This document shows, piece by piece, positions 1 to 64,000 of a stretch of DNA of 64,000 bases. Below the pieces are notes generated by a model. That model did no database searches. It was not told where the DNA came from and worked only from the letters and a program-made list of their open reading frames with translations. Numbering within the stretch: position 1 is the stretch's first letter; each line of letters opens with the position of its first letter. Source of the stretch: Candidatus Pelagisphaera phototrophica (GTDB lineage: Bacteria > Verrucomicrobiota > Verrucomicrobiia > Opitutales > Opitutaceae); contig NZ_CP076039.1 of NCBI RefSeq assembly GCF_014529625.1, positions 806,001 to 870,000 on the forward strand, written 5' to 3'. The position numbers were made by a program, and so were the translations under genes.

Positions 1-2
1 TT

Positions 3-251
3 GAATCGCAAGTGGAGTTTGCCTTTCGTTCGGTGACGGGCCGTTACCCGAGTGAGCGAGAGCACACACTGCTTTACGATGCGTATCGAGAGTATAACGA
101 CGAGTTTAATGGCGAGCTAGGTGAGGCCCATAAATTTATACGAATTGGGGAATCGGAAATCGACGAAAGGCTGGACCCCACGCAGCTTGCTGCTGCAACT
201 ACCTTTGCCAATGTGCTTTTGAATTTGGACGAAGTGATAACGAAGGAGTAG
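3..251 (+). CDS. DUF1549/DUF1553 (PSD1-type) protein, C-terminal end, partial
   Basis: The reading frame is already open at the left edge of the window, so only about 82 C-terminal residues are visible. They contain an F-R-x-V-T-G-R-Y-P segment and end in L-L-N-L-D-E-V-I-T-K-E. That ending is the hallmark of DUF1553, the C-terminal domain of large secreted PVC proteins that begin with a cytochrome c-like PSCyt1 domain followed by DUF1549. These proteins are nearly always followed by a DUF1501 gene, as here: the next start lies 6 bases after this stop, and its AAGGAG ribosome-binding site overlaps this gene's stop codon. The biochemical role of the family is not established. A redox or carbohydrate-related extracytoplasmic role is generally presumed. 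Confidence 0.8.
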   Translation, partial: ESQVEFAFRSVTGRYPSEREHTLLYDAYREYNDEFNGELGEAHKFIRIGESEIDERLDPTQLAAATTFANVLLNLDEVITKE

Positions 252-257
252 AACGAA

Positions 258-1766
258 ATGGAAAATCACGATAATCATTCCTGCCGCTCGCTTGTTGATG
301 GCGAGTGTCATAACTATTCACGGCTTTCCGATAATCCGCTTACGATGACTCGTCGCCAGTTTTTCGGGAAGTCGGCAAAGGGGTTGGGGGGTGTTGCCTT
401 GGCCTCCATGCTGAATGAGAATCTCTTCTCCGCTAATTCCCCCGTCGGCGGTCTTCCCGGATTTCCCAATTTCGCTCCCAAGGCCAAACGAATTATTTAT
501 CTTTTCCAATCCGGTGGCCCTTCGCAGATCGACATGTTCGATTATAAGCCGAATTTGAATGAGGTCCACGGTCAGGAGGTTCCTGATTCTGTCTTCAATG
601 GGCAACGTCTCACCGGTATGACAGCGGGCCAGACGTCCTTTCCGGTGGCACGGTCTATCTACAATTTCGAACAGGTTGGACAGAGCGGCAATTGGTTGAA
701 TACCGATCTCATGCCCCATATGGCGAAAGTAGCGGATGAGATGTGCATCATTAAATCGATGTACACGGAAGCCATTAACCACGATCCTGCGATCACATTT
801 TTCCAATCAGGCTTCCAGCTGGCAGGCCGCCCTAGCATTGGTGCTTGGCTATCCTATGGACTGGGTAGCATGAATGAGGATTTGCCAGCATTTGTAGCCA
901 TGACCTCCAGTGGTTCAGGTACAGGGGGACAACCTCTTTACGACCGGTTGTGGGGTGCGGGGTTTTTGCCTTCTAAGCACCAGGGGGTGAAGTTTTCAGG
1001 AGGGAAAGATCCCGTCCTGTACTTGAATAATCCGGACGGAATGAGCTCGAAACTTCGCCGGAAGACTTTGGATCACATCGCAGCGATGAATCAGATGAAA
1101 TTCGATGATTATGGTGATCCCGAGATTGAGACACGAATTTCTCAGTACGAGATGGCGTTTCGGATGCAGACGTCGGTGCCTGAGCTGACCGATGTTTCAT
1201 CCGAACCGGACAGCACCTTCGAGCTCTACGGTGAAGATGCGCGGAAACCGGGAACGTATGCCAACAACTGCCTGCTGGCCCGTCGCTTAGCGGAGCGTGA
1301 CGTCCGGTTTATACAGCTGTTTCATAGAGGGTGGGATGCCCACAACAACCTCCCGAACGTAAAGAAACGCCAGTGCGGGTCCACTGATCAGGCCTCTGCC
1401 GGTTTGATCCAGGATCTTAAACAGCGAGGCTTACTCAAGGATACGCTTGTTATTTGGGGAGGGGAGTTTGGCCGGACGGTGTATTGCCAGGATGAATTGA
1501 CTGACAAAACCTATGGTCGAGATCATCATCCTCGTTGTTTTAGTATGTTCATGGCAGGTGGCGGATCGAATCCGGGAATGAGCTATGGGGAGACGGATGA
1601 TTTCAGCTACAATATTGCCAAAGACCCCGTAAGCGTCCATGATCTCCATGCGACTATTCTTCACATGCTGGGGGTCGACCATAAGAAGCTCACCTATAAG
1701 TTCCAAGGCCGGCATTACAGGCTTACCGACGTTCACGGAAAAGTTATCAAGCCGTTGTTAGCGTGA
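258..1766 (+). CDS. DUF1501 domain protein, Tat-type signal
   Basis: This 502-residue protein matches the full length of DUF1501, an alkaline-phosphatase-superfamily fold common in Planctomycetes and Verrucomicrobia. A short cytoplasmic lead is followed by T-R-R-Q-F-F-G-K-S at about residues 31-39 and a hydrophobic stretch, which fits a Tat export signal. Family landmarks are the N-H-D-P motif near residue 175, W-D-A-H near 358, G-G-E-F-G-R-T near 400, G-R-D-H-H near 420, and the terminal L-T-Y-K-F-Q-G-R-H-Y-R-L-T-D-V-H-G block. An AAGGAG box at 243-248 supports the ATG at 258. It is translationally linked to the upstream DUF1553 gene and probably acts with it in the periplasm. The substrate is unknown. 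Confidence 0.88.
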   Translation: MENHDNHSCRSLVDGECHNYSRLSDNPLTMTRRQFFGKSAKGLGGVALASMLNENLFSANSPVGGLPGFPNFAPKAKRIIYLFQSGGPSQIDMFDYKPNLNEVHGQEVPDSVFNGQRLTGMTAGQTSFPVARSIYNFEQVGQSGNWLNTDLMPHMAKVADEMCIIKSMYTEAINHDPAITFFQSGFQLAGRPSIGAWLSYGLGSMNEDLPAFVAMTSSGSGTGGQPLYDRLWGAGFLPSKHQGVKFSGGKDPVLYLNNPDGMSSKLRRKTLDHIAAMNQMKFDDYGDPEIETRISQYEMAFRMQTSVPELTDVSSEPDSTFELYGEDARKPGTYANNCLLARRLAERDVRFIQLFHRGWDAHNNLPNVKKRQCGSTDQASAGLIQDLKQRGLLKDTLVIWGGEFGRTVYCQDELTDKTYGRDHHPRCFSMFMAGGGSNPGMSYGETDDFSYNIAKDPVSVHDLHATILHMLGVDHKKLTYKFQGRHYRLTDVHGKVIKPLLA

Positions 1767-1810
1767 CTTTTCTGGAAATATCGGACCTACTTGCTGACAT
1801 TAATTAAACT

Positions 1811-3298
1811 ATGAGACTCAGTACACGATTCATCTTCGGCTTTTTCGGCCTCTTATCCCTAGGCACGCTGTTGTCGGGAGCGGGCCCGAATATAGTGATC
1901 ATCCTCGTAGATGATATGGGTTATGGCGATTTAGGTTGCTACAATCAGGATTCCAAAATCCCTACACCTAATATCGACCGTCTGGCAAGTGAGGGTATGC
2001 GCTTTCGCGACGCTCATGCTCCGGGACCCCTCTGCCACATGTCTCGCTATGGGCTTATGACCGGACGGTATCCATTTCGTATAGACGTGGGTATTTGGCC
2101 GCGGCTACCACTGATTGCCGAGGGGCAAATGACAATCGCTTCGTTGCTCAAGGCTCGAGGGTACCGCACATCCATGGTGGGGAAATGGCATCTGGGTTTT
2201 AAGGAAAATGGTTATGAGAACCCACTACCAGGCGGACCGATAGACTGTGGATTCGATACGTACTTTGGGATTCGAGCCTCAACGGATATTCCCCCTTACT
2301 TCTATATTCGCGATGACCTGGCGATCAGCCCTCCGACGGAATTTATCGAGCAGCGGCAAAGTGAAGGCTGGACCAATATTCAGGGTGAATTCTGGCGTGA
2401 AGGCGGAATTGCTCCGGGTCTAGAGTTAAAGGACGTTTTGCCCCGATTCACGAATGAGGCGATTGAAGTGATTGACGACCATGCTCGAATTGGAGGTCGA
2501 AATAAGGAACCATTGATGCTCTATCTTGCGTATCCAGCTCCTCATACGCCTTGGTTGCCCTCACCCGAGTTTGTGGGTAAGAGTGGAGCCTCAATGTACG
2601 GTGACTTCATGATGATGGTCGATAGCGAAATTGGGCGAGTATTGAGTTCTTTGGATCAAGCCGAAATGGCGGAGGACACGATGGTTATTTTTACGTCTGA
2701 CAATGGGCCAGTTTGGTACGACAGTGATGTGGAGCGCTTCGATCACGATTCTTCGGGTGGCTTGCGTGGGATGAAATCCGACGCTTGGGAAGCCGGCCAC
2801 CGGATGCCTTTAATTGTTCGATGGCCGGGTGAAGTGAAAAAGGGGAGCGTGAGCGATCACCTAGTTTGCTTTACCGATTTGCTTGCGACATTTGCGGATA
2901 TCCACGATGTGAAACTTCCTAAGGCGGTGGGTCCGGATAGTTTTAGTTTCCTGCCCGCCTTGAAGCAAAGAAAACCGAGAAAGACACCGATTAGAGAAAC
3001 GTTCGTGATGAAGTCCGGAAGTGGAGGATTGATGACCATACGGTCTGGCGATTGGAAGTTTATTGAAGGGCAAGGATCTGGAGGATTCTCAGGTAGAGTA
3101 AGGGGGTCGGATCCGCTCGCGGTCAAAGGCCGGGCGGAGGCTGCCCAAGAGCTCAAGGAGTCGGAACCTGAGGCCCAGCTTTACAATTTGAGCCAGGACA
3201 TAGGAGAAACGATTAATCTTTTCGACGACAATCCCGAGATCGTGTCAGAGCTTCGGAGAGAAATGAACTACATCGTAACTTCGGGTAGCAGTCGGTAG
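1811..3298 (+). CDS. Secreted sulfatase with atypical C-H-M-S-R active site
   Basis: This 495-residue type I sulfatase (alkaline-phosphatase fold) begins with a signal peptide (about residues 1-24). N-I-V-I-I-L-V-D-D-M-G-Y-G-D-L-G-C-Y follows and supplies the calcium-binding Asp pair. The expected formylglycine site reads L-C75-H-M-S-R-Y-G-L-M-T-G-R, so Met stands where the C-x-P/A-x-R consensus has Pro or Ala. The other landmarks are present: G-K-W-H-L-G-F near 124, H-T-P-W near 245 and S-D-N-G-P near 295. Family knowledge says the enzyme would hydrolyse sulfate esters after Cys-to-FGly conversion. Whether this motif is matured is uncertain. The gene sits 44 bases after the DUF1501 gene and 12 bases before lpxA, suggesting one transcript. 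Confidence 0.9.
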   Translation: MRLSTRFIFGFFGLLSLGTLLSGAGPNIVIILVDDMGYGDLGCYNQDSKIPTPNIDRLASEGMRFRDAHAPGPLCHMSRYGLMTGRYPFRIDVGIWPRLPLIAEGQMTIASLLKARGYRTSMVGKWHLGFKENGYENPLPGGPIDCGFDTYFGIRASTDIPPYFYIRDDLAISPPTEFIEQRQSEGWTNIQGEFWREGGIAPGLELKDVLPRFTNEAIEVIDDHARIGGRNKEPLMLYLAYPAPHTPWLPSPEFVGKSGASMYGDFMMMVDSEIGRVLSSLDQAEMAEDTMVIFTSDNGPVWYDSDVERFDHDSSGGLRGMKSDAWEAGHRMPLIVRWPGEVKKGSVSDHLVCFTDLLATFADIHDVKLPKAVGPDSFSFLPALKQRKPRKTPIRETFVMKSGSGGLMTIRSGDWKFIEGQGSGGFSGRVRGSDPLAVKGRAEAAQELKESEPEAQLYNLSQDIGETINLFDDNPEIVSELRREMNYIVTSGSSR

Positions 3299-3310
3299 CT
3301 ACAGCGTATC

Positions 3311-4093
3311 ATGATTCATGCGACAGCGATTGTTTCTCCCGACGCTCGGATTGGAGAGAACGTGGAAATCGGTCCCTATGTTGTTGTTGAAGGCGAGGTC
3401 GAAATTGGGGATGGTTCAAAGCTGGACAGTCATGCTATCGTGAAGAATGGTTCCCGGATCGGAAAGGATGTTTCGGTCGGGAACTATGTAGTGATCGGAG
3501 GTTTGCCTCAAGACTTAGGGTTTGATCCCGCTACTCGGACGTATGCGATTATTGGCGACGGAACAGAACTTAGGGAAGGAGCGACTGTGAATCGAGCGAC
3601 GCAACCTGAGGGGGCAACCGTCATAGGCGAGAATTGCTACTTAATGGCCCAGTCGCATGTGGGGCATGACAGTATTCTGGGTGAGCGAGTGGTACTCGCC
3701 AATGTGGCCATGGTAGCTGGATTCGTGCAAATCGGACGATTCTCATTCATGGGAGGAGGAGCCGGTATCCATCAGTACAATCGTATTGGCGAAGGGGTGA
3801 TGATTGGAGGGAATGCAGCCATATCCCTGGATATTGCGCCCTTCACGATCGTCGCGGATCGAAATGAGCTTTATGGTTTGAATCTGATTGGGCTTCGCCG
3901 ACGCAAAGTTCCCCGTGATAGCATTCAGGCGTTGAGGACTTGCTATAAGGATGTCCTTGTGGAGTCGACCAATGTAAAGGCAAGAGCTTCCGAATTGTTG
4001 CAGGGTGAATACCGTGATATCGAAGAAGCGAGACACTTTCTAGAATTTTTCCAATCAGGAAAGCGCGGATTCGCCCGAGCCAAAGGGAATTAG
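3311..4093 (+). CDS. lpxA: Acyl-ACP--UDP-N-acetylglucosamine O-acyltransferase
   Basis: LpxA catalyses the first step of lipid A synthesis, moving a 3-hydroxyacyl chain from acyl carrier protein to UDP-GlcNAc in the cytoplasm. The 260-residue length is normal. The N-terminal two thirds is a hexapeptide-repeat left-handed beta-helix (I-G-E-N-V, I-G-D-G-S, I-G-K-D-V and so on). G-G-L-P-Q-D-L is at residues 63-69 and V-N-R-A-T at 93-97. S-H-V-G-H-D-S at 115-121 contains His119, equivalent to the catalytic His125 of the E. coli enzyme. G-L-N-L-I-G-L-R-R-R near 194 begins the C-terminal helical domain. It follows the sulfatase by 12 bases and precedes a DUF1080 gene, away from the usual lpxD-fabZ-lpxA-lpxB context. 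It may be a second copy. Confidence 0.9.
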   Translation: MIHATAIVSPDARIGENVEIGPYVVVEGEVEIGDGSKLDSHAIVKNGSRIGKDVSVGNYVVIGGLPQDLGFDPATRTYAIIGDGTELREGATVNRATQPEGATVIGENCYLMAQSHVGHDSILGERVVLANVAMVAGFVQIGRFSFMGGGAGIHQYNRIGEGVMIGGNAAISLDIAPFTIVADRNELYGLNLIGLRRRKVPRDSIQALRTCYKDVLVESTNVKARASELLQGEYRDIEEARHFLEFFQSGKRGFARAKGN

Positions 4094-4143
4094 GATTAAA
4101 TTATTGAATTGCCAAGAGAACTTTGTGAAATCCATACATCCCC

Positions 4144-4860
4144 ATGAAAATTAGAATCATAGTGCTAGCAGTCGTGTCGCTGTCCCTGTTTTGGGGCTAC
4201 TCCGAATCAAAAACCCCTCTAGTTTCGATGGACGAGGGAAGCGGTTGGATCTCCCTGTTTGATGGGAAGACTCTCAAGGGTTGGCGAGGTTACAACGGTA
4301 TTGAGATTAAGGGATCTTGGACAGCTGAGAACGGTGTACTGCAGTTGGAGCCGATTTCTCCAGACGGGGCTCAAGTGAATATTATCACCGAATCCCAATA
4401 TGACGACTTCGATCTTAGATTCGAATGGAAATTGGAAGCGGGCACTAATTCAGGAGTCATGTTTCATGTGGGTGAAGGTCCACGAAAACCTTACCTCACT
4501 GGGCCTGAGTACCAGATTTTGGACAATCTTGGGTTTCGTAGCAGGAAGGGTTTACCTGTAACTCCGAAGGAATACACCGCATCACACTATTCGATTGAGG
4601 CTCCAGCGAGTGATGAAACCAAGCCGATTGGAGATTGGAACTCCAGTAGGATTGTGGTTCAGGGCAATCAGGTCGAATACTGGCTGAACGACGTAAAAAC
4701 CGCAGTTTATGAGATGCACAGTCCGAAGTGGAAGGAGCAGGTGGCAAACTCGAAATTCAAGACCTGGGAGTACTACGCGTCCAAGGGAAAGGGGTATATC
4801 GGACTTCAAGATCATGGGCATCGGGTCTGGTTTCGCAATTTGAAGGTAAAGGAATTGTAG
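4144..4860 (+). CDS. DUF1080 (3-keto-disaccharide hydrolase) family protein
   Basis: This 238-residue exported protein has an N-terminal signal (about residues 1-22) followed by one DUF1080 domain, a concanavalin-like beta-sandwich. Visible signatures are W-I-S-L-F-D-G-K-T-L-K-G-W near 36, N-S-G-V-M-F-H near 102, P-E-Y-Q-I-L-D-N near 120, and the closing G-Y-I-G-L-Q-D-H-G with W-F-R-N-L-K-V-K. Characterised relatives hydrolyse 3-keto-glycosides produced by Gfo/Idh-type oxidoreductases. No such oxidoreductase is in this window. It lies 50 bases after lpxA and is the last clear gene of the first + strand run. Catalytic activity is inferred from the family only. Confidence 0.88.
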   Translation: MKIRIIVLAVVSLSLFWGYSESKTPLVSMDEGSGWISLFDGKTLKGWRGYNGIEIKGSWTAENGVLQLEPISPDGAQVNIITESQYDDFDLRFEWKLEAGTNSGVMFHVGEGPRKPYLTGPEYQILDNLGFRSRKGLPVTPKEYTASHYSIEAPASDETKPIGDWNSSRIVVQGNQVEYWLNDVKTAVYEMHSPKWKEQVANSKFKTWEYYASKGKGYIGLQDHGHRVWFRNLKVKEL

Positions 4861-5162
4861 TTGCTTTCTGCCCACAGGTGGCGGTTTTTTCACGGCAAAG
4901 AAGAGTAAGCACTGAGAAAGGAAATTGTTGATGGTAACATTGATGATTCCTGATGACCGGTATAGTAGTCATGGCTCTCTATGAATCTCTCGAAATCATT
5001 GTTGGAGCGATAATTCAGCTTCGAACTCCCCTCGGCGTTCAGATCCCTTAATGGAATCGCGCGAATCGCGTCCAGCCACCGACCTTTTATGAACGTTTCT
5101 GGGAGGAATGAGTTGATAAATCAGCTTGTGATACCGGGCTTTGAGCGTTACCCCTTAATAAG
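4861..5162. other. Intergenic stretch without a supported gene
   Basis: These 302 bases separate the DUF1080 gene from the small membrane-protein gene. I see no protein family match in any frame and no convincing terminator, although a run of six T lies at about 4884-4889 after a GC-rich stretch. A 25-codon open frame (ATG near 5088) ends with a stop overlapping the ATG at 5163. It could be a leader peptide but has no independent support. Confidence 0.4.
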
Positions 5163-5333
5163 ATGAATCTTATTATTTCGATAGTACTCATTCTGTCCCT
5201 CGTTGTGATAGGGTTCTTCGTGATAGCGGTGCTGATTCACAGGGGGATGACTCAGGACGCCGAGAGGCGTAGGGAAGAAGAGCGAATATTGGGCCAGCCG
5301 AAAAAACCGGAGAATCCGGAAATGATGCGTTAG
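5163..5333 (+). CDS. Small single-pass membrane protein, 56 residues
   Basis: The frame opens with ATG at 5163 and closes with TAG at 5331-5333. Residues 3-25 are a strongly hydrophobic helix rich in Ile, Leu and Val (I-I-S-I-V-L-I-L-S-L-V-V-I-G-F-F-V-I-A-V). A highly charged cytoplasmic-type tail with Q-D-A-E-R-R-R-E-E-E-R and then Q-P-K-K-P-E-N-P follows. That layout, a helix then a charged Pro/Lys tail, is typical of real small membrane proteins and unlikely by chance. I do not recognise a family. It could be an accessory to a membrane complex. It precedes a sulfatase gene by about 70 bases on the same strand. No strong ribosome-binding site is visible. Confidence 0.55.
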   Translation: MNLIISIVLILSLVVIGFFVIAVLIHRGMTQDAERRREEERILGQPKKPENPEMMR

Positions 5334-5402
5334 TTTCCTCGGCGGTTACCTTGGGTAACTATTTGGCTGGTGCTGCCAAAATTATTTGATTTCCTATTTG
5401 GC

Positions 5403-6809
5403 ATGTTTTTGCCCCGATTCCTTCCCCTCGTTGTTTACTCGCTCAGCGTTTTAAGTTACCCATTGGCCAACGCTTCGGATCAAGCTCGGCCTAATGTCGT
5501 CTTTATCTTCATCGATGATCAAGGATACTATGATTTGGGGTGCTACGGGGCGACTGAGATTGAAACGCCTCGGATTGACGCGATGGCCAAGGAAGGAATC
5601 CGTTTCACGGATTACTATGCGGCGGCCCCCATTTGTAGCCCGTCACGGGCGGGGTTACTGACTGGGTGCTATCCCCGAAGGGTAGGGATGGAAGCTTGGG
5701 TCCAACGAGCGGACTCGCGTCGCGGGTTGAATCCCGATGAACTGACCTTGGGTGAGCTGTTTCAGCAAAACGGATACAGGACCGCTTGTATTGGGAAATG
5801 GCATCTGGGTTTTGAAGCGCCCTTTCGACCGCGTGCGCAGGGATTCGACTCCTATTTTGGGCTCTTGCACAATTTGGATCCCGTGGAGGTCATTTACTTT
5901 GAAGAAGAAGGGGGTGTTCCATTAATGCGCAATGACGAAGTCATCAAGCGCCCAGCCGATCCTGCTGAGTTGACGCGGCGCTACACCGACGAAGCGATCG
6001 CATTTATGGAGCAGGATCGTGACGAGCCCTTCTTTCTCTACCTTCCGCACACGATGCTTCATAATCCACTGGGTGTGAGTCCTCGTTTTAAGGGTTCTTC
6101 AAATTGGGGTGAGTACGGGGACGCGATTCAGGAATTGGACTTCAATGTGGGAAGAATATTCGATGCTTTTTCGCGACTTGAAATCGAGGACGAGACCATT
6201 GTTGTATACGCGTCAGACAATGGTCGTGGTCCGGGGCGAAACAAGAGTCAATTGATTCAGGGGAGGAAGCTTTCAACTTACGAAGGCGGCATTCGTGTAC
6301 CCTGCATTGCCTGGGGTCCGGGTCTGGGGGTTAAGGAGGGAAGCGAGTCGTCAGAGGTGGTTTTTGCGATGGATTGGTACCCAACGTTGGCGACTATTGC
6401 GGGGATCAGGGTTCCGCAGGATAGGGTGATCGACGGTCGCGATTTGAGCCTCTATTTGTCAGGAAAAGCCGATACGATTCCTTCGGCGGTTCATGATAAA
6501 TCATTGAATAGCGATGTACCCCTTCGCCGATCCTTGGACTTTGCTGGAGAGTGGAGCCCTCTTTTTACGAGGGAAGAATATACAAACGCGTTTTTTTATC
6601 ATGGGAGTCAGGGTGCTTTGGCGGCGGTCAGATCAGGGAAATGGAAGTTGGTATTGAACCCCAGATTGCAGCTTTACGATCTTTCGAAGCATTTGGGTGA
6701 GGACGCGACAACGGGAAACCGTGAAGCGACACGGAAACTTCGGGGTATGGCGGTGACTTTCCAAGATGAGATGAGCAGGGATGGGCGTAGGGCAGGATTT
6801 ATAGACTGA
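5403..6809 (+). CDS. Secreted sulfatase (C-S-P-S-R)
   Basis: This type I sulfatase has 468 residues from the ATG at 5403; a GTG at 5370 would add 11. The ATG is preferred because it starts directly with a signal peptide (M-F-L-P-R-F-L-P-L-V-V-Y-S-L-S-V-L ending near A-N-A). F-I-F-I-D-D-Q-G-Y-Y-D-L-G-C-Y supplies metal ligands. The FGly motif is C78-S-P-S-R-A-G-L-L-T-G, fully canonical. G-K-W-H-L-G-F, H-T-M-L-H-N and S-D-N-G-R follow in order. The C-terminal sub-domain ends with the usual V-R-S-G-K-W-K-L-V and L-Y-D-L-S-K blocks. It should desulfate a carbohydrate in the periplasm or outside the cell. The substrate cannot be read from sequence. Confidence 0.9.
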   Translation: MFLPRFLPLVVYSLSVLSYPLANASDQARPNVVFIFIDDQGYYDLGCYGATEIETPRIDAMAKEGIRFTDYYAAAPICSPSRAGLLTGCYPRRVGMEAWVQRADSRRGLNPDELTLGELFQQNGYRTACIGKWHLGFEAPFRPRAQGFDSYFGLLHNLDPVEVIYFEEEGGVPLMRNDEVIKRPADPAELTRRYTDEAIAFMEQDRDEPFFLYLPHTMLHNPLGVSPRFKGSSNWGEYGDAIQELDFNVGRIFDAFSRLEIEDETIVVYASDNGRGPGRNKSQLIQGRKLSTYEGGIRVPCIAWGPGLGVKEGSESSEVVFAMDWYPTLATIAGIRVPQDRVIDGRDLSLYLSGKADTIPSAVHDKSLNSDVPLRRSLDFAGEWSPLFTREEYTNAFFYHGSQGALAAVRSGKWKLVLNPRLQLYDLSKHLGEDATTGNREATRKLRGMAVTFQDEMSRDGRRAGFID

Positions 6810-6893
6810 GAAGTGGTTTACTAACTGCGTGGCTGAATGAGCACACCGCCAACCTGTCATTTATAGTTCACCTCATCATCCAGTCGCCTAAAA

Positions 6894-6919
6894 AAGCCTC
6901 TAATGGACCTCAAAGGCTT
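6894..6919 (+). terminator. Weak hairpin downstream of sulfatase
   Basis: AAGCCT (6894-6899) is repeated inverted as AGGCTT (6914-6919) around a 14-base loop, and a T run occurs about ten bases later. It lies between the sulfatase stop and the DUF885 gene and could be a weak terminator. The six-pair stem makes it marginal. Confidence 0.25.
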
Positions 6920-6964
6920 CAAATTGGTTTTTGATTCTGAGCATTTACGTGATACCGATACCTG

Positions 6965-8776
6965 ATGTTCAAATACCTAGTTGTGACATTGATTGCCTGC
7001 CTGGGCCCGATTGCGGGTCTTCAAGCAGAGGAGGATCCGCGGGTGCTTGCGGAATCCAAGAAAGCGAATGATTTCTTCGAGCGGATTTATAACGAAAAGG
7101 TAGATCGATTTCCTGAGAGGCAGACTTACTTGGGGATCAAGAAGGATTACGGGGAGTGGAATGATGCAGCAGAGGAAATCGAGCTTCGTGAGTTGGCGAT
7201 AACTAAGGAGAACATGGAGTGGCTCAAGTCGTCTATTGACTACGACCTACTCGACTTACAGGCGAAAATCAGCTACCGCCTGGCGATTCAAAATGCGGAA
7301 GACGCGATCAGAAACTTCAAGTATCGCCATTATAACTACCCCGTAAATCAAATGTTTGGGCGGCACACGGATGTCGCGTCCTTTTTAATAAACATGCACC
7401 TTGTGACTGAGGTCAACGACTCGGAGGCCTATGTATCCCGCCTCAAGGGGATCGATAGAGTATTTGATCAGCTGATCGAGAATTTGAAACTGCGAGAGTC
7501 TATCGGAGTTTTGCCACCAAAATTCGTCTACCCAAGGGTGATTGAATCTTGTGAAAACATCATATCCGGAGCCCCTTTTCACGATACAGGAGAAGACTCT
7601 GCTTTATGGGGTGACTTCCGGACGAAGCTCAAGGCTCTGGAGATTGACGAGCCGCAGTACGTCACGCTGAAGCAAGAAGCGAGCGAGGCTCTGATGGAAG
7701 TCGTTAAGCCAGCCTATGAGCGATTGATCAGCTTTTTGAAAGAGCAAGAGACCAGGGCGACGACGGAAGATGGCGTTTGGAAATTCAAGGATGGGGAGGA
7801 GTTTTATAGTGAATCATTGCGAATGACGACCACGACTGAGCTCAGCTCGGAGGAGATCCATAAAATTGGACTAAAAGAGGTTGCTCGCATTCACAACAAG
7901 ATGAGAGGGATCATGAAGAAGGTGGGTTTTGAAGGCGACCTACAGGCTTTCTTCCAATTCATGCGCACGGATCCGCAGTTCTACTATCCAAACACGGATG
8001 AAGGAAAACAGCAGTATCTAGACCGAGCGGTTGCGGTGATTGATGATATGCGGGAGCGTTTGGACGCTTTGTTTCTGACCAAGCCTGAGGCGGAACTCAC
8101 CGTAAAGCGGGTTGAGGCATTTCGGGAAAAATCTGCGGGGACTGCTTTTTATCAACGTCCCGCCCCTGACGGAAGTCGTCCTGGCATCTACTACGCGAAT
8201 CTTTACAATACGGCTAACATGCCCAAATACAAGCTGGAGGCGTTAGCCTATCATGAGGGAATTCCGGGACACCACATGCAGCTGGCGTTAGCGCAGCAGA
8301 TGGAGGGGATTCCCAAATTTAGGAAACTGGGTGGCTACACGGCCTACATTGAGGGCTGGGGCTTGTATTGTGAACTTCTCCCCAAGGAAATGGGGCTTTA
8401 TCAGGACCCGTATTCCGATTTTGGTAGACTGAGCATGGAGTTGTGGCGGGCTTGTCGACTTGTGGTGGACACGGGGATACATGCCAAGAAATGGACGCGG
8501 GAACAGGGAATTGCCTATTATCGGGAAAACACTCCTGATACGGAGCGTGACTGTATTCGAATGGTGGAGCGCCATATCGTTATGGCGTCGCAAGCAACGG
8601 CCTATAAAGTGGGTATGCTGAAGATTCTGGAGTTGCGTGAGAAGGCGAAAGAAAGACTGGGTGAAGGATTTGATATTCGCGAGTTTCACGACGTGATTCT
8701 CCGTGGCGGTCCGCTACCGCTTACCGTACTTGAGCAAATGGTGGACGAATACCTTGAGGATAAAGCTAAAGGCTGA
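6965..8776 (+). CDS. DUF885 family protein, predicted secreted zinc metallopeptidase-like
   Basis: This 603-residue protein has a signal peptide (M-F-K-Y-L-V-V-T-L-I-A-C-L-G-P-I ending near Q-A) and is close to the usual DUF885 length. The diagnostic motif is Y-H-E-G-I-P-G-H-H at about residue 430, an H-E-x-x-x-x-H-H zinc-type arrangement. It is followed by Y-I-E-G-W-G-L-Y-C-E near 460, which carries the downstream Glu expected in this clan. Members are regarded as metallopeptidase-like, but substrates are largely unknown. It follows the sulfatase by 155 bases with a weak hairpin between, so it may have its own promoter. It is convergent with the next gene. Confidence 0.82.
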   Translation: MFKYLVVTLIACLGPIAGLQAEEDPRVLAESKKANDFFERIYNEKVDRFPERQTYLGIKKDYGEWNDAAEEIELRELAITKENMEWLKSSIDYDLLDLQAKISYRLAIQNAEDAIRNFKYRHYNYPVNQMFGRHTDVASFLINMHLVTEVNDSEAYVSRLKGIDRVFDQLIENLKLRESIGVLPPKFVYPRVIESCENIISGAPFHDTGEDSALWGDFRTKLKALEIDEPQYVTLKQEASEALMEVVKPAYERLISFLKEQETRATTEDGVWKFKDGEEFYSESLRMTTTTELSSEEIHKIGLKEVARIHNKMRGIMKKVGFEGDLQAFFQFMRTDPQFYYPNTDEGKQQYLDRAVAVIDDMRERLDALFLTKPEAELTVKRVEAFREKSAGTAFYQRPAPDGSRPGIYYANLYNTANMPKYKLEALAYHEGIPGHHMQLALAQQMEGIPKFRKLGGYTAYIEGWGLYCELLPKEMGLYQDPYSDFGRLSMELWRACRLVVDTGIHAKKWTREQGIAYYRENTPDTERDCIRMVERHIVMASQATAYKVGMLKILELREKAKERLGEGFDIREFHDVILRGGPLPLTVLEQMVDEYLEDKAKG

Positions 8777-8808
8777 AGGATCAGTGGAGTTGAAAATTCC
8801 TGGCTATC

Positions 8809-8829
8809 GGCTCGCCGGGCGATCGAGCC
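8809..8829. terminator. Hairpin between convergent genes
   Basis: GGCTCG (8809-8814) and CGAGCC (8824-8829) form a perfect six-pair stem around a nine-base loop. It sits exactly between the DUF885 stop and the stop codon of the convergent sulfatase. A bidirectional terminator is plausible by position, but neither side has a clear T run. Confidence 0.35.
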
Positions 8830-10437
8830 TTACCGTCTTGGAGCAGGGCCGGACAAGTTGGGTGTTTTCGATACCAATTCCGCCATTGATCTGAGTTGCC
8901 TTTGCCAGGCGGCTTCGAGTTCAGTAGCCTTTTTAGAATTCGCTTTAGCCAAGTCGAACGACTCGGCTCGATCGTTTTTCAAGTTGTAGAGCTCCCAAGG
9001 ATCATTTTTAGCGGCGACAAGTTTCCAATCGCCAATGCGTACCGCTTTATGTTCGTCGTGCATCCACCAAAGGAGATCGCGTTCAATCGTAATGTCGGAC
9101 TTGAAAGAGGCCATTAAGCTCCGGCCGGGTGATTTGGGGACAGGGGCTCCACTCTTTGTAATGGGTTTCTCAATTCCTGCGGCATCCAGAACAGTGGGAA
9201 CGAAATCGATGAAGTGACCGGGAGTATGGCGAAGTTCCCCGCGAGCTTTTATCCCTTTCGACCAGTGCACGATTAAAGGGGTCGCGGTTCCTCCCTCATG
9301 GACCCATGTTTTATGACGGCGGAAAGGAGTGTTAGAGGCACTCGAAAATCCGGGCCCGAGACAAAGGTAGCTGGCCGCGCTTCCTAGAGGTGCGCTGGGG
9401 TCGTGTCCTCCGGAGCGAACCATGATTTCCGCACTCGCTCCATTGTCGGAGGCAAAGCAGATGATCGTGTTTTTAAAGGCCCCCATCTGTTTAAGCTGAT
9501 CGATAACCCGGCCAATCTCGACATCCATTCGATCGATCATGGCGGCGTGAATCGCCATTTTCGTGGCTTGAAAGCGCTTCTGTTCCTCTCCGAGGTTGTC
9601 CCAGGGGAATGGACGATAAACTTCTTCTGGTCCTAGCTTGTGAAGGTCTTTCTCAAAGTAGTAAGGAGGGCCAACTTTCGGTTCGAGTTCCGATAAGGTT
9701 GTGTTTACAATTCCCATACGCTTCTGTTTCGAGAATCGTTCTTTCCTGAGTTGGTCCCATCCGCCCAGATAGCGGTAGCGGTATTTTTCTATGTCTTCGG
9801 GTAAGGCGTGTAGTGGGAAATGGGGAGCGATGAAAGCGAGGTAATGAAAGAATGGCTGGTCCGCATAATTTGCTGCGTGATCTTGGAGGCAATCAATCGC
9901 GTGGTCCGCGGTAGCGGTTGTGATATAGAAATCACTTTCGTCTTCCGGGGTTTTAAGAAGAACGTCGTCAACGAGTACGCCTTTCGAACTGAAAAAATTG
10001 CCCTGGTTGGCTGTGTTGTACGAGCGATCAAACCCGCCATCGAGGGCTTTTCCATCGATGTGCCACTTTCCGCTATGGTAGTTGCGGTAGCCATGAGGCT
10101 GAAGGTACTCTGGCAACAACTGAGCCCAGCTTTGGCGCGTCCCTCGATTGCCACCTTTGACCCCAGGCAATTTATCTCTGTGTATCTCGTGTGGGTAGTA
10201 ACCGGTTAGCAGGGCGGCTCGAGAGGGCCAGCATCGTCCTGTATTGTAAAACTGGGTATACCGAAGGCCGTTTTTCGCGAGAGCGTCGAGATGGGGCGTT
10301 TCAATTTCGCCGCCATAGCATCCTAGATCGGAAAAGCCGAGGTCGTCGGCAAGAATGAAAAGGATGTTGGGCTTTTCGGTTGCTCCATCGGAAGTCCAGA
10401 GAATCGAGAATACAATGAGTGAAATTAGATGTTTCAT
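8830..10437 (-). CDS. Secreted arylsulfatase-type enzyme (C-W-P-S-R)
   Basis: This 535-residue sulfatase starts at 10437 with a signal peptide ending near residue 19. I-L-A-D-D-L-G-F-S-D-L-G-C-Y-G-G-E gives the metal-binding start. The FGly motif sits in F-Y-N-T-G-R-C69-W-P-S-R-A-A-L-L-T-G. This N-T-x-R-C context marks the longer arylsulfatase subgroup that also includes the 60446-62092 gene. G-K-W-H-I-D, A-P-H-F-P-L-H and S-D-N-G-A follow. The C-terminus has I-G-D-W-K-L-V-A and W-E-L-Y-N-L. It is the last gene of a - strand sulfatase run, 104 bases after the preceding one. Expected role: sulfate-ester removal in the periplasm. Confidence 0.91.
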   Translation of the reverse strand: MKHLISLIVFSILWTSDGATEKPNILFILADDLGFSDLGCYGGEIETPHLDALAKNGLRYTQFYNTGRCWPSRAALLTGYYPHEIHRDKLPGVKGGNRGTRQSWAQLLPEYLQPHGYRNYHSGKWHIDGKALDGGFDRSYNTANQGNFFSSKGVLVDDVLLKTPEDESDFYITTATADHAIDCLQDHAANYADQPFFHYLAFIAPHFPLHALPEDIEKYRYRYLGGWDQLRKERFSKQKRMGIVNTTLSELEPKVGPPYYFEKDLHKLGPEEVYRPFPWDNLGEEQKRFQATKMAIHAAMIDRMDVEIGRVIDQLKQMGAFKNTIICFASDNGASAEIMVRSGGHDPSAPLGSAASYLCLGPGFSSASNTPFRRHKTWVHEGGTATPLIVHWSKGIKARGELRHTPGHFIDFVPTVLDAAGIEKPITKSGAPVPKSPGRSLMASFKSDITIERDLLWWMHDEHKAVRIGDWKLVAAKNDPWELYNLKNDRAESFDLAKANSKKATELEAAWQRQLRSMAELVSKTPNLSGPAPRR

Positions 10438-10541
10438 GATGATTGGAGCCGTTTACTCGAGAGCAGCGGAAGGGATCGCTGCGGCTTTTCAGAGACCAGA
10501 TTTAGCCGAAACTACGACCGACCTGTCAGCTAGCCCTGCCC

Positions 10542-12047
10542 TTATTGGCCCAGATGCAGTTCGCGATCTGCTTTGTCATGCGGAATGGGGTCGTTTTCGT
10601 CAATCGCAATGCCCTCCCAGACAGGTGTTCTATCGTAGTAAGTCAAAACCCGAGATCGGCTACCTGCAACGGGACCTACATTCTTTTCTGGGAGCCATTT
10701 CCGAAGGTCGGAGACAACTTCTGGAAAGTTACTTGCGATATTGTCCCACTCGTGAGGATCGCTTTTAATATCGTAAAGCTCTTCCTCGCCATCGACATAG
10801 TGAATGTAGCGCCATTTTTCCGTCACGATTGAAAAATTGCCTTGGTTGTGGGAAGTGATAGCGGGACGCCAGCGAGGTGCGTCGGCGTCTTGCAATTGAG
10901 GCCAGAGACTGAGGCCTTCTAGATGGTCAAGTGGGGGGAGGTCACACAGATCGATGAGGGTGGGGTAGATGTCGAGCAGCTCGGCAGGTTTGGAGCTTTT
11001 TTGTCCCGCGGTTACCCCGGGGCCTGCAAAAATAATTGGCACCCGAGTCGAATTCCTCCAAAGCGTATTTTTTCCGGTGATCGACTTCTCACCCAAATGG
11101 TATCCGTGGTCGCTCCATAGGACGACGATAGTATCGTCGGCGTGTCCTGATTCTTCAAGCGCGTCGAGGATACGGCCCACTTGGCTGTCCACAAAGCTGG
11201 TTGAGGCCAGGTAGGAGCGTACGAGGTTAATTTGCTGGTCGTTATCGTCGATCCACTTCTTTCGAGGTTCGGGCAGGCTCCAGTGGATCCACCAAGAAGA
11301 CCGTGGGGTATCGTCTCGATCCCCTTCTGGCATGGGTGGAAGAACCGAAGTGTCTTCCGGATACAGATCGAACCACTTTTGAGTTGCGTAACAAGGCACG
11401 TGAGGAAGGAAGAATCCGGCTGCGAGGAAAAACGGTTTTCCGTCAGGCATTTCCTCAATCATTCGTACTGCATGGTCCGCGACATCATAGTCCCCTTTGG
11501 TTGAATCGTCGTTGTTGTCTGGCCAAACCCCCCAGTCCATTAGGCGGTGGTTTCCAAAGGGAGTCGTTGGGATTAACTTTTGGGGAGGTTTGGAGCCGAC
11601 GCCTCCCCTAGAGCCCCAATGTTGGAATTCAGGATTTGGTTCGTTTGCGGGCTGGGAACGGATGCTATGGTAGATTTTACCATTACTGTACGTCTGATAC
11701 CCATTGGCCTCAAAATGTTGCGGCAACGAAACGAGATCGGCCCATTGAGGAACGTCCCGAAACCAGGGAGCGAGTCCGTGAATTCCCGTTGTGCTAGGAC
11801 GAAGGCCCACCATGAGACTGGTGCGCGACGGGTTGCAGAGGGGTGCTTGGCAATGGGCGTTGGTCATAACCGTGCCGCGATCCGCGAGTCGGTCGATGTT
11901 AGGAGTCTGCACCATTGGGTGAGAGTCCATACAACCAATCCAGTCGTTTTGGTCATCGATTGCGATGAAGAGAACATTGGGCTTGTCGGCCGCGTTGGAA
12001 AGGACGGTGAACAACACAAGAACGAGGTGGGGCAAGTAACGTTTCAC
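10542..12047 (-). CDS. Secreted iduronate-2-sulfatase-like sulfatase (C-N-P-S-R)
   Basis: This 501-residue sulfatase starts at a GTG (12047) and has a signal peptide of about 20 residues. Several blocks point to the iduronate-2-sulfatase-like subfamily: A-I-D-D-Q-N-D-W-I-G-C, C71-N-P-S-R-T-S-L-M-V-G-L-R-P-S-T-T-G-I, S-N-G-K-I-Y-H in place of G-K-W-H-L, and S-D-H-G-Y-H-L-G-E with T-L-W-R-N-S-T-R-V-P. Members of that subfamily remove 2-O-sulfate from uronic acids or act on other sulfated sugars in marine bacteria, so the exact substrate is open. The leader just upstream of the GTG is U-rich, with a possible terminator hairpin and no visible Shine-Dalgarno sequence. Confidence 0.9.
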   Translation of the reverse strand: MKRYLPHLVLVLFTVLSNAADKPNVLFIAIDDQNDWIGCMDSHPMVQTPNIDRLADRGTVMTNAHCQAPLCNPSRTSLMVGLRPSTTGIHGLAPWFRDVPQWADLVSLPQHFEANGYQTYSNGKIYHSIRSQPANEPNPEFQHWGSRGGVGSKPPQKLIPTTPFGNHRLMDWGVWPDNNDDSTKGDYDVADHAVRMIEEMPDGKPFFLAAGFFLPHVPCYATQKWFDLYPEDTSVLPPMPEGDRDDTPRSSWWIHWSLPEPRKKWIDDNDQQINLVRSYLASTSFVDSQVGRILDALEESGHADDTIVVLWSDHGYHLGEKSITGKNTLWRNSTRVPIIFAGPGVTAGQKSSKPAELLDIYPTLIDLCDLPPLDHLEGLSLWPQLQDADAPRWRPAITSHNQGNFSIVTEKWRYIHYVDGEEELYDIKSDPHEWDNIASNFPEVVSDLRKWLPEKNVGPVAGSRSRVLTYYDRTPVWEGIAIDENDPIPHDKADRELHLGQ

Positions 12048-12049
12048 GA

Positions 12050-12098
12050 TAAAAGAAAAAGAGAGCCGGCGGATTGGGGCAATCCCAATTCGCTCTGA
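12050..12098 (-). terminator. Candidate intrinsic terminator or leader hairpin between two sulfatase genes
   Basis: Read on the - strand, ATTGGG and CCCAAT (12084-12089 and 12073-12078) pair around five bases. An outer AGAGC/GCTCT pairing (12094-12098 and 12061-12065) can extend the stem. A T-rich run (12050-12060) follows directly. This suits a terminator for the sulfatase gene at 12177-13670. It also ends only 2 bases before the GTG start of the next gene, so it could affect that gene's translation. Confidence 0.42.
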
Positions 12099-12176
12099 GA
12101 AGGATGGAATGCCAAAATCTGCCGATTTTATACAATCCCAATGAGAGCTTTTCTAACGATGCTGGAAATCCTGAAA

Positions 12177-13670
12177 CTAGCGTCGGCTATTCGGTGACCA
12201 TACGGGATCAATCATTTGGCGGTTCATCGCTTCCCAAGCAGTAATCATCTCAGAGCGTTTTTCCGGGAGGGAGGCCGCCAGATCGTTGGTCTCACTGATG
12301 TCTTCTGTAAGATTGTAGAGTTCCCATTGGTCACCTTGCCCGCGGCGGGGGTTTCGAAGGAGTTTCCAGTCACCCACTCGGATGGCGGAGCGTTTGTCGA
12401 TACGCCAAAACAACGTATCGTGAGGTCGGGAATTTTTCTCACCTTTCAGATACGGAATCAGATTAACGCCGTCGTAGACTTTTCTCTCATCGAGCTGCGC
12501 GTTCGACAACGCGGCAGCGGTTGCGAAAATATCCAGGGAAATCACCGGATTCTCGTAGACTTGGTTGGCGGGGAGCTGCCCTTTCCACTGAACGAGAAAG
12601 GGCACGCGATTACCGCCCTCGTATACACTCCCCTTGCCGTCCCGAAGTGGAAGGTTGCTGGATGTAAGTTCCCGGGTGGGACCCCCATTGTCGCTGATGA
12701 AAAAAATGAGGGTATTGTCTTCGAGCCTTTCCTCACGCAGCTTCTCCAGAACGGCCCCGATGCTGTCATCCATATTGGCGAGCATTGCCGCGAAGATACG
12801 TCGTTGGATGTCTTCGATGTGAGCAAACTTTTCCATGTACGCGTCGGCCCCTTGAAGAGGGCTGTGTACGGCGTTGTAAGGAACAAAGAGGAAAAAGGGT
12901 TTATCAGCGTGTCTTTCGATAAAAGAAACCGATTCTCTCGTAATGGCATCGGTTAAGTATTCAGTTTCCTGTACGGGTTGGCCGTCATGGTAGATCGGGT
13001 TGTCGGCATCATAGTCGGGCTCGGTGTTGCCCATATGGGTGGTGTAGAGGCGTTTTTTGTCCTGAGAGATCCACAGGCCCTCACCGCCGCCTGGAAGGAC
13101 TTTTCGGCGTAGCCAAGTGGTGACACCTTCATAGGGCGGAGGCAAAAAATAGTGACCCTCGTGGAGGAAGCCGAAGAACTCGTCAAAACCGCGGCGGATC
13201 GGATTATATTTGGCCGTCCCACCGAGGTGCCATTTACCAAAAAGCCCGGTTATGTATCCAGAATCTACTAGAATATCGGCGATCGTTCTTTCACCTAAAG
13301 GAAGTCCAGCGTCAGGGTCCTCGTTTTTAGCTCCGATCGGATTGAATTCATAGCCGAATCTAGTTTGGTAGCGCCCGGTCATTAGCCCGGCCCGCGAGGC
13401 GCTGCAAAAGGGAGCGGTGACATACCCTTGAGTGAAGCGAATGCCGTTCTCCGCGAGGGAATCGATATGGGGAGTTGGAATTTCTTCGTTTCCTTGGCAA
13501 CCGAGCTCGCCGTATCCAAGATCGTCGGCAACGAGGAGTACGATGTTGGGCATATCTTGAGCGGAAGAGATGGAGAGTCCGCTGGCTATGAAGAAGAGGC
13601 TAACGAGCTTTCTAGCCCACGAATCACTCGAACTGGATGGGGTATTATCGGTTGCTCTAGTGAAATTCAT
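12177..13670 (-). CDS. Secreted sulfatase (C-S-A-S-R)
   Basis: This 497-residue sulfatase starts at ATG 13670, the only in-frame Met before the mature domain. About 20 polar residues precede a hydrophobic signal core (L-V-S-L-F-F-I-A-S-G-L-S) ending near S-A-Q. V-A-D-D-L-G-Y-G-E-L-G-C-Q-G-N follows. The FGly site is F-C89-S-A-S-R-A-G-L-M-T-G-R, the accepted C-x-A-x-R variant. G-K-W-H-L-G-G, Y-N-A-V-H-S-P and S-D-N-G-G-P are in order. It lies upstream of the iduronate-sulfatase-like gene and downstream of a DUF1080 gene on the same strand, so carbohydrate desulfation is expected. The closest family in this window is the 25443-27014 sulfatase, which shares P-Y/F-N-A-V-H and the P-T-R/Q-T context. 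Confidence 0.91.
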   Translation of the reverse strand: MNFTRATDNTPSSSSDSWARKLVSLFFIASGLSISSAQDMPNIVLLVADDLGYGELGCQGNEEIPTPHIDSLAENGIRFTQGYVTAPFCSASRAGLMTGRYQTRFGYEFNPIGAKNEDPDAGLPLGERTIADILVDSGYITGLFGKWHLGGTAKYNPIRRGFDEFFGFLHEGHYFLPPPYEGVTTWLRRKVLPGGGEGLWISQDKKRLYTTHMGNTEPDYDADNPIYHDGQPVQETEYLTDAITRESVSFIERHADKPFFLFVPYNAVHSPLQGADAYMEKFAHIEDIQRRIFAAMLANMDDSIGAVLEKLREERLEDNTLIFFISDNGGPTRELTSSNLPLRDGKGSVYEGGNRVPFLVQWKGQLPANQVYENPVISLDIFATAAALSNAQLDERKVYDGVNLIPYLKGEKNSRPHDTLFWRIDKRSAIRVGDWKLLRNPRRGQGDQWELYNLTEDISETNDLAASLPEKRSEMITAWEAMNRQMIDPVWSPNSRR

Positions 13671-13714
13671 ATTCTAATTCGCATGAAATATTGTATTTAG
13701 TTAACAAGTACCTT

Positions 13715-14380
13715 TTACAATTTCTTAAGGTAAACGTTTCGAAACCACGCATTATGGCCATGGTCCTGGAATCCGATATGGCCGGTTCGCGGCAGATCTT
13801 TGAGAGCCGTTTTGAATTTGTTCTTACTGCCATCCGGGTTTTGCTCGGGAAATGTCCATCGGTCGAGATTTGCAGAGACGATTTTATGCCCGTTGAGCGT
13901 AATCTCAATAATCGGGCCCTTACAGCGAATTTGAATTTGATTCCACTCGCCCGCTTTTTTGACCGCGTTTGCACTCGGCACCACCGCGTCATAGAGGGCA
14001 CCGCAGTCATGCGTTCCGATGGATGGCTTCCCGTGCGAGTCCAATAGCTGAATTTCAAAGCCGCCTTGTACGGGATTTTGAGGATCACTTCGGACGAAAA
14101 TACCGCTATTGCAGTTGCGGCTTAGCTTGAATTCCAGCTGCAGAATGAAATCTCCGTAGGTGTCATCGGTCCAAATAGCTCCATTTCTACCGACGCGACC
14201 GAGGGTGCCGTTTTTTGAATCAACCTTCCAGATGGGTTCGATTTCAGACGGAATGAAGGACCAGCCCTTGAGACTCTGGCCATCAAAAAGACTCATGAAA
14301 CCTTCGGGAGGAGAGTCTTTGTCAGCGAGAGAGGAGAGGGTGAGAATGGCGGCAACGAATAAAAGGAATATTTTTTTCAT
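13715..14380 (-). CDS. DUF1080 (3-keto-disaccharide hydrolase) family protein
   Basis: The 221-residue protein is read from ATG 14380, which begins a clean signal peptide (M-K-K-I-F-L-L-F-V-A-A-I-L-T-L-S-S-L-A). A longer frame from 14521 adds 47 residues without family similarity and was not used. DUF1080 signatures are present: F-M-S-L-F-D-G-Q-S-L-K-G-W, N-S-G-I-F-V-R, F-E-I-Q-L-L-D-S-H-G, and the ending G-H-I-G-F-Q-D-H-G with W-F-R-N-V-Y-L. It lies 44 bases upstream of the sulfatase start on the same strand, so the two may be co-transcribed. The pairing of 3-keto-sugar hydrolase and sulfatase recurs in this window. Confidence 0.87.
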   Translation of the reverse strand: MKKIFLLFVAAILTLSSLADKDSPPEGFMSLFDGQSLKGWSFIPSEIEPIWKVDSKNGTLGRVGRNGAIWTDDTYGDFILQLEFKLSRNCNSGIFVRSDPQNPVQGGFEIQLLDSHGKPSIGTHDCGALYDAVVPSANAVKKAGEWNQIQIRCKGPIIEITLNGHKIVSANLDRWTFPEQNPDGSKNKFKTALKDLPRTGHIGFQDHGHNAWFRNVYLKKL

Positions 14381-14604
14381 GATTTCGAGGGTTGTGGTGG
14401 GACCAATGGTTTCATTAGGATAGGGGCATGTCGAGTGTGGGTGGCACAGATATTGAATAACAGTCTGAACAGAAGGATTGGGAATGGAGAACCATGTTTG
14501 TTTAGCAATATTGTATTTCATCCCAACGCCTAAGTTAATTTATTTTCGAGACTTCCCAACACCTGTTTGAAACTTGGGGTGAAAACTCCAATGAGAAACC
14601 TACA

Positions 14605-15129
14605 GTCCTCTTTTATGTTACGGCAGCATTAGGTTGCTTACGTGAATTCGCGAATAAACCTCTCGGAGAAAATTTTTTGCACGCGGGAGATGAGCCTAGC
14701 AACTTGGATGCGCGCTCGGACGTGGCCTTGGATGCGACTCAGGGTGGACTTGCCTTTTCCAATTGTGGAGGTCGCTCTAGTGCATGCGCTTGAATATCCG
14801 ATTGGCAACCAATACCAGAGCACTCACGGCACGGGTGTAGGGATTGTTCTGCCCTAGATTTTGAAATTTCTGCGTCCTGCACGTGAGGAGCGAATCGCTC
14901 ATATCGGTCGCTTACTCGGAGTCGAAGTAACGGCGGAAGCGGCTATAAGCGAAGTGATCCGATTGCGCAGAGAATCGGGACTTCCCGAGCGCCTGAGAGA
15001 CGTAGGGGGAAGCATGAGGATATCCCATCGTTGGCAGAGTCAGCAGGTCTGCTTGAACGTCTAATGGTTCTGACTGCAAACCGACCGACTTTGGAAGACC
15101 TTCGATCCATCTACGAAGCGTCGTATTGA
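14605..15129 (+). pseudogene. Relic of an iron-containing alcohol dehydrogenase (C-terminal half)
   Basis: Pieces of a Fe-dependent alcohol dehydrogenase can be read in three frames. From about 14617, L-D-A-R-S-D-V-A-L-D-A-T-Q-G-G-L-A-F-S-N matches the conserved helix. After a frame change near 14766, V-A-L-V-H-A-L-E-Y-P-I-G then T-H-G-T-G-V-G-I-V-L-P carries the metal-binding His region. A TAG interrupts this at 14854-14856. The frame continues with R-P-A-R-E-E-R-I-A-H-I-G-R-L-L-G-V through about 15010. After a second frame change, E-S-A-G-L-L-E-R-L-M-V-L-T-A-N-R-P-T-L-E-D-L ends at TGA 15127-15129. The N-terminal half is missing. It lies just before an intact aldehyde dehydrogenase and was probably once its partner. 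Confidence 0.82.
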
Positions 15130-15278
15130 AACCTGGTACTTGCGTTGAAACCGGACGGTGCCATAGTGCGGTTATAGGGATTTCTGTTTTCGAACATACT
15201 CCTCAAAGAAATGTATGGAGTTTGAGAGGGGTATCAACCTGACTTTAATCGATATTTGAATACAAAGGCAGCACTCAA

Positions 15279-16694
15279 ATGAAATTCTATCTAAACGGAA
15301 GTTGGCAACAGCGCGATGAACGAATCGATGTACTCAACCCTTTTGACGGTCAAGTGGTCGATACTGTACCGAAAGCGACCGAACAGGATGTAGAAGATGC
15401 GATCGCTTCTGCGGTAAAAGGAGCAGAGGATATGAAAGTGCTTTCTGGGTACGATCGATACGAAATTCTGAATCGAGCGACGGCGTTACTGCGTGAACGT
15501 TCTGAGGATTTGGCTCACACCCTTAGTTCCGAGGAGGGTAAAGTTTTGCGAGAGGCACGGCATGAAGTCGATCGGGCGAGCCAGACCTTGGAAATCAGCA
15601 GTGAGGAGGCCAAACGCCTCACGGGCGAAGTCTTGCCGTTAGATGGAAGCAAGGATGTGCGAAACCGTTTTGGGTTTACCCTGCGAGTTCCCTGCGGGGT
15701 GGTGGCGGCAATCGCTCCTTTCAATTTTCCTCTCAATCTCGTTTGCCACAAAGTCGGCCCAGCCTTAGCGGCTGGAAATTCGGTCATTTTAAAACCCGCT
15801 AGCGATACCCCTTTGGTCGCGTTGAAATTAGTCGAGATTCTCTTGGAGGCGGGATTGCCTCCTCTAGCTCTCTCCTGCATCACGGGAAGTGGCAAGACGA
15901 TCGGAGAAGGGATTTGTTCTGACTCTCGAGTGCGCAAGATTTCCTTTACCGGTAGCAAAGAAGTGGGCGAGCGGATTTGCAATATTGCTGGTATTAAGAA
16001 AGTCACGATGGAGCTGGGTTCGAACTGTCCCCTAGTCGTGTTACCAGACGCGGACTTGGAACAAGTCGCAGATGTCGCAGTCGCCTCAGCCTATGCCAAT
16101 GCAGGTCAGGTGTGCATTTCGACTCAACGGATGATTGTCATGGACTCGGTTCGCGACGATCTAATCAATATTATGAAACCGAAGATCGAATCCCTGTCAG
16201 CAGGAAACCAGCTGGACGAAACATCAGGAATTGGACCGATGGTACGTGAATCTGATGCTGGTCGCGTTGAAAATTGGATACAGGACGCGGTTTCCGACGG
16301 AGCTAGCATTGTCTGTGGGGGGCAACGTGAAGGAGCGGTTATGCAGCCGACTCTGCTAGATGGAGCGACGCATTCCATGCGAATTTGCCGCGAAGAGTTG
16401 TTTGGCCCCGCGGTGTCTGTTGTGAAGGCAGTCAATGTCGACGAAGCGATTCAGCTGGCAAACGACACAGAGTTTGGTCTTGGGGCGGGTGTGTTTACCA
16501 AAGATATAGACAAAGCGATGCGTTTTGCCCGGGAAGTGGACAGTGGAAATATTCACATCAATTGGGGGCCATTGTGGCGGGTCGATGCCATGCCTTATGG
16601 TGGCCTAAAGGGAAGCGGTATCGGAAAGGAAGGGCCTAAGTACGCGATTGAAGAAATGACGGAGTTGAAGACCGTCGTGATCCACTCGAAATAG
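15279..16694 (+). CDS. NAD(P)-dependent aldehyde dehydrogenase family protein
   Basis: This 471-residue protein is full length for the ALDH superfamily. Landmarks are A-P-F-N-F-P-L-N near 151, K-P-A-S-D-T-P near 173, F-T-G-S-K-E-V-G near 228 (cofactor fold), catalytic Glu in T-M-E-L-G-S-N near 246, catalytic Cys in N-A-G-Q-V-C-I-S near 281, and E-E-L-F-G-P near 373. The C-terminal run P-L-W-R-V-D-A-M-P-Y-G-G-L-K-G-S-G-I-G resembles the lactaldehyde, sulfo- or phosphono-aldehyde dehydrogenase group, but substrate cannot be fixed from sequence. It has no signal peptide and is cytoplasmic. A decayed Fe-alcohol dehydrogenase lies 149 bases upstream. Confidence 0.9.
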   Translation: MKFYLNGSWQQRDERIDVLNPFDGQVVDTVPKATEQDVEDAIASAVKGAEDMKVLSGYDRYEILNRATALLRERSEDLAHTLSSEEGKVLREARHEVDRASQTLEISSEEAKRLTGEVLPLDGSKDVRNRFGFTLRVPCGVVAAIAPFNFPLNLVCHKVGPALAAGNSVILKPASDTPLVALKLVEILLEAGLPPLALSCITGSGKTIGEGICSDSRVRKISFTGSKEVGERICNIAGIKKVTMELGSNCPLVVLPDADLEQVADVAVASAYANAGQVCISTQRMIVMDSVRDDLINIMKPKIESLSAGNQLDETSGIGPMVRESDAGRVENWIQDAVSDGASIVCGGQREGAVMQPTLLDGATHSMRICREELFGPAVSVVKAVNVDEAIQLANDTEFGLGAGVFTKDIDKAMRFAREVDSGNIHINWGPLWRVDAMPYGGLKGSGIGKEGPKYAIEEMTELKTVVIHSK

Positions 16695-16707
16695 TTCTAT
16701 CTAGCTG

Positions 16708-16812
16708 ATGAGAATTTATCTACTCATCCCTTTTGTATTTGCACTAGCGAGTCTTGGCATTGCAAACCCCCATTCTATCCTAACTTTCTCCCTCAGTTCT
16801 CTCTCAGAATGA
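16708..16812 (+). CDS. Short signal-peptide-like open frame, 34 residues
   Basis: Fourteen bases after the aldehyde dehydrogenase stop, an ATG opens a 34-codon frame. Its first 20 residues look like a secretory signal (M-R-I-Y-L-L-I-P-F-V-F-A-L-A-S-L-G-I-A-N), and it stops 14 codons later. It may be the stub of a deleted secreted protein, a small secreted peptide, or chance. The rest of 16813-16943 shows nothing I recognise. Confidence 0.25.
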   Translation: MRIYLLIPFVFALASLGIANPHSILTFSLSSLSE

Positions 16813-16943
16813 CTGTTTGGACGCACTCTCTGTCCGCTATCGATAAAACGCCTGATTCACGAAACTTAACCCGGGCCATGTGATGGCCGAACTCTACGAA
16901 TGGAGCGGTACTTGCATCAGAACCTTCTATAAATCGCCTACAT

Positions 16944-18353
16944 TCAGCGATTCCTTGCGACTTCGGTTTCTCGAGCCGGATCGTAATTGGGATTGGGGAC
17001 CGGCATTTGGGCTGCCAAGGATGCTCGCCAGCGGTTGAGTTGGAGTCGGAGCTGATCTCGAGTCTTCAGATTGATCTCGGAGCTGTCGTGCGTTTCCGAG
17101 ATGTCCTTGTTGAGATTGTAGAGCTCTACTCTTCCCGTTTCGTGAAACTCAATGAGGCGCCAATTACCAGATCGGATGGCGCTGTAGGGACCGTCTCCAC
17201 CCGCATGGTAGTGGGGATAGTGCCAGAAAAGATTCCGACGGATGGTTTGAGTGGGTTTAGTGAATACAGGAACCAGACTCCTGCCATCCATGTACTCATT
17301 GTGGCTTGCGACCCCCGAAGCCCCCGACACTTCCAAAAAGGTTGGGTAGTAGTCAATCGTCATAATGGGCGTATCGCTCTTAACTCCCTCTGGAATGAAT
17401 CCTGGCCAGCTGGCTATTGCTGGAACTCGGACCCCGCCTTCGTAGGCGGAACCTTTCCCTCTCCGCAGAGGAAGGTTTTCGGTGAAGCTATCGTGTTTGC
17501 CATAGCGCTGGGTGAGCCCGCCATTGTCTGAAGTGAAGACAATTAAAGTATCTTCTAGGACGCCTTCGCTTTCAAGCGATTCGATGACGCGTCCCACGCT
17601 TATATCCAGGCTTTTGACCATGGCGGCATAAGTTGGATTTTTGTGGATCGCGTATGTATCCACTTTTTCATTAAAGTATTTTACGAGATCCTCTCTACCT
17701 TGAATCGGTGTGTGAGGAACATTGTAGGCGAAGTAGAGCAAGAAAGGATCGTCTTTCGCTTTCCGGATCTCCTCAATTGCCTTGTCAGTCAGATAATCGG
17801 TGGAGTAGTTTGACTGGAGCCTCAGTGAATTTACGGTGGAATCGTTGATGAAGTAGCCCCGGGTTCCCTGCGGCTTGTCATGGGATACGTCGAAGCCGTG
17901 AGCTGTCGGTCCTTGATTGCCCTCTTCGGGAAAGTCTAAGTGCCATTTCCCTACGTGGATCGTTTTGTAGTCATTCTCTTTCAGAGCCTCAGCTACGGTG
18001 ATGTGCCGTTTGTCGAGCCCCTTAGTCCATTCGGGGGTTTTCATCTGGGCATAAGGGCGGTTTTGGCCAGCAATGAAGTCGGTTAGTCGCAGTTTAGCAG
18101 GGTACATACCCGTCATGATGCTCGCACGTGTGGGTGAGCAAACCGTACAGGCCGCATAGGCATTGGTAAACGACATCCCTTTTGAAGCGAGGCGATCGAG
18201 ATGGGGAGTTTCGTAATAATCGCTGCCAAAGGAGCGAAGCCCGGTCCACCCCAGGTCGTCTGCCAAAAGCAGCACGATGTTCGGCTTCCGGTCTGTCGAG
18301 AAAGCCTGGGTAGCGACGAGCGCCAAGAGGGAAACGATTAGCTGGGTACGCAC
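16944..18353 (-). CDS. Secreted sulfatase (C-S-P-T-R)
   Basis: This 469-residue sulfatase starts with GTG at 18353 and a signal peptide ending near A-F-S. L-L-A-D-D-L-G-W-T-G-L-R-S-F-G-S-D-Y-Y-E-T-P opens the domain. The FGly motif is canonical in T-V-C72-S-P-T-R-A-S-I-M-T-G. G-K-W-H-L-D-F, V-P-H-T-P-I-Q and S-D-N-G-G-L follow, then the C-terminal A-I-R-S-G-N-W-R-L-I and E-L-Y-N-L-N blocks. It is monocistronic by layout: convergent with the aldehyde dehydrogenase side and divergent from the broken gene at 18589. Expected function is sulfate removal from a saccharide in the periplasm. Confidence 0.91.
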   Translation of the reverse strand: MRTQLIVSLLALVATQAFSTDRKPNIVLLLADDLGWTGLRSFGSDYYETPHLDRLASKGMSFTNAYAACTVCSPTRASIMTGMYPAKLRLTDFIAGQNRPYAQMKTPEWTKGLDKRHITVAEALKENDYKTIHVGKWHLDFPEEGNQGPTAHGFDVSHDKPQGTRGYFINDSTVNSLRLQSNYSTDYLTDKAIEEIRKAKDDPFLLYFAYNVPHTPIQGREDLVKYFNEKVDTYAIHKNPTYAAMVKSLDISVGRVIESLESEGVLEDTLIVFTSDNGGLTQRYGKHDSFTENLPLRRGKGSAYEGGVRVPAIASWPGFIPEGVKSDTPIMTIDYYPTFLEVSGASGVASHNEYMDGRSLVPVFTKPTQTIRRNLFWHYPHYHAGGDGPYSAIRSGNWRLIEFHETGRVELYNLNKDISETHDSSEINLKTRDQLRLQLNRWRASLAAQMPVPNPNYDPARETEVARNR

Positions 18354-18588
18354 AGGAATTGAAAAATGGATCTAAATCGACGTTCGGCAATTCCTAACCT
18401 GGTTACTAAGAGTATTTTAGGTGAATTCTTGTCTAAATCGGTGATTTCTCTAAGGCTCCATCGGGAATAGGCCTAGCTGAAGTGGGCTATCAATTGCCTA
18501 AGTGGGTTACGATTCGTTAAGGGCTTCTGGTCTCAATCAGCGTTCATCAGGTACTTGCGATTTTTTGGATAGGGGTAAGGGTCATGGT

Positions 18589-19335
18589 ATGGCCCTGATA
18601 CGCATACTAATTTTAGTTTCGCTACTTTTGCTGGAATTCAATGCCGCAGGTTCGGTAGAAGAGCTTGAACAATTAATTTCCACCAAAGGACAAATTGTGT
18701 TTGAGGACGATTTTGAGCGATCCGAGAGGGACGAATCAAAGGAGCAACTGGATTGTGGTTGGGTAACGAATAGCAAGAAGCGAGCCGCCGGAATCAAGCA
18801 AGCAGATTTACAGGATGGCTATTTGAGAGTCACCATGGCTCCTCATGCGAATCATGGGGTCTCGGTCGGGCATGACGCTCCGTTTGATGACGGTGTGGGT
18901 CAAGTAAAATTTCGGATACACGATAGCAAAGTTATCGAATTCAATTTTAATGACCCCAATTGAAAAGTATCCCATTCGGGCCACATTTGTCACGTAGGTG
19001 TGAAACCCAAGCAAGTGGATTTGCGGGATGGGAAGACGGGAATATTCGACTTGAAGATTCGGGAGAAAAGACTGGCGGGAGCATCTAAGGAAGAGATCAA
19101 CGCTCTAATGAGGGACAAATTTGCCTACCACGATGTCGATTTAGAGCTAGGCCGATGGTACGAATTGAAAATCTTGATACGAGGTGATGTTATGTCAGCG
19201 TGGATAGTTGGCGCTTCCGTGGGAAGTCTGAAATCTTACGGAATCGATCACGCTGTAAAGCAAAACATGGCATTCGCTGTTAGCGGAACCGCGGATATTG
19301 ACGGTCTGCGGATTTGGTCCTTGAGAACAGACTAG
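18589..19335 (+). pseudogene. Secreted concanavalin-like protein gene interrupted by one in-frame TGA
   Basis: An ATG at 18589, preceded by a purine-rich AGGGGTAAGG, opens a frame with a signal peptide (M-A-L-I-R-I-L-I-L-V-S-L-L-L-L). It then has V-F-E-D-D-F-E-R-S-E, a typical opening of PVC beta-sandwich proteins. At codon 125 (18961-18963) a TGA appears. The same frame stays open on the far side, through S-G-H-I-C-H-V-G-V-K-P, V-D-L-R-D-G-K-T-G, L-E-L-G-R-W-Y-E-L and G-L-R-I-W-S, to TAG at 19333-19335. Without the TGA it would be a coherent protein of about 248 residues. A recent nonsense mutation is most likely; sequencing error or recoding are alternatives. It overlaps the convergent DUF1552 stop by four bases. 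Confidence 0.75.
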
Positions 19336-20681
19336 GATTGCAGCTGGGAAAGAATCCCTGAACTGTCGGCGAAACGGTCCATATCGAGCCCCATCGCTCG
19401 AGCCTGGGTAAGCCAAAGGTTGGCAAGGGGTGTGGCTTCTGGACTATGGTAGTGCTGACCTGTTCTCAGGGTCCCTCTACCGGAACCAGCGACCACAATG
19501 GGCAGGTCGTGGTACTGGTGGGTCGACCCGTCACCGAGGCCGGAGCCATAGGTGAAGATAGTGTTGTCGAGAAGTGTCGATCCATCGGATTCGACTATGC
19601 CATCCATTTTTTGGACCAAATAGAGATACTGCTCCATATGGAATCGATCCAGCCGCTCTAGATCCTCTACGTGCTCAGTCTGGTTGTGAGACATGTAGTG
19701 ATGGCTCATGGGCTTGTCGAACAGACTATCGTAAGTGAAAGGCGTGTTCCAACGCTCGGGTCCCACCATGAAAGTGGCTACTCGAGTCAATCCGGTTTGC
19801 AAGGCGATCACCATGAGATCTCCCATGAGCCGAATGTATTCGCCTCTTGGGAGATAGGCTCCGGTTGGCTCGGGCATGGGCGTCTTGTCGAGCTCGCCTT
19901 TCATGCGGTCGAGCTTGTCAATCCTCTCTTCGATCGTTCGAATGGAATGAAAATACTCGGCGAACTTCTGCTGATCTGTGTATCCAAGATTACGATTTAA
20001 TGTTCGAGCGTCTTCAAGAACTAAGTCCGTGATGTTGCGGAAATTCTGGATTTCCTGATCACGGAAAAGCCGGTTGTACATCTTGCGGGGATCGCGGATT
20101 GACGGAGCTAGGTGGCCAGTGCCGTACCAAGACATGTTGTCAAAATACATCGACTCCTTATTGTCGCGATGGCTGTTGCAACTGAATTCCAAAGATCGGA
20201 AAGGCGTTTCGCGGGCGACGTTGTCTGCAATGATATGGTCAAGTGTGCGATCGAGAGGATAGGCGGAGGTTTCCACCGAATAAGGCGTTGCGCTGCTCAA
20301 AAAGCAAGAAGCGCATTGGGCGTGAACATCAGTGCCGTGCTGAAACTGCCTATCGAGTCCTGTGATTAAGGTAATTTTGTCCTTAACCGGGGCCAATGGC
20401 TGTAGTGTGGGTGTAAGACCCAGGTTGTGGAGGCCTGGCTTTATTTCCGGAAGGAATAGGGAGGCCATATTGCTGCTCTGATTCCCTTCGGGAACCTCCG
20501 CTTCCGCTTCTCCAGGAAAAAACGATCGTCTAACTACGCCGATGGGTACGTAGAAATAGGCCAAGCGTGTTTTAGGCAACTTCCTTGGAGCAAGCTTAGC
20601 TAGGCTCTCGAACCAAGGCAACGAAAGAGCTGCCCCGCCGGCGCCTTTTATGAAATCGCGTCTGTTGATTAGAGGATTCAT
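19332..20681 (-). CDS. DUF1552 domain protein, Tat-type signal
   Basis: This 449-residue protein begins I-N-R-R-D-F-I-K-G-A-G-G-A-A-L-S-L-P-W-F, a twin-arginine export signal. The body matches DUF1552: L-A-Y-F-Y-V-P-I-G-V, then I-T-G-L-D-R-Q near 107, D-V-H-A-Q-C-A-S near 118, T-L-D-H-I-I-A near 145, S-M-Y-F-D-N-M-S-W near 176, F-M-V-G-P-E-R-W near 305, and the ending block with G-S-G-L-G-D-G-S-T-H-Q-Y-H. DUF1552 proteins usually accompany DUF1592-type cytochromes, but here the neighbour is an RND efflux operon ending 90 bases upstream. Its partner may be elsewhere. The molecular function of the family is not known. Confidence 0.87.
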   Translation of the reverse strand: MNPLINRRDFIKGAGGAALSLPWFESLAKLAPRKLPKTRLAYFYVPIGVVRRSFFPGEAEAEVPEGNQSSNMASLFLPEIKPGLHNLGLTPTLQPLAPVKDKITLITGLDRQFQHGTDVHAQCASCFLSSATPYSVETSAYPLDRTLDHIIADNVARETPFRSLEFSCNSHRDNKESMYFDNMSWYGTGHLAPSIRDPRKMYNRLFRDQEIQNFRNITDLVLEDARTLNRNLGYTDQQKFAEYFHSIRTIEERIDKLDRMKGELDKTPMPEPTGAYLPRGEYIRLMGDLMVIALQTGLTRVATFMVGPERWNTPFTYDSLFDKPMSHHYMSHNQTEHVEDLERLDRFHMEQYLYLVQKMDGIVESDGSTLLDNTIFTYGSGLGDGSTHQYHDLPIVVAGSGRGTLRTGQHYHSPEATPLANLWLTQARAMGLDMDRFADSSGILSQLQS

Positions 20682-20771
20682 TGAAAAGCAATCGAAACTA
20701 TGTTAGCGTCGAAAATGTGCTTTAGGCAATCAGTTTTTTGAAACCGGTAATTCGGGAGAATCGCGGAAAAA

Positions 20772-23700
20772 TTAAGCATTACCTTCCAGACTTTCCTCTG
20801 ACTTGAAGGGCTTCCAATACCATTGCTTCGCTGTGGACAACATTGTCCCAAGGTCTTGGGCAACCAGAAGAGTGCAAGGTATGAGGAACAAGGTGATAAC
20901 AGTGGCGAATACGACGCCGAATCCCAGAGATACGGCCATGGGTATGAGGAACTGGGCTTGCAGGGAGGATTCCATCATAAGCGGAAGCAAACCAACGAAT
21001 GTTGTTAGGGAGGTAAGAATGATGGGGCGAAATCGTTTACCTCCGGCCTCAAAGGCAGCATCGCGGAGACTCATACCAGCTGCCTTTCTTTGGTTTACGA
21101 AATCGACCAAGACCAAAGAGTCGTTCACCACGACTCCAGCCAACGCTAGCATTCCGAAGATTGATAGGTAAGAGGGCGTTAGGCCCATGACCATGTGCCC
21201 AAGCAAGGCCCCGACGATGCCAAATGGAAGGGCGATCAAGACGAAGAAGGGCTGTGTCATGGATTTGAATGGGATCGCAAGAAGGGCGTAGAGGATGAAT
21301 AGCAGGGCTAAAGAGCCGATGATGGTGCGACGTCTCGATTCTTCGGCTTCGGCCACATATCCCATCCATTGGAACGACAAGCCTTCCACCTCGTTGCACA
21401 GCTCTTGAATTCGAGGCTCGATTTCTTTCGAGATTCCAACGATGTCTACGGTTTCGTCGATCGGCTGGGCCCCGATGCGAATGACTTCAGCTCGGTCGTT
21501 TCGCTCTATGTGGGTTGGAGCTTGCGTGAAGGTGACATCTGCTACGGTCGTCAGAGGTACGTCAGCTCCCCGAGGAGTGCGGATTTTGATACGCTCAAAA
21601 GTATACAAGGATTCGCGTTCATCTTCGGGCAATCGCACCATGACGCGAACGTCGTCGACGCCCTGCAGTATCCGTTGAGCCTGCTCCCCGTAAAATGCTT
21701 GGCGGATTTGACGCGCCAGAAGCTGTTGCGTTAGGCCCAGCTCAGCGGCTCTGGGCTTAAGGGTTACCTCCAGTTCATCTGCCCGAAAGTTAACATTGGC
21801 CCAGGCGTTATTGATACCCTCGTACCCCGATAGCATCGTCCGGATCTCGTCAGCGACTATCGCTTTTTCCTCTGAGCTCGGACCGCGCAGTTCAAGATTC
21901 AAATTATCCTCGTTATACTCGCCCCCTTGTTGGAGCGTGGACTCGGAATACACTCGAAACGTTCTGGCTTCGGGGATAGGCCCAATGATTTCAGCCCACC
22001 GATTGGCGATCACGCTATTGCGCGGTCCCGGCTCGCTTCTACCCTCCGGGGGAACGACTTCCACTTGGACGAATCCCTGAGACTGACTGTATCCTTTACC
22101 TGGATACTTAGCTCCAGATACGATAGAAACATTCCGCACCAGCGGTTCGTCCGTTTCCGGATCGACGAACTCGGTTTTAAGCTGATCAACCGCATCGACG
22201 ATTCTTCTAATGTAGCGGTCTGTGGTTTCCAAGCGGACATCGCCCGGAAGTGCCAGGATGGCTGTGAGGCGAGTGGTATCAACGCTTGGGAAGGACTGAA
22301 AACCGAGCCGCCCGCCCATGCAGTAACCGCCCATGAGCAATCCCATGGTTGCGAAAAGGCACAATACCGACCATCGATTGGCTACAGCGAATTTCAGTGC
22401 CGGTTGATAGACGCTCTCCGCAAATTGCTCCATGCTATTGGCGACCCGCGTCTGAAAGCGTCCGAACGCATTTTTAGTCGGCTTGATGCGCACGTTTTTA
22501 AGGTGCGCTGGCAAAATAAACTTGGATTCGATTAGCGAGAATAGCAGTACCGGGGCAACGATAGGAGGAATTTGCTTTGCGAAATCTCCCCAGACGCCTT
22601 CGAAATAGAGCAGGGGTAAAAAGGCGACTGCGGTTGTTATGACACCGAAGGTAACAGGCACGGCCACCTGTTTCGTCCCCAGTATGCTGGCCTCAGTCGG
22701 GTCCATGCCGGTCTTGAGTTGGGAATAGACATTTTCGCCTGTAATAATGGCATCATCGACAACGACCCCCAGTACCAGAATATAGCCGAAAAGGCTCATG
22801 ATGTTTGCCGTCACCCCAAAGAAGGGCATGAGCAAGACGCCGCCGGCAAAGGAAATCGGGATACCCAACACGACCCAGAAAGCAACCTGCGGACGCAGAA
22901 AAATGCCCAGTATGATCATGACGAGGATACTTCCCTGAAAGAGGGAAGTAACGAGCGTATCCAAGCGGCCGCGTATGCTTTGGGACTCGTCTTTCCAAAT
23001 GTGCAGTTCGACGCCATTCGGAAATCGATTGTGGGCGGTGTCTACGTATTTCCGCACCTTGTCAGAGATGCCGATGGCACTCTCTTGTCCAATCCGCATG
23101 ACTTCTACATAGAGAGCCGGCTTTTCGTTGAATTCGACGTATTTGGTGCCGCCTTCGAAACCATCGATGATCGTGGCTACCTCTCCTACGAGGACATCAG
23201 CCCCGTCTTTCGAGCGGATGGGAATTTTGGAAAAATCCTCTTCGGTGTATGCTTGGCCCCGGGTCCTGACCGTTAAGCGCCCGCTTCGGCTTTGAATAGT
23301 GCCGGCGGGCATATCGATAGAATTCCGGCGAATGGCGTCGGCTATCTGCTGGAAGGTCAGTCCATAGGATCGGAGTTTCCGCTCATCCGCTTCGATCGAA
23401 ATCTCACGAGCACGGTCTCCTTGAATGTTGATTCTGCTGATGCCCGGCATCTCCAGAAGATCATCTTGAACTTGGCGAGCGGCTTTGAGGAGGTCGTGGT
23501 CGCTCAAATGCCCCGAAACCGCGATCGTGAGTACCTCTCGCGAGTTTGCCGATTCCGGTATGAAAATGCGGGGCGGTTCGGTTTCAGCAGGAAATGTGTT
23601 GATGGTATCAACTGCGGCTTTGACGTCGTCCATCAAGCTGCGCAAATCTACACCGTCTTTGGCTCGCAGGTAAAAGCGGGCTCGCCCGTTGCCGCCGTCG

Positions 23701-23942
23701 GCGTTGAGTTGCTCAATTCCTTGGACTCTTTCCAAGGCGGTTTCAACCGGGATCAAGATGGCTTTTTCGATATCCTTGGGAGTCGCTCCTCGATATCTCA
23801 TATCCATCATGACAAGGTCCCAGCTCAGAGCGGGAGTCACTTCCAGCGGGATTTTGAAGAAGGCGGTGTACAAGCCGGCAAGGAAAATGCCAACCATGAG
23901 AAAGTTGGCGGCGATTCCATTTTTCGTGAACCAGCTTATCAT
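20772..23942 (-). CDS. RND efflux transporter permease (AcrB/MMPL-like)
   Basis: This is an inner-membrane proton-driven pump of 1056 residues from ATG 23942. The frame extends to 23999, but the later start M-I-S-W-F-T-K-N-G-I-A-A-N-F leaves a 5-base gap to the upstream gene and matches the family N-terminus. The protein shows the two-fold RND layout: TM1, a large periplasmic loop, a TM2-6 block with V-V-V-D-D-A-I-I-T-G-E-N-V-Y carrying the proton-relay Asp pair, TM7, a second loop, and TM8-12 with G-V-V-V-N-D-S-L-V-L. It forms an operon with the membrane-fusion protein just upstream. No outer-membrane TolC-type gene is present. The substrate is unknown. Confidence 0.92.
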   Translation of the reverse strand: MISWFTKNGIAANFLMVGIFLAGLYTAFFKIPLEVTPALSWDLVMMDMRYRGATPKDIEKAILIPVETALERVQGIEQLNADGGNGRARFYLRAKDGVDLRSLMDDVKAAVDTINTFPAETEPPRIFIPESANSREVLTIAVSGHLSDHDLLKAARQVQDDLLEMPGISRINIQGDRAREISIEADERKLRSYGLTFQQIADAIRRNSIDMPAGTIQSRSGRLTVRTRGQAYTEEDFSKIPIRSKDGADVLVGEVATIIDGFEGGTKYVEFNEKPALYVEVMRIGQESAIGISDKVRKYVDTAHNRFPNGVELHIWKDESQSIRGRLDTLVTSLFQGSILVMIILGIFLRPQVAFWVVLGIPISFAGGVLLMPFFGVTANIMSLFGYILVLGVVVDDAIITGENVYSQLKTGMDPTEASILGTKQVAVPVTFGVITTAVAFLPLLYFEGVWGDFAKQIPPIVAPVLLFSLIESKFILPAHLKNVRIKPTKNAFGRFQTRVANSMEQFAESVYQPALKFAVANRWSVLCLFATMGLLMGGYCMGGRLGFQSFPSVDTTRLTAILALPGDVRLETTDRYIRRIVDAVDQLKTEFVDPETDEPLVRNVSIVSGAKYPGKGYSQSQGFVQVEVVPPEGRSEPGPRNSVIANRWAEIIGPIPEARTFRVYSESTLQQGGEYNEDNLNLELRGPSSEEKAIVADEIRTMLSGYEGINNAWANVNFRADELEVTLKPRAAELGLTQQLLARQIRQAFYGEQAQRILQGVDDVRVMVRLPEDERESLYTFERIKIRTPRGADVPLTTVADVTFTQAPTHIERNDRAEVIRIGAQPIDETVDIVGISKEIEPRIQELCNEVEGLSFQWMGYVAEAEESRRRTIIGSLALLFILYALLAIPFKSMTQPFFVLIALPFGIVGALLGHMVMGLTPSYLSIFGMLALAGVVVNDSLVLVDFVNQRKAAGMSLRDAAFEAGGKRFRPIILTSLTTFVGLLPLMMESSLQAQFLIPMAVSLGFGVVFATVITLFLIPCTLLVAQDLGTMLSTAKQWYWKPFKSEESLEGNA

Positions 23943-23947
23943 ACCGA

Positions 23948-25282
23948 CTAATTCTGTTTTTCTTTTGGTTTGCTTGAAACGCCCAACGCTTCGAGCCATG
24001 CTGATTTCGTTAGGGCGTCGGGATTGATGTCTGGAAGAATTTCTACCTGGCCTCCCTCTGGGGCATAGCTCAGCTTTGTAGTGGCCATTAGCATACCATC
24101 TGGAATATCTGGATCGCGAATGATAACATGGTCTTCGTCTGCCCAGATTGCCACTATGGTACGATTATGCAGGGTCATTTTATCGGGATCCACTAAGTAA
24201 ACTTGATCCAGGCGCTTCACGCCTAGTCTGGGGAGAGGCATCACGTTTTCCAGAATTTTTCCGGAGATGGAAGCGGTAACCGGTTGCCCAATACGCAAGG
24301 GTGGCTTGCCGGAATGCAGTCCGAACGGATCGTCTACCTTGGCGATGGCGAAGAGTTCCAGCGAACTGGCGTCCAAGGCACCCTCGGTGCGGACGATTTC
24401 AGCTTTCCAGAGGGCCCCGTTTCCCGGGTTCAGGCTGTCGCTCAGTTCTACGTCTACAGGCGGGTCGCCTAGGTTTTCGGGTAACGCAAGTAGCGGTAGA
24501 TCCTCTGTAGAGATAGGAAGGCGAACTTCGGCATAGTCGGAGGCGAAGATCGTGCCGAGGGTGGAATTAATGCGGATAGCCTGGCCGAGGCCGACAGAGC
24601 GTTGGCGGACGCGGCCATCGAACGGGGCACGTATGCGAGCACGTTCCAAATCGCGTTGGGCCCGATCTAGTTGGGCGTTGGCGGATTTGACGTTGGCTTC
24701 GGCTTGCTTTAGCTGAGGAATACGCAGCACAAGCGGGTCGGGCTGTTCGTCCTCTTTCGAACTCAGGCGTTGCCAGTTTTGGCGGGCTTGGTCGGACTGG
24801 GCTTTTTCCAAGGCGTAGGAAGAAGTGGTCCGGGCTACTTGCGCTTCGGCATTGGCCAGGGTTGCTTCGAAGTCGGCGGTGTCCAACTCCACGAGGACGT
24901 CTCCTTCGCTGAAAAAGGCTCCGTCTTCGAAGTTGGGGCTGATGCGAACGATGCGTCCAGCCACTTCAGAATTGAGCGTGATCTGATCGTGGGGGCGGAC
25001 GTTGCCTTGACTTGTTATGCGGGTAGGGTATCTTTGGGAGGCCAGCTTGACCACTTGGGTTTTAATGGGTCGCGGCTCGGCTTTTCCTTTTTTGGTTTCC
25101 TCGGGTTCGACGGACAGAGTGAGATAGCCGAAAACGCCAATCGCCAGGATCAGAATGGGCGGAAGGAGGCGTACGAGAACAGAGAAAAGGTTTTTTGGGT
25201 TCGAAGGGTCGGATGCGCGGTAACCTTGCTCGCTTTGTGACGAGGTATCTTTCGGTTGAGAGCTGCTTTCTGGCGAGGGCAT
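23948..25282 (-). CDS. RND efflux periplasmic adaptor (membrane-fusion protein)
   Basis: This 444-residue protein has a charged, Ser/Gln-rich N-terminal tail of about 38 residues and one membrane anchor (L-L-P-P-I-L-I-L-A-I-G-V-F-G-Y-L). The order is then typical of adaptors: the first lipoyl half (I-T-S-Q-G-N-V-R-P and L-N-S-E-V-A-G-R-I-V-R-I), a helical coiled-coil hairpin of Ala/Glu/Gln-rich sequence (about residues 150-235), the second lipoyl half (R-I-R-A-P-F-D-G-R-V near 240), and beta-barrel and membrane-proximal domains. It would bridge the permease at 20772-23942 to an outer-membrane channel. It is first in the operon, with the permease 5 bases downstream. Confidence 0.92.
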   Translation of the reverse strand: MPSPESSSQPKDTSSQSEQGYRASDPSNPKNLFSVLVRLLPPILILAIGVFGYLTLSVEPEETKKGKAEPRPIKTQVVKLASQRYPTRITSQGNVRPHDQITLNSEVAGRIVRISPNFEDGAFFSEGDVLVELDTADFEATLANAEAQVARTTSSYALEKAQSDQARQNWQRLSSKEDEQPDPLVLRIPQLKQAEANVKSANAQLDRAQRDLERARIRAPFDGRVRQRSVGLGQAIRINSTLGTIFASDYAEVRLPISTEDLPLLALPENLGDPPVDVELSDSLNPGNGALWKAEIVRTEGALDASSLELFAIAKVDDPFGLHSGKPPLRIGQPVTASISGKILENVMPLPRLGVKRLDQVYLVDPDKMTLHNRTIVAIWADEDHVIIRDPDIPDGMLMATTKLSYAPEGGQVEILPDINPDALTKSAWLEALGVSSKPKEKQN

Positions 25283-25442
25283 GTGCAGGGTGATCTAAAA
25301 GAGAAGTGCGTAAGCTAGGGGTGACTCCGGGACTCGAATTCTGGTTGAGATAATTACGATAGAATACTGTTTTTAGGACACATCGAAAACGCTCGAATCT
25401 TCTTTCAGTCGATATGTCGGTTTTTATTAGTAAGAGCTGACC

Positions 25443-27014
25443 CTACGGCTTTGCCATTGCTTCGGCTTCTTTACGGGTTATGATGCCATTTCCGTTGCGA
25501 TCGAGGGTGTCGAAGTATTGCCCTTTGTATTCTTTGCGCGTGAGGCGGCCGTCTCTGTTCTGGTCTGCACGGAAAAGGCGGGCAAAGCGTTCAGTGGGCG
25601 TGAGATTGGCTCCGCTGCGAGTTTGAGGCTTAGCGGCGGTTTTGAGTTTACCGCCAATTTCGGCGTTGGTCCGGTCCTGGCGAATCCAGCGAGGCGTCTC
25701 CATCTGTTCGCTCCAGGCGGTATAGATGGTTCGCGTTTCCTTTAGCTTTTCTGGGTTGCGTTTGGAAAGGTCTCTTTTCTCCCCAATGTCATTGGCGAGA
25801 TTGAAAAGCATTTCAGGCTGACCACGCATTTTTACGAGTTTCCAATCTCCCACTCGAGCGGCGTGTTGGGTTCCTGCTCGCCAGAAAAGGTTCTGATGGG
25901 GCCTCCCTGTTTGATGTCCGTTCAAAAATGGGATAAGGTCTTTGCCATCGAGGGGGTTTTTAGTTGGCAATTGAGCACCGGCGGCGACAAGAGAAGTTAC
26001 GTGTACGTCGAATCCCATGACGGGTTTTCGGTAGGTTTCGCCAGCTGGAATTTTTCCAAGCCACTGCATGGCGAAAGGAACTCGGATGCCTCCTTCGAGC
26101 ATTTGCCCTTTGTACCCACTTAGTGGATCGTTTCTCGAAGTCGTTTGAGTCGTGGGTCCACCGTTGTCGCTGTAAAAGAAAACGAGCGAACTCCCTTCTT
26201 GGCCGAGATCGCGCACTTTGGTCATTACACGTCCAATCGCGTCGTCTAGGGCGGATAGCATTCCAGCGTAGGTCTTGCGTTTCTTGTCTTTGATGTCTGG
26301 AAAACGGCTCTCGTAACGCTGGGTTGCTTCGAGAGGCAAGTGGACCGCATTGAATGAAAAGAAAAGGAAGAATGGTTTTTCGCTTTTCCGGTTTTGTTCA
26401 ATAAACTCGACGGACTCCCGAGCGAAAGCGTCTGTGAGGTACTCCGATTCGTCATTGTATGGCAGGCCGTGGCGAAACATTTGATGATTCTGGCGAGGGC
26501 CATTCGGATAGAATGTTCGGGCGCCGCTGTGGAAGCCATAGGTGTACTCGAATCCACGTTCATGTGGACGGAGGCCTTCCTTAAAACCAACATGCCATTT
26601 CCCAACCCAGCAGGTGGCATAACCGACTTCCTTCAGTCTTTCCGCCAGTGTGGGAACTTCGCGTGGTATGCCGAAATTGGGAGCGGAATACTCTTCGGGG
26701 CCAGAATTGTTCTCAAACCCGAATCGGTGTTGGTACATTCCAGTAAGCAATCCCGCTCGGGAAGGAGAGCATATGGGATGATTCGCATAACCGTCCGTAA
26801 ACTTGACTCCTCGTGCAGCGATGGAATCGATATGCGGTGTGGGAATGTCATCACAACCGTTGAATCCAATATCATTATAGCCGAGGTCGTCGGCTAGAAA
26901 TATGATGATATTTGGCTTCTTGGCAAATACGCTGAGACAAGTAATCGCCGTCAAAAAAACAATGCCTTTGAAAAACCAAAGACATCCCAGCGATTTTTGG
27001 ATCTGCTGTTTCAT
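25443..27014 (-). CDS. Secreted sulfatase with C-terminal EF-hand pair (C-S-P-S-R)
   Basis: This 523-residue protein has a signal peptide (hydrophobic core at residues 13-30). A standard sulfatase domain follows: F-L-A-D-D-L-G-Y-N-D-I-G, FGly site P-I-C82-S-P-S-R-A-G-L-L-T-G, G-K-W-H-V-G-F, F-N-A-V-H-L-P and Y-S-D-N-G-G-P. After W-S-E-Q-M-E-T-P-R-W the usual enzyme ends, but here about 60 residues are added. They carry two EF-hand loops, D-Q-N-R-D-G-R-L-T-R-K-E (484-495) and D-R-N-G-N-G-I-I-T-R-K-E (505-516). EF-hand tails are frequent on PVC extracellular proteins and may bind calcium for stability or attachment. Its ATGA start overlaps the stop of the upstream cytochrome gene, so the two are translationally coupled. 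Confidence 0.92.
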   Translation of the reverse strand: MKQQIQKSLGCLWFFKGIVFLTAITCLSVFAKKPNIIIFLADDLGYNDIGFNGCDDIPTPHIDSIAARGVKFTDGYANHPICSPSRAGLLTGMYQHRFGFENNSGPEEYSAPNFGIPREVPTLAERLKEVGYATCWVGKWHVGFKEGLRPHERGFEYTYGFHSGARTFYPNGPRQNHQMFRHGLPYNDESEYLTDAFARESVEFIEQNRKSEKPFFLFFSFNAVHLPLEATQRYESRFPDIKDKKRKTYAGMLSALDDAIGRVMTKVRDLGQEGSSLVFFYSDNGGPTTQTTSRNDPLSGYKGQMLEGGIRVPFAMQWLGKIPAGETYRKPVMGFDVHVTSLVAAGAQLPTKNPLDGKDLIPFLNGHQTGRPHQNLFWRAGTQHAARVGDWKLVKMRGQPEMLFNLANDIGEKRDLSKRNPEKLKETRTIYTAWSEQMETPRWIRQDRTNAEIGGKLKTAAKPQTRSGANLTPTERFARLFRADQNRDGRLTRKEYKGQYFDTLDRNGNGIITRKEAEAMAKP

Positions 27015-29122
27015 CGGCTTTGTTGGGCTACCTGTGGCTCCGATGCCTGTGCTGGTTGCAGAAAGGATTCGCTGAGGACGATTTCCTTGATTAAAGTATG
27101 AAACTGGAATTCGTCGTCGATGGTTGCTTGGGCGATTTGGTCGAGTGAGGGAGAATCGGCGATATCGAGCTCGCGACCGAGTGCAAAGGAAAGCACGTGG
27201 GCTGCGAAAGCTCGGGTGAAGCGCTCTTTCTCAGCAAGGATAGCGTCTTTGAATTCAACGATATTGTGGAATGCGTGCTTCCGGAAAAGCTTTCCGGAGG
27301 TATTAACGATGCGACCGTTCTCGTATTTTTCACGCCAAAGTCCTGCTGGGCCGTAATTCTCTAAAGCGAATCCTAGGGGATCGATTCGATTGTGGCAGCC
27401 GGCGCAATCCAGGTTTTCCCTATGAACATCCAACCGTTCGCGCAGAGTGAGCGATTCGATGTCTACTTCATCACTCTTCTCCGGCAGTGGGGGGACGTCC
27501 GCAGGGGGCGGTTCTGGCGGGTTGTTGAAGATGACGGATGCGATCCAGGCCCCTCGAGTGATCGGTTTGGTTCGGCTGGCGCTGGAGGTCATTGTCATAA
27601 CCGCAGCGTTTGTAATGACGCCACCTTGACGCCGGTCTTCAAGTAGCACCCGTTCAAAGGGAACCTGCACGACTGGCGCTGACATTCCACTGGATCTGCC
27701 CCCTTCCTGGTACCAGGTTTCAAGAAATTTACTCTGATAACTGTAGGTGGGGTCAATGAGCTCCAAGATGGATCGATTCTCAATTAGAATGGTCTCGAAA
27801 AGAAGGAGCGGCTCGAGCATCATATGCATGCTTCCCCGGTACTTAAAATGATAGAACCCCGGCCAGGTATCTCGATCGGGGGTGGATGTGATGATCCGAT
27901 CGAGCTGCAACCACTGTCCGGGAAAACTGTCGCAAAACCGTTTCAATCGTTCGTCCCGAAGCATTCGCTCGACTTCGGTGACCAGCGTTTTGGGGTTACT
28001 CAATTCTCCATTGACCGCTTTTTCTAAAAGAATGGGGTCGGGTATGCTACCCCAAAGAAAGTAGGAAAGCCGCGATGCGAGGGCGGTATCCATGGCTGCG
28101 TTCATTTTGCCCTCAGTGACCGGTTGATCCCGCAAGTAGAGAAACCGTGGCGAGGCCAAAGCGGCTGAAGCCATCATTTTCATTGCATCCGTGTAGGTCT
28201 CACCTGATTGGATACGTTGTAAGGTGCTTTCAGCGTAGCGATTCAAGGTAGATTCATCTACCGGCTCACGAAACGCCCGAGTAAGAAACGAACGTAGTCG
28301 ATTACTGATAACGATTGAGAGATTCTCACTAGCGGCGGGAGGAGTGAAAAATGAATGCCACACCCCGCAAGTATCTTCGTTGAAGTCGTCGCTTTCGACA
28401 ATCGAGCGGCTGAGCTTCAAGAATGATTCCATGAGCAGCGGTGAAATAGATAAGTGGTCGGCTTGGTTGTCGTAGCCATGTTCTGCTCGGAGGTCTTGAG
28501 GGAAAGGGCCGACCCCGGCTAGTCTCGGTTCGATCATCTGGGACTTCCCCAGTGGTCGGCTACCTGCCTTTAGGGACGATGGCATGATCCCTGTCTGTGG
28601 TTTAAAGTAGTTGCCGTACTCCCGCAACATACGTTCCGGAAGCGTAAAGACTTCCACGTTGAGCTCGAACAAGTCCTGGACCGCGTTATTGTATTGAAAG
28701 CGGTTCATGCGCCGAATCGGGGTTTTAGGAAATGAGGTGCGAGCGGCAATCGCCTCTTTCATCAGTGCTTGCAGCTCAGCGATTATCTCCTGTCTCGACT
28801 CCGCTGAAAGAGGAGGTTCTTCCTCTGGCGGCATTTCTTCGAATTCGAGGACGTCGATGAGATCCTGAATGCGGTGGGGGGTTCTCAGTAAATCGTCTGA
28901 ATTCGAAATCTCCAATAAGTTTAGATCCCCTTTTATTTTGTCATCTTTGCCGTGGCATTTGATGCAATTTTCTGCGAGGGCTGGAAGGAGCGTTTCGTTG
29001 AAGCCTTCTGCGGCATTAACAAAGGGAGTCATCTTTGCTCCGATTACGAAGAATACGAGTAATCTAGGGACGTCACATATGATGCCTGCAGGGGTTGCTA
29101 TTTGTTTGATTGGAATTAGCAT
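27011..29122 (-). CDS. DUF1587/DUF1592/DUF1588/DUF1585 cytochrome c-like protein
   Basis: Read from ATG 29122 the protein has about 703 residues; the frame extends to 29266 without family similarity. It carries an export signal and then a heme c motif in N-C-I-K-C-H-G (PSCyt1-type domain) with E-F-E-E-M-P-P-E-E-E-P-P. The DUF1587 segment R-M-N-R-F-Q-Y-N-N-A-V, a DUF1595 segment, DUF1592 (S-R-L-S-Y-F-L-W-G-S and F-P-G-Q-W-L-Q-L), DUF1588 (G-G-V-I-T-N-A-A-V and C-A-G-C-H-N-R-I-D-P-L-G-F-A-L-E) and DUF1585 follow in order. These PVC proteins are assumed to be periplasmic electron-transfer or oxidative proteins. No function is proven. It overlaps the downstream EF-hand sulfatase by 4 bases. Confidence 0.9.
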   Translation of the reverse strand: MLIPIKQIATPAGIICDVPRLLVFFVIGAKMTPFVNAAEGFNETLLPALAENCIKCHGKDDKIKGDLNLLEISNSDDLLRTPHRIQDLIDVLEFEEMPPEEEPPLSAESRQEIIAELQALMKEAIAARTSFPKTPIRRMNRFQYNNAVQDLFELNVEVFTLPERMLREYGNYFKPQTGIMPSSLKAGSRPLGKSQMIEPRLAGVGPFPQDLRAEHGYDNQADHLSISPLLMESFLKLSRSIVESDDFNEDTCGVWHSFFTPPAASENLSIVISNRLRSFLTRAFREPVDESTLNRYAESTLQRIQSGETYTDAMKMMASAALASPRFLYLRDQPVTEGKMNAAMDTALASRLSYFLWGSIPDPILLEKAVNGELSNPKTLVTEVERMLRDERLKRFCDSFPGQWLQLDRIITSTPDRDTWPGFYHFKYRGSMHMMLEPLLLFETILIENRSILELIDPTYSYQSKFLETWYQEGGRSSGMSAPVVQVPFERVLLEDRRQGGVITNAAVMTMTSSASRTKPITRGAWIASVIFNNPPEPPPADVPPLPEKSDEVDIESLTLRERLDVHRENLDCAGCHNRIDPLGFALENYGPAGLWREKYENGRIVNTSGKLFRKHAFHNIVEFKDAILAEKERFTRAFAAHVLSFALGRELDIADSPSLDQIAQATIDDEFQFHTLIKEIVLSESFLQPAQASEPQVAQQSR

Positions 29123-29415
29123 GCGATTCAAAGTACGAGTAACGAAGTGCCCGATCTGCCTTGGCTTGATTCTGGGGTAGGTGGGGCTAAAGTGACCCTC
29201 ACACAAAAGGGCTGTATTGGATGCTTTCAAATCAAAAATGTGGATGGTCTGGAGTCGCATCATCACCTCAGTTCCTAATGGGGCTAAACTTTGGATAAGC
29301 CGCGATCACTATTGCTTGCTCTTGAGTGAGAAATTCGTAGTTAAAATAAAGACTTAACCCCTTATGGCTACCCTCTTAATCTATGCAATCCCATCCTTTA
29401 TTCTTATCCCGTGCC

Positions 29416-30984
29416 ATGTGCGAACGATTATCAGTAATTAATTCGAGTTTCGTTACGATTGTTCTCACTTGCCTCGTCTCATTTTCATTCGCCGCTCCTA
29501 CCAAACCTAATGTTGTGCTTTTAGTCTCGGACGACCAAGGCTGGGGGGACGTGGGATACCACGGGGGTGAGATGTCGACTCCCAATCTCGACCAGCTCGC
29601 CAAGGACGGAATGGAACTGAACCGATTTTATGCTTACCCGATTTGCTCACCCACTCGTACCTCACTCCTGACGGGTCACATTTCGATGCGTCACGATATA
29701 TTTTCGCCGATACCAGCCAACTTGACGATACCTCACGACGAGCAGCTTATGAATCAGGCTTTTAAGGAAGCGGGCTACACGACTATGACGGCGGGCAAGT
29801 GGCATTTAGGCATGACCCATGTCCGCGATCTTCCGATTAATCGTGGTTTCGACCATACCTACGGATCACTGAGAGCAGGGCCGGACTTCTGGACGCACGG
29901 GCGAGGTGAGCAAAAAGATTGGGCCCGTAATGGGAAAACCGTCTTTGAAAATGGGTATGTGACCGATTTGTTTGGCAACGAAATCAGTCGCCTGATCCGC
30001 GATCGCGATCCCTCCAAACCCTTTTTTTCCTATGTCGCGTTCACTGCGCCCCACACCCCCCTGCAAGCACCTCAAGAGTACGTCGACAAGTATGCCCACA
30101 TCGAAAATGGGGATCGCCGCATTTATTGTGCGATGGTGGAAATCTTAGACGTAGCGATCGGCAACATTCTCAAGGCGATCGATGACGAAGGAATACGAGA
30201 CAACACGATAGTGATTTTCTTTTCGGACAACGGTCCGACTACAGTCGGGGATAGCAGTGGTTTCCGAGGACAAAAAGGTCTGGTATACGAAGGTGGCACT
30301 CGCATGCCCGCTATCATCCGTTGGCCGGGTAAAATTCCTGCGGGCGTCCGCAGCGAGCAGCCTATGGTGGTTTACGACTTGTTTCCGACATTCGTTGAGG
30401 CTCTGGACCTTAAGACAAATCTGAATACGCCTTTTGACGGTGAGAGCTTATGGGACGTCCTTAAAACGGGTGGAAAGCGTGAGCGTAAAACCGATATGGT
30501 TATCGGCAATGGAACGTCCTATTCAGTGCATTCGGGCGACTACAAGCTGGTACACTCGAACATTAATAGAAACACGCCTAATTCGCCTCCGGAACTTGTC
30601 GAACTATTTAAGATTTACGATGACCCGAAAGAAACGACTAATGTCGCTGATACCCATCAGGATGTAGTCGAAAAAATAATGGTCAACAACGCTGTATTTG
30701 CAGATATGGTACGCAATGCTCCTTTTCGTGAAGGGCGTCGAGGACGAGCAGCTCGAATTGCGAGAGGCGATGGCGGCCAGAGTGGGCGGCCTGGAGTTGG
30801 CACTGCGGGTGGACAAGGTGAAGGGCGCGTTGCCTCCGGTGGTCGACTGGGAGGACCCGCCGCTGGCGGACGAACTGCAGGTGGCAGGCCTGGAGGCGGT
30901 GCGGGTGCTCCTGCAGGACCTCCGATTGCTCGCGATACCGATGGGAACATTATCCATCTGCACGAATCGCTTCCCAGGGGATAG
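29416..30984 (+). CDS. Secreted sulfatase with Gly/Arg-rich C-terminal tail (C-S-P-T-R)
   Basis: From ATG 29416 (an upstream ATG at 29383 adds 11 residues) the protein begins with a signal peptide (V-T-I-V-L-T-C-L-V-S-F-S-F-A). The sulfatase domain is complete: L-V-S-D-D-Q-G-W-G-D-V-G-Y-H, Y-P-I-C-S-P-T-R-T-S-L-L-T-G-H, G-K-W-H-L-G-M, F-T-A-P-H-T-P and S-D-N-G-P-T. After L-F-K-I-Y-D-D-P-K-E-T-T-N-V, where sulfatases normally end, about 75 residues of low complexity follow. They are rich in Gly, Arg and Ala (for example G-R-R-G-R-A-A-R, G-G-R-T-A-G-G-R-P-G-G-G-A-G), with a final I-I-H-L-H-E-S-L-P. The DNA for this tail is clearly more GC-rich than its surroundings. It is divergent from the cytochrome gene at 27011-29122. 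Confidence 0.9.
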   Translation: MCERLSVINSSFVTIVLTCLVSFSFAAPTKPNVVLLVSDDQGWGDVGYHGGEMSTPNLDQLAKDGMELNRFYAYPICSPTRTSLLTGHISMRHDIFSPIPANLTIPHDEQLMNQAFKEAGYTTMTAGKWHLGMTHVRDLPINRGFDHTYGSLRAGPDFWTHGRGEQKDWARNGKTVFENGYVTDLFGNEISRLIRDRDPSKPFFSYVAFTAPHTPLQAPQEYVDKYAHIENGDRRIYCAMVEILDVAIGNILKAIDDEGIRDNTIVIFFSDNGPTTVGDSSGFRGQKGLVYEGGTRMPAIIRWPGKIPAGVRSEQPMVVYDLFPTFVEALDLKTNLNTPFDGESLWDVLKTGGKRERKTDMVIGNGTSYSVHSGDYKLVHSNINRNTPNSPPELVELFKIYDDPKETTNVADTHQDVVEKIMVNNAVFADMVRNAPFREGRRGRAARIARGDGGQSGRPGVGTAGGQGEGRVASGGRLGGPAAGGRTAGGRPGGGAGAPAGPPIARDTDGNIIHLHESLPRG

Positions 30985-31064
30985 AGTGATTAGCGATTAA
31001 TAGGTCCAGCGTTTGCGCTGCACCGTGGTAGCTCTGGCGTTTTCGTAAATTGATGAAAACTGCG

Positions 31065-31295
31065 TTAGTTGCGAGATGTCGACTTTGGAATTAGGGCTTT
31101 GGTAAATAGTAAGCTCAACAAAGTTGCAATACCTAGAAATCCCGGTGACGAATCGGGGACCGAATGCGTTTCAATCGTTTCGATTGAACCGTTGTCCAAT
31201 GCTGAGAATGAAACGCGATTATGTGGAGCTTGCCGGCCATGATGTGCTTTATGAGCTTTCGTTGGGCGGTCTCGGGCGATATCTCCCAGTGTCGA
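31065..31295 (-). pseudogene. Possible relic of a VPDSG-CTERM-like sorting tail
   Basis: On the - strand a frame opens just after a TAA near 31295 with no ATG and ends at 31065-31067. Its last 32 residues read S-V-P-D-S-S-P-G-F-L-G-I-A-T-L-L-S-L-L-F-T-K then A-L-I-P-K-S-T-S-R. A V-P-D-S motif, a short hydrophobic helix and a basic tail is the architecture of PEP-CTERM-type sorting signals; the VPDSG variant is known from Verrucomicrobia. The fifth residue is Ser, not Gly, and no upstream body is recognisable. Confidence 0.3.
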
Positions 31296-31324
31296 TTATG
31301 TCCCCACTAAATAACGACATCACC

Positions 31325-31549
31325 CTAATCGGGGTTCTCGCTAGATAGGCCTTGTTTTGGATCGTCAAGGGTTACTGACATCAGTCTTATGTCTTTATCA
31401 GTGGCTTCAAGTTGCACCGCAATTTCATGGCCTATAACATTGTCATAGGCCTCCGCTTGGCGTGGCTGTCGTTCGTCCCAGACGAGTACGTTCACCGCTT
31501 CGCAATTAGCGAGGTCAGTCAAAGCTATTTGAGCGAAGGTATCCGACAC
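31325..31549 (-). pseudogene. ThuA-family protein fragment (N-terminal region)
   Basis: The - strand frame contains V-L-V-W-D-E-R-Q-P-R-Q-A-E-A-Y then G-H-E-I-A-V-Q-L-E-A and S-V-T-L-D-D-P-K-Q-G-L-S. This matches the N-terminal region of ThuA, a trehalose-utilisation family with a class I glutamine-amidotransferase-like fold, in which D-E-R-Q-P and D-D-P-E-Q-G-L are conserved. It stops where the next block (D-V-L-x-W-W-G-H) should begin. About two thirds of the protein is absent, so this is a relic. ThuA proteins often occur with Gfo/Idh and DUF1080 genes in PVC bacteria. Confidence 0.68.
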
Positions 31550-31632
31550 AAAGGAAAATCGATATACGCGAATGGATGTAATGTGGGTATCCTTTTGACA
31601 TAGGCTTCTTCTGGGGATTAATTGTTCAGAAG

Positions 31633-32595
31633 ATGCGGATACTTACTACGATACTGCTTTTCACATTGTCGCATACAAACCAATGGGGCGCCCCCATCGA
31701 GCGAATCGCCTTTGGCTCATGTGCAAAACAGAATAGGCCCCAGCCGATTTGGAATACCGTTCAAGCCTTTCAGCCAGAGTTGTGGATCTGGACGGGTGAT
31801 TGCTATTATGGGGATAGCGTGGATTCAGAAGTCCTTGCGGCCAAGGCTTCTAAGCAGAAGCTAGTCCCAGGATACGTGGGTTTAAGAGACTCGTGTGCAG
31901 TGATTGGAGTTTGGGACGATCACGACTACGGAATTAATAATGGAGGAGTGGAGTACCCAGCCAAAGAAATCAGCCAAAAAGCGTTTTTGGATTTTATTGA
32001 CGAGCCGGTGAGCAGTGACCGGCGATCTCAACAAGGCATATATTGGGACTATGAATACGGTGAGGATGATCAGGAGATTCAGGTGATTTTACTCGATGTC
32101 CGTTATTTTCGGGATTCGCCCAAGGCTTCGGATCCAGATGTGCTCGGAGAGGCGCAATGGACCTGGCTAGAGAAATGCCTAGATCGGAGCGAAGCCTCAG
32201 TACATTTCATCGTTTCGGGAATTCAAGTGCTGCATGAGGATCACAAGTACGAGAAGTGGGCAAATTTTCCGGCATCGAGAAATAGACTTCTCAATCTTGC
32301 GACCGAAAAAGCAAAAGGCCGAGTGGTGTTCCTCAGCGGAGACCGTCACATCGGCGAGTTCGCTCGTATGGAATACGGTCCTTCCCGTAAAGAGCTAGTC
32401 GAAGTCACTTCAAGTAGTTTAACGCATTCTTGGAACACTTTTCCGGGAGAGCCAAACCGGCACCGTATTGGGAAGGTGTATTCTGAGAATAACTTCGGAT
32501 CGATCGAGCTGGATTGGGAAAAAAGAGAGCTTTTCCTAGGCTTACGAGGGCTAAAAGGGGAAATGGATCGTTCGATGCATTTGCCCTTCGATTGA
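31633..32595 (+). CDS. PhoD-like metallophosphatase, secreted
   Basis: This 320-residue protein has a short signal peptide (M-R-I-L-T-T-I-L-L-F-T-L-S). The metallophosphoesterase motifs of the PhoD family follow: R-I-A-F-G-S-C-A-K-Q near 24, W-T-G-D-C-Y-Y-G-D near 53, G-V-W-D-D-H-D-Y-G near 93, and F-L-S-G-D-R-H-I-G-E near 234. PhoD-type enzymes are periplasmic phosphodiesterase/phosphatases using Fe and Ca. The length is shorter than Bacillus PhoD but common for PVC homologues, which lack the N-terminal beta domain. It ends 93 bases before the convergent redoxin gene. Role is probably phosphate or phospholipid-derived phosphodiester scavenging. Confidence 0.86.
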   Translation: MRILTTILLFTLSHTNQWGAPIERIAFGSCAKQNRPQPIWNTVQAFQPELWIWTGDCYYGDSVDSEVLAAKASKQKLVPGYVGLRDSCAVIGVWDDHDYGINNGGVEYPAKEISQKAFLDFIDEPVSSDRRSQQGIYWDYEYGEDDQEIQVILLDVRYFRDSPKASDPDVLGEAQWTWLEKCLDRSEASVHFIVSGIQVLHEDHKYEKWANFPASRNRLLNLATEKAKGRVVFLSGDRHIGEFARMEYGPSRKELVEVTSSSLTHSWNTFPGEPNRHRIGKVYSENNFGSIELDWEKRELFLGLRGLKGEMDRSMHLPFD

Positions 32596-32688
32596 GGAGG
32601 AAGGGGAATTGGCAGTAAAGTGGTGTCGCCCGAAACTCGCGGACTCATGTCAATATAGAACCTAGCGAACCCAGGTTTTCCGAATCCG

Positions 32689-33891
32689 TTATTCGTCGGG
32701 TGCGGTATAGTGGCGGGTCAGCGTATCAAGAATTTCACTGCGAACGACTTCGGGGTCGATTTTGCCGAGTTTACGATAGAGAACGTGACCTTCCTGATCA
32801 ATGAGGATGGAATAGGGAACCGGTCCAGGCCATTCGGGATCGAGGGCGTCCGCCAGCTCGTCCATATTCGTGCCGGTGTAGAGGTAGTTGTTGGTCGAGC
32901 GACCTTCGGCCTCGACTGACTTGCGAAGCTTGTCACTCATGATGGCGCGATGCTTGCCCAAAAAGGCCTTGGCTTTTCCCATTTGGCTAAGCTGATCCAG
33001 GCTGATGGTAATGAGTTCGAATTCGCGTCGGCTGAATTTCCGAGCAATAGCGGTTAAGTCGGGAAACTCCTCTACACAAGGAACGCACCAAGTCGCCCAG
33101 ATATTGACCAGGCGTACTTTCTCGGTACCGTTTTTACGCAATGCGTCAATGCCTGCGGCGTCGATTTTCTCTATGGTTGCTTCAATTGACTGCCATTTCT
33201 GCTCCTCTTCCACTACATGCTGGTTGCGCTCTTTCCATTTGGTAGAGCAACCATGGGGGCGGGTCGTTTCAACGTGTACGGGATTTCCCGCAAGCAGCGC
33301 TTCGACTGCGTTGCGAGCATCGGGGTGCTTCACGGTTGTGGGATCGGGAAAGCGGGAATCGTCGAAGCGTCCATTGTAGCGTAATTTTCGTTCCTTGTCG
33401 AAAATAAGAACATGTGGAGTGGCGAGACAACCATAGGCCCGGGCGGTGACTTGTGCGTCACCGTCGAAGAGGAAAGGGAACGTCCATCCGTAATCCTCAG
33501 CGTATCTTTTGGAGTCTGCGAAGGTCTCATCGTAGTCCGTGTGACCAAACTCATCGGGCCGCAATCCGGAGGAGTGGTTAGGGTTGATGGCGACGAAGGC
33601 GAAACTCTCGTCCTGAAAGTCTTCAACGAATTCCAGTACTCTCCCCATGGCTCCGTGCGAGGTCGGGCAGTGGGTCCCCGTGAAGTAGACCACAAGAATG
33701 TCCGGTCCGGCAAAGTCGGAAAGCGAGTATTGTTTCCCGTCAATTCCAGGCAGATTGAAGTTAGGGGCGGAATCTCCAATGTGTAGCGTCGTGAACCCGT
33801 CGGGTAGACCTTTGGCATCCACAGCGAAGGCGCTTGTGCTAGCGATCGAAATGAGGAGTAAAGTAGGGGCGAGGATTTTGATGAGTCTCAT
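32689..33891 (-). CDS. Secreted fusion of an AhpC/TSA redoxin and a thioredoxin-like domain
   Basis: This 400-residue protein has a signal peptide (about 1-23) and two redox domains. The first (about 37-200) is redoxin-like: I-G-D-S-A-P-N-F-N-L-P-G-I-D-G, then Y-F-T-G-T-H-C-P-T-S-H-G with a single active-site Cys, and A-T-P-H-V-L-I-F-D. The second (about 255-390) is TlpA/ResA-like: L-V-N-I-W-A-T-W-C-V-P-C-V-E-E-F-P with the C-x-x-C pair, and V-P-Y-S-I-L-I-D. Such fusions occur in PVC genomes beside cytochrome-like genes. Here it follows the DUF1552 gene by 81 bases on the same strand, suggesting one operon. A role in thiol or heme redox chemistry outside the cytoplasm is likely. Confidence 0.88.
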   Translation of the reverse strand: MRLIKILAPTLLLISIASTSAFAVDAKGLPDGFTTLHIGDSAPNFNLPGIDGKQYSLSDFAGPDILVVYFTGTHCPTSHGAMGRVLEFVEDFQDESFAFVAINPNHSSGLRPDEFGHTDYDETFADSKRYAEDYGWTFPFLFDGDAQVTARAYGCLATPHVLIFDKERKLRYNGRFDDSRFPDPTTVKHPDARNAVEALLAGNPVHVETTRPHGCSTKWKERNQHVVEEEQKWQSIEATIEKIDAAGIDALRKNGTEKVRLVNIWATWCVPCVEEFPDLTAIARKFSRREFELITISLDQLSQMGKAKAFLGKHRAIMSDKLRKSVEAEGRSTNNYLYTGTNMDELADALDPEWPGPVPYSILIDQEGHVLYRKLGKIDPEVVRSEILDTLTRHYTAPDE

Positions 33892-33972
33892 TGGGATGGA
33901 TTGGGAAGGTTCATCGAGTTGGTGGGCGGACCAAGATTTTTTAGCGCTGAGAAGTAAATCGGGGCTCTACCT

Positions 33973-35277
33973 TCACATCCATAACTCTTCGATGACGCCT
34001 GTGCTGTCGCCATGGGACTCTGCCCCGATGCCAGTGCCTTTAAGGAGGCTTAGCCATAGATTACACAGGGGCGTTTTTGCATTTTCCATTACCAGGTGGC
34101 GACCATGTTTTACACCTGCAGCGCCACCGGTAATTATTGTGGGGCAATTTTTCAGGTAGTGGATGGATTCAATGTTGCTTCCGTAGCTGAGTGATATGTT
34201 GTCAAACAAGCTGCTTCCATCGGCTTCCTTAGTCCCCTTCAACTTGTCTATCAGATATGCGAGGAGCTGGGTCTGTTTTTCATCCCGCATCTCGGAAACG
34301 CTTAGCCTCGAGCCGTTCGTATAGTGGCTCATATTGTGCCCGGTGATGGTTGCTCCGAGGCTTCGAATGAAGGTATCCACAGGTTGGCGATAAGTCATGA
34401 CGCGGGTCGCGTCGACTTGCATTGCGGCCACCATGATATCGTACATCAATTTAACTTCTTCATAGCCCTCAATCTCTCCCTGCGGCTCATTGATTGGGTC
34501 AGCAGGACGGATTTTAGGAACATCAAGCCACTGCTCTTCCTTCGCCAGTCGCGTCTCGATTTCACGAATCGACTGGAAATACTCATCGAGTTTATCTGTG
34601 TCGTTCTTGCTCAGGTTTCCATTCATGCTTCGGGCGTTGTCCAGAACAGTGTCGAGCACACTGCGTTTCTGCTTCAGCATGGTTTGCCTTTCTTCTAGAG
34701 GTGTGTTGTCATCGGAGAACAGTTTGTGGTAGGCGGCGACGGGCGTGTTTAATCCGGCGATAGGTTTGCCTTGCCGGTTCCATGACATGGATAATCCGGG
34801 ACCGTGGCCAGAGTCCTCCGCCCGATCGCAACCCAGCTGAATAGAAGTGAAGCGGGTTTCTTTTCCGAGTGTTTCTGCAGCTACTTGGTCAACGGATACG
34901 CTGTTGTAGAAGCTCTGTCCGGGCTCCGCATAACGATTAGCGCCAGTCAGATAGAAAGTGCTGCCCCAGTGGGCTTCGCTCGAAAACTGATTGGTCAGAT
35001 TCTGAATAATGGTGAGGTCCTTTTTGTGCCGCTCTAGCGCTTTTAGGCCTTTCGGAAGATTGTAGTTTGAACCAATTGTATTTAAATCTGGATACCAAGA
35101 CTCTTTTGTGACTCCCCAGCCGAAGCCGAGAAACATCATTCGTTTAGGAGGAGCGGCCACTTTCGCTGCAGCAGCAAACGCCGAGCTACCCAGTGATTCG
35201 AGGAATGGTAAAGCGATTAATGCGGAGCTGCTGCGAAGAAATGTTCGTCGTGTTTGGGTCAGTTTAGAGTAGTTCAT
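33973..35277 (-). CDS. DUF1552 domain protein, Tat-type signal
   Basis: This 434-residue protein starts with T-Q-T-R-R-T-F-L-R-S-S-S-A-L-I-A-L-P-F-L-E-S-L-G, a twin-arginine signal. DUF1552 landmarks include M-M-F-L-G-F-G-W-G-V, T-I-I-Q-N-L-T-N-Q near 98, H-W-G-S-T-F-Y-L near 112, S-I-Q-L-G-C-D near 152, G-L-S-M-S-W-N-R near 168, D-T-F-I-R-S-L-G near 312 and S-L-S-Y-G-S-N near 379. It lies 117 bases after the DUF1592-type gene and 81 before the redoxin-thioredoxin gene. The DUF1592 plus DUF1552 pairing is standard in PVC bacteria, so the two products are expected to act together in the periplasm. The function is unknown. Confidence 0.88.
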   Translation of the reverse strand: MNYSKLTQTRRTFLRSSSALIALPFLESLGSSAFAAAAKVAAPPKRMMFLGFGWGVTKESWYPDLNTIGSNYNLPKGLKALERHKKDLTIIQNLTNQFSSEAHWGSTFYLTGANRYAEPGQSFYNSVSVDQVAAETLGKETRFTSIQLGCDRAEDSGHGPGLSMSWNRQGKPIAGLNTPVAAYHKLFSDDNTPLEERQTMLKQKRSVLDTVLDNARSMNGNLSKNDTDKLDEYFQSIREIETRLAKEEQWLDVPKIRPADPINEPQGEIEGYEEVKLMYDIMVAAMQVDATRVMTYRQPVDTFIRSLGATITGHNMSHYTNGSRLSVSEMRDEKQTQLLAYLIDKLKGTKEADGSSLFDNISLSYGSNIESIHYLKNCPTIITGGAAGVKHGRHLVMENAKTPLCNLWLSLLKGTGIGAESHGDSTGVIEELWM

Positions 35278-35394
35278 TGACTGAAAGAATTAATTAATGA
35301 TGGTTTGCGAATCATGAGAATGGATACGGATAAAAAGTTTTTACAGGTCTTTCTCGTTTCATGAAACGGGTGTGATTTGTTGGAAAAATATTTC

Positions 35395-37932
35395 TCACTT
35401 TTGTTGAAATTGTTCGGATTGAACGAGAGCATGGATGAACGTCCGAGACTGGTATTCACTGGATTTAGCCTCCGATAGGATCTCTTGGGCCAAATCATAG
35501 TCGGTAAATCCATACGGTCGACCGAGACCATATTCAATGAGGGATTCGGTGAGCCCAAGAGCAAACGAGTCACCCTTCTCTGCGATCCGGTCCCTTAGCT
35601 CGAAGAAGTCGTTGAAAGGAGTTTTGTCAGGGAGAGTGCCACTGGGGTCGATGGGGGCCCAGGAATCCTCCTCATTCTTCTTCGTCGCGATGATTCTCTC
35701 CATTGACCGCCACTTGCCGGCAGCATCAAAATTTTCTAAACCGTATCCAATTGGGTCAATTTTTTGGTGACACTGGGCGCATTGGGGCTCTTCCATATGA
35801 ACAATTTGCAGTTCGCGGGCGGAGAGTCGCTTTTCTGACAGTCGACTGAGTTGCGGTACATTGGCCGGTGCCGGGGGAGGTGGATCATTGAGTAGTTTTC
35901 GCATGACCCAAGCACCGCGTTCTACGGGTGATGAGCGCTCGCCATCAGAACCCATAGCAAGTACTGCAGCGGTACCAAGCAGTCCACCTCTGGGTGAACT
36001 ATCTGGCAAAGAAACTTTTCTGAAATGGCGCCCCTTTACACCCTGTATATCGTAGTATTCAGCCAAAAGGTCGTTAATCACAACGAAGTCGGACTTGAGT
36101 AAATGCTTTATGCTCAGGTTCTCATCGAAGAGTGTCTGGATTGTGTGGTAGATCTCGTTTCGAGCTGCGTCTTTGGCACTGTCATCAAATTCAGGATATA
36201 ATTCGTAGTTGAATTGGAAGAAATTGAGTCGATCCATATGGAGCCATTGGCTCGTGAACCCGCTGACGAAGTGCCAGGCTTTAGAATCCGAAAGCATTCG
36301 GTTGGTTTGGTGCTCCAACGCCATTGAATTCTTGAGCTTTCCCGCTTTGGCGACTTGGTATAGCTCGTCGTCAGGCGGGGCGCTCCAGAGGAAATAGGAG
36401 AGCCGGACTGCGAGTTCGAGATCGTTGAGTTCACGCTTTTCCTCACCCGGTTTCGGCTCGTTCAAATAGAGAAAAGCCGGCGAAGCGAGTATGACTGCTA
36501 GGGGGTCCACGAGAGCCGTTTTGAAATTGGCTCCAGCTTGGCGCTTATCCCGATAAAGGCTCATCAACTTATCCAGGAAGCTGTCGGTGGGCTCTTGGGT
36601 TCTAAACGCTTTTTCGGAGAATCTTCGCAGTATATCCTTGGCGTCTTCATCATTCTCGATTGCGGAAGGTCCTCGATCGAATACGAGCGTTTGAAATTGG
36701 GTCAACTTCTCGTTTTGAATTGGTCCTTCCCATTCGAGCCAGTCGATCCAAAGTGCGGGCGGCTCTAGGGGCTCGTCCCGCTGACGAGCATTCCGGAAAA
36801 CGAAGCGCGCCGCGTCGCGATTGTTGTGCTGCCGCTCTCGAACTCCAATTTTTCGGCTGGACGAGGGCGTAATGGTAATCGGAAACTCGACAATTTGAGG
36901 TTCTTCGTATGTGCCGGTTACTTTTCGGTAGTCGAGGATAGCCAATTCTCCGGACCGAGCGCCACTTTCTACCGTTCCAATTTCAAGGAAGCGTCTCCGC
37001 ATCGGGGCTTCCTCAAACCCGCCTACGCGAGCTCGTATGATATATTTCCCCGGGGGAGCTTCTTTGGGAAGGGTTATGGTATCGGTTATGGCCCCATTCC
37101 AGGTCACATAAAACACTGTGCCTGTTTTGGTCTGAGGGAGGGAAAGATAATGGGAGTAGCCGATGCCGTCCCTATTGTAGAGACCCGTTTCGAACTTGAC
37201 GCGGGCGGCATCGATAAAGCCGAATTCAGACGGTGATTTGCCGGACTCTTTCCACTGCTCCCCTCGTATCTTGGCATCCAGCAGCTTGTTGTATCTATTT
37301 TGGATCGTTTTGTTAGTCGCGATCTCGGATTCCTTGAGCACACGGGTTGGTTTAAGGCGCGAGGGCGTTGTCAGCGCGGCGTTTAATGCACGTTTGGCAA
37401 TGTTTAGGTACTGCTCAAATTGGTCGCTGGAAAAAAAGAGAGCGGAACCCACCGTGTCGAATGAGCCTGTACTCGCGTCCTTGGGAAGCTCTTCCGCTTC
37501 GATCGACACGCCAAGCAATTCCCAGATGGTATTCTCGTACTCGCGCCGGTTGAGGCGGCGCATCGTGATAACACCACCGCTGTCGTTGAGGATGTTTCGA
37601 GCGGTGACCATTTGATGTGACAGGTCGTCCAAAAAATCGGTCTTCGATTGGGCTTCGGGTTGCGTCTCGTCTTCTGGGGGCATTTCGCCAGAGTTGAGTA
37701 CGTTGAGAACTTTTTGCCAGAGTTCTGCCGTTGCGAGCGTACTCAAATTGAAGGACAAGTCCTCTAAGTTGACATTGCCTTCCTCGGTAATCGCATCGTG
37801 GCAGTCCAGACAGTATTCGTTTAAAAAATCAAAGTGATTCTCAGGCATCACCGCAGTTGGCCCTTCCGACGCGAAGGCGCTGAATCCTAAGCAGAAAGAG
37901 GCTAAAATTGCGATTTGCTGGGACAGTATCAT
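35395..37932 (-). CDS. Large DUF1587/DUF1592/DUF1588/DUF1585 cytochrome c-like protein
   Basis: This 845-residue protein has a signal peptide (A-I-L-A-S-F-C-L-G-F-S-A-F-A). An N-terminal heme site, Y-C-L-D-C-H-D near 41, sits in a PSCyt1-like domain with L-N-S-G-E-M-P-P-E-D-E. DUF1587 (R-R-L-N-R-R-E-Y-E-N-T-I-W-E-L-L) is followed by a long insert (about 220-420) that looks like a carbohydrate-binding beta domain. DUF1595, DUF1592 (R-L-S-Y-F-L-W-S-A-P-P-D-D-E-L), DUF1588 (R-G-G-L-L-G-T-A-A-V and C-A-Q-C-H-Q-K-I-D-P-I-G-Y-G-L-E-N-F-D) and DUF1585 follow. It is first in the operon with DUF1552 and the redoxin-thioredoxin fusion. Two C-x-x-C-H sites imply covalent heme; the reaction is unknown. 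Confidence 0.91.
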   Translation of the reverse strand: MILSQQIAILASFCLGFSAFASEGPTAVMPENHFDFLNEYCLDCHDAITEEGNVNLEDLSFNLSTLATAELWQKVLNVLNSGEMPPEDETQPEAQSKTDFLDDLSHQMVTARNILNDSGGVITMRRLNRREYENTIWELLGVSIEAEELPKDASTGSFDTVGSALFFSSDQFEQYLNIAKRALNAALTTPSRLKPTRVLKESEIATNKTIQNRYNKLLDAKIRGEQWKESGKSPSEFGFIDAARVKFETGLYNRDGIGYSHYLSLPQTKTGTVFYVTWNGAITDTITLPKEAPPGKYIIRARVGGFEEAPMRRRFLEIGTVESGARSGELAILDYRKVTGTYEEPQIVEFPITITPSSSRKIGVRERQHNNRDAARFVFRNARQRDEPLEPPALWIDWLEWEGPIQNEKLTQFQTLVFDRGPSAIENDEDAKDILRRFSEKAFRTQEPTDSFLDKLMSLYRDKRQAGANFKTALVDPLAVILASPAFLYLNEPKPGEEKRELNDLELAVRLSYFLWSAPPDDELYQVAKAGKLKNSMALEHQTNRMLSDSKAWHFVSGFTSQWLHMDRLNFFQFNYELYPEFDDSAKDAARNEIYHTIQTLFDENLSIKHLLKSDFVVINDLLAEYYDIQGVKGRHFRKVSLPDSSPRGGLLGTAAVLAMGSDGERSSPVERGAWVMRKLLNDPPPPAPANVPQLSRLSEKRLSARELQIVHMEEPQCAQCHQKIDPIGYGLENFDAAGKWRSMERIIATKKNEEDSWAPIDPSGTLPDKTPFNDFFELRDRIAEKGDSFALGLTESLIEYGLGRPYGFTDYDLAQEILSEAKSSEYQSRTFIHALVQSEQFQQK

Positions 37933-38130
37933 TGGGAAAATGAGTGAAAGAGTCTGTTATCAATCTACATCTTAATGGGGCTTTCGCAAGAGTTCTCTCT
38001 TAGGACGTGAAATTGGACGATCCCGGATTCTCCAAATTGAATTGCCTAGTAGACCTGGGCCACAGAAGAAAAGGGGTAGAGTCGGTTTGACCTACCCGAG
38101 ATCCCCCTTCATTGATTAAAGAGAAAATTT

Positions 38131-38862
38131 ATGAAACTTATTCCAGTTATCGCTCTTTTGTTATCGGTAGCCGCACTAGCCATTGCCATCATTAGAAAGG
38201 AATCTCCAGCGCTTCTGGAATCCCCTGCTTCGGACTCAGCTCTCCAAGCTGAGGTCGAAGACCTTCGTCAACGGCTTGCCGCTTTGGAAGCGTTGGGTCG
38301 ACCCGCAGCGTTAGAGGAGACAGAAGCGCCCTTCCTAGAGAAGCGGATTGAAGAGCTAAGCTCTCAACAGCAAGACATCGCGGAGCTTGCATTAAGCATC
38401 GATTCGCTGGGTGTTATCGAAACGCAAGAACGCGAGTTGGTAAACGCCTACAATATTCTAGTGGATGAGAGGCGTCCGGCTTGGGAGCGAGCGAAACAAG
38501 CCGGATTGCTCAAGCGCTATGGCCAGTTCGATCAGGGAGCCGTCGATTCCATGTGGAAGCTATTTTCAGATCCGAAGAAGCCGTATGACCAGGCAGCCGC
38601 GTTGCATGCTTTGAAGGGGCTTGTCACCCGGGAGCATCGCGATGATGTGCTGACTGCGTTGAATTTAGAGGTAGAGAACGGCTTCGAGAACGGTCGATTA
38701 CGTTACTATGGGATTGAAGCGCTGGAGTCACTGACTCAGGATGCAGAGGTGCGTGATTGGCTAACCTTTATCGCGCAGAATGATCCAGAGCCCAAGATCG
38801 CCGGTCGGGCTGCAAAAATGGTCGGCCTGCCACCTCCGGCAGGGGCCTCCAAACGACGTTAG
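38131..38862 (+). CDS. Membrane-anchored coiled-coil protein with HEAT-like C-terminus
   Basis: I do not recognise a named family for this 243-residue protein. Residues 1-21 form one hydrophobic helix (I-P-V-I-A-L-L-L-S-V-A-A-L-A-I-A-I-I) without a clear cleavage site, so it is probably anchored. Residues 38-100 are a heptad-rich coiled coil (E-V-E-D-L-R-Q-R-L-A-A-L-E and K-R-I-E-E-L-S-S-Q-Q-Q). Residues 105-235 are helical, with Ala/Leu-rich repeats such as Y-D-Q-A-A-A-L-H-A-L-K-G-L and Y-G-I-E-A-L-E-S-L that resemble HEAT-type helices. It ends in a basic tail (G-A-S-K-R-R). It stands alone on the + strand between the DUF1592 gene and an RND gene. A scaffold role is a guess. Confidence 0.75.
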   Translation: MKLIPVIALLLSVAALAIAIIRKESPALLESPASDSALQAEVEDLRQRLAALEALGRPAALEETEAPFLEKRIEELSSQQQDIAELALSIDSLGVIETQERELVNAYNILVDERRPAWERAKQAGLLKRYGQFDQGAVDSMWKLFSDPKKPYDQAAALHALKGLVTREHRDDVLTALNLEVENGFENGRLRYYGIEALESLTQDAEVRDWLTFIAQNDPEPKIAGRAAKMVGLPPPAGASKRR

Positions 38863-38949
38863 GGAGTGATTTATTTGTCCATCTATTTTTGGGATTGGAC
38901 ATAGGAGAAACGAGCCGAACTTCCCTGCCGGAAGCAACCGTTAGGCTAT

Positions 38950-41900
38950 TTAAAGTTCCTCTTCCTCTTCTTCTTCAGACAAATTAGGATTGATATTATA
39001 TAAACGACAGAATAAGTGCGTGACGTCATCGAAAATGAGGACAAGGACGGGTATGAGAACCAAGGTAATCGCGGTTGCGAAGATAATGCCCCAGCCCAAT
39101 GAAATCGCCATCGGGATTAGGAAGGAGGAGCTAGGCTGTGGATCGAACATTAACGGCAGGAGACCGAAGAACGTCGTCAAAGAAGTCAGCAAAATCGGAC
39201 GAAAGCGACGGACACCCGCAATCCGAACGGCTTCTTCGATAGCCATGCCTTTTTTGATATTCGTATTCATGAAATGGACTAGAATCAAACTGTCATTTAC
39301 TACGACTCCGGACAATGCCATCATTCCAAAAATGGAAGATTGGTAGAGTCTCGGTTCACCACCGTTCCAACTGAAGATCCAGGCCATCAACCAGTGCCCC
39401 ATAATTGCTCCAACGACCCCAAACGGAATGGCGGACATTACGATTAGAGGTTGAAAGTAGCTTCTCAGGGGGATCGCCAGAAGGGCAAATATCACGGCCA
39501 GAATGAAATAGATGCCAGCGGTCATTTCGCGATTGTTGTCGCGGGCCTCCGCAGCGCGTCCGCGCACGTCGAATCCCATTCCGGGATACTTGGTCGCCAC
39601 TAAGTTGGGTAGAAATTCCTCGAGGATCCCGACCTCAATGGATTCAACATCCAATTTGTTGGTGTCGCCATCTGCACTGACCTGGATGATGCGATTTCGG
39701 TCGATACGACGAATCGAGGGAAGGCTTTTGCCGGGTACCACTTTGGCGACGGTTTCAAAGGGTACCTCCGATCCGCTGGCGGTGCGGATCATCATGTTCT
39801 GAAGAGAGGCTAAAGAGCGTCGGTCCTTTTCGGGGTAGCGGACCATGACCCGTACCTCGTCCCGTTCTCGCTGAATTCTCTGCGCTTCTGCTCCGAAGAA
39901 CGCAGCCCGAATTTGCTGGGCAAGATTGCTCGCGGTAACGCCGAGAAATTCAGCTTCAGGCTTCAGTTCCAAGTTATATTCGTCATTCGCATTTTCGTAC
40001 GTATCCACAATGTCGTACAGCCCATCATACGACTCTAGATGCCTTTGTAGGTCCGAGGAGGCTTCCTTAAGCAGATCAATGTCCGGGTGAATGAGTTCAA
40101 AAGCAAGGGCTCCTCCTGACCCTCCTCGCTCGAAGGAAAAACTCAATCGTTCGGCTTCAGGGATGGGAGGCACCATCTTGCGGAGCTCGTCCGCTAGATC
40201 GCGGCTTGTGTACCCGTATTTTTGTGATGGCTCAGCTCCGATTTCGATGACAACCTCCCCTAGTTCATCTATTCCAGCTTGGTTCTCGTCGCTAGTGAAA
40301 AAGGTGTTGCCAAAGGGCTGTCCTCCAGCTGTGGCGAAAATATTGGGTATGACCTCTGCCTCGAAGCGTTCGTTGATTTCCTTCTGAAGACTGAGGGCGG
40401 CGTTTTCGATGAGCCTCACCTTCTCCAAGGTAGTCTCAAAAGTTGTGCCGGAGGGCATTTGTAGGGCAACGGTGGTCGTATCCCTGGGAACACTTGGCCT
40501 TTGGGTGTAGCCAATTCTTTCCCCCATTATTAGTCCGAGAAAGATGAGGAGAAAGCAAACGAAGATGGAAAAGGATGTATAGCGATTGATCAAAGCCCAG
40601 TTCAGGGCGGGGCGATAGTATTTAAGTATCGCGTTCTGCAAGCCATCAGAGAAAAAGCGTTGAAATCGGATAAAGGGGTTTTTCGATTTTCCTGAGTCCG
40701 GGAAATGGGTACAATGCTTTAAGTGGGCGGGTAAGATTAGTTTGGACTCGACTAGCGAGAAAAGCAGAACAGGTAGGACGACAAGTGGGATATTCTTGAA
40801 AAAGGCCCCAGACCGGCCCGACATCAAGCTGAGTGGATAGAATGCCACCATAGTGGTGACGACTCCAAAAAAGACGGGCACCGCTACTTCTTGGGTTCCT
40901 TTTATAGCGGCGGTTAACGGTTTGGACCCCCGCTGCATATGCTCAAATACGTTCTCACCCGTAACGATGGCATCGTCAACGACGATTCCGAGGGTTATAA
41001 TAAATGCCAGCAGAACTACGACGTTGATCGTCACCCCTAGAAAAGGAAGCATAAAGAAAGAGCCTGCGAAGGCGATCGGGATCCCCCAAGCGACCCACAA
41101 AGCCAGCGAAGGGCGCAGGAATAGAGCGAGAACGGCTAGAACGAGAAAGAATCCCATCACCGCGCTTTTCGACAATGTGCTAAGGCGTGCCTTGATCCGT
41201 TCCGAACTGTCGCCCCAGTAGCCGAGACTAATGCCGGCAGGCAGTTGCTTTTTTTTATATTCTATAAACTCCTTTATCGAGTCTCCGATTTCGATAATGC
41301 TTTGTGATCCTGTCCTGAATACATCGATTGCGATCGCCCGTCTTCCGTTGTGTTGCGCGATAATAGGGGTTTCGTCGAACCCGTCGATTACCTTGGCGAC
41401 GTCCCCGACTTTAATCTTTGCGCCATCATCTCGTACCAGCAAGGTGATGGACGAGAAATCGTCGTAGTTGTACGCCTGTTGATCCGTACGGAGTAAGATG
41501 CGCCCTGAGTCGGTTTTTATGCTCCCGGCAGAAAGATCGATAGACGATGTTCGGATCGCTCTCGTAACCTGATCGAAGCTCAACCCGAATTCGCGAAGAG
41601 ATCGCTCGGATATCTCAATCGCAATTTCGTACGGACGAATCGCCTTGAGCGAGGCGAGGGATACAGCGGGTAGATTGGCCACTTCATCCCGGATCTGCTC
41701 GCCCATCAATTTGAGGTCTTTTTCGGTGAGGTCACCGGACAATACCATGGTGATGACTCTCTCAGAATTGGTTCTTAGGCTAATCTGGGGCCGTTCGGCA
41801 TCGGGAGGAAAAGTCTGAATCGTGGCGACCCGATTGGTTACTTCATTCAGCTTTTCGTTCAGGTCGTATTCCTCTTCAAAATCCAAGACTACACGTCCAA

Positions 41901-42168
41901 TGCTAGAACTAGCCATTGCGTCCATCTCGTCGATGCCTTCAATATCGTGAAGTGCTTCTTCAAGGCGAGTCAGAATCGCTTGTTCGATTTCGCTGGGCGT
42001 CGAACCGCGATAGGCAACGGACACGGTTACGGTGCGGTCGGGCACTTCGGGAAAGTCTTGGAGAATAATTCGGTCTTTGAGGGTCCAGATTCCCCCGCCA
42101 ATTATAGCAACCATCAGTAGGTTAGCGGCTACTCCATTGCGAGCGAACCAGGCGATCATCGTGTTCAT
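38950..42168 (-). CDS. RND efflux transporter permease, orphan, acidic tail
   Basis: This 1072-residue RND permease has the expected two-fold arrangement: M-I-A-W-F-A-R-N-G-V-A-A-N-L-L start, a large periplasmic loop, TM4 with I-V-V-D-D-A-I-V-T-G-E-N-V-F, a second loop, and TM10-12 with G-V-V-V-N-D-S-L-I-L and R-F-R-P-I-L-L-T-S-L-T-T-F. The C-terminus ends in seven Glu and a Leu, an unusual cytoplasmic acidic tail. It is similar in layout to the permease at 20772-23942, but no membrane-fusion protein gene lies beside it. The upstream 180 bases hold no gene and the next gene region is a relic. It may use the other adaptor or one elsewhere. Confidence 0.9.
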   Translation of the reverse strand: MNTMIAWFARNGVAANLLMVAIIGGGIWTLKDRIILQDFPEVPDRTVTVSVAYRGSTPSEIEQAILTRLEEALHDIEGIDEMDAMASSSIGRVVLDFEEEYDLNEKLNEVTNRVATIQTFPPDAERPQISLRTNSERVITMVLSGDLTEKDLKLMGEQIRDEVANLPAVSLASLKAIRPYEIAIEISERSLREFGLSFDQVTRAIRTSSIDLSAGSIKTDSGRILLRTDQQAYNYDDFSSITLLVRDDGAKIKVGDVAKVIDGFDETPIIAQHNGRRAIAIDVFRTGSQSIIEIGDSIKEFIEYKKKQLPAGISLGYWGDSSERIKARLSTLSKSAVMGFFLVLAVLALFLRPSLALWVAWGIPIAFAGSFFMLPFLGVTINVVVLLAFIITLGIVVDDAIVTGENVFEHMQRGSKPLTAAIKGTQEVAVPVFFGVVTTMVAFYPLSLMSGRSGAFFKNIPLVVLPVLLFSLVESKLILPAHLKHCTHFPDSGKSKNPFIRFQRFFSDGLQNAILKYYRPALNWALINRYTSFSIFVCFLLIFLGLIMGERIGYTQRPSVPRDTTTVALQMPSGTTFETTLEKVRLIENAALSLQKEINERFEAEVIPNIFATAGGQPFGNTFFTSDENQAGIDELGEVVIEIGAEPSQKYGYTSRDLADELRKMVPPIPEAERLSFSFERGGSGGALAFELIHPDIDLLKEASSDLQRHLESYDGLYDIVDTYENANDEYNLELKPEAEFLGVTASNLAQQIRAAFFGAEAQRIQRERDEVRVMVRYPEKDRRSLASLQNMMIRTASGSEVPFETVAKVVPGKSLPSIRRIDRNRIIQVSADGDTNKLDVESIEVGILEEFLPNLVATKYPGMGFDVRGRAAEARDNNREMTAGIYFILAVIFALLAIPLRSYFQPLIVMSAIPFGVVGAIMGHWLMAWIFSWNGGEPRLYQSSIFGMMALSGVVVNDSLILVHFMNTNIKKGMAIEEAVRIAGVRRFRPILLTSLTTFFGLLPLMFDPQPSSSFLIPMAISLGWGIIFATAITLVLIPVLVLIFDDVTHLFCRLYNINPNLSEEEEEEEL

Positions 42169-42355
42169 GAAATCTTAGGTAGTTGGGGAAATAACGTGTT
42201 GGCTAGAAAACTAGAAGTTATCTCTATATCGATTGGAATCTGATTGCATTCAATTTAAATATTCCTGTCCGAATCAAATTGCTGCTCCCCATATTATTCG
42301 AGACGACGCCATTCTGAGGAAGAAGGATACCAGAAATCAAGATTCCCCTAAATTA
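42169..42355. other. Upstream region of the orphan RND gene
   Basis: AT-rich non-coding DNA upstream of the RND start, leading into the enolase-superfamily relic. No start-proximal adaptor gene, operator-like repeat or riboswitch fold is apparent. A promoter for the RND gene should lie here, but I cannot point to convincing -35 and -10 boxes. Confidence 0.35.
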
Positions 42356-42619
42356 CGGTGATCAGTGGGAGGATTTGGCCCGTTGCTTGGATTGATCGAA
42401 ATGGGCAAGGGAAAGATCGAAGTCTCGCCCCACAATCCTTCCGGCCCTGTGTCCACAGCAGCCAGTCTACATGCAGCCGCTTTGTATCCAGAAAATGTGA
42501 AGTCACTTGAATATGCGTTTGATGCCGCACGAACCCGCAAAGCGTACGGGGAACGCGTGGAGGACGGAAACTTGTACCTTAGAGACAAGCCCGGCTGGGG
42601 AATCAAAGTCGAGAATTAG
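42356..42619 (+). pseudogene. Relic of a mandelate racemase/muconate-lactonizing-type enzyme (C-terminus)
   Basis: A frame ending with TAG at 42617-42619 reads I-E-V-S-P-H-N-P-S-G-P-V-S-T-A-A-S-L-H-A-A-A, then S-L-E-Y-A-F-D and R-V-E-D-G-N-L-Y-L-R-D-K-P-G-W-G-I. This is the diagnostic C-terminal segment of the enolase-superfamily MR/MLE group (S-P-H-N-P-x-G-P then L-E-Y, then D-G-x-L-x-L-P-x-x-P-G-x-G). Only about 85 residues remain. A TGA lies directly upstream at 42359-42361, and the N-terminal domain and barrel with its metal ligands are absent. It is therefore the tail of a deleted sugar-acid dehydratase-like gene. Confidence 0.78.
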
Positions 42620-42646
42620 TATCGGTTTTTTTCCAGCAGCCTATTA

Positions 42647-43240
42647 CTACTCTAGTTCCTGAGCGAGAATGTTTCGGAAATCGACACTCATTTCGCGCTT
42701 GGGGTGCACTTGGATGCCGATAGGGCCCTCGGGAATGATGGTCTCAGAATCGTAAGTCATGACCTGGGTTCCGTTTAGCCAAGTGGTGTAAGTGTTTCCG
42801 TTAACTTGTACCTTGATGGTGTTCCAATCGTCGAGCTTTAGGGCTTTGGTACCTGTTTCGACTTGGATGGGATAGCCTTTCCCGGGTATGTAGGGAAGGG
42901 CAGTCATGTCCCGCTTTAGACTACCCGACTCGCCAATCTGTATTTGCTCTTTGGTGTCGTGAAGGAAGATGCCCGTATCGATTCGCCCTGAGCCGAATTT
43001 GAAGTCTGCCTGAAAGATAAAGTTTCGGTAACTTTTTTCAGTTTGTAGGATGTCGCCCTTTTGTTCGGGGTCGTTGGCAGCGTGAAGAATTCCGTTTTTA
43101 ACCTTCCAGCAAGCATCTACATTTGCGGTCCAGCCCGACAAGTCCTTGCCATTAAATATGGGTTTGAGCCCGGAGCCATTCTGGGAGCAACTGGCGAATA
43201 GGAATGTGAGAAGAAGAAGGAATGAGGATAGAGGTTTCAT
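42647..43240 (-). CDS. DUF1080 (3-keto-disaccharide hydrolase) lipoprotein
   Basis: Read from ATG 43240 the protein has 197 residues. That start gives a textbook lipoprotein signal, M-K-P-L-S-S-F-L-L-L-L-T-F-L-F-A-S-C, with the lipobox Cys at residue 18. The longer frame to 43372 adds 44 unrelated residues. The DUF1080 domain shows P-I-F-N-G-K-D-L-S-G-W, D-T-G-I-F-L-H-D, Y-P-I-Q-V-E-T-G, W-N-T-I-K-V-Q-V and V-D-F-R-N-I-L. Anchored in the outer or inner membrane, it would act on 3-keto-glycosides if active. It follows an exported sugar isomerase-like gene by 165 bases on the same strand. Confidence 0.87.
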   Translation of the reverse strand: MKPLSSFLLLLTFLFASCSQNGSGLKPIFNGKDLSGWTANVDACWKVKNGILHAANDPEQKGDILQTEKSYRNFIFQADFKFGSGRIDTGIFLHDTKEQIQIGESGSLKRDMTALPYIPGKGYPIQVETGTKALKLDDWNTIKVQVNGNTYTTWLNGTQVMTYDSETIIPEGPIGIQVHPKREMSVDFRNILAQELE

Positions 43241-43405
43241 TGGGTTGAGGTCATTGAACAGGAAATTGCTTTCATGTACAGAAAGAACCCGAAACTTAGA
43301 GAATTTGATCCCCACGGTTAGCATATGTATAGGGCATTTGATCCATAGGGCAAGGAGGTAGCCGGTCTTCAACTAACTAGTCTTAAGGTTTATTTTCTTG
43401 GAAAA

Positions 43406-44281
43406 TCACTTTTTGCGTTCAGACAAGATGGAATCAAGTCCGGCAAGATTATCTCGGAGACTTTTTTCTGCATCCTGAGTGGGGAGGTGACCTATTATTC
43501 CGATAGGGCCATCGTATCCAGAATCAATGATCGCTTGGATCATAGCCTTCTCGTAAATTCCAGAGCCAATAGGGAGGATTTTGTTTTCTAGGGATCCTTT
43601 GATGAGAGTATCCTTTTCGGCCATACCATTTAGGTTGAGGCAAAGGAGATAGGGTTTCATCAAACGAAGGTATTCAGAAAACCGGTCCATCTCTTCGTGG
43701 CTGTGATGGAAATTGTAGACGATGCCGACGTTGTCATATCCCAAACGGTGCAGTTCGCGGCAAACCGCAATCAGGTTCTCCGGGTGTCCTCCCCAGTTGA
43801 GATGATTATAGAGGCCGAATGGGGAACCCAGTTCTTTGGCCCGTTTGGCAAACGGCATCATTCGTTTGGCGGCTGCAGCGACTTTTTCTTTCTGCGAATC
43901 TATCTTGGGCGAGGGGCTGATCTTCCAAATCTGAGGCTGAAGCCCGTATTTCTCGAAGAGCTTAAAGGCCTCTTCGTTTTCGTTCCAAAAGGCGAAGTAC
44001 TCGATGCCGTGTTTTTGGCACTGCAGGATTTCTTCTTCAAACTGAGGATTATCTTGTTGGGTCCAGTTGTAGGCGATGCGTCCCACTCCCAGTTCCGAAA
44101 GCATTACGGCTCGTTTTGCCGGGCTGCGGTCCGCGGTATCCCAACGGTGCGCTACGCACCAGGCCACTAGGCTATTCTTCCCAAAATTGGCCGGGAGTTC
44201 AGCGAAAATGGAAGGGGTTCCAGCGAAGGCAATTCCTACTACAAAATGTACTATTTTGAATCGGTTGAAAATGGCATTCAT
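43406..44281 (-). CDS. Exported sugar phosphate isomerase/epimerase-like TIM-barrel protein
   Basis: This 291-residue protein has a probable signal peptide (I-V-H-F-V-V-G-I-A-F-A-G ending near I-F-A). The rest matches the xylose-isomerase-like TIM barrel (AP endonuclease 2 superfamily): A-K-R-A-V-M-L-S-E-L-G-V near 57, I-E-Y-F-A-F-W-N-E-N-E near 93, P-F-G-L-Y-N-H-L-N-W-G-G near 158, N-V-G-I-V-Y-N-F-H-H-S-H near 186, and Y-D-G-P-I-G-I-I-G-H near 255. The Glu/His-rich motifs fit a metal site. Cytoplasmic relatives act on keto-sugars or inositols; an exported form next to a DUF1080 lipoprotein suggests 3-keto-sugar processing in the periplasm. Confidence 0.8.
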   Translation of the reverse strand: MNAIFNRFKIVHFVVGIAFAGTPSIFAELPANFGKNSLVAWCVAHRWDTADRSPAKRAVMLSELGVGRIAYNWTQQDNPQFEEEILQCQKHGIEYFAFWNENEEAFKLFEKYGLQPQIWKISPSPKIDSQKEKVAAAAKRMMPFAKRAKELGSPFGLYNHLNWGGHPENLIAVCRELHRLGYDNVGIVYNFHHSHEEMDRFSEYLRLMKPYLLCLNLNGMAEKDTLIKGSLENKILPIGSGIYEKAMIQAIIDSGYDGPIGIIGHLPTQDAEKSLRDNLAGLDSILSERKK

Positions 44282-44713
44282 TTTATAGACACTACTCGAA
44301 TGACCGTTCCGCTCAACTCAATACGCTGGGCTCGGTTTTTCGAATCCTCGTTTTCTGCATCAATTTGAGCTTCGTTTTTGAGCATTCAAATCGCCAGATG
44401 CGATAATTCGGTTGATTGAAGACTTTTTAGGAGATTGGCACGGATCCGGCTAATGGTAGATCATTCTCGCTTAGCGAGATTTTAGGGTTAGTAAGAATAC
44501 GAATTGGCGGATCGCTTAGGGGTAGGCGATCCGCCACTCTGCTCAAGGGAGTAGGGAAGCAAATCCTCATCCCTGAAAGAGTGAAATAGTTGGGACAACG
44601 GGTCCGATGTGTCGCACTGATAGATATAGTTCGTCGTCAAACTAGGTCTTAACGGCATACCTTTTTGTCGCGATTGAGTCAAAAGGTAAGAGCCAATGCC
44701 AGCCGCTGAGCCA
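44282..44713. other. Intergenic stretch with one strong hairpin
   Basis: These 432 bases separate the isomerase-like gene from the upstream sulfatase, both on the - strand. I see no supported gene. The notable element is the 10-pair palindrome at 44506-44535. The region probably holds the isomerase promoter and the 3' end of the sulfatase transcript. Confidence 0.45.
44506..44535. repeat. Perfect 10-bp inverted repeat (REP-like palindrome)
   Basis: GGCGGATCGC (44506-44515) and GCGATCCGCC (44526-44535) are exact reverse complements around a 10-base loop. There is no T run on either side, so it is not a standard terminator. Its GGCGATC-type core recurs in the palindromes at 46277-46370 and 50349-50421, suggesting a dispersed repeat family. 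Confidence 0.65.
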
Positions 44714-46132
44714 TCAGGGTTTTAGGTATCGCTCAAATTCAGGTCGATTCTTCCACCCTTCGATATATGGAGCATATTCCTCGGAAACGGTCCAGTCGCG
44801 TCTACCGGGATGGTCCGGGTCGACCCGTCCCTCGGGATAGTCTTTCCCCTCGTAGCTTGATTGGACAGACTCGCTCCATTTCTCGAATTGCTTGTGCAGT
44901 CGCTGGGCGATGGAGGCTTCCTTTTGGTAGAGGTCGTTGATTTCCTTCGGATCCTTCGCGACGTTGAATAGATGGTAAACGCCCTTGTCCAAATCAGGGG
45001 CGACAAGTTTGTAATCGTTGTCGATGAAGGCCGCTTTTCTCAGGTGTCGAAACCCCATCGGTTTCTTACGTGGACCGAGTTCATTATCAAATAGAGTCCT
45101 GACGCTGACCCCGTCTTGGGGTTGAAGCATGCTGGATTCTGGTAGTCCCGCGATCTCGGCAATGGTGGGAAAGATATCCATGGTGGCTGTAGGATGGTTG
45201 GTGACACGGGCTCGCTTGATAACTGCGGGCCATTCGATGACGCAAGGTACGCGCAGTCCCCCTTCAAATACCGTATTTTTAAAACCTCGCAGTCCGCCAA
45301 CCGTGTCGGGTTTGATTGCCCCCAGTCCCCCATTGTCACTATTGAACCAGAGCAGCGTGTTGTTGGCGATGTCCAGATCTCGGAGCCCTTTGCGTAGGGT
45401 GCCAATACTGCGATCCATGGCGACCATCTCACCGTAGTGGTTCCGGGACGCGTCCTCAAGATTGGGAAAGTGAGCATTGTCCTCTTCGCTGGCCATAAAA
45501 GGCGAATGGGGCGTGCCATACCAAATGACTGTAAAGGAAGGTTTTTCCGCCATGGCTTGTCGAGCGATGAACTCAAGAGCTTCGTCTACGATGATTTCAG
45601 AGGAGTCGCCTTCGAATTCTTCGAATGTGCCTTGGCGGCTCATGATGGGATCTCGGTCGAAGAAATTGGATACGGAGAGCCATTCGTCAAAACCAAAGGC
45701 GCCAGGACTCCGCGGATCCGAACCCAGGATGGGCGCCCCGGGGCCGCGAAAACCGTTGAGGTGCCATTTCCCAAAATGTCCGGTAGTGTAACCCGCCTTT
45801 TGCAAGGCCTGTGGTAGGGTCTTTTCCTGAAGCCGGAGGGGGAAGCCATGATCTTCGACACCGTTCCGGTTGTTGGTGCGTCCGGTCATTACAGTTGAAC
45901 GAGTGGGGGAGCAGTTGGGCGCTCCGGCGTAGAATCGTTCGAATCGGAGGCCATTGGCGGCCATGGCATCGAGATGAGGCGTTTTAAGAACCGGATGGTT
46001 CATGTAGCCCATTTGCCCCCAGCCTTGGTCGTCGGTCATGACGAGTATGATATGGGGAGAGGGGTTAGCACCAAGGAGTAAGGCGGAAGGCACAAGAATT
46101 AAGAGAAAAAATAGGATTTTAGTTGAGTGCAT
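44714..46132 (-). CDS. Secreted sulfatase (C-S-P-T-R)
   Basis: This 472-residue sulfatase starts at ATG 46132 with a signal peptide (I-L-F-F-L-L-I-L-V-P-S-A-L-L-L-G-A). V-M-T-D-D-Q-G-W-G-Q-M-G-Y follows. The FGly site is canonical, G-A-P-N-C74-S-P-T-R-S-T-V-M-T-G-R, with the less common T-N-N-R-N-G-V-E-D-H-G-F continuation. G-K-W-H-L-N-G, Y-G-T-P-H-S-P-F and N-S-D-N-G-G-L complete the active site. The C-terminus is longer than usual, with Y-P-E-G-R-V-D-P-D-H-P-G-R-R-D-W. It stands alone on the - strand upstream of the isomerase/DUF1080 pair and may share its pathway. Confidence 0.9.
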   Translation of the reverse strand: MHSTKILFFLLILVPSALLLGANPSPHIILVMTDDQGWGQMGYMNHPVLKTPHLDAMAANGLRFERFYAGAPNCSPTRSTVMTGRTNNRNGVEDHGFPLRLQEKTLPQALQKAGYTTGHFGKWHLNGFRGPGAPILGSDPRSPGAFGFDEWLSVSNFFDRDPIMSRQGTFEEFEGDSSEIIVDEALEFIARQAMAEKPSFTVIWYGTPHSPFMASEEDNAHFPNLEDASRNHYGEMVAMDRSIGTLRKGLRDLDIANNTLLWFNSDNGGLGAIKPDTVGGLRGFKNTVFEGGLRVPCVIEWPAVIKRARVTNHPTATMDIFPTIAEIAGLPESSMLQPQDGVSVRTLFDNELGPRKKPMGFRHLRKAAFIDNDYKLVAPDLDKGVYHLFNVAKDPKEINDLYQKEASIAQRLHKQFEKWSESVQSSYEGKDYPEGRVDPDHPGRRDWTVSEEYAPYIEGWKNRPEFERYLKP

Positions 46133-46276
46133 GAGGTACTGGGAAGGGGAGGGCGATCGAGCCCCAGATTAATGACTTGTCACCAAGTCGGGTGGTTCTC
46201 TATCGAAAAGGCTATTGTTGCGCTGTAATCGAATTTAGCCACTTAATTGAATAGCCCGCGAGAGCTTTTTAGTGTT

Positions 46277-46370
46277 AGGGGAGGTCGTCCCGGTCCGCCG
46301 CGTCAGTTGAACTTAGCGAATCCGCCCGTTTGAGAATGGGCTCCAGGACGGATCGGGACGATCTCGCCCT
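46277..46370. repeat. Imperfect long inverted repeat
   Basis: The left arm 46277-46297 and right arm 46349-46370 are near-exact reverse complements of about 21 bases, with two or three differences, separated by about 51 bases. The core GTCGTCCCGGTCCG faces CGGATCGGGACGATC. Its composition resembles the other palindromes at 44506 and 50349, all in intergenic DNA. Confidence 0.55.
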
Positions 46371-46435
46371 ACCTCGAGAGGTCGAAGCGTTTTGATTGAA
46401 ACTCCAATGAAAGCGAATTTGTCCATGCGGATTTA

Positions 46436-46550
46436 CTAGCTCATTACGTCTAGGTCGATAGCGATTATCTTTTCGTCATTACGCACCAAGAGAGTCTTCT
46501 TTGCAAAAGCCGGGTGGCTCCAGGCGACGCTTCGGGTTACGCCAGTACGA
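46436..46550 (-). pseudogene. Relic of a PQQ-binding-like beta-propeller protein (C-terminal end)
   Basis: On the - strand about 34 residues can be read ending at TAG 46436-46438: V-T-R-S-V-A-W-S-H-P-A-F-A, then K-T-L-L-V-R-N-D-E-K-I-I-A-I-D-L. This fits the last blade of the PQQ-binding-like outer-membrane propeller family common in PVC bacteria (typically S-V-A-W-S-H-P-A-F-A-N-G and R-N-D-x-x-I-x-x-x-D-L). A stop lies just upstream in the same frame. Only the extreme tail survives. Confidence 0.6.
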
Positions 46551-46726
46551 GATCACCCGCTACCTAGAAACACCTCGGGGATGGAGCTGAGAAGCTTTAT
46601 TGGGGACTTTTAGGTGGTCGCAATTGATCGAAGGGATAGCTCTATCTTTTTGTTTCTGGTAAATTTCGAAATGACCGAATTCAAATTTTCCTAAAGTTTT
46701 GAAGGGGCAGACCGTATCACACTCGT

Positions 46727-47725
46727 ATGATCAATAGCTCTAGACAAGAAGATGCGAAACGAAGTTTCCTCTATGCAGGTTTATTTAGGGGGTCCAAGTT
46801 GGTTGGGGATCTAGGATTTGCCATTCGAATGGTGATTCTTCTCCCTATGGTTTCTGTAGTGACCTTATCAGCTGCGGAGGTTACTCTTACGTGGAATGAC
46901 AATGCTAGCAACGAGACGGGGTTTCGAGTAGAGCGTAGTACGGATGGGTCAAGCTTTTCGGTGCTGGGAACGGTCGCCGCGGATGTCACCGCCTATACTG
47001 ATGAAACGGCACTGCCCTCCTCTACCTATTGGTACAGAGTAAGTGCATACAATGAATTTGGTAGTTCCGGTTATACAAACGTCGTTAACCATACTACCGA
47101 ACCGGAAGTAAATACCGTGCCGACCATCGTTGGATTATCAAATCAGACCGTGGACGCTGACTCGGGTATATCGGGTCTGTTTCCGTTCAATATATACGAT
47201 GAGGAAACCGCAGCGGATCAATTGCTGGTGAGTGTGATGGGCTCTAACGGATCTTTGATCCCGAGCCAGAACATTACTGTATCTGGAAGTGGAACGAATC
47301 GCAATATTTCCGTCGTGCCAGCTGCTGGATCGACTGGCTCATCCACTATTACAGTCTATGTGACGGATGGGGTGAATACTAGCAGCGATAGTTTTACCGT
47401 GACTGTTTCCCCAGTTGCGAGTTTTGTAGTGTCAGATCCGCCGAGCGGATCGACCTACCATCTCGGTGACAGCGTCACTATCGATCTTTCAGTTCTTGGG
47501 GGTGCGGATCTGGTAAGCGTCACCTATTTTCTGGAAGGGATTCCCGTAGCGGTGGTTGAGGAAGCGCCTTTTACTAGAAACATCGGGCTCCCTGTGACAG
47601 GCACGCTCGAATTTCATGTCGTTGCCCAGTTGAGCGATGGATCAGAGCTCTCCTCTCAGCCCGTACAAATAGACGTGCAGGATATGGTCGCTCCTTCGGG
47701 CCTGACCGTATCTAGTTTTCCTTGA
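46727..47725 (+). CDS. Secreted FN3/Ig-like repeat protein, probably truncated
   Basis: The frame has 332 residues from ATG 46727; ATG 46829 would start right at the signal peptide (M-V-I-L-L-P-M-V-S-V-V-T-L-S-A-A). A fibronectin type III domain follows (L-T-W-N-D-N-A-S-N-E-T-G-F-R-V-E-R-S to Y-W-Y-R-V-S-A-Y-N). Next comes an Ig/cadherin-like module typical of Verrucomicrobia (I-V-G-L-S-N-Q-T-V-D-A-D and S-T-I-T-V-Y-V-T-D-G), then a third beta-sandwich (V-S-D-P-P-S-G-S-T-Y-H-L-G-D-S-V-T). These modules normally decorate large extracellular enzymes. Here the chain stops at TGA 47723-47725 just after a new domain begins (V-A-P-S-G-L-T-V). The same frame continues into a heme-binding relic, so this is probably the N-terminal remains of a bigger gene. 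Confidence 0.7.
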   Translation: MINSSRQEDAKRSFLYAGLFRGSKLVGDLGFAIRMVILLPMVSVVTLSAAEVTLTWNDNASNETGFRVERSTDGSSFSVLGTVAADVTAYTDETALPSSTYWYRVSAYNEFGSSGYTNVVNHTTEPEVNTVPTIVGLSNQTVDADSGISGLFPFNIYDEETAADQLLVSVMGSNGSLIPSQNITVSGSGTNRNISVVPAAGSTGSSTITVYVTDGVNTSSDSFTVTVSPVASFVVSDPPSGSTYHLGDSVTIDLSVLGGADLVSVTYFLEGIPVAVVEEAPFTRNIGLPVTGTLEFHVVAQLSDGSELSSQPVQIDVQDMVAPSGLTVSSFP

Positions 47726-48282
47726 CGGGATCGGTCGCTTGAACAAATACCAGCGGAAGCTTTGCGAAAACTGCGTCAGCATCCGGATGCAGAAGTAGTG
47801 GCCCGTTCGTTGGAAGTGCTCCCCAAGGTCGAGGCTCGATCCGATATCTTCGCTCTATACCAGTCGGCATTGGATTTTCCAGGTGACCGGATGAAGGGGA
47901 GAGTGGCCTTCGGAAAGGCCTGCGCGCTTTGCCACCAAGGGCTGGATGGAGGTGGGCTGGTGTTTGGGCCCCTGTCGCTACGTTTAAATCGGCTGGGAAA
48001 GCGTCGATTCTCAGAAATATTCTGGACCCGAACCAAGAGGTGGCTCCCCAATATTAAGCTTTTCAATTTCGAATGAAAAACGGGGAAGCGTACATTGGAA
48101 TGATTGGTTTCGAAAACAGGCAGAGTGTCACCCTTCGTTTGCTTGGTGGCGAGTCCAAGACTTTCCCCAGAACGGCCGTTCAAAGCATGACCGGTTTGGG
48201 CCGCTCTTTGATGCCGGAAGGGTTGGAGCATTCCTTATCGGTGGAGGAGATGGCTGACCTGCTTGCCTACTTCGTTCAATGA
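47726..48282 (+). pseudogene. Relic of a PVC-type heme-binding (C-x-x-C-H) protein, C-terminal domain
   Basis: The first piece has A-L-R-K-L-R-Q-H-P-D-A-E-V-V-A-R, then F-P-G-D-R-M-K-G-R-V-A-F-G-K-A-C-A-L-C-H-Q-G with the heme c site. After a frame change near 47995 the second piece reads I-L-R-N-I-L-D-P-N-Q-E-V-A-P-Q-Y. A TAA follows, then A-F-Q-F-R-M-K-N-G-E-A-Y-I-G-M-I and S-L-M-P-E-G-L-E-H-S-L-S-V-E-E-M-A-D-L-L-A-Y to TGA at 48280-48282. These are the consecutive blocks of the cytochrome c-like C-terminus of PVC membrane-bound dehydrogenase proteins. One frameshift and one stop make it non-functional. The first piece is in frame with the FN3/Ig gene upstream. Confidence 0.8.
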
Positions 48283-48371
48283 GGGAGAGCTGAGAGAGGC
48301 AGACTCTAAGTTTTAATGGAGAAGGGCAGTTCGCGATTGATCAATCGCCTTGCGTTCATGAGAGTGGACTC

Positions 48372-48710
48372 ATGTCAGCCTACATTGTGGTTCGTGTAAA
48401 TATGAGCAATCCTATCGCGTATGGACAATACATGCGCCACACGCCTCGATTAATCAATCGGTTTGGAGGACGTTTTATTGTTCGCGGAGGCGAGCTAGAG
48501 ATGTTGGAGGGTGAAGAGGAAACGGTTCGATTGGCGGTGATCGAGTTTCCGTCTATGGATGATGCGAAACGTTTTTACCGATCGGAGGAGTACCAAGCGG
48601 TAAAGCACTTGCGTGAAGGGGCTGGAGAGGTGCAATCATATGCTATTGATGGATACGCGAAGGAGGAATGGGATAGTGCGTTGGAAGCCAGTAAATCTCT
48701 TAGCCTATGA
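48372..48710 (+). CDS. DUF1330 domain protein
   Basis: This 112-residue protein matches DUF1330, a ferredoxin-like alpha/beta fold related to the dimeric alpha-beta barrel superfamily: A-Y-I-V-V-R-V-N-M, Y-M-R-H-T-P-R-L-I-N-R-F-G-G-R-F-I-V-R-G-G near 19-39, V-I-E-F-P-S-M-D-D-A-K-R-F-Y near 57-70 and S-E-E-Y-Q-A-V near 72. It is cytoplasmic, without a signal. Family function is undefined. Its stop overlaps the start of the SASA-type esterase gene (ATGA at 48707-48710), so they are translationally coupled. Confidence 0.87.
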   Translation: MSAYIVVRVNMSNPIAYGQYMRHTPRLINRFGGRFIVRGGELEMLEGEEETVRLAVIEFPSMDDAKRFYRSEEYQAVKHLREGAGEVQSYAIDGYAKEEWDSALEASKSLSL

Positions 48711-49495
48711 AAAATTTGATTATCGGGATCATGGGCTCCGCCTTTAGCCTAGGCTTTCCAGTAATAGGAGAGACGAATACGCCGGTGGATTTGCCTAAGA
48801 AGGAAAATATCCATCTGTTTCTGCTCGCGGGCCCATCCAATATGGCCGGCCGGGGCATCATAGAAAAATCCGACAAGCTGCCTCACCCGCGAGTGTTGGC
48901 GTTGGACAAGGACGGGAAGTGGAGACTGGCTGTAGCCCCTATACATTTCGACAAAACGGTAACTGGGGTAGGATTGGCGACATCGTTTGCAGAGGCAATC
49001 GCTAAGAGGTATCCGAATGTCACAATCGGATTGGTACCTGCGGCCTGTGGAGGGTCAGCCATTTCTACCTGGGAACCCGGCGGATACCATAGCCAAACGA
49101 AATCCCACCCTTGGGATGACGCGATCGCTCGAGCTCGCGTAGCGATGAAAAATGGGGCATTGAAAGGCATTCTTTGGCATCAAGGGGAATCGGATGGAAA
49201 ACCAGGACTCGCGAAGGCGTACGAGGGGAATTTGCAAGACTTGTTCCAGAGGTTTCGCACAGAGCTCAACGCCCCTGACGTCCCGATTGTTCTCGGTCAA
49301 CTGGGACAGTTTCCTGCGAAACCTTGGGATGAGTACAGAGAGCAGGTCAACATCGCTCACATCGCCGTCTCCAAGAGAATGGAGGGGGTTGCGTTCGTGC
49401 CGTCTGACGGTTTGAATCCCAATAGTGACATTGTTCACTTCGATACGAGATCGCTCAGAATCTTCGGGAAGCGGTACGCCGAGGCCTATTTATAA
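48707..49495 (+). CDS. SASA-type carbohydrate esterase (sialate O-acetylesterase/CE6-like), secreted
   Basis: This 262-residue protein has a signal-like N-terminus (about 1-22). Blocks of the SGNH-type SASA family are present: L-F-L-L-A-G-P-S-N-M-A-G-R-G near 39-52 with the nucleophile Ser, G-L-V-P-A-A-C-G-G-S-A-I-S-T-W near 107, I-L-W-H-Q-G-E-S-D-G near 153, and D-I-V-H-F-D-T near 240 with the catalytic Asp-x-x-His. The usual nucleophile block is G-Q-S-N-M; here Gln is replaced by Pro. It would remove acetyl groups from sugars. Coupled to DUF1330 upstream and 24 bases before the PIG-L gene, it forms a de-esterification/deacetylation cassette. Confidence 0.85.
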   Translation: MKNLIIGIMGSAFSLGFPVIGETNTPVDLPKKENIHLFLLAGPSNMAGRGIIEKSDKLPHPRVLALDKDGKWRLAVAPIHFDKTVTGVGLATSFAEAIAKRYPNVTIGLVPAACGGSAISTWEPGGYHSQTKSHPWDDAIARARVAMKNGALKGILWHQGESDGKPGLAKAYEGNLQDLFQRFRTELNAPDVPIVLGQLGQFPAKPWDEYREQVNIAHIAVSKRMEGVAFVPSDGLNPNSDIVHFDTRSLRIFGKRYAEAYL

Positions 49496-49519
49496 TTGGC
49501 AGATTAAAAATTTATAAGT

Positions 49520-50353
49520 ATGAGTGAAACTGATACAGAAGAGAAACCTCGTATATTGGCCATTGGCGCCCATCCGGATGACTGCGATCTGAAGGCGGGA
49601 GGGTGCGCGATTCTGTGGGCCCAAACGGGTTCCGCGGTTCAATTTGTCTCAGTGACCAATGGCGATGCGGGGCATCATGAGCAATCGGGCAAGGAGCTGG
49701 CGGATCGTAGAAGGGTGGAAGCAAAAGCGGCCGGCAAGGTCGCTGGTATCGAGTATCAGGTCTTGGATAACCCGGATGGAAAACTCGTTCCGGGGTTAGA
49801 GGAGCGCTGGGAGTTGCTTCGGCTGATGCGCGAGTTTCAGCCGGACCTCATTCTAACACATCGCCCCAACGACTATCATCCTGATCATCGCTATACATCA
49901 CAACTAGTTCAGGACTGTTCGTATTTAGTGGGCGTTCCGAATATCTGTCCGGATACACCTCGTTTAGAAAAAGCACCAGTTATCGCTTATTTTTCGGACG
50001 ATTTTCAAAAGCCGTCGCCGTTTGAACCCGATGTAGCTGTGGATATCGATTCGGTCATGGATACTAAGATACGAATGCTGGATTGTCACGAGTCACAGTT
50101 TTACGAGTGGCTACCTTGGATTGACCGTCATGGAATAGAAATGCCGGCAGACCCCGATCGGCGGTTAGAAGCCCTCGCGCGATTTGCAAGAAGCTTCAGT
50201 CGCCCGAGCGAAAAAGCCCGCGATTTCCTCAAACGCCACTATGGCGACGGGCGAGGCGTCACTGTTGTCAACGCCGAGACGTTTGAAGCCTGTGAATATG
50301 GGGCTGAGATGGATGGAGATACAATTCGGCGATTGTTTCAGATTCCCCGGTAG
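49520..50353 (+). CDS. PIG-L family deacetylase
   Basis: This 277-residue protein lacks a signal peptide. PIG-L/LmbE zinc-site motifs are clear: A-I-G-A-H-P-D-D-C-D-L-K-A-G-G near 14-28 (the A-H-P-D-D metal motif) and L-T-H-R-P-N-D-Y-H-P-D-H-R near 112-124 (the second H-x-x-H-type motif). The family removes N-acetyl groups from GlcNAc-containing substrates or acts on related amides. It follows the SASA esterase by 24 bases, consistent with joint deacylation of an amino sugar. A strong palindrome lies immediately after its stop. Confidence 0.89.
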   Translation: MSETDTEEKPRILAIGAHPDDCDLKAGGCAILWAQTGSAVQFVSVTNGDAGHHEQSGKELADRRRVEAKAAGKVAGIEYQVLDNPDGKLVPGLEERWELLRLMREFQPDLILTHRPNDYHPDHRYTSQLVQDCSYLVGVPNICPDTPRLEKAPVIAYFSDDFQKPSPFEPDVAVDIDSVMDTKIRMLDCHESQFYEWLPWIDRHGIEMPADPDRRLEALARFARSFSRPSEKARDFLKRHYGDGRGVTVVNAETFEACEYGAEMDGDTIRRLFQIPR

Positions 50354-50421
50354 CGGGCGATCTCCGAGCGCCCACAACAATACTGACTGATGGGGCGCTC
50401 GGAGATCGCCTGCTTGCTACC
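50349..50421. repeat. 18-bp perfect palindrome between convergent genes (REP-like, possible bidirectional terminator)
   Basis: Positions 50356-50373 and 50393-50410 are exact reverse complements of 18 bases around a 19-base loop. An outer pair GGTAGC (50349-50354) and GCTACC (50416-50421) extends the symmetry. It begins at the stop codon of the PIG-L gene and ends shortly before the convergent sulfatase stop (50449). Without T runs, a classic terminator is not certain. Related GC-rich palindromes are at 44506 and 46277. Confidence 0.75.
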
Positions 50422-50448
50422 TGCTTCGTGCCCCTTTTTAGCTCTTAG

Positions 50449-51831
50449 CTACCTAGGCTTAACTTCTTTGGCCCAAGATTCGTGAAGCGTTTTAAAGTGG
50501 GCAACGAGCTCGGGTTTTTCGCTGGCGTAGTCTTTTACCTCTGGTTTCGCGTCGGCGAGGTTGTGGAGCGAATAAACCATTTCGCCGCTTTGACGGTTTT
50601 TCTTGGCGATAAGTTTCCAATCGCCTTCGCGTACGGCCCAATCCTCTCTCCAGTCGAAGTGTAGCACGGGATGCGGGGTGGGAGCGTTGGCGTTTTTAAT
50701 AATGGTTAGCAGGCTATGCCCATCGAGACGGTTTCGGGGAGCGGGCAGATCGATGAGATCCATAAGGGTGGGCATCCAGTCCATAATTGTGATCGCTTGG
50801 TCGCGGGCGATTCCTTGAGGGAGCTCTTTGGGATAGCTGATGATCATAGGCACGCGTACGCCACCCTCCAAGAACGTCGCTTTATGACCGATCCATTTGC
50901 CCGTATAGCCGCCACCGCCATGAGCCAAGTAGTAGTGGCCGATTGGGTACCCGCTATTGTGGTAGCCAACGGTGATGCCTCTGTTGTTTTCTTCGGAATG
51001 GCCATTATCGCTGCTGAAAATGATGATCGTGTCTTCCCGTTGATCGGTTTCGTCGAGTTTCTGGAGGATTCGACCGATTTGCCGGTCGACGGTTTCCACG
51101 ACCCGGGCGTAGGACTGGCGGGGCATTTCGAGATCGGGATAGGCTTGTTTGAGTTCCTGAAGCGGCTGCTCGGGGTAGTGGGGGAGGTTGAAGGCCACGG
51201 TCGCGAAAAAGGGAGCCTCTCGGTCTTCGCCGATGTATTCAACGGCTTCGTCAACTATCATGACCGGGAAATACTCGTTTCTTCGAAAGATTTCCTCGTT
51301 GTCGTCATAGAGATCGTGATACCCCTGACCATGTAGGAAGTAGTGAGTGTAATTGTCTATAAAGCCGGAGAGGTGGCCAAAGTGTTGGTCGAAGCCTTGG
51401 TCTAATGGGCCGTGACCGACCTTGGCTCCGAGATGCCATTTGCCAAAAAGCACGGTTTCGTAGCCGGCTTCCTTCAGAACCTCAGCGAGGGTGATTTCTG
51501 AAGGATCCATGTTGCCCAGGTGGGCGTCGCTTCCATTGCGGTCGCCCTGTAACCAGCTCTGCACTCCGCCTCGGTTGGGGTGGCGACCGGTGAGCAAAGC
51601 GGCTCGCGAAGGACAGCAAACCGTGTGGGCATAGGCTTGAGTGAAGCGGATACCCGTTTCCGCGAGCGAGTCCATGTGGGGCGTTTTAAGGTCCTTGGCT
51701 CCGTAGCAGTTCACATCGAGCGTGCCCTGGTCGTCGGTGAGGAGAATCAGGACATTTGGCATGCCGCTCGCGGTCACTGAAAATATTAGATTGAAAAATG
51801 AAAATTTTAAAATGGGAGATAGGAAATTCAT
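50449..51831 (-). CDS. Secreted sulfatase (C-C-P-S-R)
   Basis: This 460-residue sulfatase starts at ATG 51831 with a signal peptide (F-F-N-L-I-F-S-V-T-A-S). L-L-T-D-D-Q-G-T-L-D-V-N-C-Y-G-A-K follows; the usual Gly-Asp-Leu is altered to Leu-Asp-Val. The FGly motif is T-V-C72-C-P-S-R-A-A-L-L-T-G-R, canonical with a second Cys in the variable position. G-K-W-H-L-G-A, F-N-L-P-H-Y-P-E and S-S-D-N-G-H complete the site, then V-R-E-G-D-W-K-L-I. It is downstream of another sulfatase gene on the same strand (69-base gap), so the two may act in sequence on one glycan. Confidence 0.91.
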   Translation of the reverse strand: MNFLSPILKFSFFNLIFSVTASGMPNVLILLTDDQGTLDVNCYGAKDLKTPHMDSLAETGIRFTQAYAHTVCCPSRAALLTGRHPNRGGVQSWLQGDRNGSDAHLGNMDPSEITLAEVLKEAGYETVLFGKWHLGAKVGHGPLDQGFDQHFGHLSGFIDNYTHYFLHGQGYHDLYDDNEEIFRRNEYFPVMIVDEAVEYIGEDREAPFFATVAFNLPHYPEQPLQELKQAYPDLEMPRQSYARVVETVDRQIGRILQKLDETDQREDTIIIFSSDNGHSEENNRGITVGYHNSGYPIGHYYLAHGGGGYTGKWIGHKATFLEGGVRVPMIISYPKELPQGIARDQAITIMDWMPTLMDLIDLPAPRNRLDGHSLLTIIKNANAPTPHPVLHFDWREDWAVREGDWKLIAKKNRQSGEMVYSLHNLADAKPEVKDYASEKPELVAHFKTLHESWAKEVKPR

Positions 51832-51900
51832 TTTGATTACCTGAGGTTTTGTTTGGCCGTGATCAGTGATTTTCCGATAATGTTTCCTAGCGGCTACATT

Positions 51901-53394
51901 CTATTTTTCCTTAGGGGCTTCGGCCCACTCGTTGGCGGACGGTACGTTATTCAAGCTCTTCGGGAGAGTTGCTATCCATGCTCGGTGAAACCCTCCCAAC
52001 TTTGCGAGGATCTCTGAATTTTGCTGGGCGAAATTGATCCTCTCCGAAGGATCAGTTCTCAAATTTCTCAGAAAAACGCCCTGCTCGAGCTCCACTTTCT
52101 CAACGGGTGCCGCTCCTTCCCCGTGGACGGTGTGCAATTTCCAGTCGCCTTGTCTGACTGACCATTCGTCTACTGTTTTCCAATGAAGCACATCATGTTG
52201 GAGTTCAGGTGTATTTCCTTTTAGGAGGGGAATAAGATCGATGCCATCTGCAAATTCGGGAACGTCCTCTCCGGCTACGGATAGCATGGTGGGAAGCAGG
52301 TCAAAGGCACTGACTACGTTATCAGAAATTCGGTCCTCCGGGAGACTGCCCGGTTGGCTGATGATTAGCGGGACGCGTGTGCCGCCTTCGTACAAGGTAA
52401 ACTTGCTTCCTCTGAGAGGGGTGTTCTCTGCATAAATAGGACGGGATCCGCCGTTGTCCCCCATGTATATTATGAGCGTATTTTCCCGGATACCAAGTGC
52501 GTTTACGTGGTCCACTAGACGGCCCACTTCCTGGTCGAGGTAGTGAAGCTGTCCGAGGTAGTGAGCCCGGCCGTCTGGATTGTTGGGCCGACGGGAGCGG
52601 TAGTACCAGTCGAGGTAAGGTTCGGCGGCGGGATCCCAGTCATCGTAATCCTCTAGTCCATGTTTATTTAGATACTCTTGGGGTAACTGATGGGTGAAGT
52701 TGTGGACGGCATTGAAAGATAAATACAAGAAGAAGGGTTTTTCCTTATTTCTATTGATGAAGTCGCGGGCCTTATCCCCGAAGATCTCAGTACTCATTCC
52801 TTCCATATCGGCTTCTTTCTCTCCATCGCGAAAGGGTCCCATTCCCCAAGAATTGCTGGGTTCCGGGTTGTTCGCTCTAGCGGCATCGAAGGCGTCGATC
52901 GCGTCCTGATTGTGTGTCAAGTAATGGATACGAGCGTTCTCTGAACCAAAGAATTCGTCGAAGCCGTGCTCCAGAGGAAAGTTTCGCGTTCCGGGACCGT
53001 TGGGTGAGCCGTAGTGAACCTTGCCCACGTAGCCGTTGGTGTAGCCCGCCTTCTTTAACAGTTCAGCCATGGTCGGGTTTTCCCAGTCTGTGATACCCGG
53101 TCCACCGTACCATTGCATGCCGAAGCGTTGCTGATAGACCCCCGTTATGATGCCGCAGCGGGAGGTGTTGCAGATCGGCGAGGAGGCATAGGCGTGTCTG
53201 AAGCGAGTACCCTCGGAGGCCAAGCGATCGAGATTCGGCGTTGAGACATCGTCCCTGATTCCCATCGCCGAAAGGTCCGCATAGCCTTGGTCATCCGATA
53301 TGATTAGAATGATGTTTGGTTTCTCCTCGGCAGAAACCGTTAGAGAAAAGGGCGATAGGGTTAGAGAGAGGAGACAGATGATTGAATGCTGCAT
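51901..53394 (-). CDS. Secreted sulfatase with atypical C-N-T-S-R active site
   Basis: This 497-residue sulfatase starts at ATG 53394 with a signal peptide ending near V-S-A. I-I-S-D-D-Q-G-Y-A-D-L-S-A follows. The expected FGly site reads P-I-C75-N-T-S-R-C-G-I-I-T-G-V-Y, placing Thr where the consensus C-x-P/A-x-R has Pro or Ala. The rest of the active site is normal: V-G-K-V-H-Y-G (K-V-H in place of K-W-H), F-N-A-V-H-N-F and M-G-D-N-G-G-S (Gly in place of Ser). Three departures from the consensus suggest a distinct subfamily or altered maturation. The C-terminus keeps V-R-Q-G-D-W-K-L. It precedes the 50449-51831 sulfatase. Confidence 0.89.
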   Translation of the reverse strand: MQHSIICLLSLTLSPFSLTVSAEEKPNIILIISDDQGYADLSAMGIRDDVSTPNLDRLASEGTRFRHAYASSPICNTSRCGIITGVYQQRFGMQWYGGPGITDWENPTMAELLKKAGYTNGYVGKVHYGSPNGPGTRNFPLEHGFDEFFGSENARIHYLTHNQDAIDAFDAARANNPEPSNSWGMGPFRDGEKEADMEGMSTEIFGDKARDFINRNKEKPFFLYLSFNAVHNFTHQLPQEYLNKHGLEDYDDWDPAAEPYLDWYYRSRRPNNPDGRAHYLGQLHYLDQEVGRLVDHVNALGIRENTLIIYMGDNGGSRPIYAENTPLRGSKFTLYEGGTRVPLIISQPGSLPEDRISDNVVSAFDLLPTMLSVAGEDVPEFADGIDLIPLLKGNTPELQHDVLHWKTVDEWSVRQGDWKLHTVHGEGAAPVEKVELEQGVFLRNLRTDPSERINFAQQNSEILAKLGGFHRAWIATLPKSLNNVPSANEWAEAPKEK

Positions 53395-53666
53395 AGAATC
53401 TTATTGCCTATGGGGCATGATATTTCTTGGTAAAGATAGGGTTGTATCAGTTTTTCAGTTATGGGTAAAGAATTGATCCTTCGAGGATACAGCAGTAACG
53501 TGAAAGTGCTCTCTGAATGGGATTTACCTGAGTATCTCGTGAGCTTAAAGGTAAGGCTGAATATCCTTATTGATCCGCTGTGACTTCCCTTTTACGACTG
53601 CTTAAGGATGAGCCGCCCTACCTTGGCACGGAAACTTCGCATTTGTCAGTTGCGCATCAGAAGTAT

Positions 53667-54566
53667 CTAGTTAGTGGAGTCGCCCAGTCCTCGAAAATTG
53701 ACGACCCCTATACCCGCGGCAACGAGCAACCCTCCGATGATCAAAGCGTTGGTTATGGGTTCCCCCAGCAGGAAGTGACTGATGACGACTCCCGAAATTG
53801 GGGATACAAAACCAAACACGCTCAATCTACTGGCATTGTATCGATGGAGCAGCAGGGTCCAAAAGATAAAGCACAATCCAGCGACTACCACACCTTGGTA
53901 GACGATGGAGAGCACTATTCTCGTATCCAAGTAGATGGAATCGAGGTCCTCAAAGATAAAACTTAGGACGAAAAATATGGGAACGCTGAGGGTCGCCTGC
54001 CAAAACAAAAGTCGAGCAGGGTGAATGGACTGAGTAAGTGTCTTTGTGAAAACTAGGCGAGCTCCCAGAAGAAATCCGCTAAGAATGACAATGGCGTCCC
54101 CGATAAGATAGTCCGTCGCTGAGGTCAGAAATCCTTCTCCGAAAATTACTAGGATACCCGCGAATGACAGAGACAAACCTGCGATTTTGTAGGAGTTGAG
54201 CCTATCTCCTGGGAGGAAAAAATGGGCAAGGAGCGTAACGAACAAAGGAGCCGTTAACACAAAAATCCCCGCGTGGGCGGCGAGAGTTAAATCGGTACCG
54301 GCGTGGAGGGTATAGATTTGAAGGACAAGTAGGATAAGAAGGAAGAAGAGAAGCTGTCGCTCCTTGCGATTGGGCTGGAGCGGGATGTGTGACCACAGCA
54401 CCCAAGCCAGAACGGTCAACGCGCCCATGATGAACCGGACCCCAGCAAGCGCGAGAGGCGGGACTCCCTCCAGGGCGATCTTGATCGCGGGAGTATTCCC
54501 ACCCCAAAGGATGCTGAGGATTATTGCAGCAACCGCCGCTTTGGCTGTAATGGAATGATTCAGCAT
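53667..54566 (-). CDS. EamA/DMT-superfamily transporter
   Basis: This 299-residue integral membrane protein has ten predicted helices in two five-helix EamA repeats. The first repeat starts A-K-A-A-V-A-A-I-I-L-S-I-L-W-G-G-N-T-P-A, with the typical W-G-x-N motif, and includes L-A-G-V-R-F-I-M-G-A. The second ends S-P-I-S-G-V-V-I-S-H-F-L-L-G-E-P-I-T, with the conserved G-E-P. DMT transporters export or import small metabolites; the substrate is unknown. It is isolated from its neighbours by gaps of over 250 bases and has no clear link to the sulfatase genes. Confidence 0.9.
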   Translation of the reverse strand: MLNHSITAKAAVAAIILSILWGGNTPAIKIALEGVPPLALAGVRFIMGALTVLAWVLWSHIPLQPNRKERQLLFFLLILLVLQIYTLHAGTDLTLAAHAGIFVLTAPLFVTLLAHFFLPGDRLNSYKIAGLSLSFAGILVIFGEGFLTSATDYLIGDAIVILSGFLLGARLVFTKTLTQSIHPARLLFWQATLSVPIFFVLSFIFEDLDSIYLDTRIVLSIVYQGVVVAGLCFIFWTLLLHRYNASRLSVFGFVSPISGVVISHFLLGEPITNALIIGGLLVAAGIGVVNFRGLGDSTN

Positions 54567-54838
54567 GAGGTAGGTTGGGGCACCCTTTAGATCATTGGTC
54601 AGCCAAATGGAAAAGCGAGCCTCATTGTGGACTCATCTGTGTCTAGATTTTTCTGACTAAACGACAGTCTAGTATATTAATGGGGTTTGCTGCCCGCAGA
54701 AACTAGGATTTTTCACGGATGAGTAGGTCGTACTGTTTGAGAATTTCTTGCCAATTCCAGTTTTGCTCCGTCGTTGAGAAATTGTTAGTTTGGCGTTTTC
54801 GTGATGGCTCTAAATTCTCGAGTGAGTCGAACAACGAT

Positions 54839-55430
54839 TTAGGGATGATCGTTCCAGAGGTCATTAGCTTCGCTGGGATCGTTTTCTAAGTCGAACAAGT
54901 AACCTCACCCCTATTGGGGTCGAACGAGATCTCCGCCTTGCCCGAATACGATTTTCCATTTTCAAGAACGCAGCGCGTAGGTCGAGTTGGAGTGATGAAT
55001 GATTTTGGGTCGATGGTCTATGGGTTGGCCGAGCAGGGCGGGGAGCAGAGTGAAGCTGTTCTCGCCGTATCCTTCTGGTAGGTCTGCGCCCAAGAGATCG
55101 GCAAACGTGGCGAGCAGATCAGTGAAGTAAAAGGCGTATTCGCTGGTTGTATTAGGGGCAATTTTCCCGGGCCAACGAGCGACGAACGGAACCCGGTGGC
55201 CAACACTCCTAGACCCGTCCTTTCTTGCCGTGCCAGCCACCCATCGATTTGTGTCTATTGGTAATCTTTGCAGTGCCCTCCGGCTTGCCGAATTCGAGGG
55301 AGCCCAAGAGAGGGCCGTTTTCGTTGGTGACAATGACGAGCGTATTTTCCCCTATTCTCAGCTGGTCTAGCGTATCCATTATTCTCCCGGTTACCCAATC
55401 GACAAGCCAGACCAATTCAGAAGAGCAATC
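54839..55430 (-). pseudogene. Sulfatase relic, N-terminal half deleted
   Basis: Reading the - strand, W-L-V-D-W-V-T-G-R-I-M-D-T-L-D-Q-L then N-T-L-V-I-V-T-N-E-N-G-P is the region around the conserved D-N-G. After a frame change near 55210 comes G-H-R-V-P-F-V-A-R-W-P-G-K-I and F-T-D-L-L-A-T-F-A-D-L-L-G. In that frame A-L-R-S is followed by TGA, K-W-K-I-V-F-G-Q-G-G, then TAG and TGA, and L-F-D-L-E-N-D-P-S-E-A-N-D-L ending at 54839-54841. The FGly site and first 230 or so residues are missing. With a frameshift and three internal stops this is clearly dead. Confidence 0.83.
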
Positions 55431-55748
55431 GATTGATCATCAACACTCGAGCGAGGCTTACTCTATGTATCTGGATAATAATTACGTTGCGATCTTTCTG
55501 AACCAGAAGGGAGCAGAATCGTTTCTCTTGAATTGAATGGGCAGTCAGTGCTTCCGGACAAGCGTTAGTTTGTCGCCAAACCCTCATTTCTTGCTCAGGG
55601 AGGGGACTTGTACACATCTTTCGCCGAAACTGAAGGATGTTGAATCCCTTGGGCAAGTTGCCGAAATTATGATCGACTATTTTGGTGAACATCAAGTGGT
55701 TCCTGTTCCCAAGCACGGTCGGTAATTGGATATATCCAGGTGAGACCC

Positions 55749-56318
55749 CTATTGTTGAAGGTGTCTCTCGATGATCTCATATAGCTCTGGTCGTTTGAAT
55801 TTCATTTCTTCTACCGTTAGACCTTCGAGAGAATGTGGGTACTTTAACCAGGAGCTGGTTTCATGTATGAAATAGTCTGGTACCCTTTCTGTGAGATTGC
55901 GATGCGGTTTATAGTAGGGCACGGCTACCCGAATATCTTGGGGAGTGTTCAAGCGAGCTCTTTTCTGCAGTTCATTCACGATAGCCTCGATCGATCGACC
56001 GCTGTCAAAGACGTCGTCTACAATCAACAGGCTGTCCTGCTGTTGAATATTCTTAACCAGATAGTTTAATCCGGAGACATTAACCTCTCGCTTTTGCTCA
56101 TCAATGCCACAAGAATACGCAGATGTGCGGATTGCAATATTGTCCGTTTCAACTCCGTGATAGCTGAGGTACTCTTGTACTGCCATGCCGATCGGCACGC
56201 CGCCACGCCAGACCGCGACCATGAACGTAGGTCTAAAGCCGCTCTCGAGGATTTTTGCTCCTAGTTTCCAGGAATCCTCTAGCAAGCCGTTTGCTGTTAA
56301 GTAGAGTTTCTCGCTCAT
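55749..56318 (-). CDS. Phosphoribosyltransferase (hypoxanthine/xanthine PRT-like)
   Basis: This 189-residue type I phosphoribosyltransferase is cytoplasmic. It carries the PRPP-binding motif L-L-I-V-D-D-V-F-D-S-G-R-S near 96-108, the substrate loop region F-M-V-A-V-W-R-G-G-V-P-I-G near 31-43, and W-L-K-Y-P near 158 in the hood/base region. Family members salvage purine bases with PRPP. It is divergently arranged, 70 bases from a paralogue at 56389-56958. The two share N-terminal blocks such as S-G-F-R-P-T-F and G-V-E-T-x-x-I and presumably arose by duplication and inversion. Base specificity is not readable here. Confidence 0.86.
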   Translation of the reverse strand: MSEKLYLTANGLLEDSWKLGAKILESGFRPTFMVAVWRGGVPIGMAVQEYLSYHGVETDNIAIRTSAYSCGIDEQKREVNVSGLNYLVKNIQQQDSLLIVDDVFDSGRSIEAIVNELQKRARLNTPQDIRVAVPYYKPHRNLTERVPDYFIHETSSWLKYPHSLEGLTVEEMKFKRPELYEIIERHLQQ

Positions 56319-56388
56319 TTTCCTGCTATATGCGACAATGTAAAAAGTGAATCGCCAATCGGCAATTTATTGATTCTCTTGGAGGAAG

Positions 56389-56958
56389 ATGAAAAAGCAT
56401 TTTCTCGATGAAGCAACAATCATAAAGGACTCGTACCATCTAGGAGTGCAAGTATTTGATAGCGGATTCAGGCCTACCTTCATTGTTGGACTATGGCGAG
56501 GCGGTAGTGCGATTGGGATTTACGTCCAGGAGTGTTTGCAAACTCTGGGAGTCGAGACTAATCACATTTCCTTGCGGACGTCCTATCGAGGAATGGCCTC
56601 GTATCAGATTATGATTAATTCTCCCGAGAATATTCGGGTTCACGGCACTCAGTATCTACTCGAGAACCTTAATGCAGATGACCGTTTGTTAATCGTAGAT
56701 GACGTTTGTAGCTCAGGCCATAGCATCCAGGCAGTGAAGTCACGTTTGGAAAAGTCGCTCAAGCGCAATTATCCTCAGGAAGTTCACACTGCCGTTTTAT
56801 GGCGTCGACCGAGGTTCAAAAAAAACGATAATCGAATTGATTACTTTTTGCACACGACGGAGGAATGGCTGGTGTTTCCGTATGAGCTCAAAGGCCTGAC
56901 ACATGAGGAAATTGAAAAATACAAACCGGCAGTTGCACCGTTGATTCGTAGGAGCTGA
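56389..56958 (+). CDS. Phosphoribosyltransferase paralogue (head-to-head with the previous)
   Basis: This 189-residue protein has a GGAGGAAG ribosome-binding site just before the ATG. It matches its divergent neighbour along its length: D-S-G-F-R-P-T-F-I-V-G-L-W-R-G-G near 24-39, L-G-V-E-T-N-H-I-S-L-R-T-S near 53, PRPP loop L-L-I-V-D-D-V-C-S-S-G-H-S near 102-114, W-L-V-F-P near 164. The loop reads D-D-V-C-S-S-G-H-S, differing from D-D-V-F-D-S-G-R-S of the partner. The Arg-to-His and Asp-to-Ser changes lie next to the PRPP site and may alter activity or specificity. Both genes share a 70-base promoter region. Confidence 0.85.
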   Translation: MKKHFLDEATIIKDSYHLGVQVFDSGFRPTFIVGLWRGGSAIGIYVQECLQTLGVETNHISLRTSYRGMASYQIMINSPENIRVHGTQYLLENLNADDRLLIVDDVCSSGHSIQAVKSRLEKSLKRNYPQEVHTAVLWRRPRFKKNDNRIDYFLHTTEEWLVFPYELKGLTHEEIEKYKPAVAPLIRRS

Positions 56959-57399
56959 ACACTTTAGCTCTGCTGTTTTCCCGAAGCGTGCTCAGCTTTC
57001 TATCTGCCAAATTCGATAGCTTTCTCGGATCGAGTTGACAACACCGCTGTGGTTTCCCGTTTGTATCCACAATTAAGTCGAATGGTTCAGTGTCAGATAT
57101 ATCTATCCCATAGTTTCTGAAGTATTGGCCTTGTGTGCGCTCGGCTTGGTTTTGGGTGCTGGTAATCGTTTCGACGGTAGATGCAGGACCCTCTTCTTTT
57201 TGTCCAGATTGATGGATATCGTCCTAGACTCGTTTTGCCGCAATGTCCGAATCAACGGTCAAAAACACGCGAAAAATGGCGTGTATCCATTAGAATCCCG
57301 GGCGTGCATCAAGTACGAGCTCGCTCCCTCGCCGAGTCGTTGGATAAGGGCACCGATTTCCCTGCCGATAATGGGCTGCTTCCTAGCGTAGTCGTTGAG
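56959..57399. other. Non-coding or decayed stretch before the DUF1501 relic
   Basis: About 440 bases after the second phosphoribosyltransferase. Short open frames exist, but none shows a family match or codon pattern I trust. It may include the badly decayed N-terminal part of the DUF1501 relic that becomes recognisable after about 57400. Confidence 0.4.
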
Positions 57400-57899
57400 C
57401 TTATCAATGCCCATACCGTATTGGTTGGCAATATTCCGAAAGAAGCCGCCAGCCCTAAATCTTCGATATTCCGAGGTATCGGCGATTTCGGGCAGCGATG
57501 CTTGCTCGCAAAACGCCTGGTTCAATCGGGCGTGCGGTTCGTCGAGGTATCCCACAATTTAAACTTTATCTATGGAACGGAGTGGGATACTCACAAACAA
57601 GGGTAGTTAATCCAGCACGGACGGATCAGGGAGTTGGACATTGCCTTCGCTTCCCAGCCCTAGATTTGGAAGCTCATAATTTGTTGGACCGAACCCTCAT
57701 TGTAATCGGTACGGAATTCGGACGGCCTCCGGGATTTGGCAATGAGGGCGGTCGAGGTCACAAGGCGCAAACCTTCAGCATTGTGCTGGCTGCGGGAGGA
57801 TTGAACCACAAGGGAGTCATTGGCGAGACAGACGAGCTCGTTGAATTACTGTCGAAACTCGCAATAAACCTTTACGAGTTCGATTACGTGGAATGTTGA
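57400..57899 (+). pseudogene. DUF1501 relic
   Basis: One frame gives [23 protein letters not shown] and then W-D-T-H-K-Q-G before a TAG (57604-57606). A second frame gives L-L-D-R-T-L-I-V-I-G-T-E-F-G-R-P-P-G-F, then G-G-R-G-H-K-A-Q-T-F-S-I-V-L-A-A-G-G-L and I-G-E-T-D-E-L. These are consecutive DUF1501 blocks. The frameshift, the stop and the loss of both ends mark it as dead. It ends at TGA 57897-57899, 22 bases before the stop of the convergent GH128-like gene. Confidence 0.82.
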
Positions 57900-57921
57900 G
57901 AGTGGGTTTGACCCAGCCCAG

Positions 57922-59955
57922 CTAGTTCTCTGCTTTGATGCGTCCGAATAGGGCACCAGGGCTATCCGGGTGTGTGTAGTTGAGCATTTGTATACCATCT
58001 GAGTTTGGGGAGATGGAGTTAACGGCGTTCCAGCTACCTGGGGACAGATCATTGCTTACTTCTAGGGTGTACGTGAGCCCAGCAACTCCCGGGAATGTAA
58101 TTTCTAAAAAGCCGTTATCTGCATTGGTGGGGGTGGAACTGAAGAATGAGCGAGGATCGGTTGGATCGGTGCCGACTATGTACTCCTCGAAATCTGTATT
58201 TGAATCCCCATCATAGTTGCCTGTTCCTCCTTCGGACGTAGTTAGGTTTTTAAAAAAATTGAGTTCCCATTGATCTGGGAGCTGGTCGTTGTCGGAGTCG
58301 TTGGAGACGCTGGAGAGGCTGAGGCTTTTGAAAATCGTATCGCAGAAATTGGTATCATTTTGGGAAGATACGGCTAACCCAACGTGGACCTCCTCGCTCA
58401 ATGTGATAGTCTGCTCGGACAGGGTAGTCCAATTCTCGGCGTCATTGGAATAGGATCCGGTGATCACGTCTCCCTGGCGTTCGAGCTTTAGCCAGTAGGA
58501 CCCAGAAAGAATGCTCTTGATGGTGGCACCGGTACTCCCGTTCATGGAGGAGCGGTGTTCGAATCTGGCCTGGCCGTCTTCAGTCAGCAACATCGATGCG
58601 TGTTTGGAACCCGTATCCAAGGTTTCCCGAATCATGAGGCCTGCTTTCGAGTCGCCTCGTTGCAGAATGGCGTCGACGTGGACGATGATAGATCCGTCTC
58701 CGGTGAGAGGCGCGTACATGTAGTGAAACTCATCGGCGATGCCGCCGATGCCCGAACCAGAACCGCAAACTGTGAACGTCCCATCTGCATGGACGGTTGT
58801 GCCGGGGAGGCCTACGCTACCGACGTCCTGACTCTCCCAAATCGATGGCATTTTATTGGGCGTGTATGCGAGAGTGGAGACTTGGTCTCGGTAGATCTCC
58901 CCAGTGGAAGTGAGCTGGCCATTCTCGAAAAAGTCTCCGGTTCCGGTGAGGGGTTGAAAATAGGCATAGCGTTCGACGTAGCCGATGGACTCCAGGTAGG
59001 GTAGGGCCAACTGCAGAAATTCATTTTGAATATCCGTAGCTCGATTGATGTTAGCGTTGAACTCGGTAATCCAGAGTGGCCTGCGATGCCTATGGTAGGC
59101 ATTACTCAAGTAGCGCTTGAAGCGACGAAAGATTTGGCTGGCGGGAACCGTCGGGTTAGCTTTCGGTTGACTTTCCCAGTCGTACCAATGAAGCGCAACA
59201 AAATCGATGCGTACATCGGCTGCCTCGGCCTGAGTCATGAACTGGTTGAGCCAGCCGTTCGTGTTCTGCGCCCCTTCCTCTCGCGTTGCTGGAGATCCGA
59301 GGCGGAGGCCGACTTTCTGTAGGTTCTTGTAGAAGTCGACGGCGGTAGGAACATTGCAGAGCTTGGGATCGCCGTACTGTCCGCTTTGATCGAAGCAGTT
59401 GTCTGATTCGTTGAAACCTAGGAGGTGCGTGACCTGATCCATGGCGAGGTAGTCAGGCAGGGCTTCGTCTCTGGCCCCTCCGGCTCCCCAACTCATGGGA
59501 ACGTATTCGCGCTCTCCCAAGGCCTGGCCCTCGCCAACATCGCGGCTCCATCGGTAGTACCAAGAAGCGTCGACACTAGGTTCATCGCTTAGATCGCCAC
59601 CAGTACCTTTCTTATTGGTGGATCTCCAAGGCACTAATCGGATGAATGAAACGGCGTTGTCCAGCTCCTCAGGAAGAGCACTTACAATCAGATCTTCTTG
59701 ATGGGCGATGTAGCTTCTACCGGGACCCAAGCCGCTGCCTAAGTCGGAGAAAACCGCCATGTGACCCGCTTCCAGACGGAAGGAAGAAATTCTGTCGTTC
59801 AAACCGTTGGGGATTTCGGAATCGCCGTAGATGGAATACCGCAGGGGAATGGGGGTTCCGATTCCCCCCAGATCAGTCTGATCGTAGACGGTCAACGGAG
59901 AGGCGATGGCGCAAAGTGGAAGCAGAAAAGGGAACAGGGGAGCGAGTCTAAACAT
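57922..59955 (-). CDS. GH128-like (Asl1-type) glycoside hydrolase with C-terminal beta-sandwich and Ca-binding linker
   Basis: This protein has 677 residues from ATG 59955, which gives a clean signal peptide (M-F-R-L-A-P-L-F-P-F-L-L-P-L-C-A-I-A-S). A crystallin-like N-terminal part (about 20-115) precedes a TIM-barrel glycosidase: L-L-G-F-N-E-S-D-N near 185 with the likely acid/base Glu, V-A-L-H-W-Y-D near 248, and L-W-I-T-E-F-N near 291 with the likely nucleophile Glu. These match the GH128 / Asl1-like beta-1,3-glucanase family. A beta-sandwich module (about 370-530), a D-S-D-N-D-Q-L-P-D-Q-W-E Ca-binding repeat with F-E-E-Y-I-V-G-T-D-P-T-D, and a C-terminal domain common in Verrucomicrobia follow. 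Function: hydrolysis of a glucan outside the cell, by inference. Confidence 0.82.
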   Translation of the reverse strand: MFRLAPLFPFLLPLCAIASPLTVYDQTDLGGIGTPIPLRYSIYGDSEIPNGLNDRISSFRLEAGHMAVFSDLGSGLGPGRSYIAHQEDLIVSALPEELDNAVSFIRLVPWRSTNKKGTGGDLSDEPSVDASWYYRWSRDVGEGQALGEREYVPMSWGAGGARDEALPDYLAMDQVTHLLGFNESDNCFDQSGQYGDPKLCNVPTAVDFYKNLQKVGLRLGSPATREEGAQNTNGWLNQFMTQAEAADVRIDFVALHWYDWESQPKANPTVPASQIFRRFKRYLSNAYHRHRRPLWITEFNANINRATDIQNEFLQLALPYLESIGYVERYAYFQPLTGTGDFFENGQLTSTGEIYRDQVSTLAYTPNKMPSIWESQDVGSVGLPGTTVHADGTFTVCGSGSGIGGIADEFHYMYAPLTGDGSIIVHVDAILQRGDSKAGLMIRETLDTGSKHASMLLTEDGQARFEHRSSMNGSTGATIKSILSGSYWLKLERQGDVITGSYSNDAENWTTLSEQTITLSEEVHVGLAVSSQNDTNFCDTIFKSLSLSSVSNDSDNDQLPDQWELNFFKNLTTSEGGTGNYDGDSNTDFEEYIVGTDPTDPRSFFSSTPTNADNGFLEITFPGVAGLTYTLEVSNDLSPGSWNAVNSISPNSDGIQMLNYTHPDSPGALFGRIKAEN

Positions 59956-59976
59956 AAAACAACTAAACTTGCACAT

Positions 59977-60445
59977 TGCTTGTACGCTTTAGCCAGAAAA
60001 ATCTGGATAATCGAAGGTTTCAAGTGGTTCACGCCTAGGCCGTTTTTATCAGGAATGTGCTGTAGAGCAACCCCGGGCCCATTGAATAAAATACTTATTC
60101 ACAGAAGGTTCTTAAAATCTTGGAAACGCAGCAGGAAAGAAAATGGGATAATAATTCATGAAATCGAAACAAATATCTAATTCCTTGCTGTTTCAATTTA
60201 AGCCAAACGGCATATGCTTAGTTTTTGAAGAACCTGAAAAAAGCACAGTATGCGATTGAACGCAGTACTTTTAAAAGACAGAGGAAGTCATTACGGAATG
60301 GGTCTGAAAAGGCTCTCGTTAGAGAACCCAGCGAGGAAAGTGAGGAGGGCAGGGGATTCGGAATTCAGTCGCTCCGATTGGATTGTTCCCCCATCTGGGA
60401 GGAATGTCCTCGCTGAGTTACTTTGATTTTGGCTTCGAGAGGGTA
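59977..60445. other. Intergenic stretch, no supported gene
   Basis: About 470 bases upstream of the GH128-like gene and downstream of the sulfatase, both on the - strand. It is AT-rich near 60060-60240. A small hairpin occurs at 59993-60006 and a 9-base inverted pair at 60329-60337 and 60407-60415. I see no gene family match and no convincing terminator. Confidence 0.45.
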
Positions 60446-62092
60446 TCAGTCGTGCGGATGGGGCATCCAGTCGGTAAAGATACCTATGGCATTGCGGGTG
60501 GCTTCCAGTTGATTCCATTCTACTACACCCACGCGGTTAGCCCAGGCGTGGTATTTTTCCACTAATTCGGCCCGAGTCTCTGGATACGCATTGGCTAGGT
60601 CATTGGTTTCGCAGCGGTCTAGGTCCATATCGTAGAGCTCCCATTGTTCCCGGTCCCAGCGCTTGACGAGTTTCCATTTTCCATCGCGATAGGCGCAATT
60701 CCCTTCGTGCTCCCAGGCCAAGGGAGGACGATTCTGGTCATGGCTGTTGAATGTGTTTTTCAAACTGCTTCCCTCCACTGGAAAAATGGGAAGTCCGTCT
60801 CGTTCCTGGGGCCAGTCAAGTCCAGAAACATCGACAATGGTAGCCATGATATCCATCAATTGACCCGTTTGATGGCGCAGCTTCCCTCGATCGGAAATTC
60901 CGTCTGGCCAATGTACGATCAATGGGGTGGCAATCCCACCTTCGTGAACGAAGTGTTTGTATTCACGGAAGGGAGCGTTGGAAAGATTGGCCCAGGCCAC
61001 GCCATAACTCTGAAAAGTTGTCTCGTCTCCTGGCGGGACGGTGGGGTCGTTGCCATGTTTCATTAAGAGCCCGTCGCGGGTGCGGGCTCTGCAGGTGAGC
61101 GGTTTGGCCCGTCCTTCCCCGGCATGCTTTTCGTAGGGGTAGAAGGTTTCGAAAATCTCCTCAGCGCAAGCACCATTGTCGGATAGAAAAAAGATCAAGG
61201 TGTTGTCGAGTTCGCCCTTGGCCTCGACGGTATCCAGAATCCGGCCGATTCCCTGGTCCATTGAGCTGACCTGTGCCGCATAAACCTCCATTCGGCGTTC
61301 CTGCCAAGCCTTGTGCAATGAATCCTCCCAAGCAGGTTGAGTCGAATCGCGCTGGGTGAGCTCTGTATCCGGACGAACGATACCTATCTCAATCATTCGT
61401 TTTAGCCGTTGCTCCCGCAGTCGGTCCCATCCGCTGGAGTATCGGCCCTTGTTCTTTTTAATTTCCTCTGGGCGGGCATGCAAAGGCCAATGCGGCGCGG
61501 TATACGAAGCGAACAAGAAGAAGGGCTGTTCGGATTTTTGATTACAGTGGTCTTCTATGAGTCCGCAGGCATTCTTGGTAATGTCGTCCGTGAAATAGTA
61601 GTCTCCATCCTGAGGAGGATCTATGGATTCGTTGTCTCGAGCCAGGGTGGGCGGATCGAAGTAACTGGCTGCTCCGCCGATGATCCCATAACTCCGGTCA
61701 AAGCCTCGCGCGCGGGGCCAGTTCGAACGATCTCCGTCTTTTGCAAGCTGCTGTTTGCAAACGTGCCACTTGCCGGACAAATAAGTGCCATAGTTTCCTT
61801 GTTTCAATACTTCGGCGATGGTTACGCACTGTTTAGACAGGTCCCCACGATAACCGTCGATGTCATCGTCGAAATGCGCCATGTGACCCATGCCCACCTG
61901 ATGTGGATTCATACCGGTCAAGAGGCTGGCTCTTGTTGGACAGCAACGTGCTGTATTGTAAAACTGGGTATATCGCAAACCTTGCGATGCGAGGCGATCC
62001 AAGTTGGGTGTATCGATTTCGCCGCCGTAGCATCCGATGTCAGAGTAACCCATATCATCAGCCAAAATGAGAATAATATTGGGCTTTTTCAT
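60446..62092 (-). CDS. Sulfatase without signal peptide (C-C-P-T-R), probably cytoplasmic
   Basis: This 548-residue sulfatase starts M-K-K-P-N-I-I-L-I-L-A-D-D-M-G-Y-S-D-I-G-C-Y-G-G, directly on the catalytic domain. In-frame upstream codons reach a TAA two codons before the ATG, so no signal peptide can be added. The FGly motif is F-Y-N-T-A-R-C50-C-P-T-R-A-S-L-L-T-G, canonical. G-K-W-H-V-C, Y-T-A-P-H-W-P-L-H and S-D-N-G-A follow, with Y-R-D-G-K-W-K-L-V and W-E-L-Y-D-M-D near the end. It resembles the exported 8830-10437 sulfatase. It lies 119 bases after a GntP permease gene on the same strand, which suggests desulfation of an imported sugar-acid sulfate in the cytoplasm. Confidence 0.9.
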   Translation of the reverse strand: MKKPNIILILADDMGYSDIGCYGGEIDTPNLDRLASQGLRYTQFYNTARCCPTRASLLTGMNPHQVGMGHMAHFDDDIDGYRGDLSKQCVTIAEVLKQGNYGTYLSGKWHVCKQQLAKDGDRSNWPRARGFDRSYGIIGGAASYFDPPTLARDNESIDPPQDGDYYFTDDITKNACGLIEDHCNQKSEQPFFLFASYTAPHWPLHARPEEIKKNKGRYSSGWDRLREQRLKRMIEIGIVRPDTELTQRDSTQPAWEDSLHKAWQERRMEVYAAQVSSMDQGIGRILDTVEAKGELDNTLIFFLSDNGACAEEIFETFYPYEKHAGEGRAKPLTCRARTRDGLLMKHGNDPTVPPGDETTFQSYGVAWANLSNAPFREYKHFVHEGGIATPLIVHWPDGISDRGKLRHQTGQLMDIMATIVDVSGLDWPQERDGLPIFPVEGSSLKNTFNSHDQNRPPLAWEHEGNCAYRDGKWKLVKRWDREQWELYDMDLDRCETNDLANAYPETRAELVEKYHAWANRVGVVEWNQLEATRNAIGIFTDWMPHPHD

Positions 62093-62211
62093 CGCGATTT
62101 AGAACCACCTATCGGGACGAGGTCTTCGCCAGCGAAGCACCCATGGGGAACGAAGCTATCAGACCTGAAGCAGGGGAGCATTTTGAATCTTAGGGTCCTT
62201 TGTGATTACTT

Positions 62212-63642
62212 TCAGTTGAGCGGTAGGACGTTCGAGGCGATCATGGAGACAATCAAGCCAACCACTGCCATTATCGTCGCCATGACAGAGAAGTTAGTCA
62301 GTGTTTCTCCTTCGGTCATACCGCTCATCTTGCTAATTACCCAGAATCCACTGTCATTCATCCAGGGGACCGGCTTGGAGCCAAATCCAATTACCATGGC
62401 GAGATAGATGGGATGGAAGCCTAGGATTTCCGGAGCGGCCATAGGACCTAGGATTCCGACGGAGGTAATCATGGCCACGGTAGCCGAGCCTTGCACGGTA
62501 CGAATCATGGCAGTCAAAAAGAACGCCATCGGCAGAAACCACATGCCTCCTGCGACATCAATCTGTTCGACGACTCCTCGAATGCCTGATTGTTGTAGCA
62601 TGCCTCCGAAGGCGCCTCCTGCACAGGTGATCATCAATACGATCCCGCCACTGGAGAGAGCCGATTGCATCGCGCTTTTGACGGCCATTTGACCGCCGCC
62701 TTTTGTTTGAAAAAGAGTGAACAACCCTACGCTTGCTCCCAGCGTTAGGGCGACATTTTTATCACCGAGCAAACTAACGATACTGGATATCGCTGCGGGT
62801 AAGGTCAGGCCAGCGCTTCCGGCGATACCCGTGATTATGGTTTTACCGGACAGAAGAATCAGCGGCAATATGATGGGGGTCATCGAAAGCCACAGATTGG
62901 GCAAGTCCCTATCGGTAATATCATCCCACTTTTGCATCTTTTCGTCGCCGCCTTCTTCCAAGTCGCGAAAGGGAATCGGCTTTCTCTTGTTGATCCACTT
63001 CGCATAGACCATTCCGCTTATGGCCGCGATTCCCCCAACTATAATACCGGAAATCATCATCATGCCAATATCGATTCCCAATTGCTCCGCTACAAACAGC
63101 GGTCCAGGGGTGGGAGGAATCTGGGAATGCGCTATGGATCCGCCTGCGATAATTGCTAGGACATACAGGCCATAGTTTTTCTTGGTTGATGCGGCGAGGG
63201 CTTTTGCGAGAGGTACTAGTAAATAGAATACAGTGTCAAAAAATACAGGTATGCCTAAAAAGAAGCCACTTGCGCCCATGGCAGCAGGGGCTCGTTTTTC
63301 GCCTAACACTTTGAGGATGGCTCGTACGATTCGGAGGGCGGCCCCGCTGTCTAGCAGGCATTTGCCGATAATGGAGGCCATACAAATAACAATCCCTATC
63401 TTCCCGCAGGTAACCCCGAACGCCGTGGCCACCCTAAGCCCAAAAGGAGAGCTTGCTAGGCTAGCGGCTTCAGCGGCTGACTTTCCTTCACCCATCCAAT
63501 AGCCACTAATGAGTTCTGGGGCGGAAAGGGCCGCCACGGCCATCGCGGCTAGTGTGAGGGTAAAAAAGGCGTGTAATTTAAAATAGAGGATGCCAACGAA
63601 AACGATGACAATTCCAACGAGGAGAACAAACAGGGGGTCCAT
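62212..63642 (-). CDS. GntP-family sugar-acid permease
   Basis: This 476-residue inner-membrane transporter has about 12 hydrophobic segments. Typical GntP sequence is visible: H-A-F-F-T-L-T-L-A-A-M-A-V-A-A-L near 23, L-G-I-P-V-F-F-D-T-V-F-Y-L-L-V-P-L near 128, G-S-I-A-H-S-Q-I-P-P-T-P-G-P near 168, and M-V-I-G-F-G-S-K-P-V-P-W-M-N-D-S-G-F near 416. The family imports gluconate, D-glycerate, fructuronate and related acids by proton symport. It is upstream of the signal-less sulfatase on the same strand, and the pair may import and desulfate a sulfated sugar acid. Specificity is not deducible from sequence. Confidence 0.91.
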   Translation of the reverse strand: MDPLFVLLVGIVIVFVGILYFKLHAFFTLTLAAMAVAALSAPELISGYWMGEGKSAAEAASLASSPFGLRVATAFGVTCGKIGIVICMASIIGKCLLDSGAALRIVRAILKVLGEKRAPAAMGASGFFLGIPVFFDTVFYLLVPLAKALAASTKKNYGLYVLAIIAGGSIAHSQIPPTPGPLFVAEQLGIDIGMMMISGIIVGGIAAISGMVYAKWINKRKPIPFRDLEEGGDEKMQKWDDITDRDLPNLWLSMTPIILPLILLSGKTIITGIAGSAGLTLPAAISSIVSLLGDKNVALTLGASVGLFTLFQTKGGGQMAVKSAMQSALSSGGIVLMITCAGGAFGGMLQQSGIRGVVEQIDVAGGMWFLPMAFFLTAMIRTVQGSATVAMITSVGILGPMAAPEILGFHPIYLAMVIGFGSKPVPWMNDSGFWVISKMSGMTEGETLTNFSVMATIMAVVGLIVSMIASNVLPLN

Positions 63643-63780
63643 AGGGGCTCGTTTCTAGGGATGCTACCCCGCGATGTCATGCAAATTATGAGTTTGATTG
63701 CTGTGGTTGGCTATCCCGGGAGCGTCATCGGGGTTGCGCATCAGCGGTATTTTTGATTTAAGCCCAAAATTGACCTGAAA

Positions 63781-64000
63781 ATGAAAATGCAGAACCCCCC
63801 AAGCCAATCGAAAGCCTGGCGGCTGGCCGCTGTTGCTTTGATATTTCTTCCCAATTCCTACGGAGCGCACCATGAAATATCTGAGGCCAGTGAGGCTTTA
63901 GTTCCACTTCACAATCCCATTGAGCAGAAGATAGAGAAGGGCGACATTATGGTTGCGGTGGAGAAACGCTTCCGACTGCCGCGCCTAGAGGATATGAGTA
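63781..64000 (+). CDS. Secreted protein, partial at window end (possibly PQQ-dependent sugar dehydrogenase family)
   Basis: ATG at 63781 opens a frame that runs off the right edge; 73 residues are visible. A short basic start, then L-A-A-V-A-L-I-F-L-P-N-S-Y-G-A, is a signal peptide. The mature part has H-N-P-I-E-Q-K-I-E-K-G-D-I-M-V-A-V-E-K-R-F-R-L-P-R-L-E-D. A K-G-D-I-x-V-x-x-E-x-x-x-R-x-P-x-x-x-D pattern is found at the start of some PVC sugar-dehydrogenase-type propellers, but the catalytic domain is outside the window, so the function is only a guess. The upstream region (63643-63780) also contains the GntP promoter side and is divergent. Confidence 0.55.
   Translation, partial: MKMQNPPSQSKAWRLAAVALIFLPNSYGAHHEISEASEALVPLHNPIEQKIEKGDIMVAVEKRFRLPRLEDMS

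Follow-up and report, generated by a model that had tools for sequence, protein, structure and literature searches.

PVC genomes carry many DUF1592/DUF1552 gene pairs, and these have no assigned function. In Candidatus Pelagisphaera phototrophica, one such pair is followed by a gene for an exported redoxin-TlpA fusion, which raises the question of whether the trio makes up a dedicated periplasmic redox system, as an initial annotation of the sequence proposed, or whether the third gene is independent of the other two. We addressed this question in a window of 64,000 nucleotides (contig NZ_CP076039.1, positions 806,001 to 870,000) and by comparison with other genomes. The locus is likely one of 16 two-gene units of this genome, and an independent and widespread thiol-redox fusion has become attached to it in part of the genus.

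Organization of the locus

The open reading frames bear out the annotated arrangement of three same-strand genes with short gaps: 117 bp separate the diheme gene from the DUF1552 gene and 81 bp the DUF1552 gene from the fusion (Table 1). No terminator-like site was found on the minus strand in the second gap. This genome holds 16 PSD2 genes and 16 DUF1552 genes, which make up 15 adjacent pairs and one split pair. The DUF1592 gene of the split pair is also located in the window; it lies 3.4 kb from the fusion, and two plus-strand genes occupy the interval.

Table 1. Features of the two pairs and the fusion, in window coordinates
Feature	Position	Strand	Basis
DUF1592-type diheme protein, 845 aa	35395..37932	-	ORF and Pfam
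Domain order of the diheme protein: PSCyt1, PSD3, insert (residues 188-429), PSD5, PSD4, PSCyt3, PSD2	35395..37932	-	Pfam
First CXXCH, residues 41-45 of the diheme protein	37798..37812	-	Invariant in 16/16 paralogs
Second CXXCH, residues 718-722 of the diheme protein	35767..35781	-	Invariant in 16/16 paralogs
DUF1552 (HXXSHH) protein, 434 aa, RRTFLR near the N-terminus	33973..35277	-	Pfam and 16-paralog comparison
Exported fusion, 400 aa: PRX-like N-domain (about 36-225), TlpA/ResA-like C-domain (about 241-396)	32689..33891	-	
Second DUF1592-type protein; DUF1552 partner 6.3 kb onward	27011..29266	-	Pfam
DUF1552 protein belonging to the split pair; sulfatase, HlyD and RND genes intervene	19332..20681	-	Pfam

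The diheme protein and the question of glycans

Pfam assigns PSCyt1 to the 845-residue protein, followed in order, and all above cut-offs, by PSD3 (DUF1587), PSD5 (DUF1595), PSD4 (DUF1592), PSCyt3 (DUF1588), and PSD2 (DUF1585). The two heme sites of the initial annotation are present as CXXCH motifs, and heme binding is predicted from the motif; 42 of 44 DUF1592-type homologs carry two copies and the other two carry three. A PSCyt2 match at 1e-4 was obtained in one of the 16 paralogs. In a PDB profile search, the PSCyt1 region retrieved bc1-type and other cytochromes c, none of them named X183.

One possible role of the diheme and DUF1552 proteins is in the oxidative breakdown of glycans, the role suggested for Cbp2D in Cellvibrio. 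In PMC8981238, Cbp2D is described as two c-type heme domains with DUF1587 and a CBM2; a knock-out strain grows more slowly on cellulose, and the X183 domain can reduce LPMOs. This phenotype qualifies the annotated claim that the families have no known function. PSCyt genes also occur with CBMs and sulfatases, and a carbohydrate role has been proposed for them in the sections of PMC5615132 that cover these genes. On the other hand, Teredinibacter X183 domains did not feed an LPMO in the part of PMC10916295 that describes them. The insert of the diheme protein, annotated as carbohydrate-binding-like, matched no Pfam family at E ≤ 1, and the 12 Pfam families matched by the 16 paralogs (E ≤ 0.01) include no carbohydrate-binding one, so Pfam does not confirm this part of the annotation. 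We regard the glycan role as possible but doubtful.

The DUF1552 protein and its superfamily

The second gene product is a DUF1552 protein, as annotated: PF07586 is matched above its cut-off (E 1.4e-74), and the Tat-type RRTFLR can be recognized by eye in the sequence. RRxF[LI] lies within the first 80 residues in 44 of 48 DUF1552 homologs, and residues H103, D130, H314, H318, and H373 are invariant across the 16 paralogs.

Comparison of our own profiles links DUF1501 to DUF1552 over 345 columns (probability 98.4, E 6e-15) and DUF1501 to sulfatase (probability 95.8, E 6.5e-9), while DUF1552 matches sulfatase directly in the same region at a weak level (probability 42.8, E 2.5e-4). Sixteen of the remaining 18 of 21 profile pairs scored 0.1-3.2; the other two are DUF1549-DUF1800 at 19.0 and DUF1549-DUF1592 at 97.3, the latter via the common cytochrome domain. 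The acidic position of the SDNG / GEFGR motif, which we take to carry the acidic metal ligand of the alkaline-phosphatase/sulfatase superfamily, aligns with YGS in DUF1552. The acidic ligand is missing there; four histidines stay invariant among the 16 paralogs. By profile comparison DUF1552 is a relative of DUF1501 and probably also of the alkaline-phosphatase/sulfatase superfamily, with an altered metal site. The superfamily placement comes from profiles, because a DUF1552 model built on a two-sequence alignment reached a pLDDT of 33.8 and was discarded, and PDB searches with DUF1592 and DUF1552, as single sequences and as profiles, returned no phosphatase and no full-length relative. We rejected homology of DUF1592 to DUF1549/1553 and DUF1800 beyond the cytochrome domain, where the matches are short. 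The top row for DUF1592 against DUF1549 (probability 60.5, E 8e-5) is a hint only, because the first score fell to 21.3 on a rerun with another setting.

The pair in other genomes

On Sphingobium plasmids, the gene order is DUF1592, DUF1552, cytochrome c', and cytochrome b561. Taken with the heme motifs, this context makes it plausible that the pair acts in electron transfer. An ankyrin protein was considered as the usual third gene and rejected: it adjoins one pair here and one in Novosphingobium, and none in 28 regions from other genomes or 16 from the genus and family. In viral contigs, no relative of DUF1592 or DUF1552 turned up with the patterns applied. The adjacency of the pair is already in print. 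In freshwater Verrucomicrobia, genes encoding PSCyt3 usually adjoin genes of an unknown family, according to the section of He et al. 2017 on PSCyt genes (PMC5615132); we infer that this family is DUF1552, a term that stands in the record of the paper and not in its main text.

The redoxin-TlpA fusion and its distribution among genomes

Pfam recognizes AhpC-TSA/Redoxin and thioredoxin-like domains in the third gene product, in agreement with the annotated fusion. Among 59 aligned fusion rows, two of which come from one contig, C75 is conserved in 58 (one gap), and C215, C269, and C272 in all 59. The first cysteine of CNHCP is missing in the fusion of the window and in 6 of 13 aligned relatives (L066 to L072 cited). 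The structure model has a pLDDT of 87.9 and a pTM of 0.82, and its N-domain, as modeled, resembles 2cvb (Z 24.0, rmsd 1.9 over 179 residues). The VIA-align rows mostly span residues 29-204, so the structural comparison bears chiefly on the N-domain; by sequence the C-domain is ResA/TlpA-like, below the NCBIfam cut-offs, as are two further proteins of this genome. A conserved promoter upstream of the fusion was sought and rejected: the local alignment scores for two close relatives were 25 and 22, and 100 shuffles for the first relative gave a mean of 25.7.

Genome-wide co-occurrence of the three genes was proposed with the annotation as a check; for the fusion and DUF1552, it does hold. DUF1552 is present in 37 of 45 genomes with the fusion versus 23 of 191 without it (odds ratio 34). 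Family-stratified shuffles gave 31.5 expected co-occurrences, and 4 of 5000 reached the 37 observed; kinship is handled to the family level in these statistics, which ignore finer phylogeny and habitat. The association extends to strong DUF1501 matches (34 of 45 genomes, odds ratio 17), against an odds ratio of 2.0 for the standalone homolog of the N-domain. Co-occurrence thus exceeds the expectation for unrelated genes, though lifestyle may explain it.

A looser link in trans between the fusion and the pair therefore has to be weighed. ResA, TlpA, and CcmG reduce apocytochrome thiols, and the fusion might be a genome-wide helper for the c-type hemes of PSCyt proteins, reducing apocytochrome thiols or removing peroxide, with its adjacency to one pair incidental. 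The contrast in odds ratios and the ResA/TlpA-like C-domain both point this way. However, the two further ResA/TlpA-like proteins may already fill this job, and 8 of the 45 fusion genomes lack DUF1552 at the cut-off used. The association is corrected for kinship down to the family only, and we consider such a helper unlikely. Also unlikely is a broader proposal, in which the fusion would be an undescribed trans thiol-redox partner of PVC PSCyt systems, traceable by its co-occurrence across genomes and placed behind one pair in the genus, and DUF1592-DUF1552, DUF1549/1553-DUF1501, and DUF1800-DUF1501 would be three versions of one old helical and phosphatase-like pair, two of them heme-bearing.

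Gene neighborhood of the fusion

A class-wide and named-genome sample provided 59 fusion loci, 58 of them distinct; at 48 of the 59, each flank extends for 5 kb or more. DUF1552 lies in the stretch read at a single locus, that of the window. It is found in none of the stretches around the 57 other distinct fusions, one of them from a congener (L066), although ten of these stretches have less than 5 kb on one side. DUF1592 is near the fusion at two loci only, that of the window and, at a distance of 7.6 kb, that of Chthoniobacter. No neighbor family recurs at more than five of the loci, save the fusion itself and one overlapping-frame set. Conversely, no redoxin match was found around the 14 other pairs of this genome or in the 28 regions taken from other genomes (27 with DUF1552). 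The annotation would have been wrong if relatives mostly carried the fusion away from DUF1592/DUF1552 genes, and in this sample they do: DUF1552 is near one of the 58 distinct fusions. Linkage of the trio is not conserved outside the genus in the sample, and a dedicated three-gene system is therefore not supported for the class.

This conclusion is tempered by the genome-level co-occurrence and by a separate search of 11 genomes of the genus, which gave another picture. The fusion sits directly behind DUF1552 in six; elsewhere it lies at least 8 kb from any DUF1552 (two genomes), persists as a remnant only (one), or is absent (two). The two genes are on different contigs in two of the eight genomes that have both. 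In the six genomes with the trio, the gap between DUF1552 and the fusion ranges from 40 to 181 bp, with inverted repeats in three, and in two congeners the fusion still follows DUF1552 though the downstream flank differs. As a unit, then, the trio is kept inside the genus and absent, apart from the window, from the wider sample. In one genome (G139), the fusion follows a PSCyt2-DUF1501 pair of its own strand, with 578 bp between the pair and the open frame of the fusion.

A dedicated periplasmic redox system, assembled in the genus and maintained by selection so that the fusion would reduce or protect the diheme or DUF1552 protein, draws on the shared strand, the 81 bp gap with no terminator-like site, the six genomes, and the co-occurrence, yet is improbable given the 57 fusions apart from DUF1552, the variable gap with its inverted repeats, the separate contigs, and the 14 pairs that manage without a fusion.

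Proposed mechanism and significance

Since the redoxin gene stands apart from the pair in the wider group, we read the trio as a local arrangement, not a general redox machine: a two-gene unit with an independent fusion attached. The diheme protein would carry electrons via its PSCyt1 and PSCyt3 hemes, and the DUF1552 protein, putatively exported by Tat, would bind or act on a substrate. The two may cooperate in the envelope, with further partners varying by host. In the fusion, C75 and C215 of the N-domain would react with peroxide or a disulfide, and the WCxPC site of the C-domain (C269, C272), presumably fed by an inner-membrane thiol donor, would re-reduce them. With the redoxin link confined to a single genus, a lead of small reach can be set aside. 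Broader handles on the family are offered by the DUF1552-DUF1501 homology, the Sphingobium cytochrome c'/b561 context, and the co-occurrence with the fusion.

Comparison with known systems

The PRX-like proteins 2cvb, 2ywi, and 3u5r match the N-domain of the fusion by sequence and structure, and ResA/TlpA match the C-domain by sequence, but none of the 50 matches listed covers both domains, and the best query TM-score is 0.42. The system of He et al. 2017 (PMC5615132) resembles the pair in having a PSCyt3/PSD gene with an adjacent gene of an unknown family; it differs in having CBM-bearing members, for which the pair here gave no match, and its section on PSCyt genes mentions no redoxin fusion. 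Cbp2D of Cellvibrio japonicus and TERTU_2913/TERTU_3803 of Teredinibacter turnerae, as described in PMC8981238 and PMC10916295, have CBMs or X158/X122 domains, unlike the 845-residue protein, which has no CBM match in Pfam. Like it, they are secreted and combine at least one c-type heme domain with another CXXCH domain. Cbp2D is annotated with DUF1587, and the Teredinibacter X132 is headed by a small Pfam domain printed DUF1687. Matching by description from the figure legends, and taking the printed DUF1687 to be an error for DUF1587, we infer that X132 corresponds to the PSD3-PSD2 block. The PSCyt2/PSD1 (DUF1549/DUF1553)-DUF1501 pairs, 15 of them in this genome, employ another heme protein, whose similarity to DUF1592 beyond the cytochrome domain is only short and weak, but their DUF1501 partner is, by profile comparison, akin to DUF1552 over most of its length.

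Genes of the locus

The fusion gene, whose exported product joins a peroxiredoxin-like N-domain to a TlpA/ResA-like C-domain, stands apart from DUF1552 in the wider sample; the trio of DUF1592-type gene, DUF1552 gene and fusion is a genus-level arrangement, and the DUF1592-DUF1552 pair within it is known. The window covers bases 806001-870000 of a single-contig genome of 4.09 Mb (97.87% complete) whose relatives point to Verrucomicrobiota, and a check of open reading frames found the three genes on the minus strand at the positions of the initial annotation. Pfam assigns PSCyt1, PSD3, PSD5, PSD4, PSCyt3 and PSD2 to the first gene, DUF1552 to the second, and an AhpC-TSA/redoxin domain plus a thioredoxin-like domain to the fusion, whose nearest named match (82% identical) comes from an Opitutales metagenome-assembled genome. 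All 16 DUF1592-type paralogs of the genome conserve the two CXXCH motifs and Met84, and a PDB search with a profile of the PSCyt1 region hit cytochrome c subunits of the bc1 type (best E 1.4e-5). The carbohydrate-binding-like insert first proposed for the DUF1592-type protein was not confirmed, since residues 188-429 match no Pfam family at E <= 1 and no carbohydrate-binding Pfam family occurs in the 16 paralogs; a domain missed by Pfam is possible there.

Features of the window and of compared regions (L, locus or region read)
Feature	Region	Position	Remark
DUF1592-type gene	window	35395-37932	minus strand
DUF1552 gene	window	33973-35277	minus strand
Fusion gene	window	32689-33891	minus strand
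Split pair	window	19332-29266	sulfatase, HlyD adaptor and RND pump in between, all minus strand; possibly one operon
Adjoining partial DUF1501 matches (two)	window	57460-57839	in-frame stop in one; apparently decayed copy
Pair of this genome	L209	7349-15010	beside TonB-dependent receptor, FecR protein and ECF sigma factor
Fusion of a congener	L358	about 8020-9210	two frames, break between domains
Fusion remnant of a congener	L359	about 8016-8366	3' end only, at expected trio position
IVP-type (23S rRNA-intervening-sequence) gene	L352	104-523	separates DUF1592 and DUF1552
IVP-type gene	L264	9499-9912	same, in a genome of a different genus
Giant DUF1592 protein	L243	2286-7355	1689 aa; four profile-matching stretches, extras all from the profile's N-terminal part
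Giant DUF1592 protein	L245	9720-15371	1883 aa; five such stretches, extras likewise
Sphingobium plasmid pair row	L379	7373-11519	cytochrome c' seen
Sphingobium plasmid pair row	L382	7331-11518	
Pair regions with ECF sigma homologs	L241, L242, L246, L248, L250, L254, L255, L257		in L242 a FecR match adjoins the homolog
Fusion loci with PSCyt2/DUF1501 nearby	L066, L071, L153, L157, L163, L165, L183, L184		

Distribution of the fusion

A search of 236 genomes of the class gave 46 full-length fusions in 45 genomes (E <= 6.2e-71); among those listed, weaker matches covered little beyond the N-domain. The surroundings of the fusion were examined at 59 loci: that of the window, 13 in named genomes and 45 in genomes of the class. 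L069 and L147 represent one contig, which leaves 58 distinct loci. The window alone has DUF1552 near the fusion; DUF1592 is found there and at one further locus, that of Chthoniobacter flavus, at a distance of 7.6 kb. A gene of either family may have been missed at the 11 of 59 loci where one flank is shorter than 5 kb. Setting aside the fusion and one overlapping-frame set (11 loci), no neighbouring family recurred in more than five of the 59 loci, a rough test, as the greedy calling of genes missed the fusion itself at 13 of them. Conversely, 14 other pairs of this genome, covered by 13 regions, have no redoxin match nearby, and none was found in 28 regions from further genomes, of which 27 contain DUF1552. 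Genes for PSCyt2 (DUF1549/DUF1553 proteins) or DUF1501 lie no more than about 8.3 kb from the fusion at eight loci besides the window, and at L157 (genome G139) such a gene shares the fusion's strand at 578 bp from its open frame. We judge this proximity, by estimate, to be near chance, as many of these genomes hold tens of PSCyt2-DUF1501 pairs.

The three-gene linkage put forward initially is not seen at the other loci of the class-wide and named-genome sample but is present within the genus, where the fusion lies directly behind DUF1552 in six of 11 genomes (G000, G271, G270, G267, G272 and G268). The intervening gaps measure 81, 81, 181, 150, 82 and about 40 bp, and three of the five checked (G270, G267, G268) contain inverted repeats 7 bp or longer. 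The contig of G270 ends within the fusion, the fusion frame of G272 is split, and the contig of G267 holds only the end of DUF1592, with an IVP-type gene between it and DUF1552. In G266 and G269, the fusion and the window-type DUF1552 are on separate contigs, and roughly 8 kb of sequence flanking the fusion on either side lacks both pair families. In G263 the fusion survives as a remnant only and window-type DUF1552 is missing; G264 (85% complete) lacks the fusion and encodes a DUF1552 protein of 68% identity; G265 lacks both. The two separated copies nest among trio copies in the fusion tree; with only 80/81 support for the fork concerned, one origin with a later break, a later origin and repeated origin are all compatible.

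Co-occurrence by genome

The chief finding that speaks against complete independence of the fusion is its genome-level co-occurrence with DUF1552, scored with the window protein as query (E <= 1e-40): 37 genomes have both, eight the fusion only, 23 DUF1552 only and 168 neither (odds ratio 34, versus 2.0 for the standalone N-domain homolog). The ratio is 9.4 among 91 genomes of at least 4 Mb with a row, and shuffling the fusion label inside families (185 of 236 genomes) gave 31.5 expected versus 37 observed, with 4 of 5000 shuffles as high. The corresponding counts in the window's own family are five, three, one and 15. Strong DUF1501 matches (about E <= 1e-140) occur in 34 of 45 fusion genomes (odds ratio 17), and the link with window-type DUF1552 alone is weak (4/9 genomes, p 0.07). 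Our reading of the co-occurrence is that it reflects either a common lifestyle or a loose connection in trans.

The pair and its neighbours

The pair is nothing unusual in this genome, which has 16 PSD2 and 16 DUF1552 genes; in the neighbourhoods read, the two genes adjoin in 15 of the 16 pairs, and the remaining pair, in the window, is split, its DUF1592 gene lying 3.4 kb from the fusion. Each of the 15 PSCyt2 genes over the cut-off has a DUF1501 gene at 2.3-3.7 kb (start to start of matches), and the single DUF1800 gene is beside a partial DUF1501 match. That PSCyt3 genes usually adjoin a family of unknown genes is already reported in the parts of He et al. 2017 (PMC5615132) consulted, which also describe CBMs on some PSCyt3-type proteins and propose carbohydrate use.

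Across hosts, the neighbours differ while the pair persists. A Sphingobium plasmid carries in a row DUF1592 (PSD3 to PSD2, without PSCyt1), DUF1552, cytochrome c', cytochrome b561 and a short-chain dehydrogenase, with a TonB-dependent receptor nearby; a second has, in the same order, DUF1592, DUF1552, b561 and a putative oxidoreductase. On a Novosphingobium plasmid the pair is accompanied by an ankyrin protein, likewise a neighbour of one pair of this genome, and ECF sigma homologs occur in eight of 28 regions around pairs of other genomes. For electron transfer by the pair, the b561 neighbourhood is the strongest evidence.

Protein relationships

Our own profiles, compared in 21 pairs, matched DUF1501 to DUF1552 with probability 98.4 (E 6e-15, 345 columns), DUF1501 to sulfatases with 95.8, and DUF1552 to sulfatases, over the same C-terminal region, with 42.8. 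Among the other 18, DUF1549-DUF1592 scored 97.3 because of their common cytochrome domain, DUF1549-DUF1800 scored 19.0, and 16 fell at 0.1-3.2. In the alignment, YGS of DUF1552 takes the place of the acidic motif, presumably a metal-site element, that DUF1501 shares with sulfatases; H103, D130, H314, H318 and H373 of DUF1552 are invariant across 16 paralogs. From the profile matches and this replacement, DUF1552 is probably a relative of the DUF1501/sulfatase superfamily with an altered metal site, taking DUF1501 as placed by its Pfam clan. CXXCH is absent from all 20 DUF1800 proteins, versus two or three copies in each of 44 DUF1592 proteins. The 59-row fusion alignment retains C215, C269 and C272 throughout and C75 in 58 rows; the structure model is confident, and its N-domain, of a type we take to be PRX_like1, matches the 2cvb/3u5r/2ywi group in sequence and structure.

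Comparison with described systems

The papers retrieved for DUF1552, DUF1592, DUF1588, DUF1587, DUF1585 and DUF1595 contained, as far as consulted, no experiment on the function of DUF1552 proteins. In the portions consulted of PMC8981238 and PMC12542752, the nearest described layout to the DUF1592-type protein is that of Cbp2D of Cellvibrio, which has a cellulose phenotype. The relatives in Teredinibacter, however, did not feed an LPMO under the conditions given in the sections consulted of PMC10916295.
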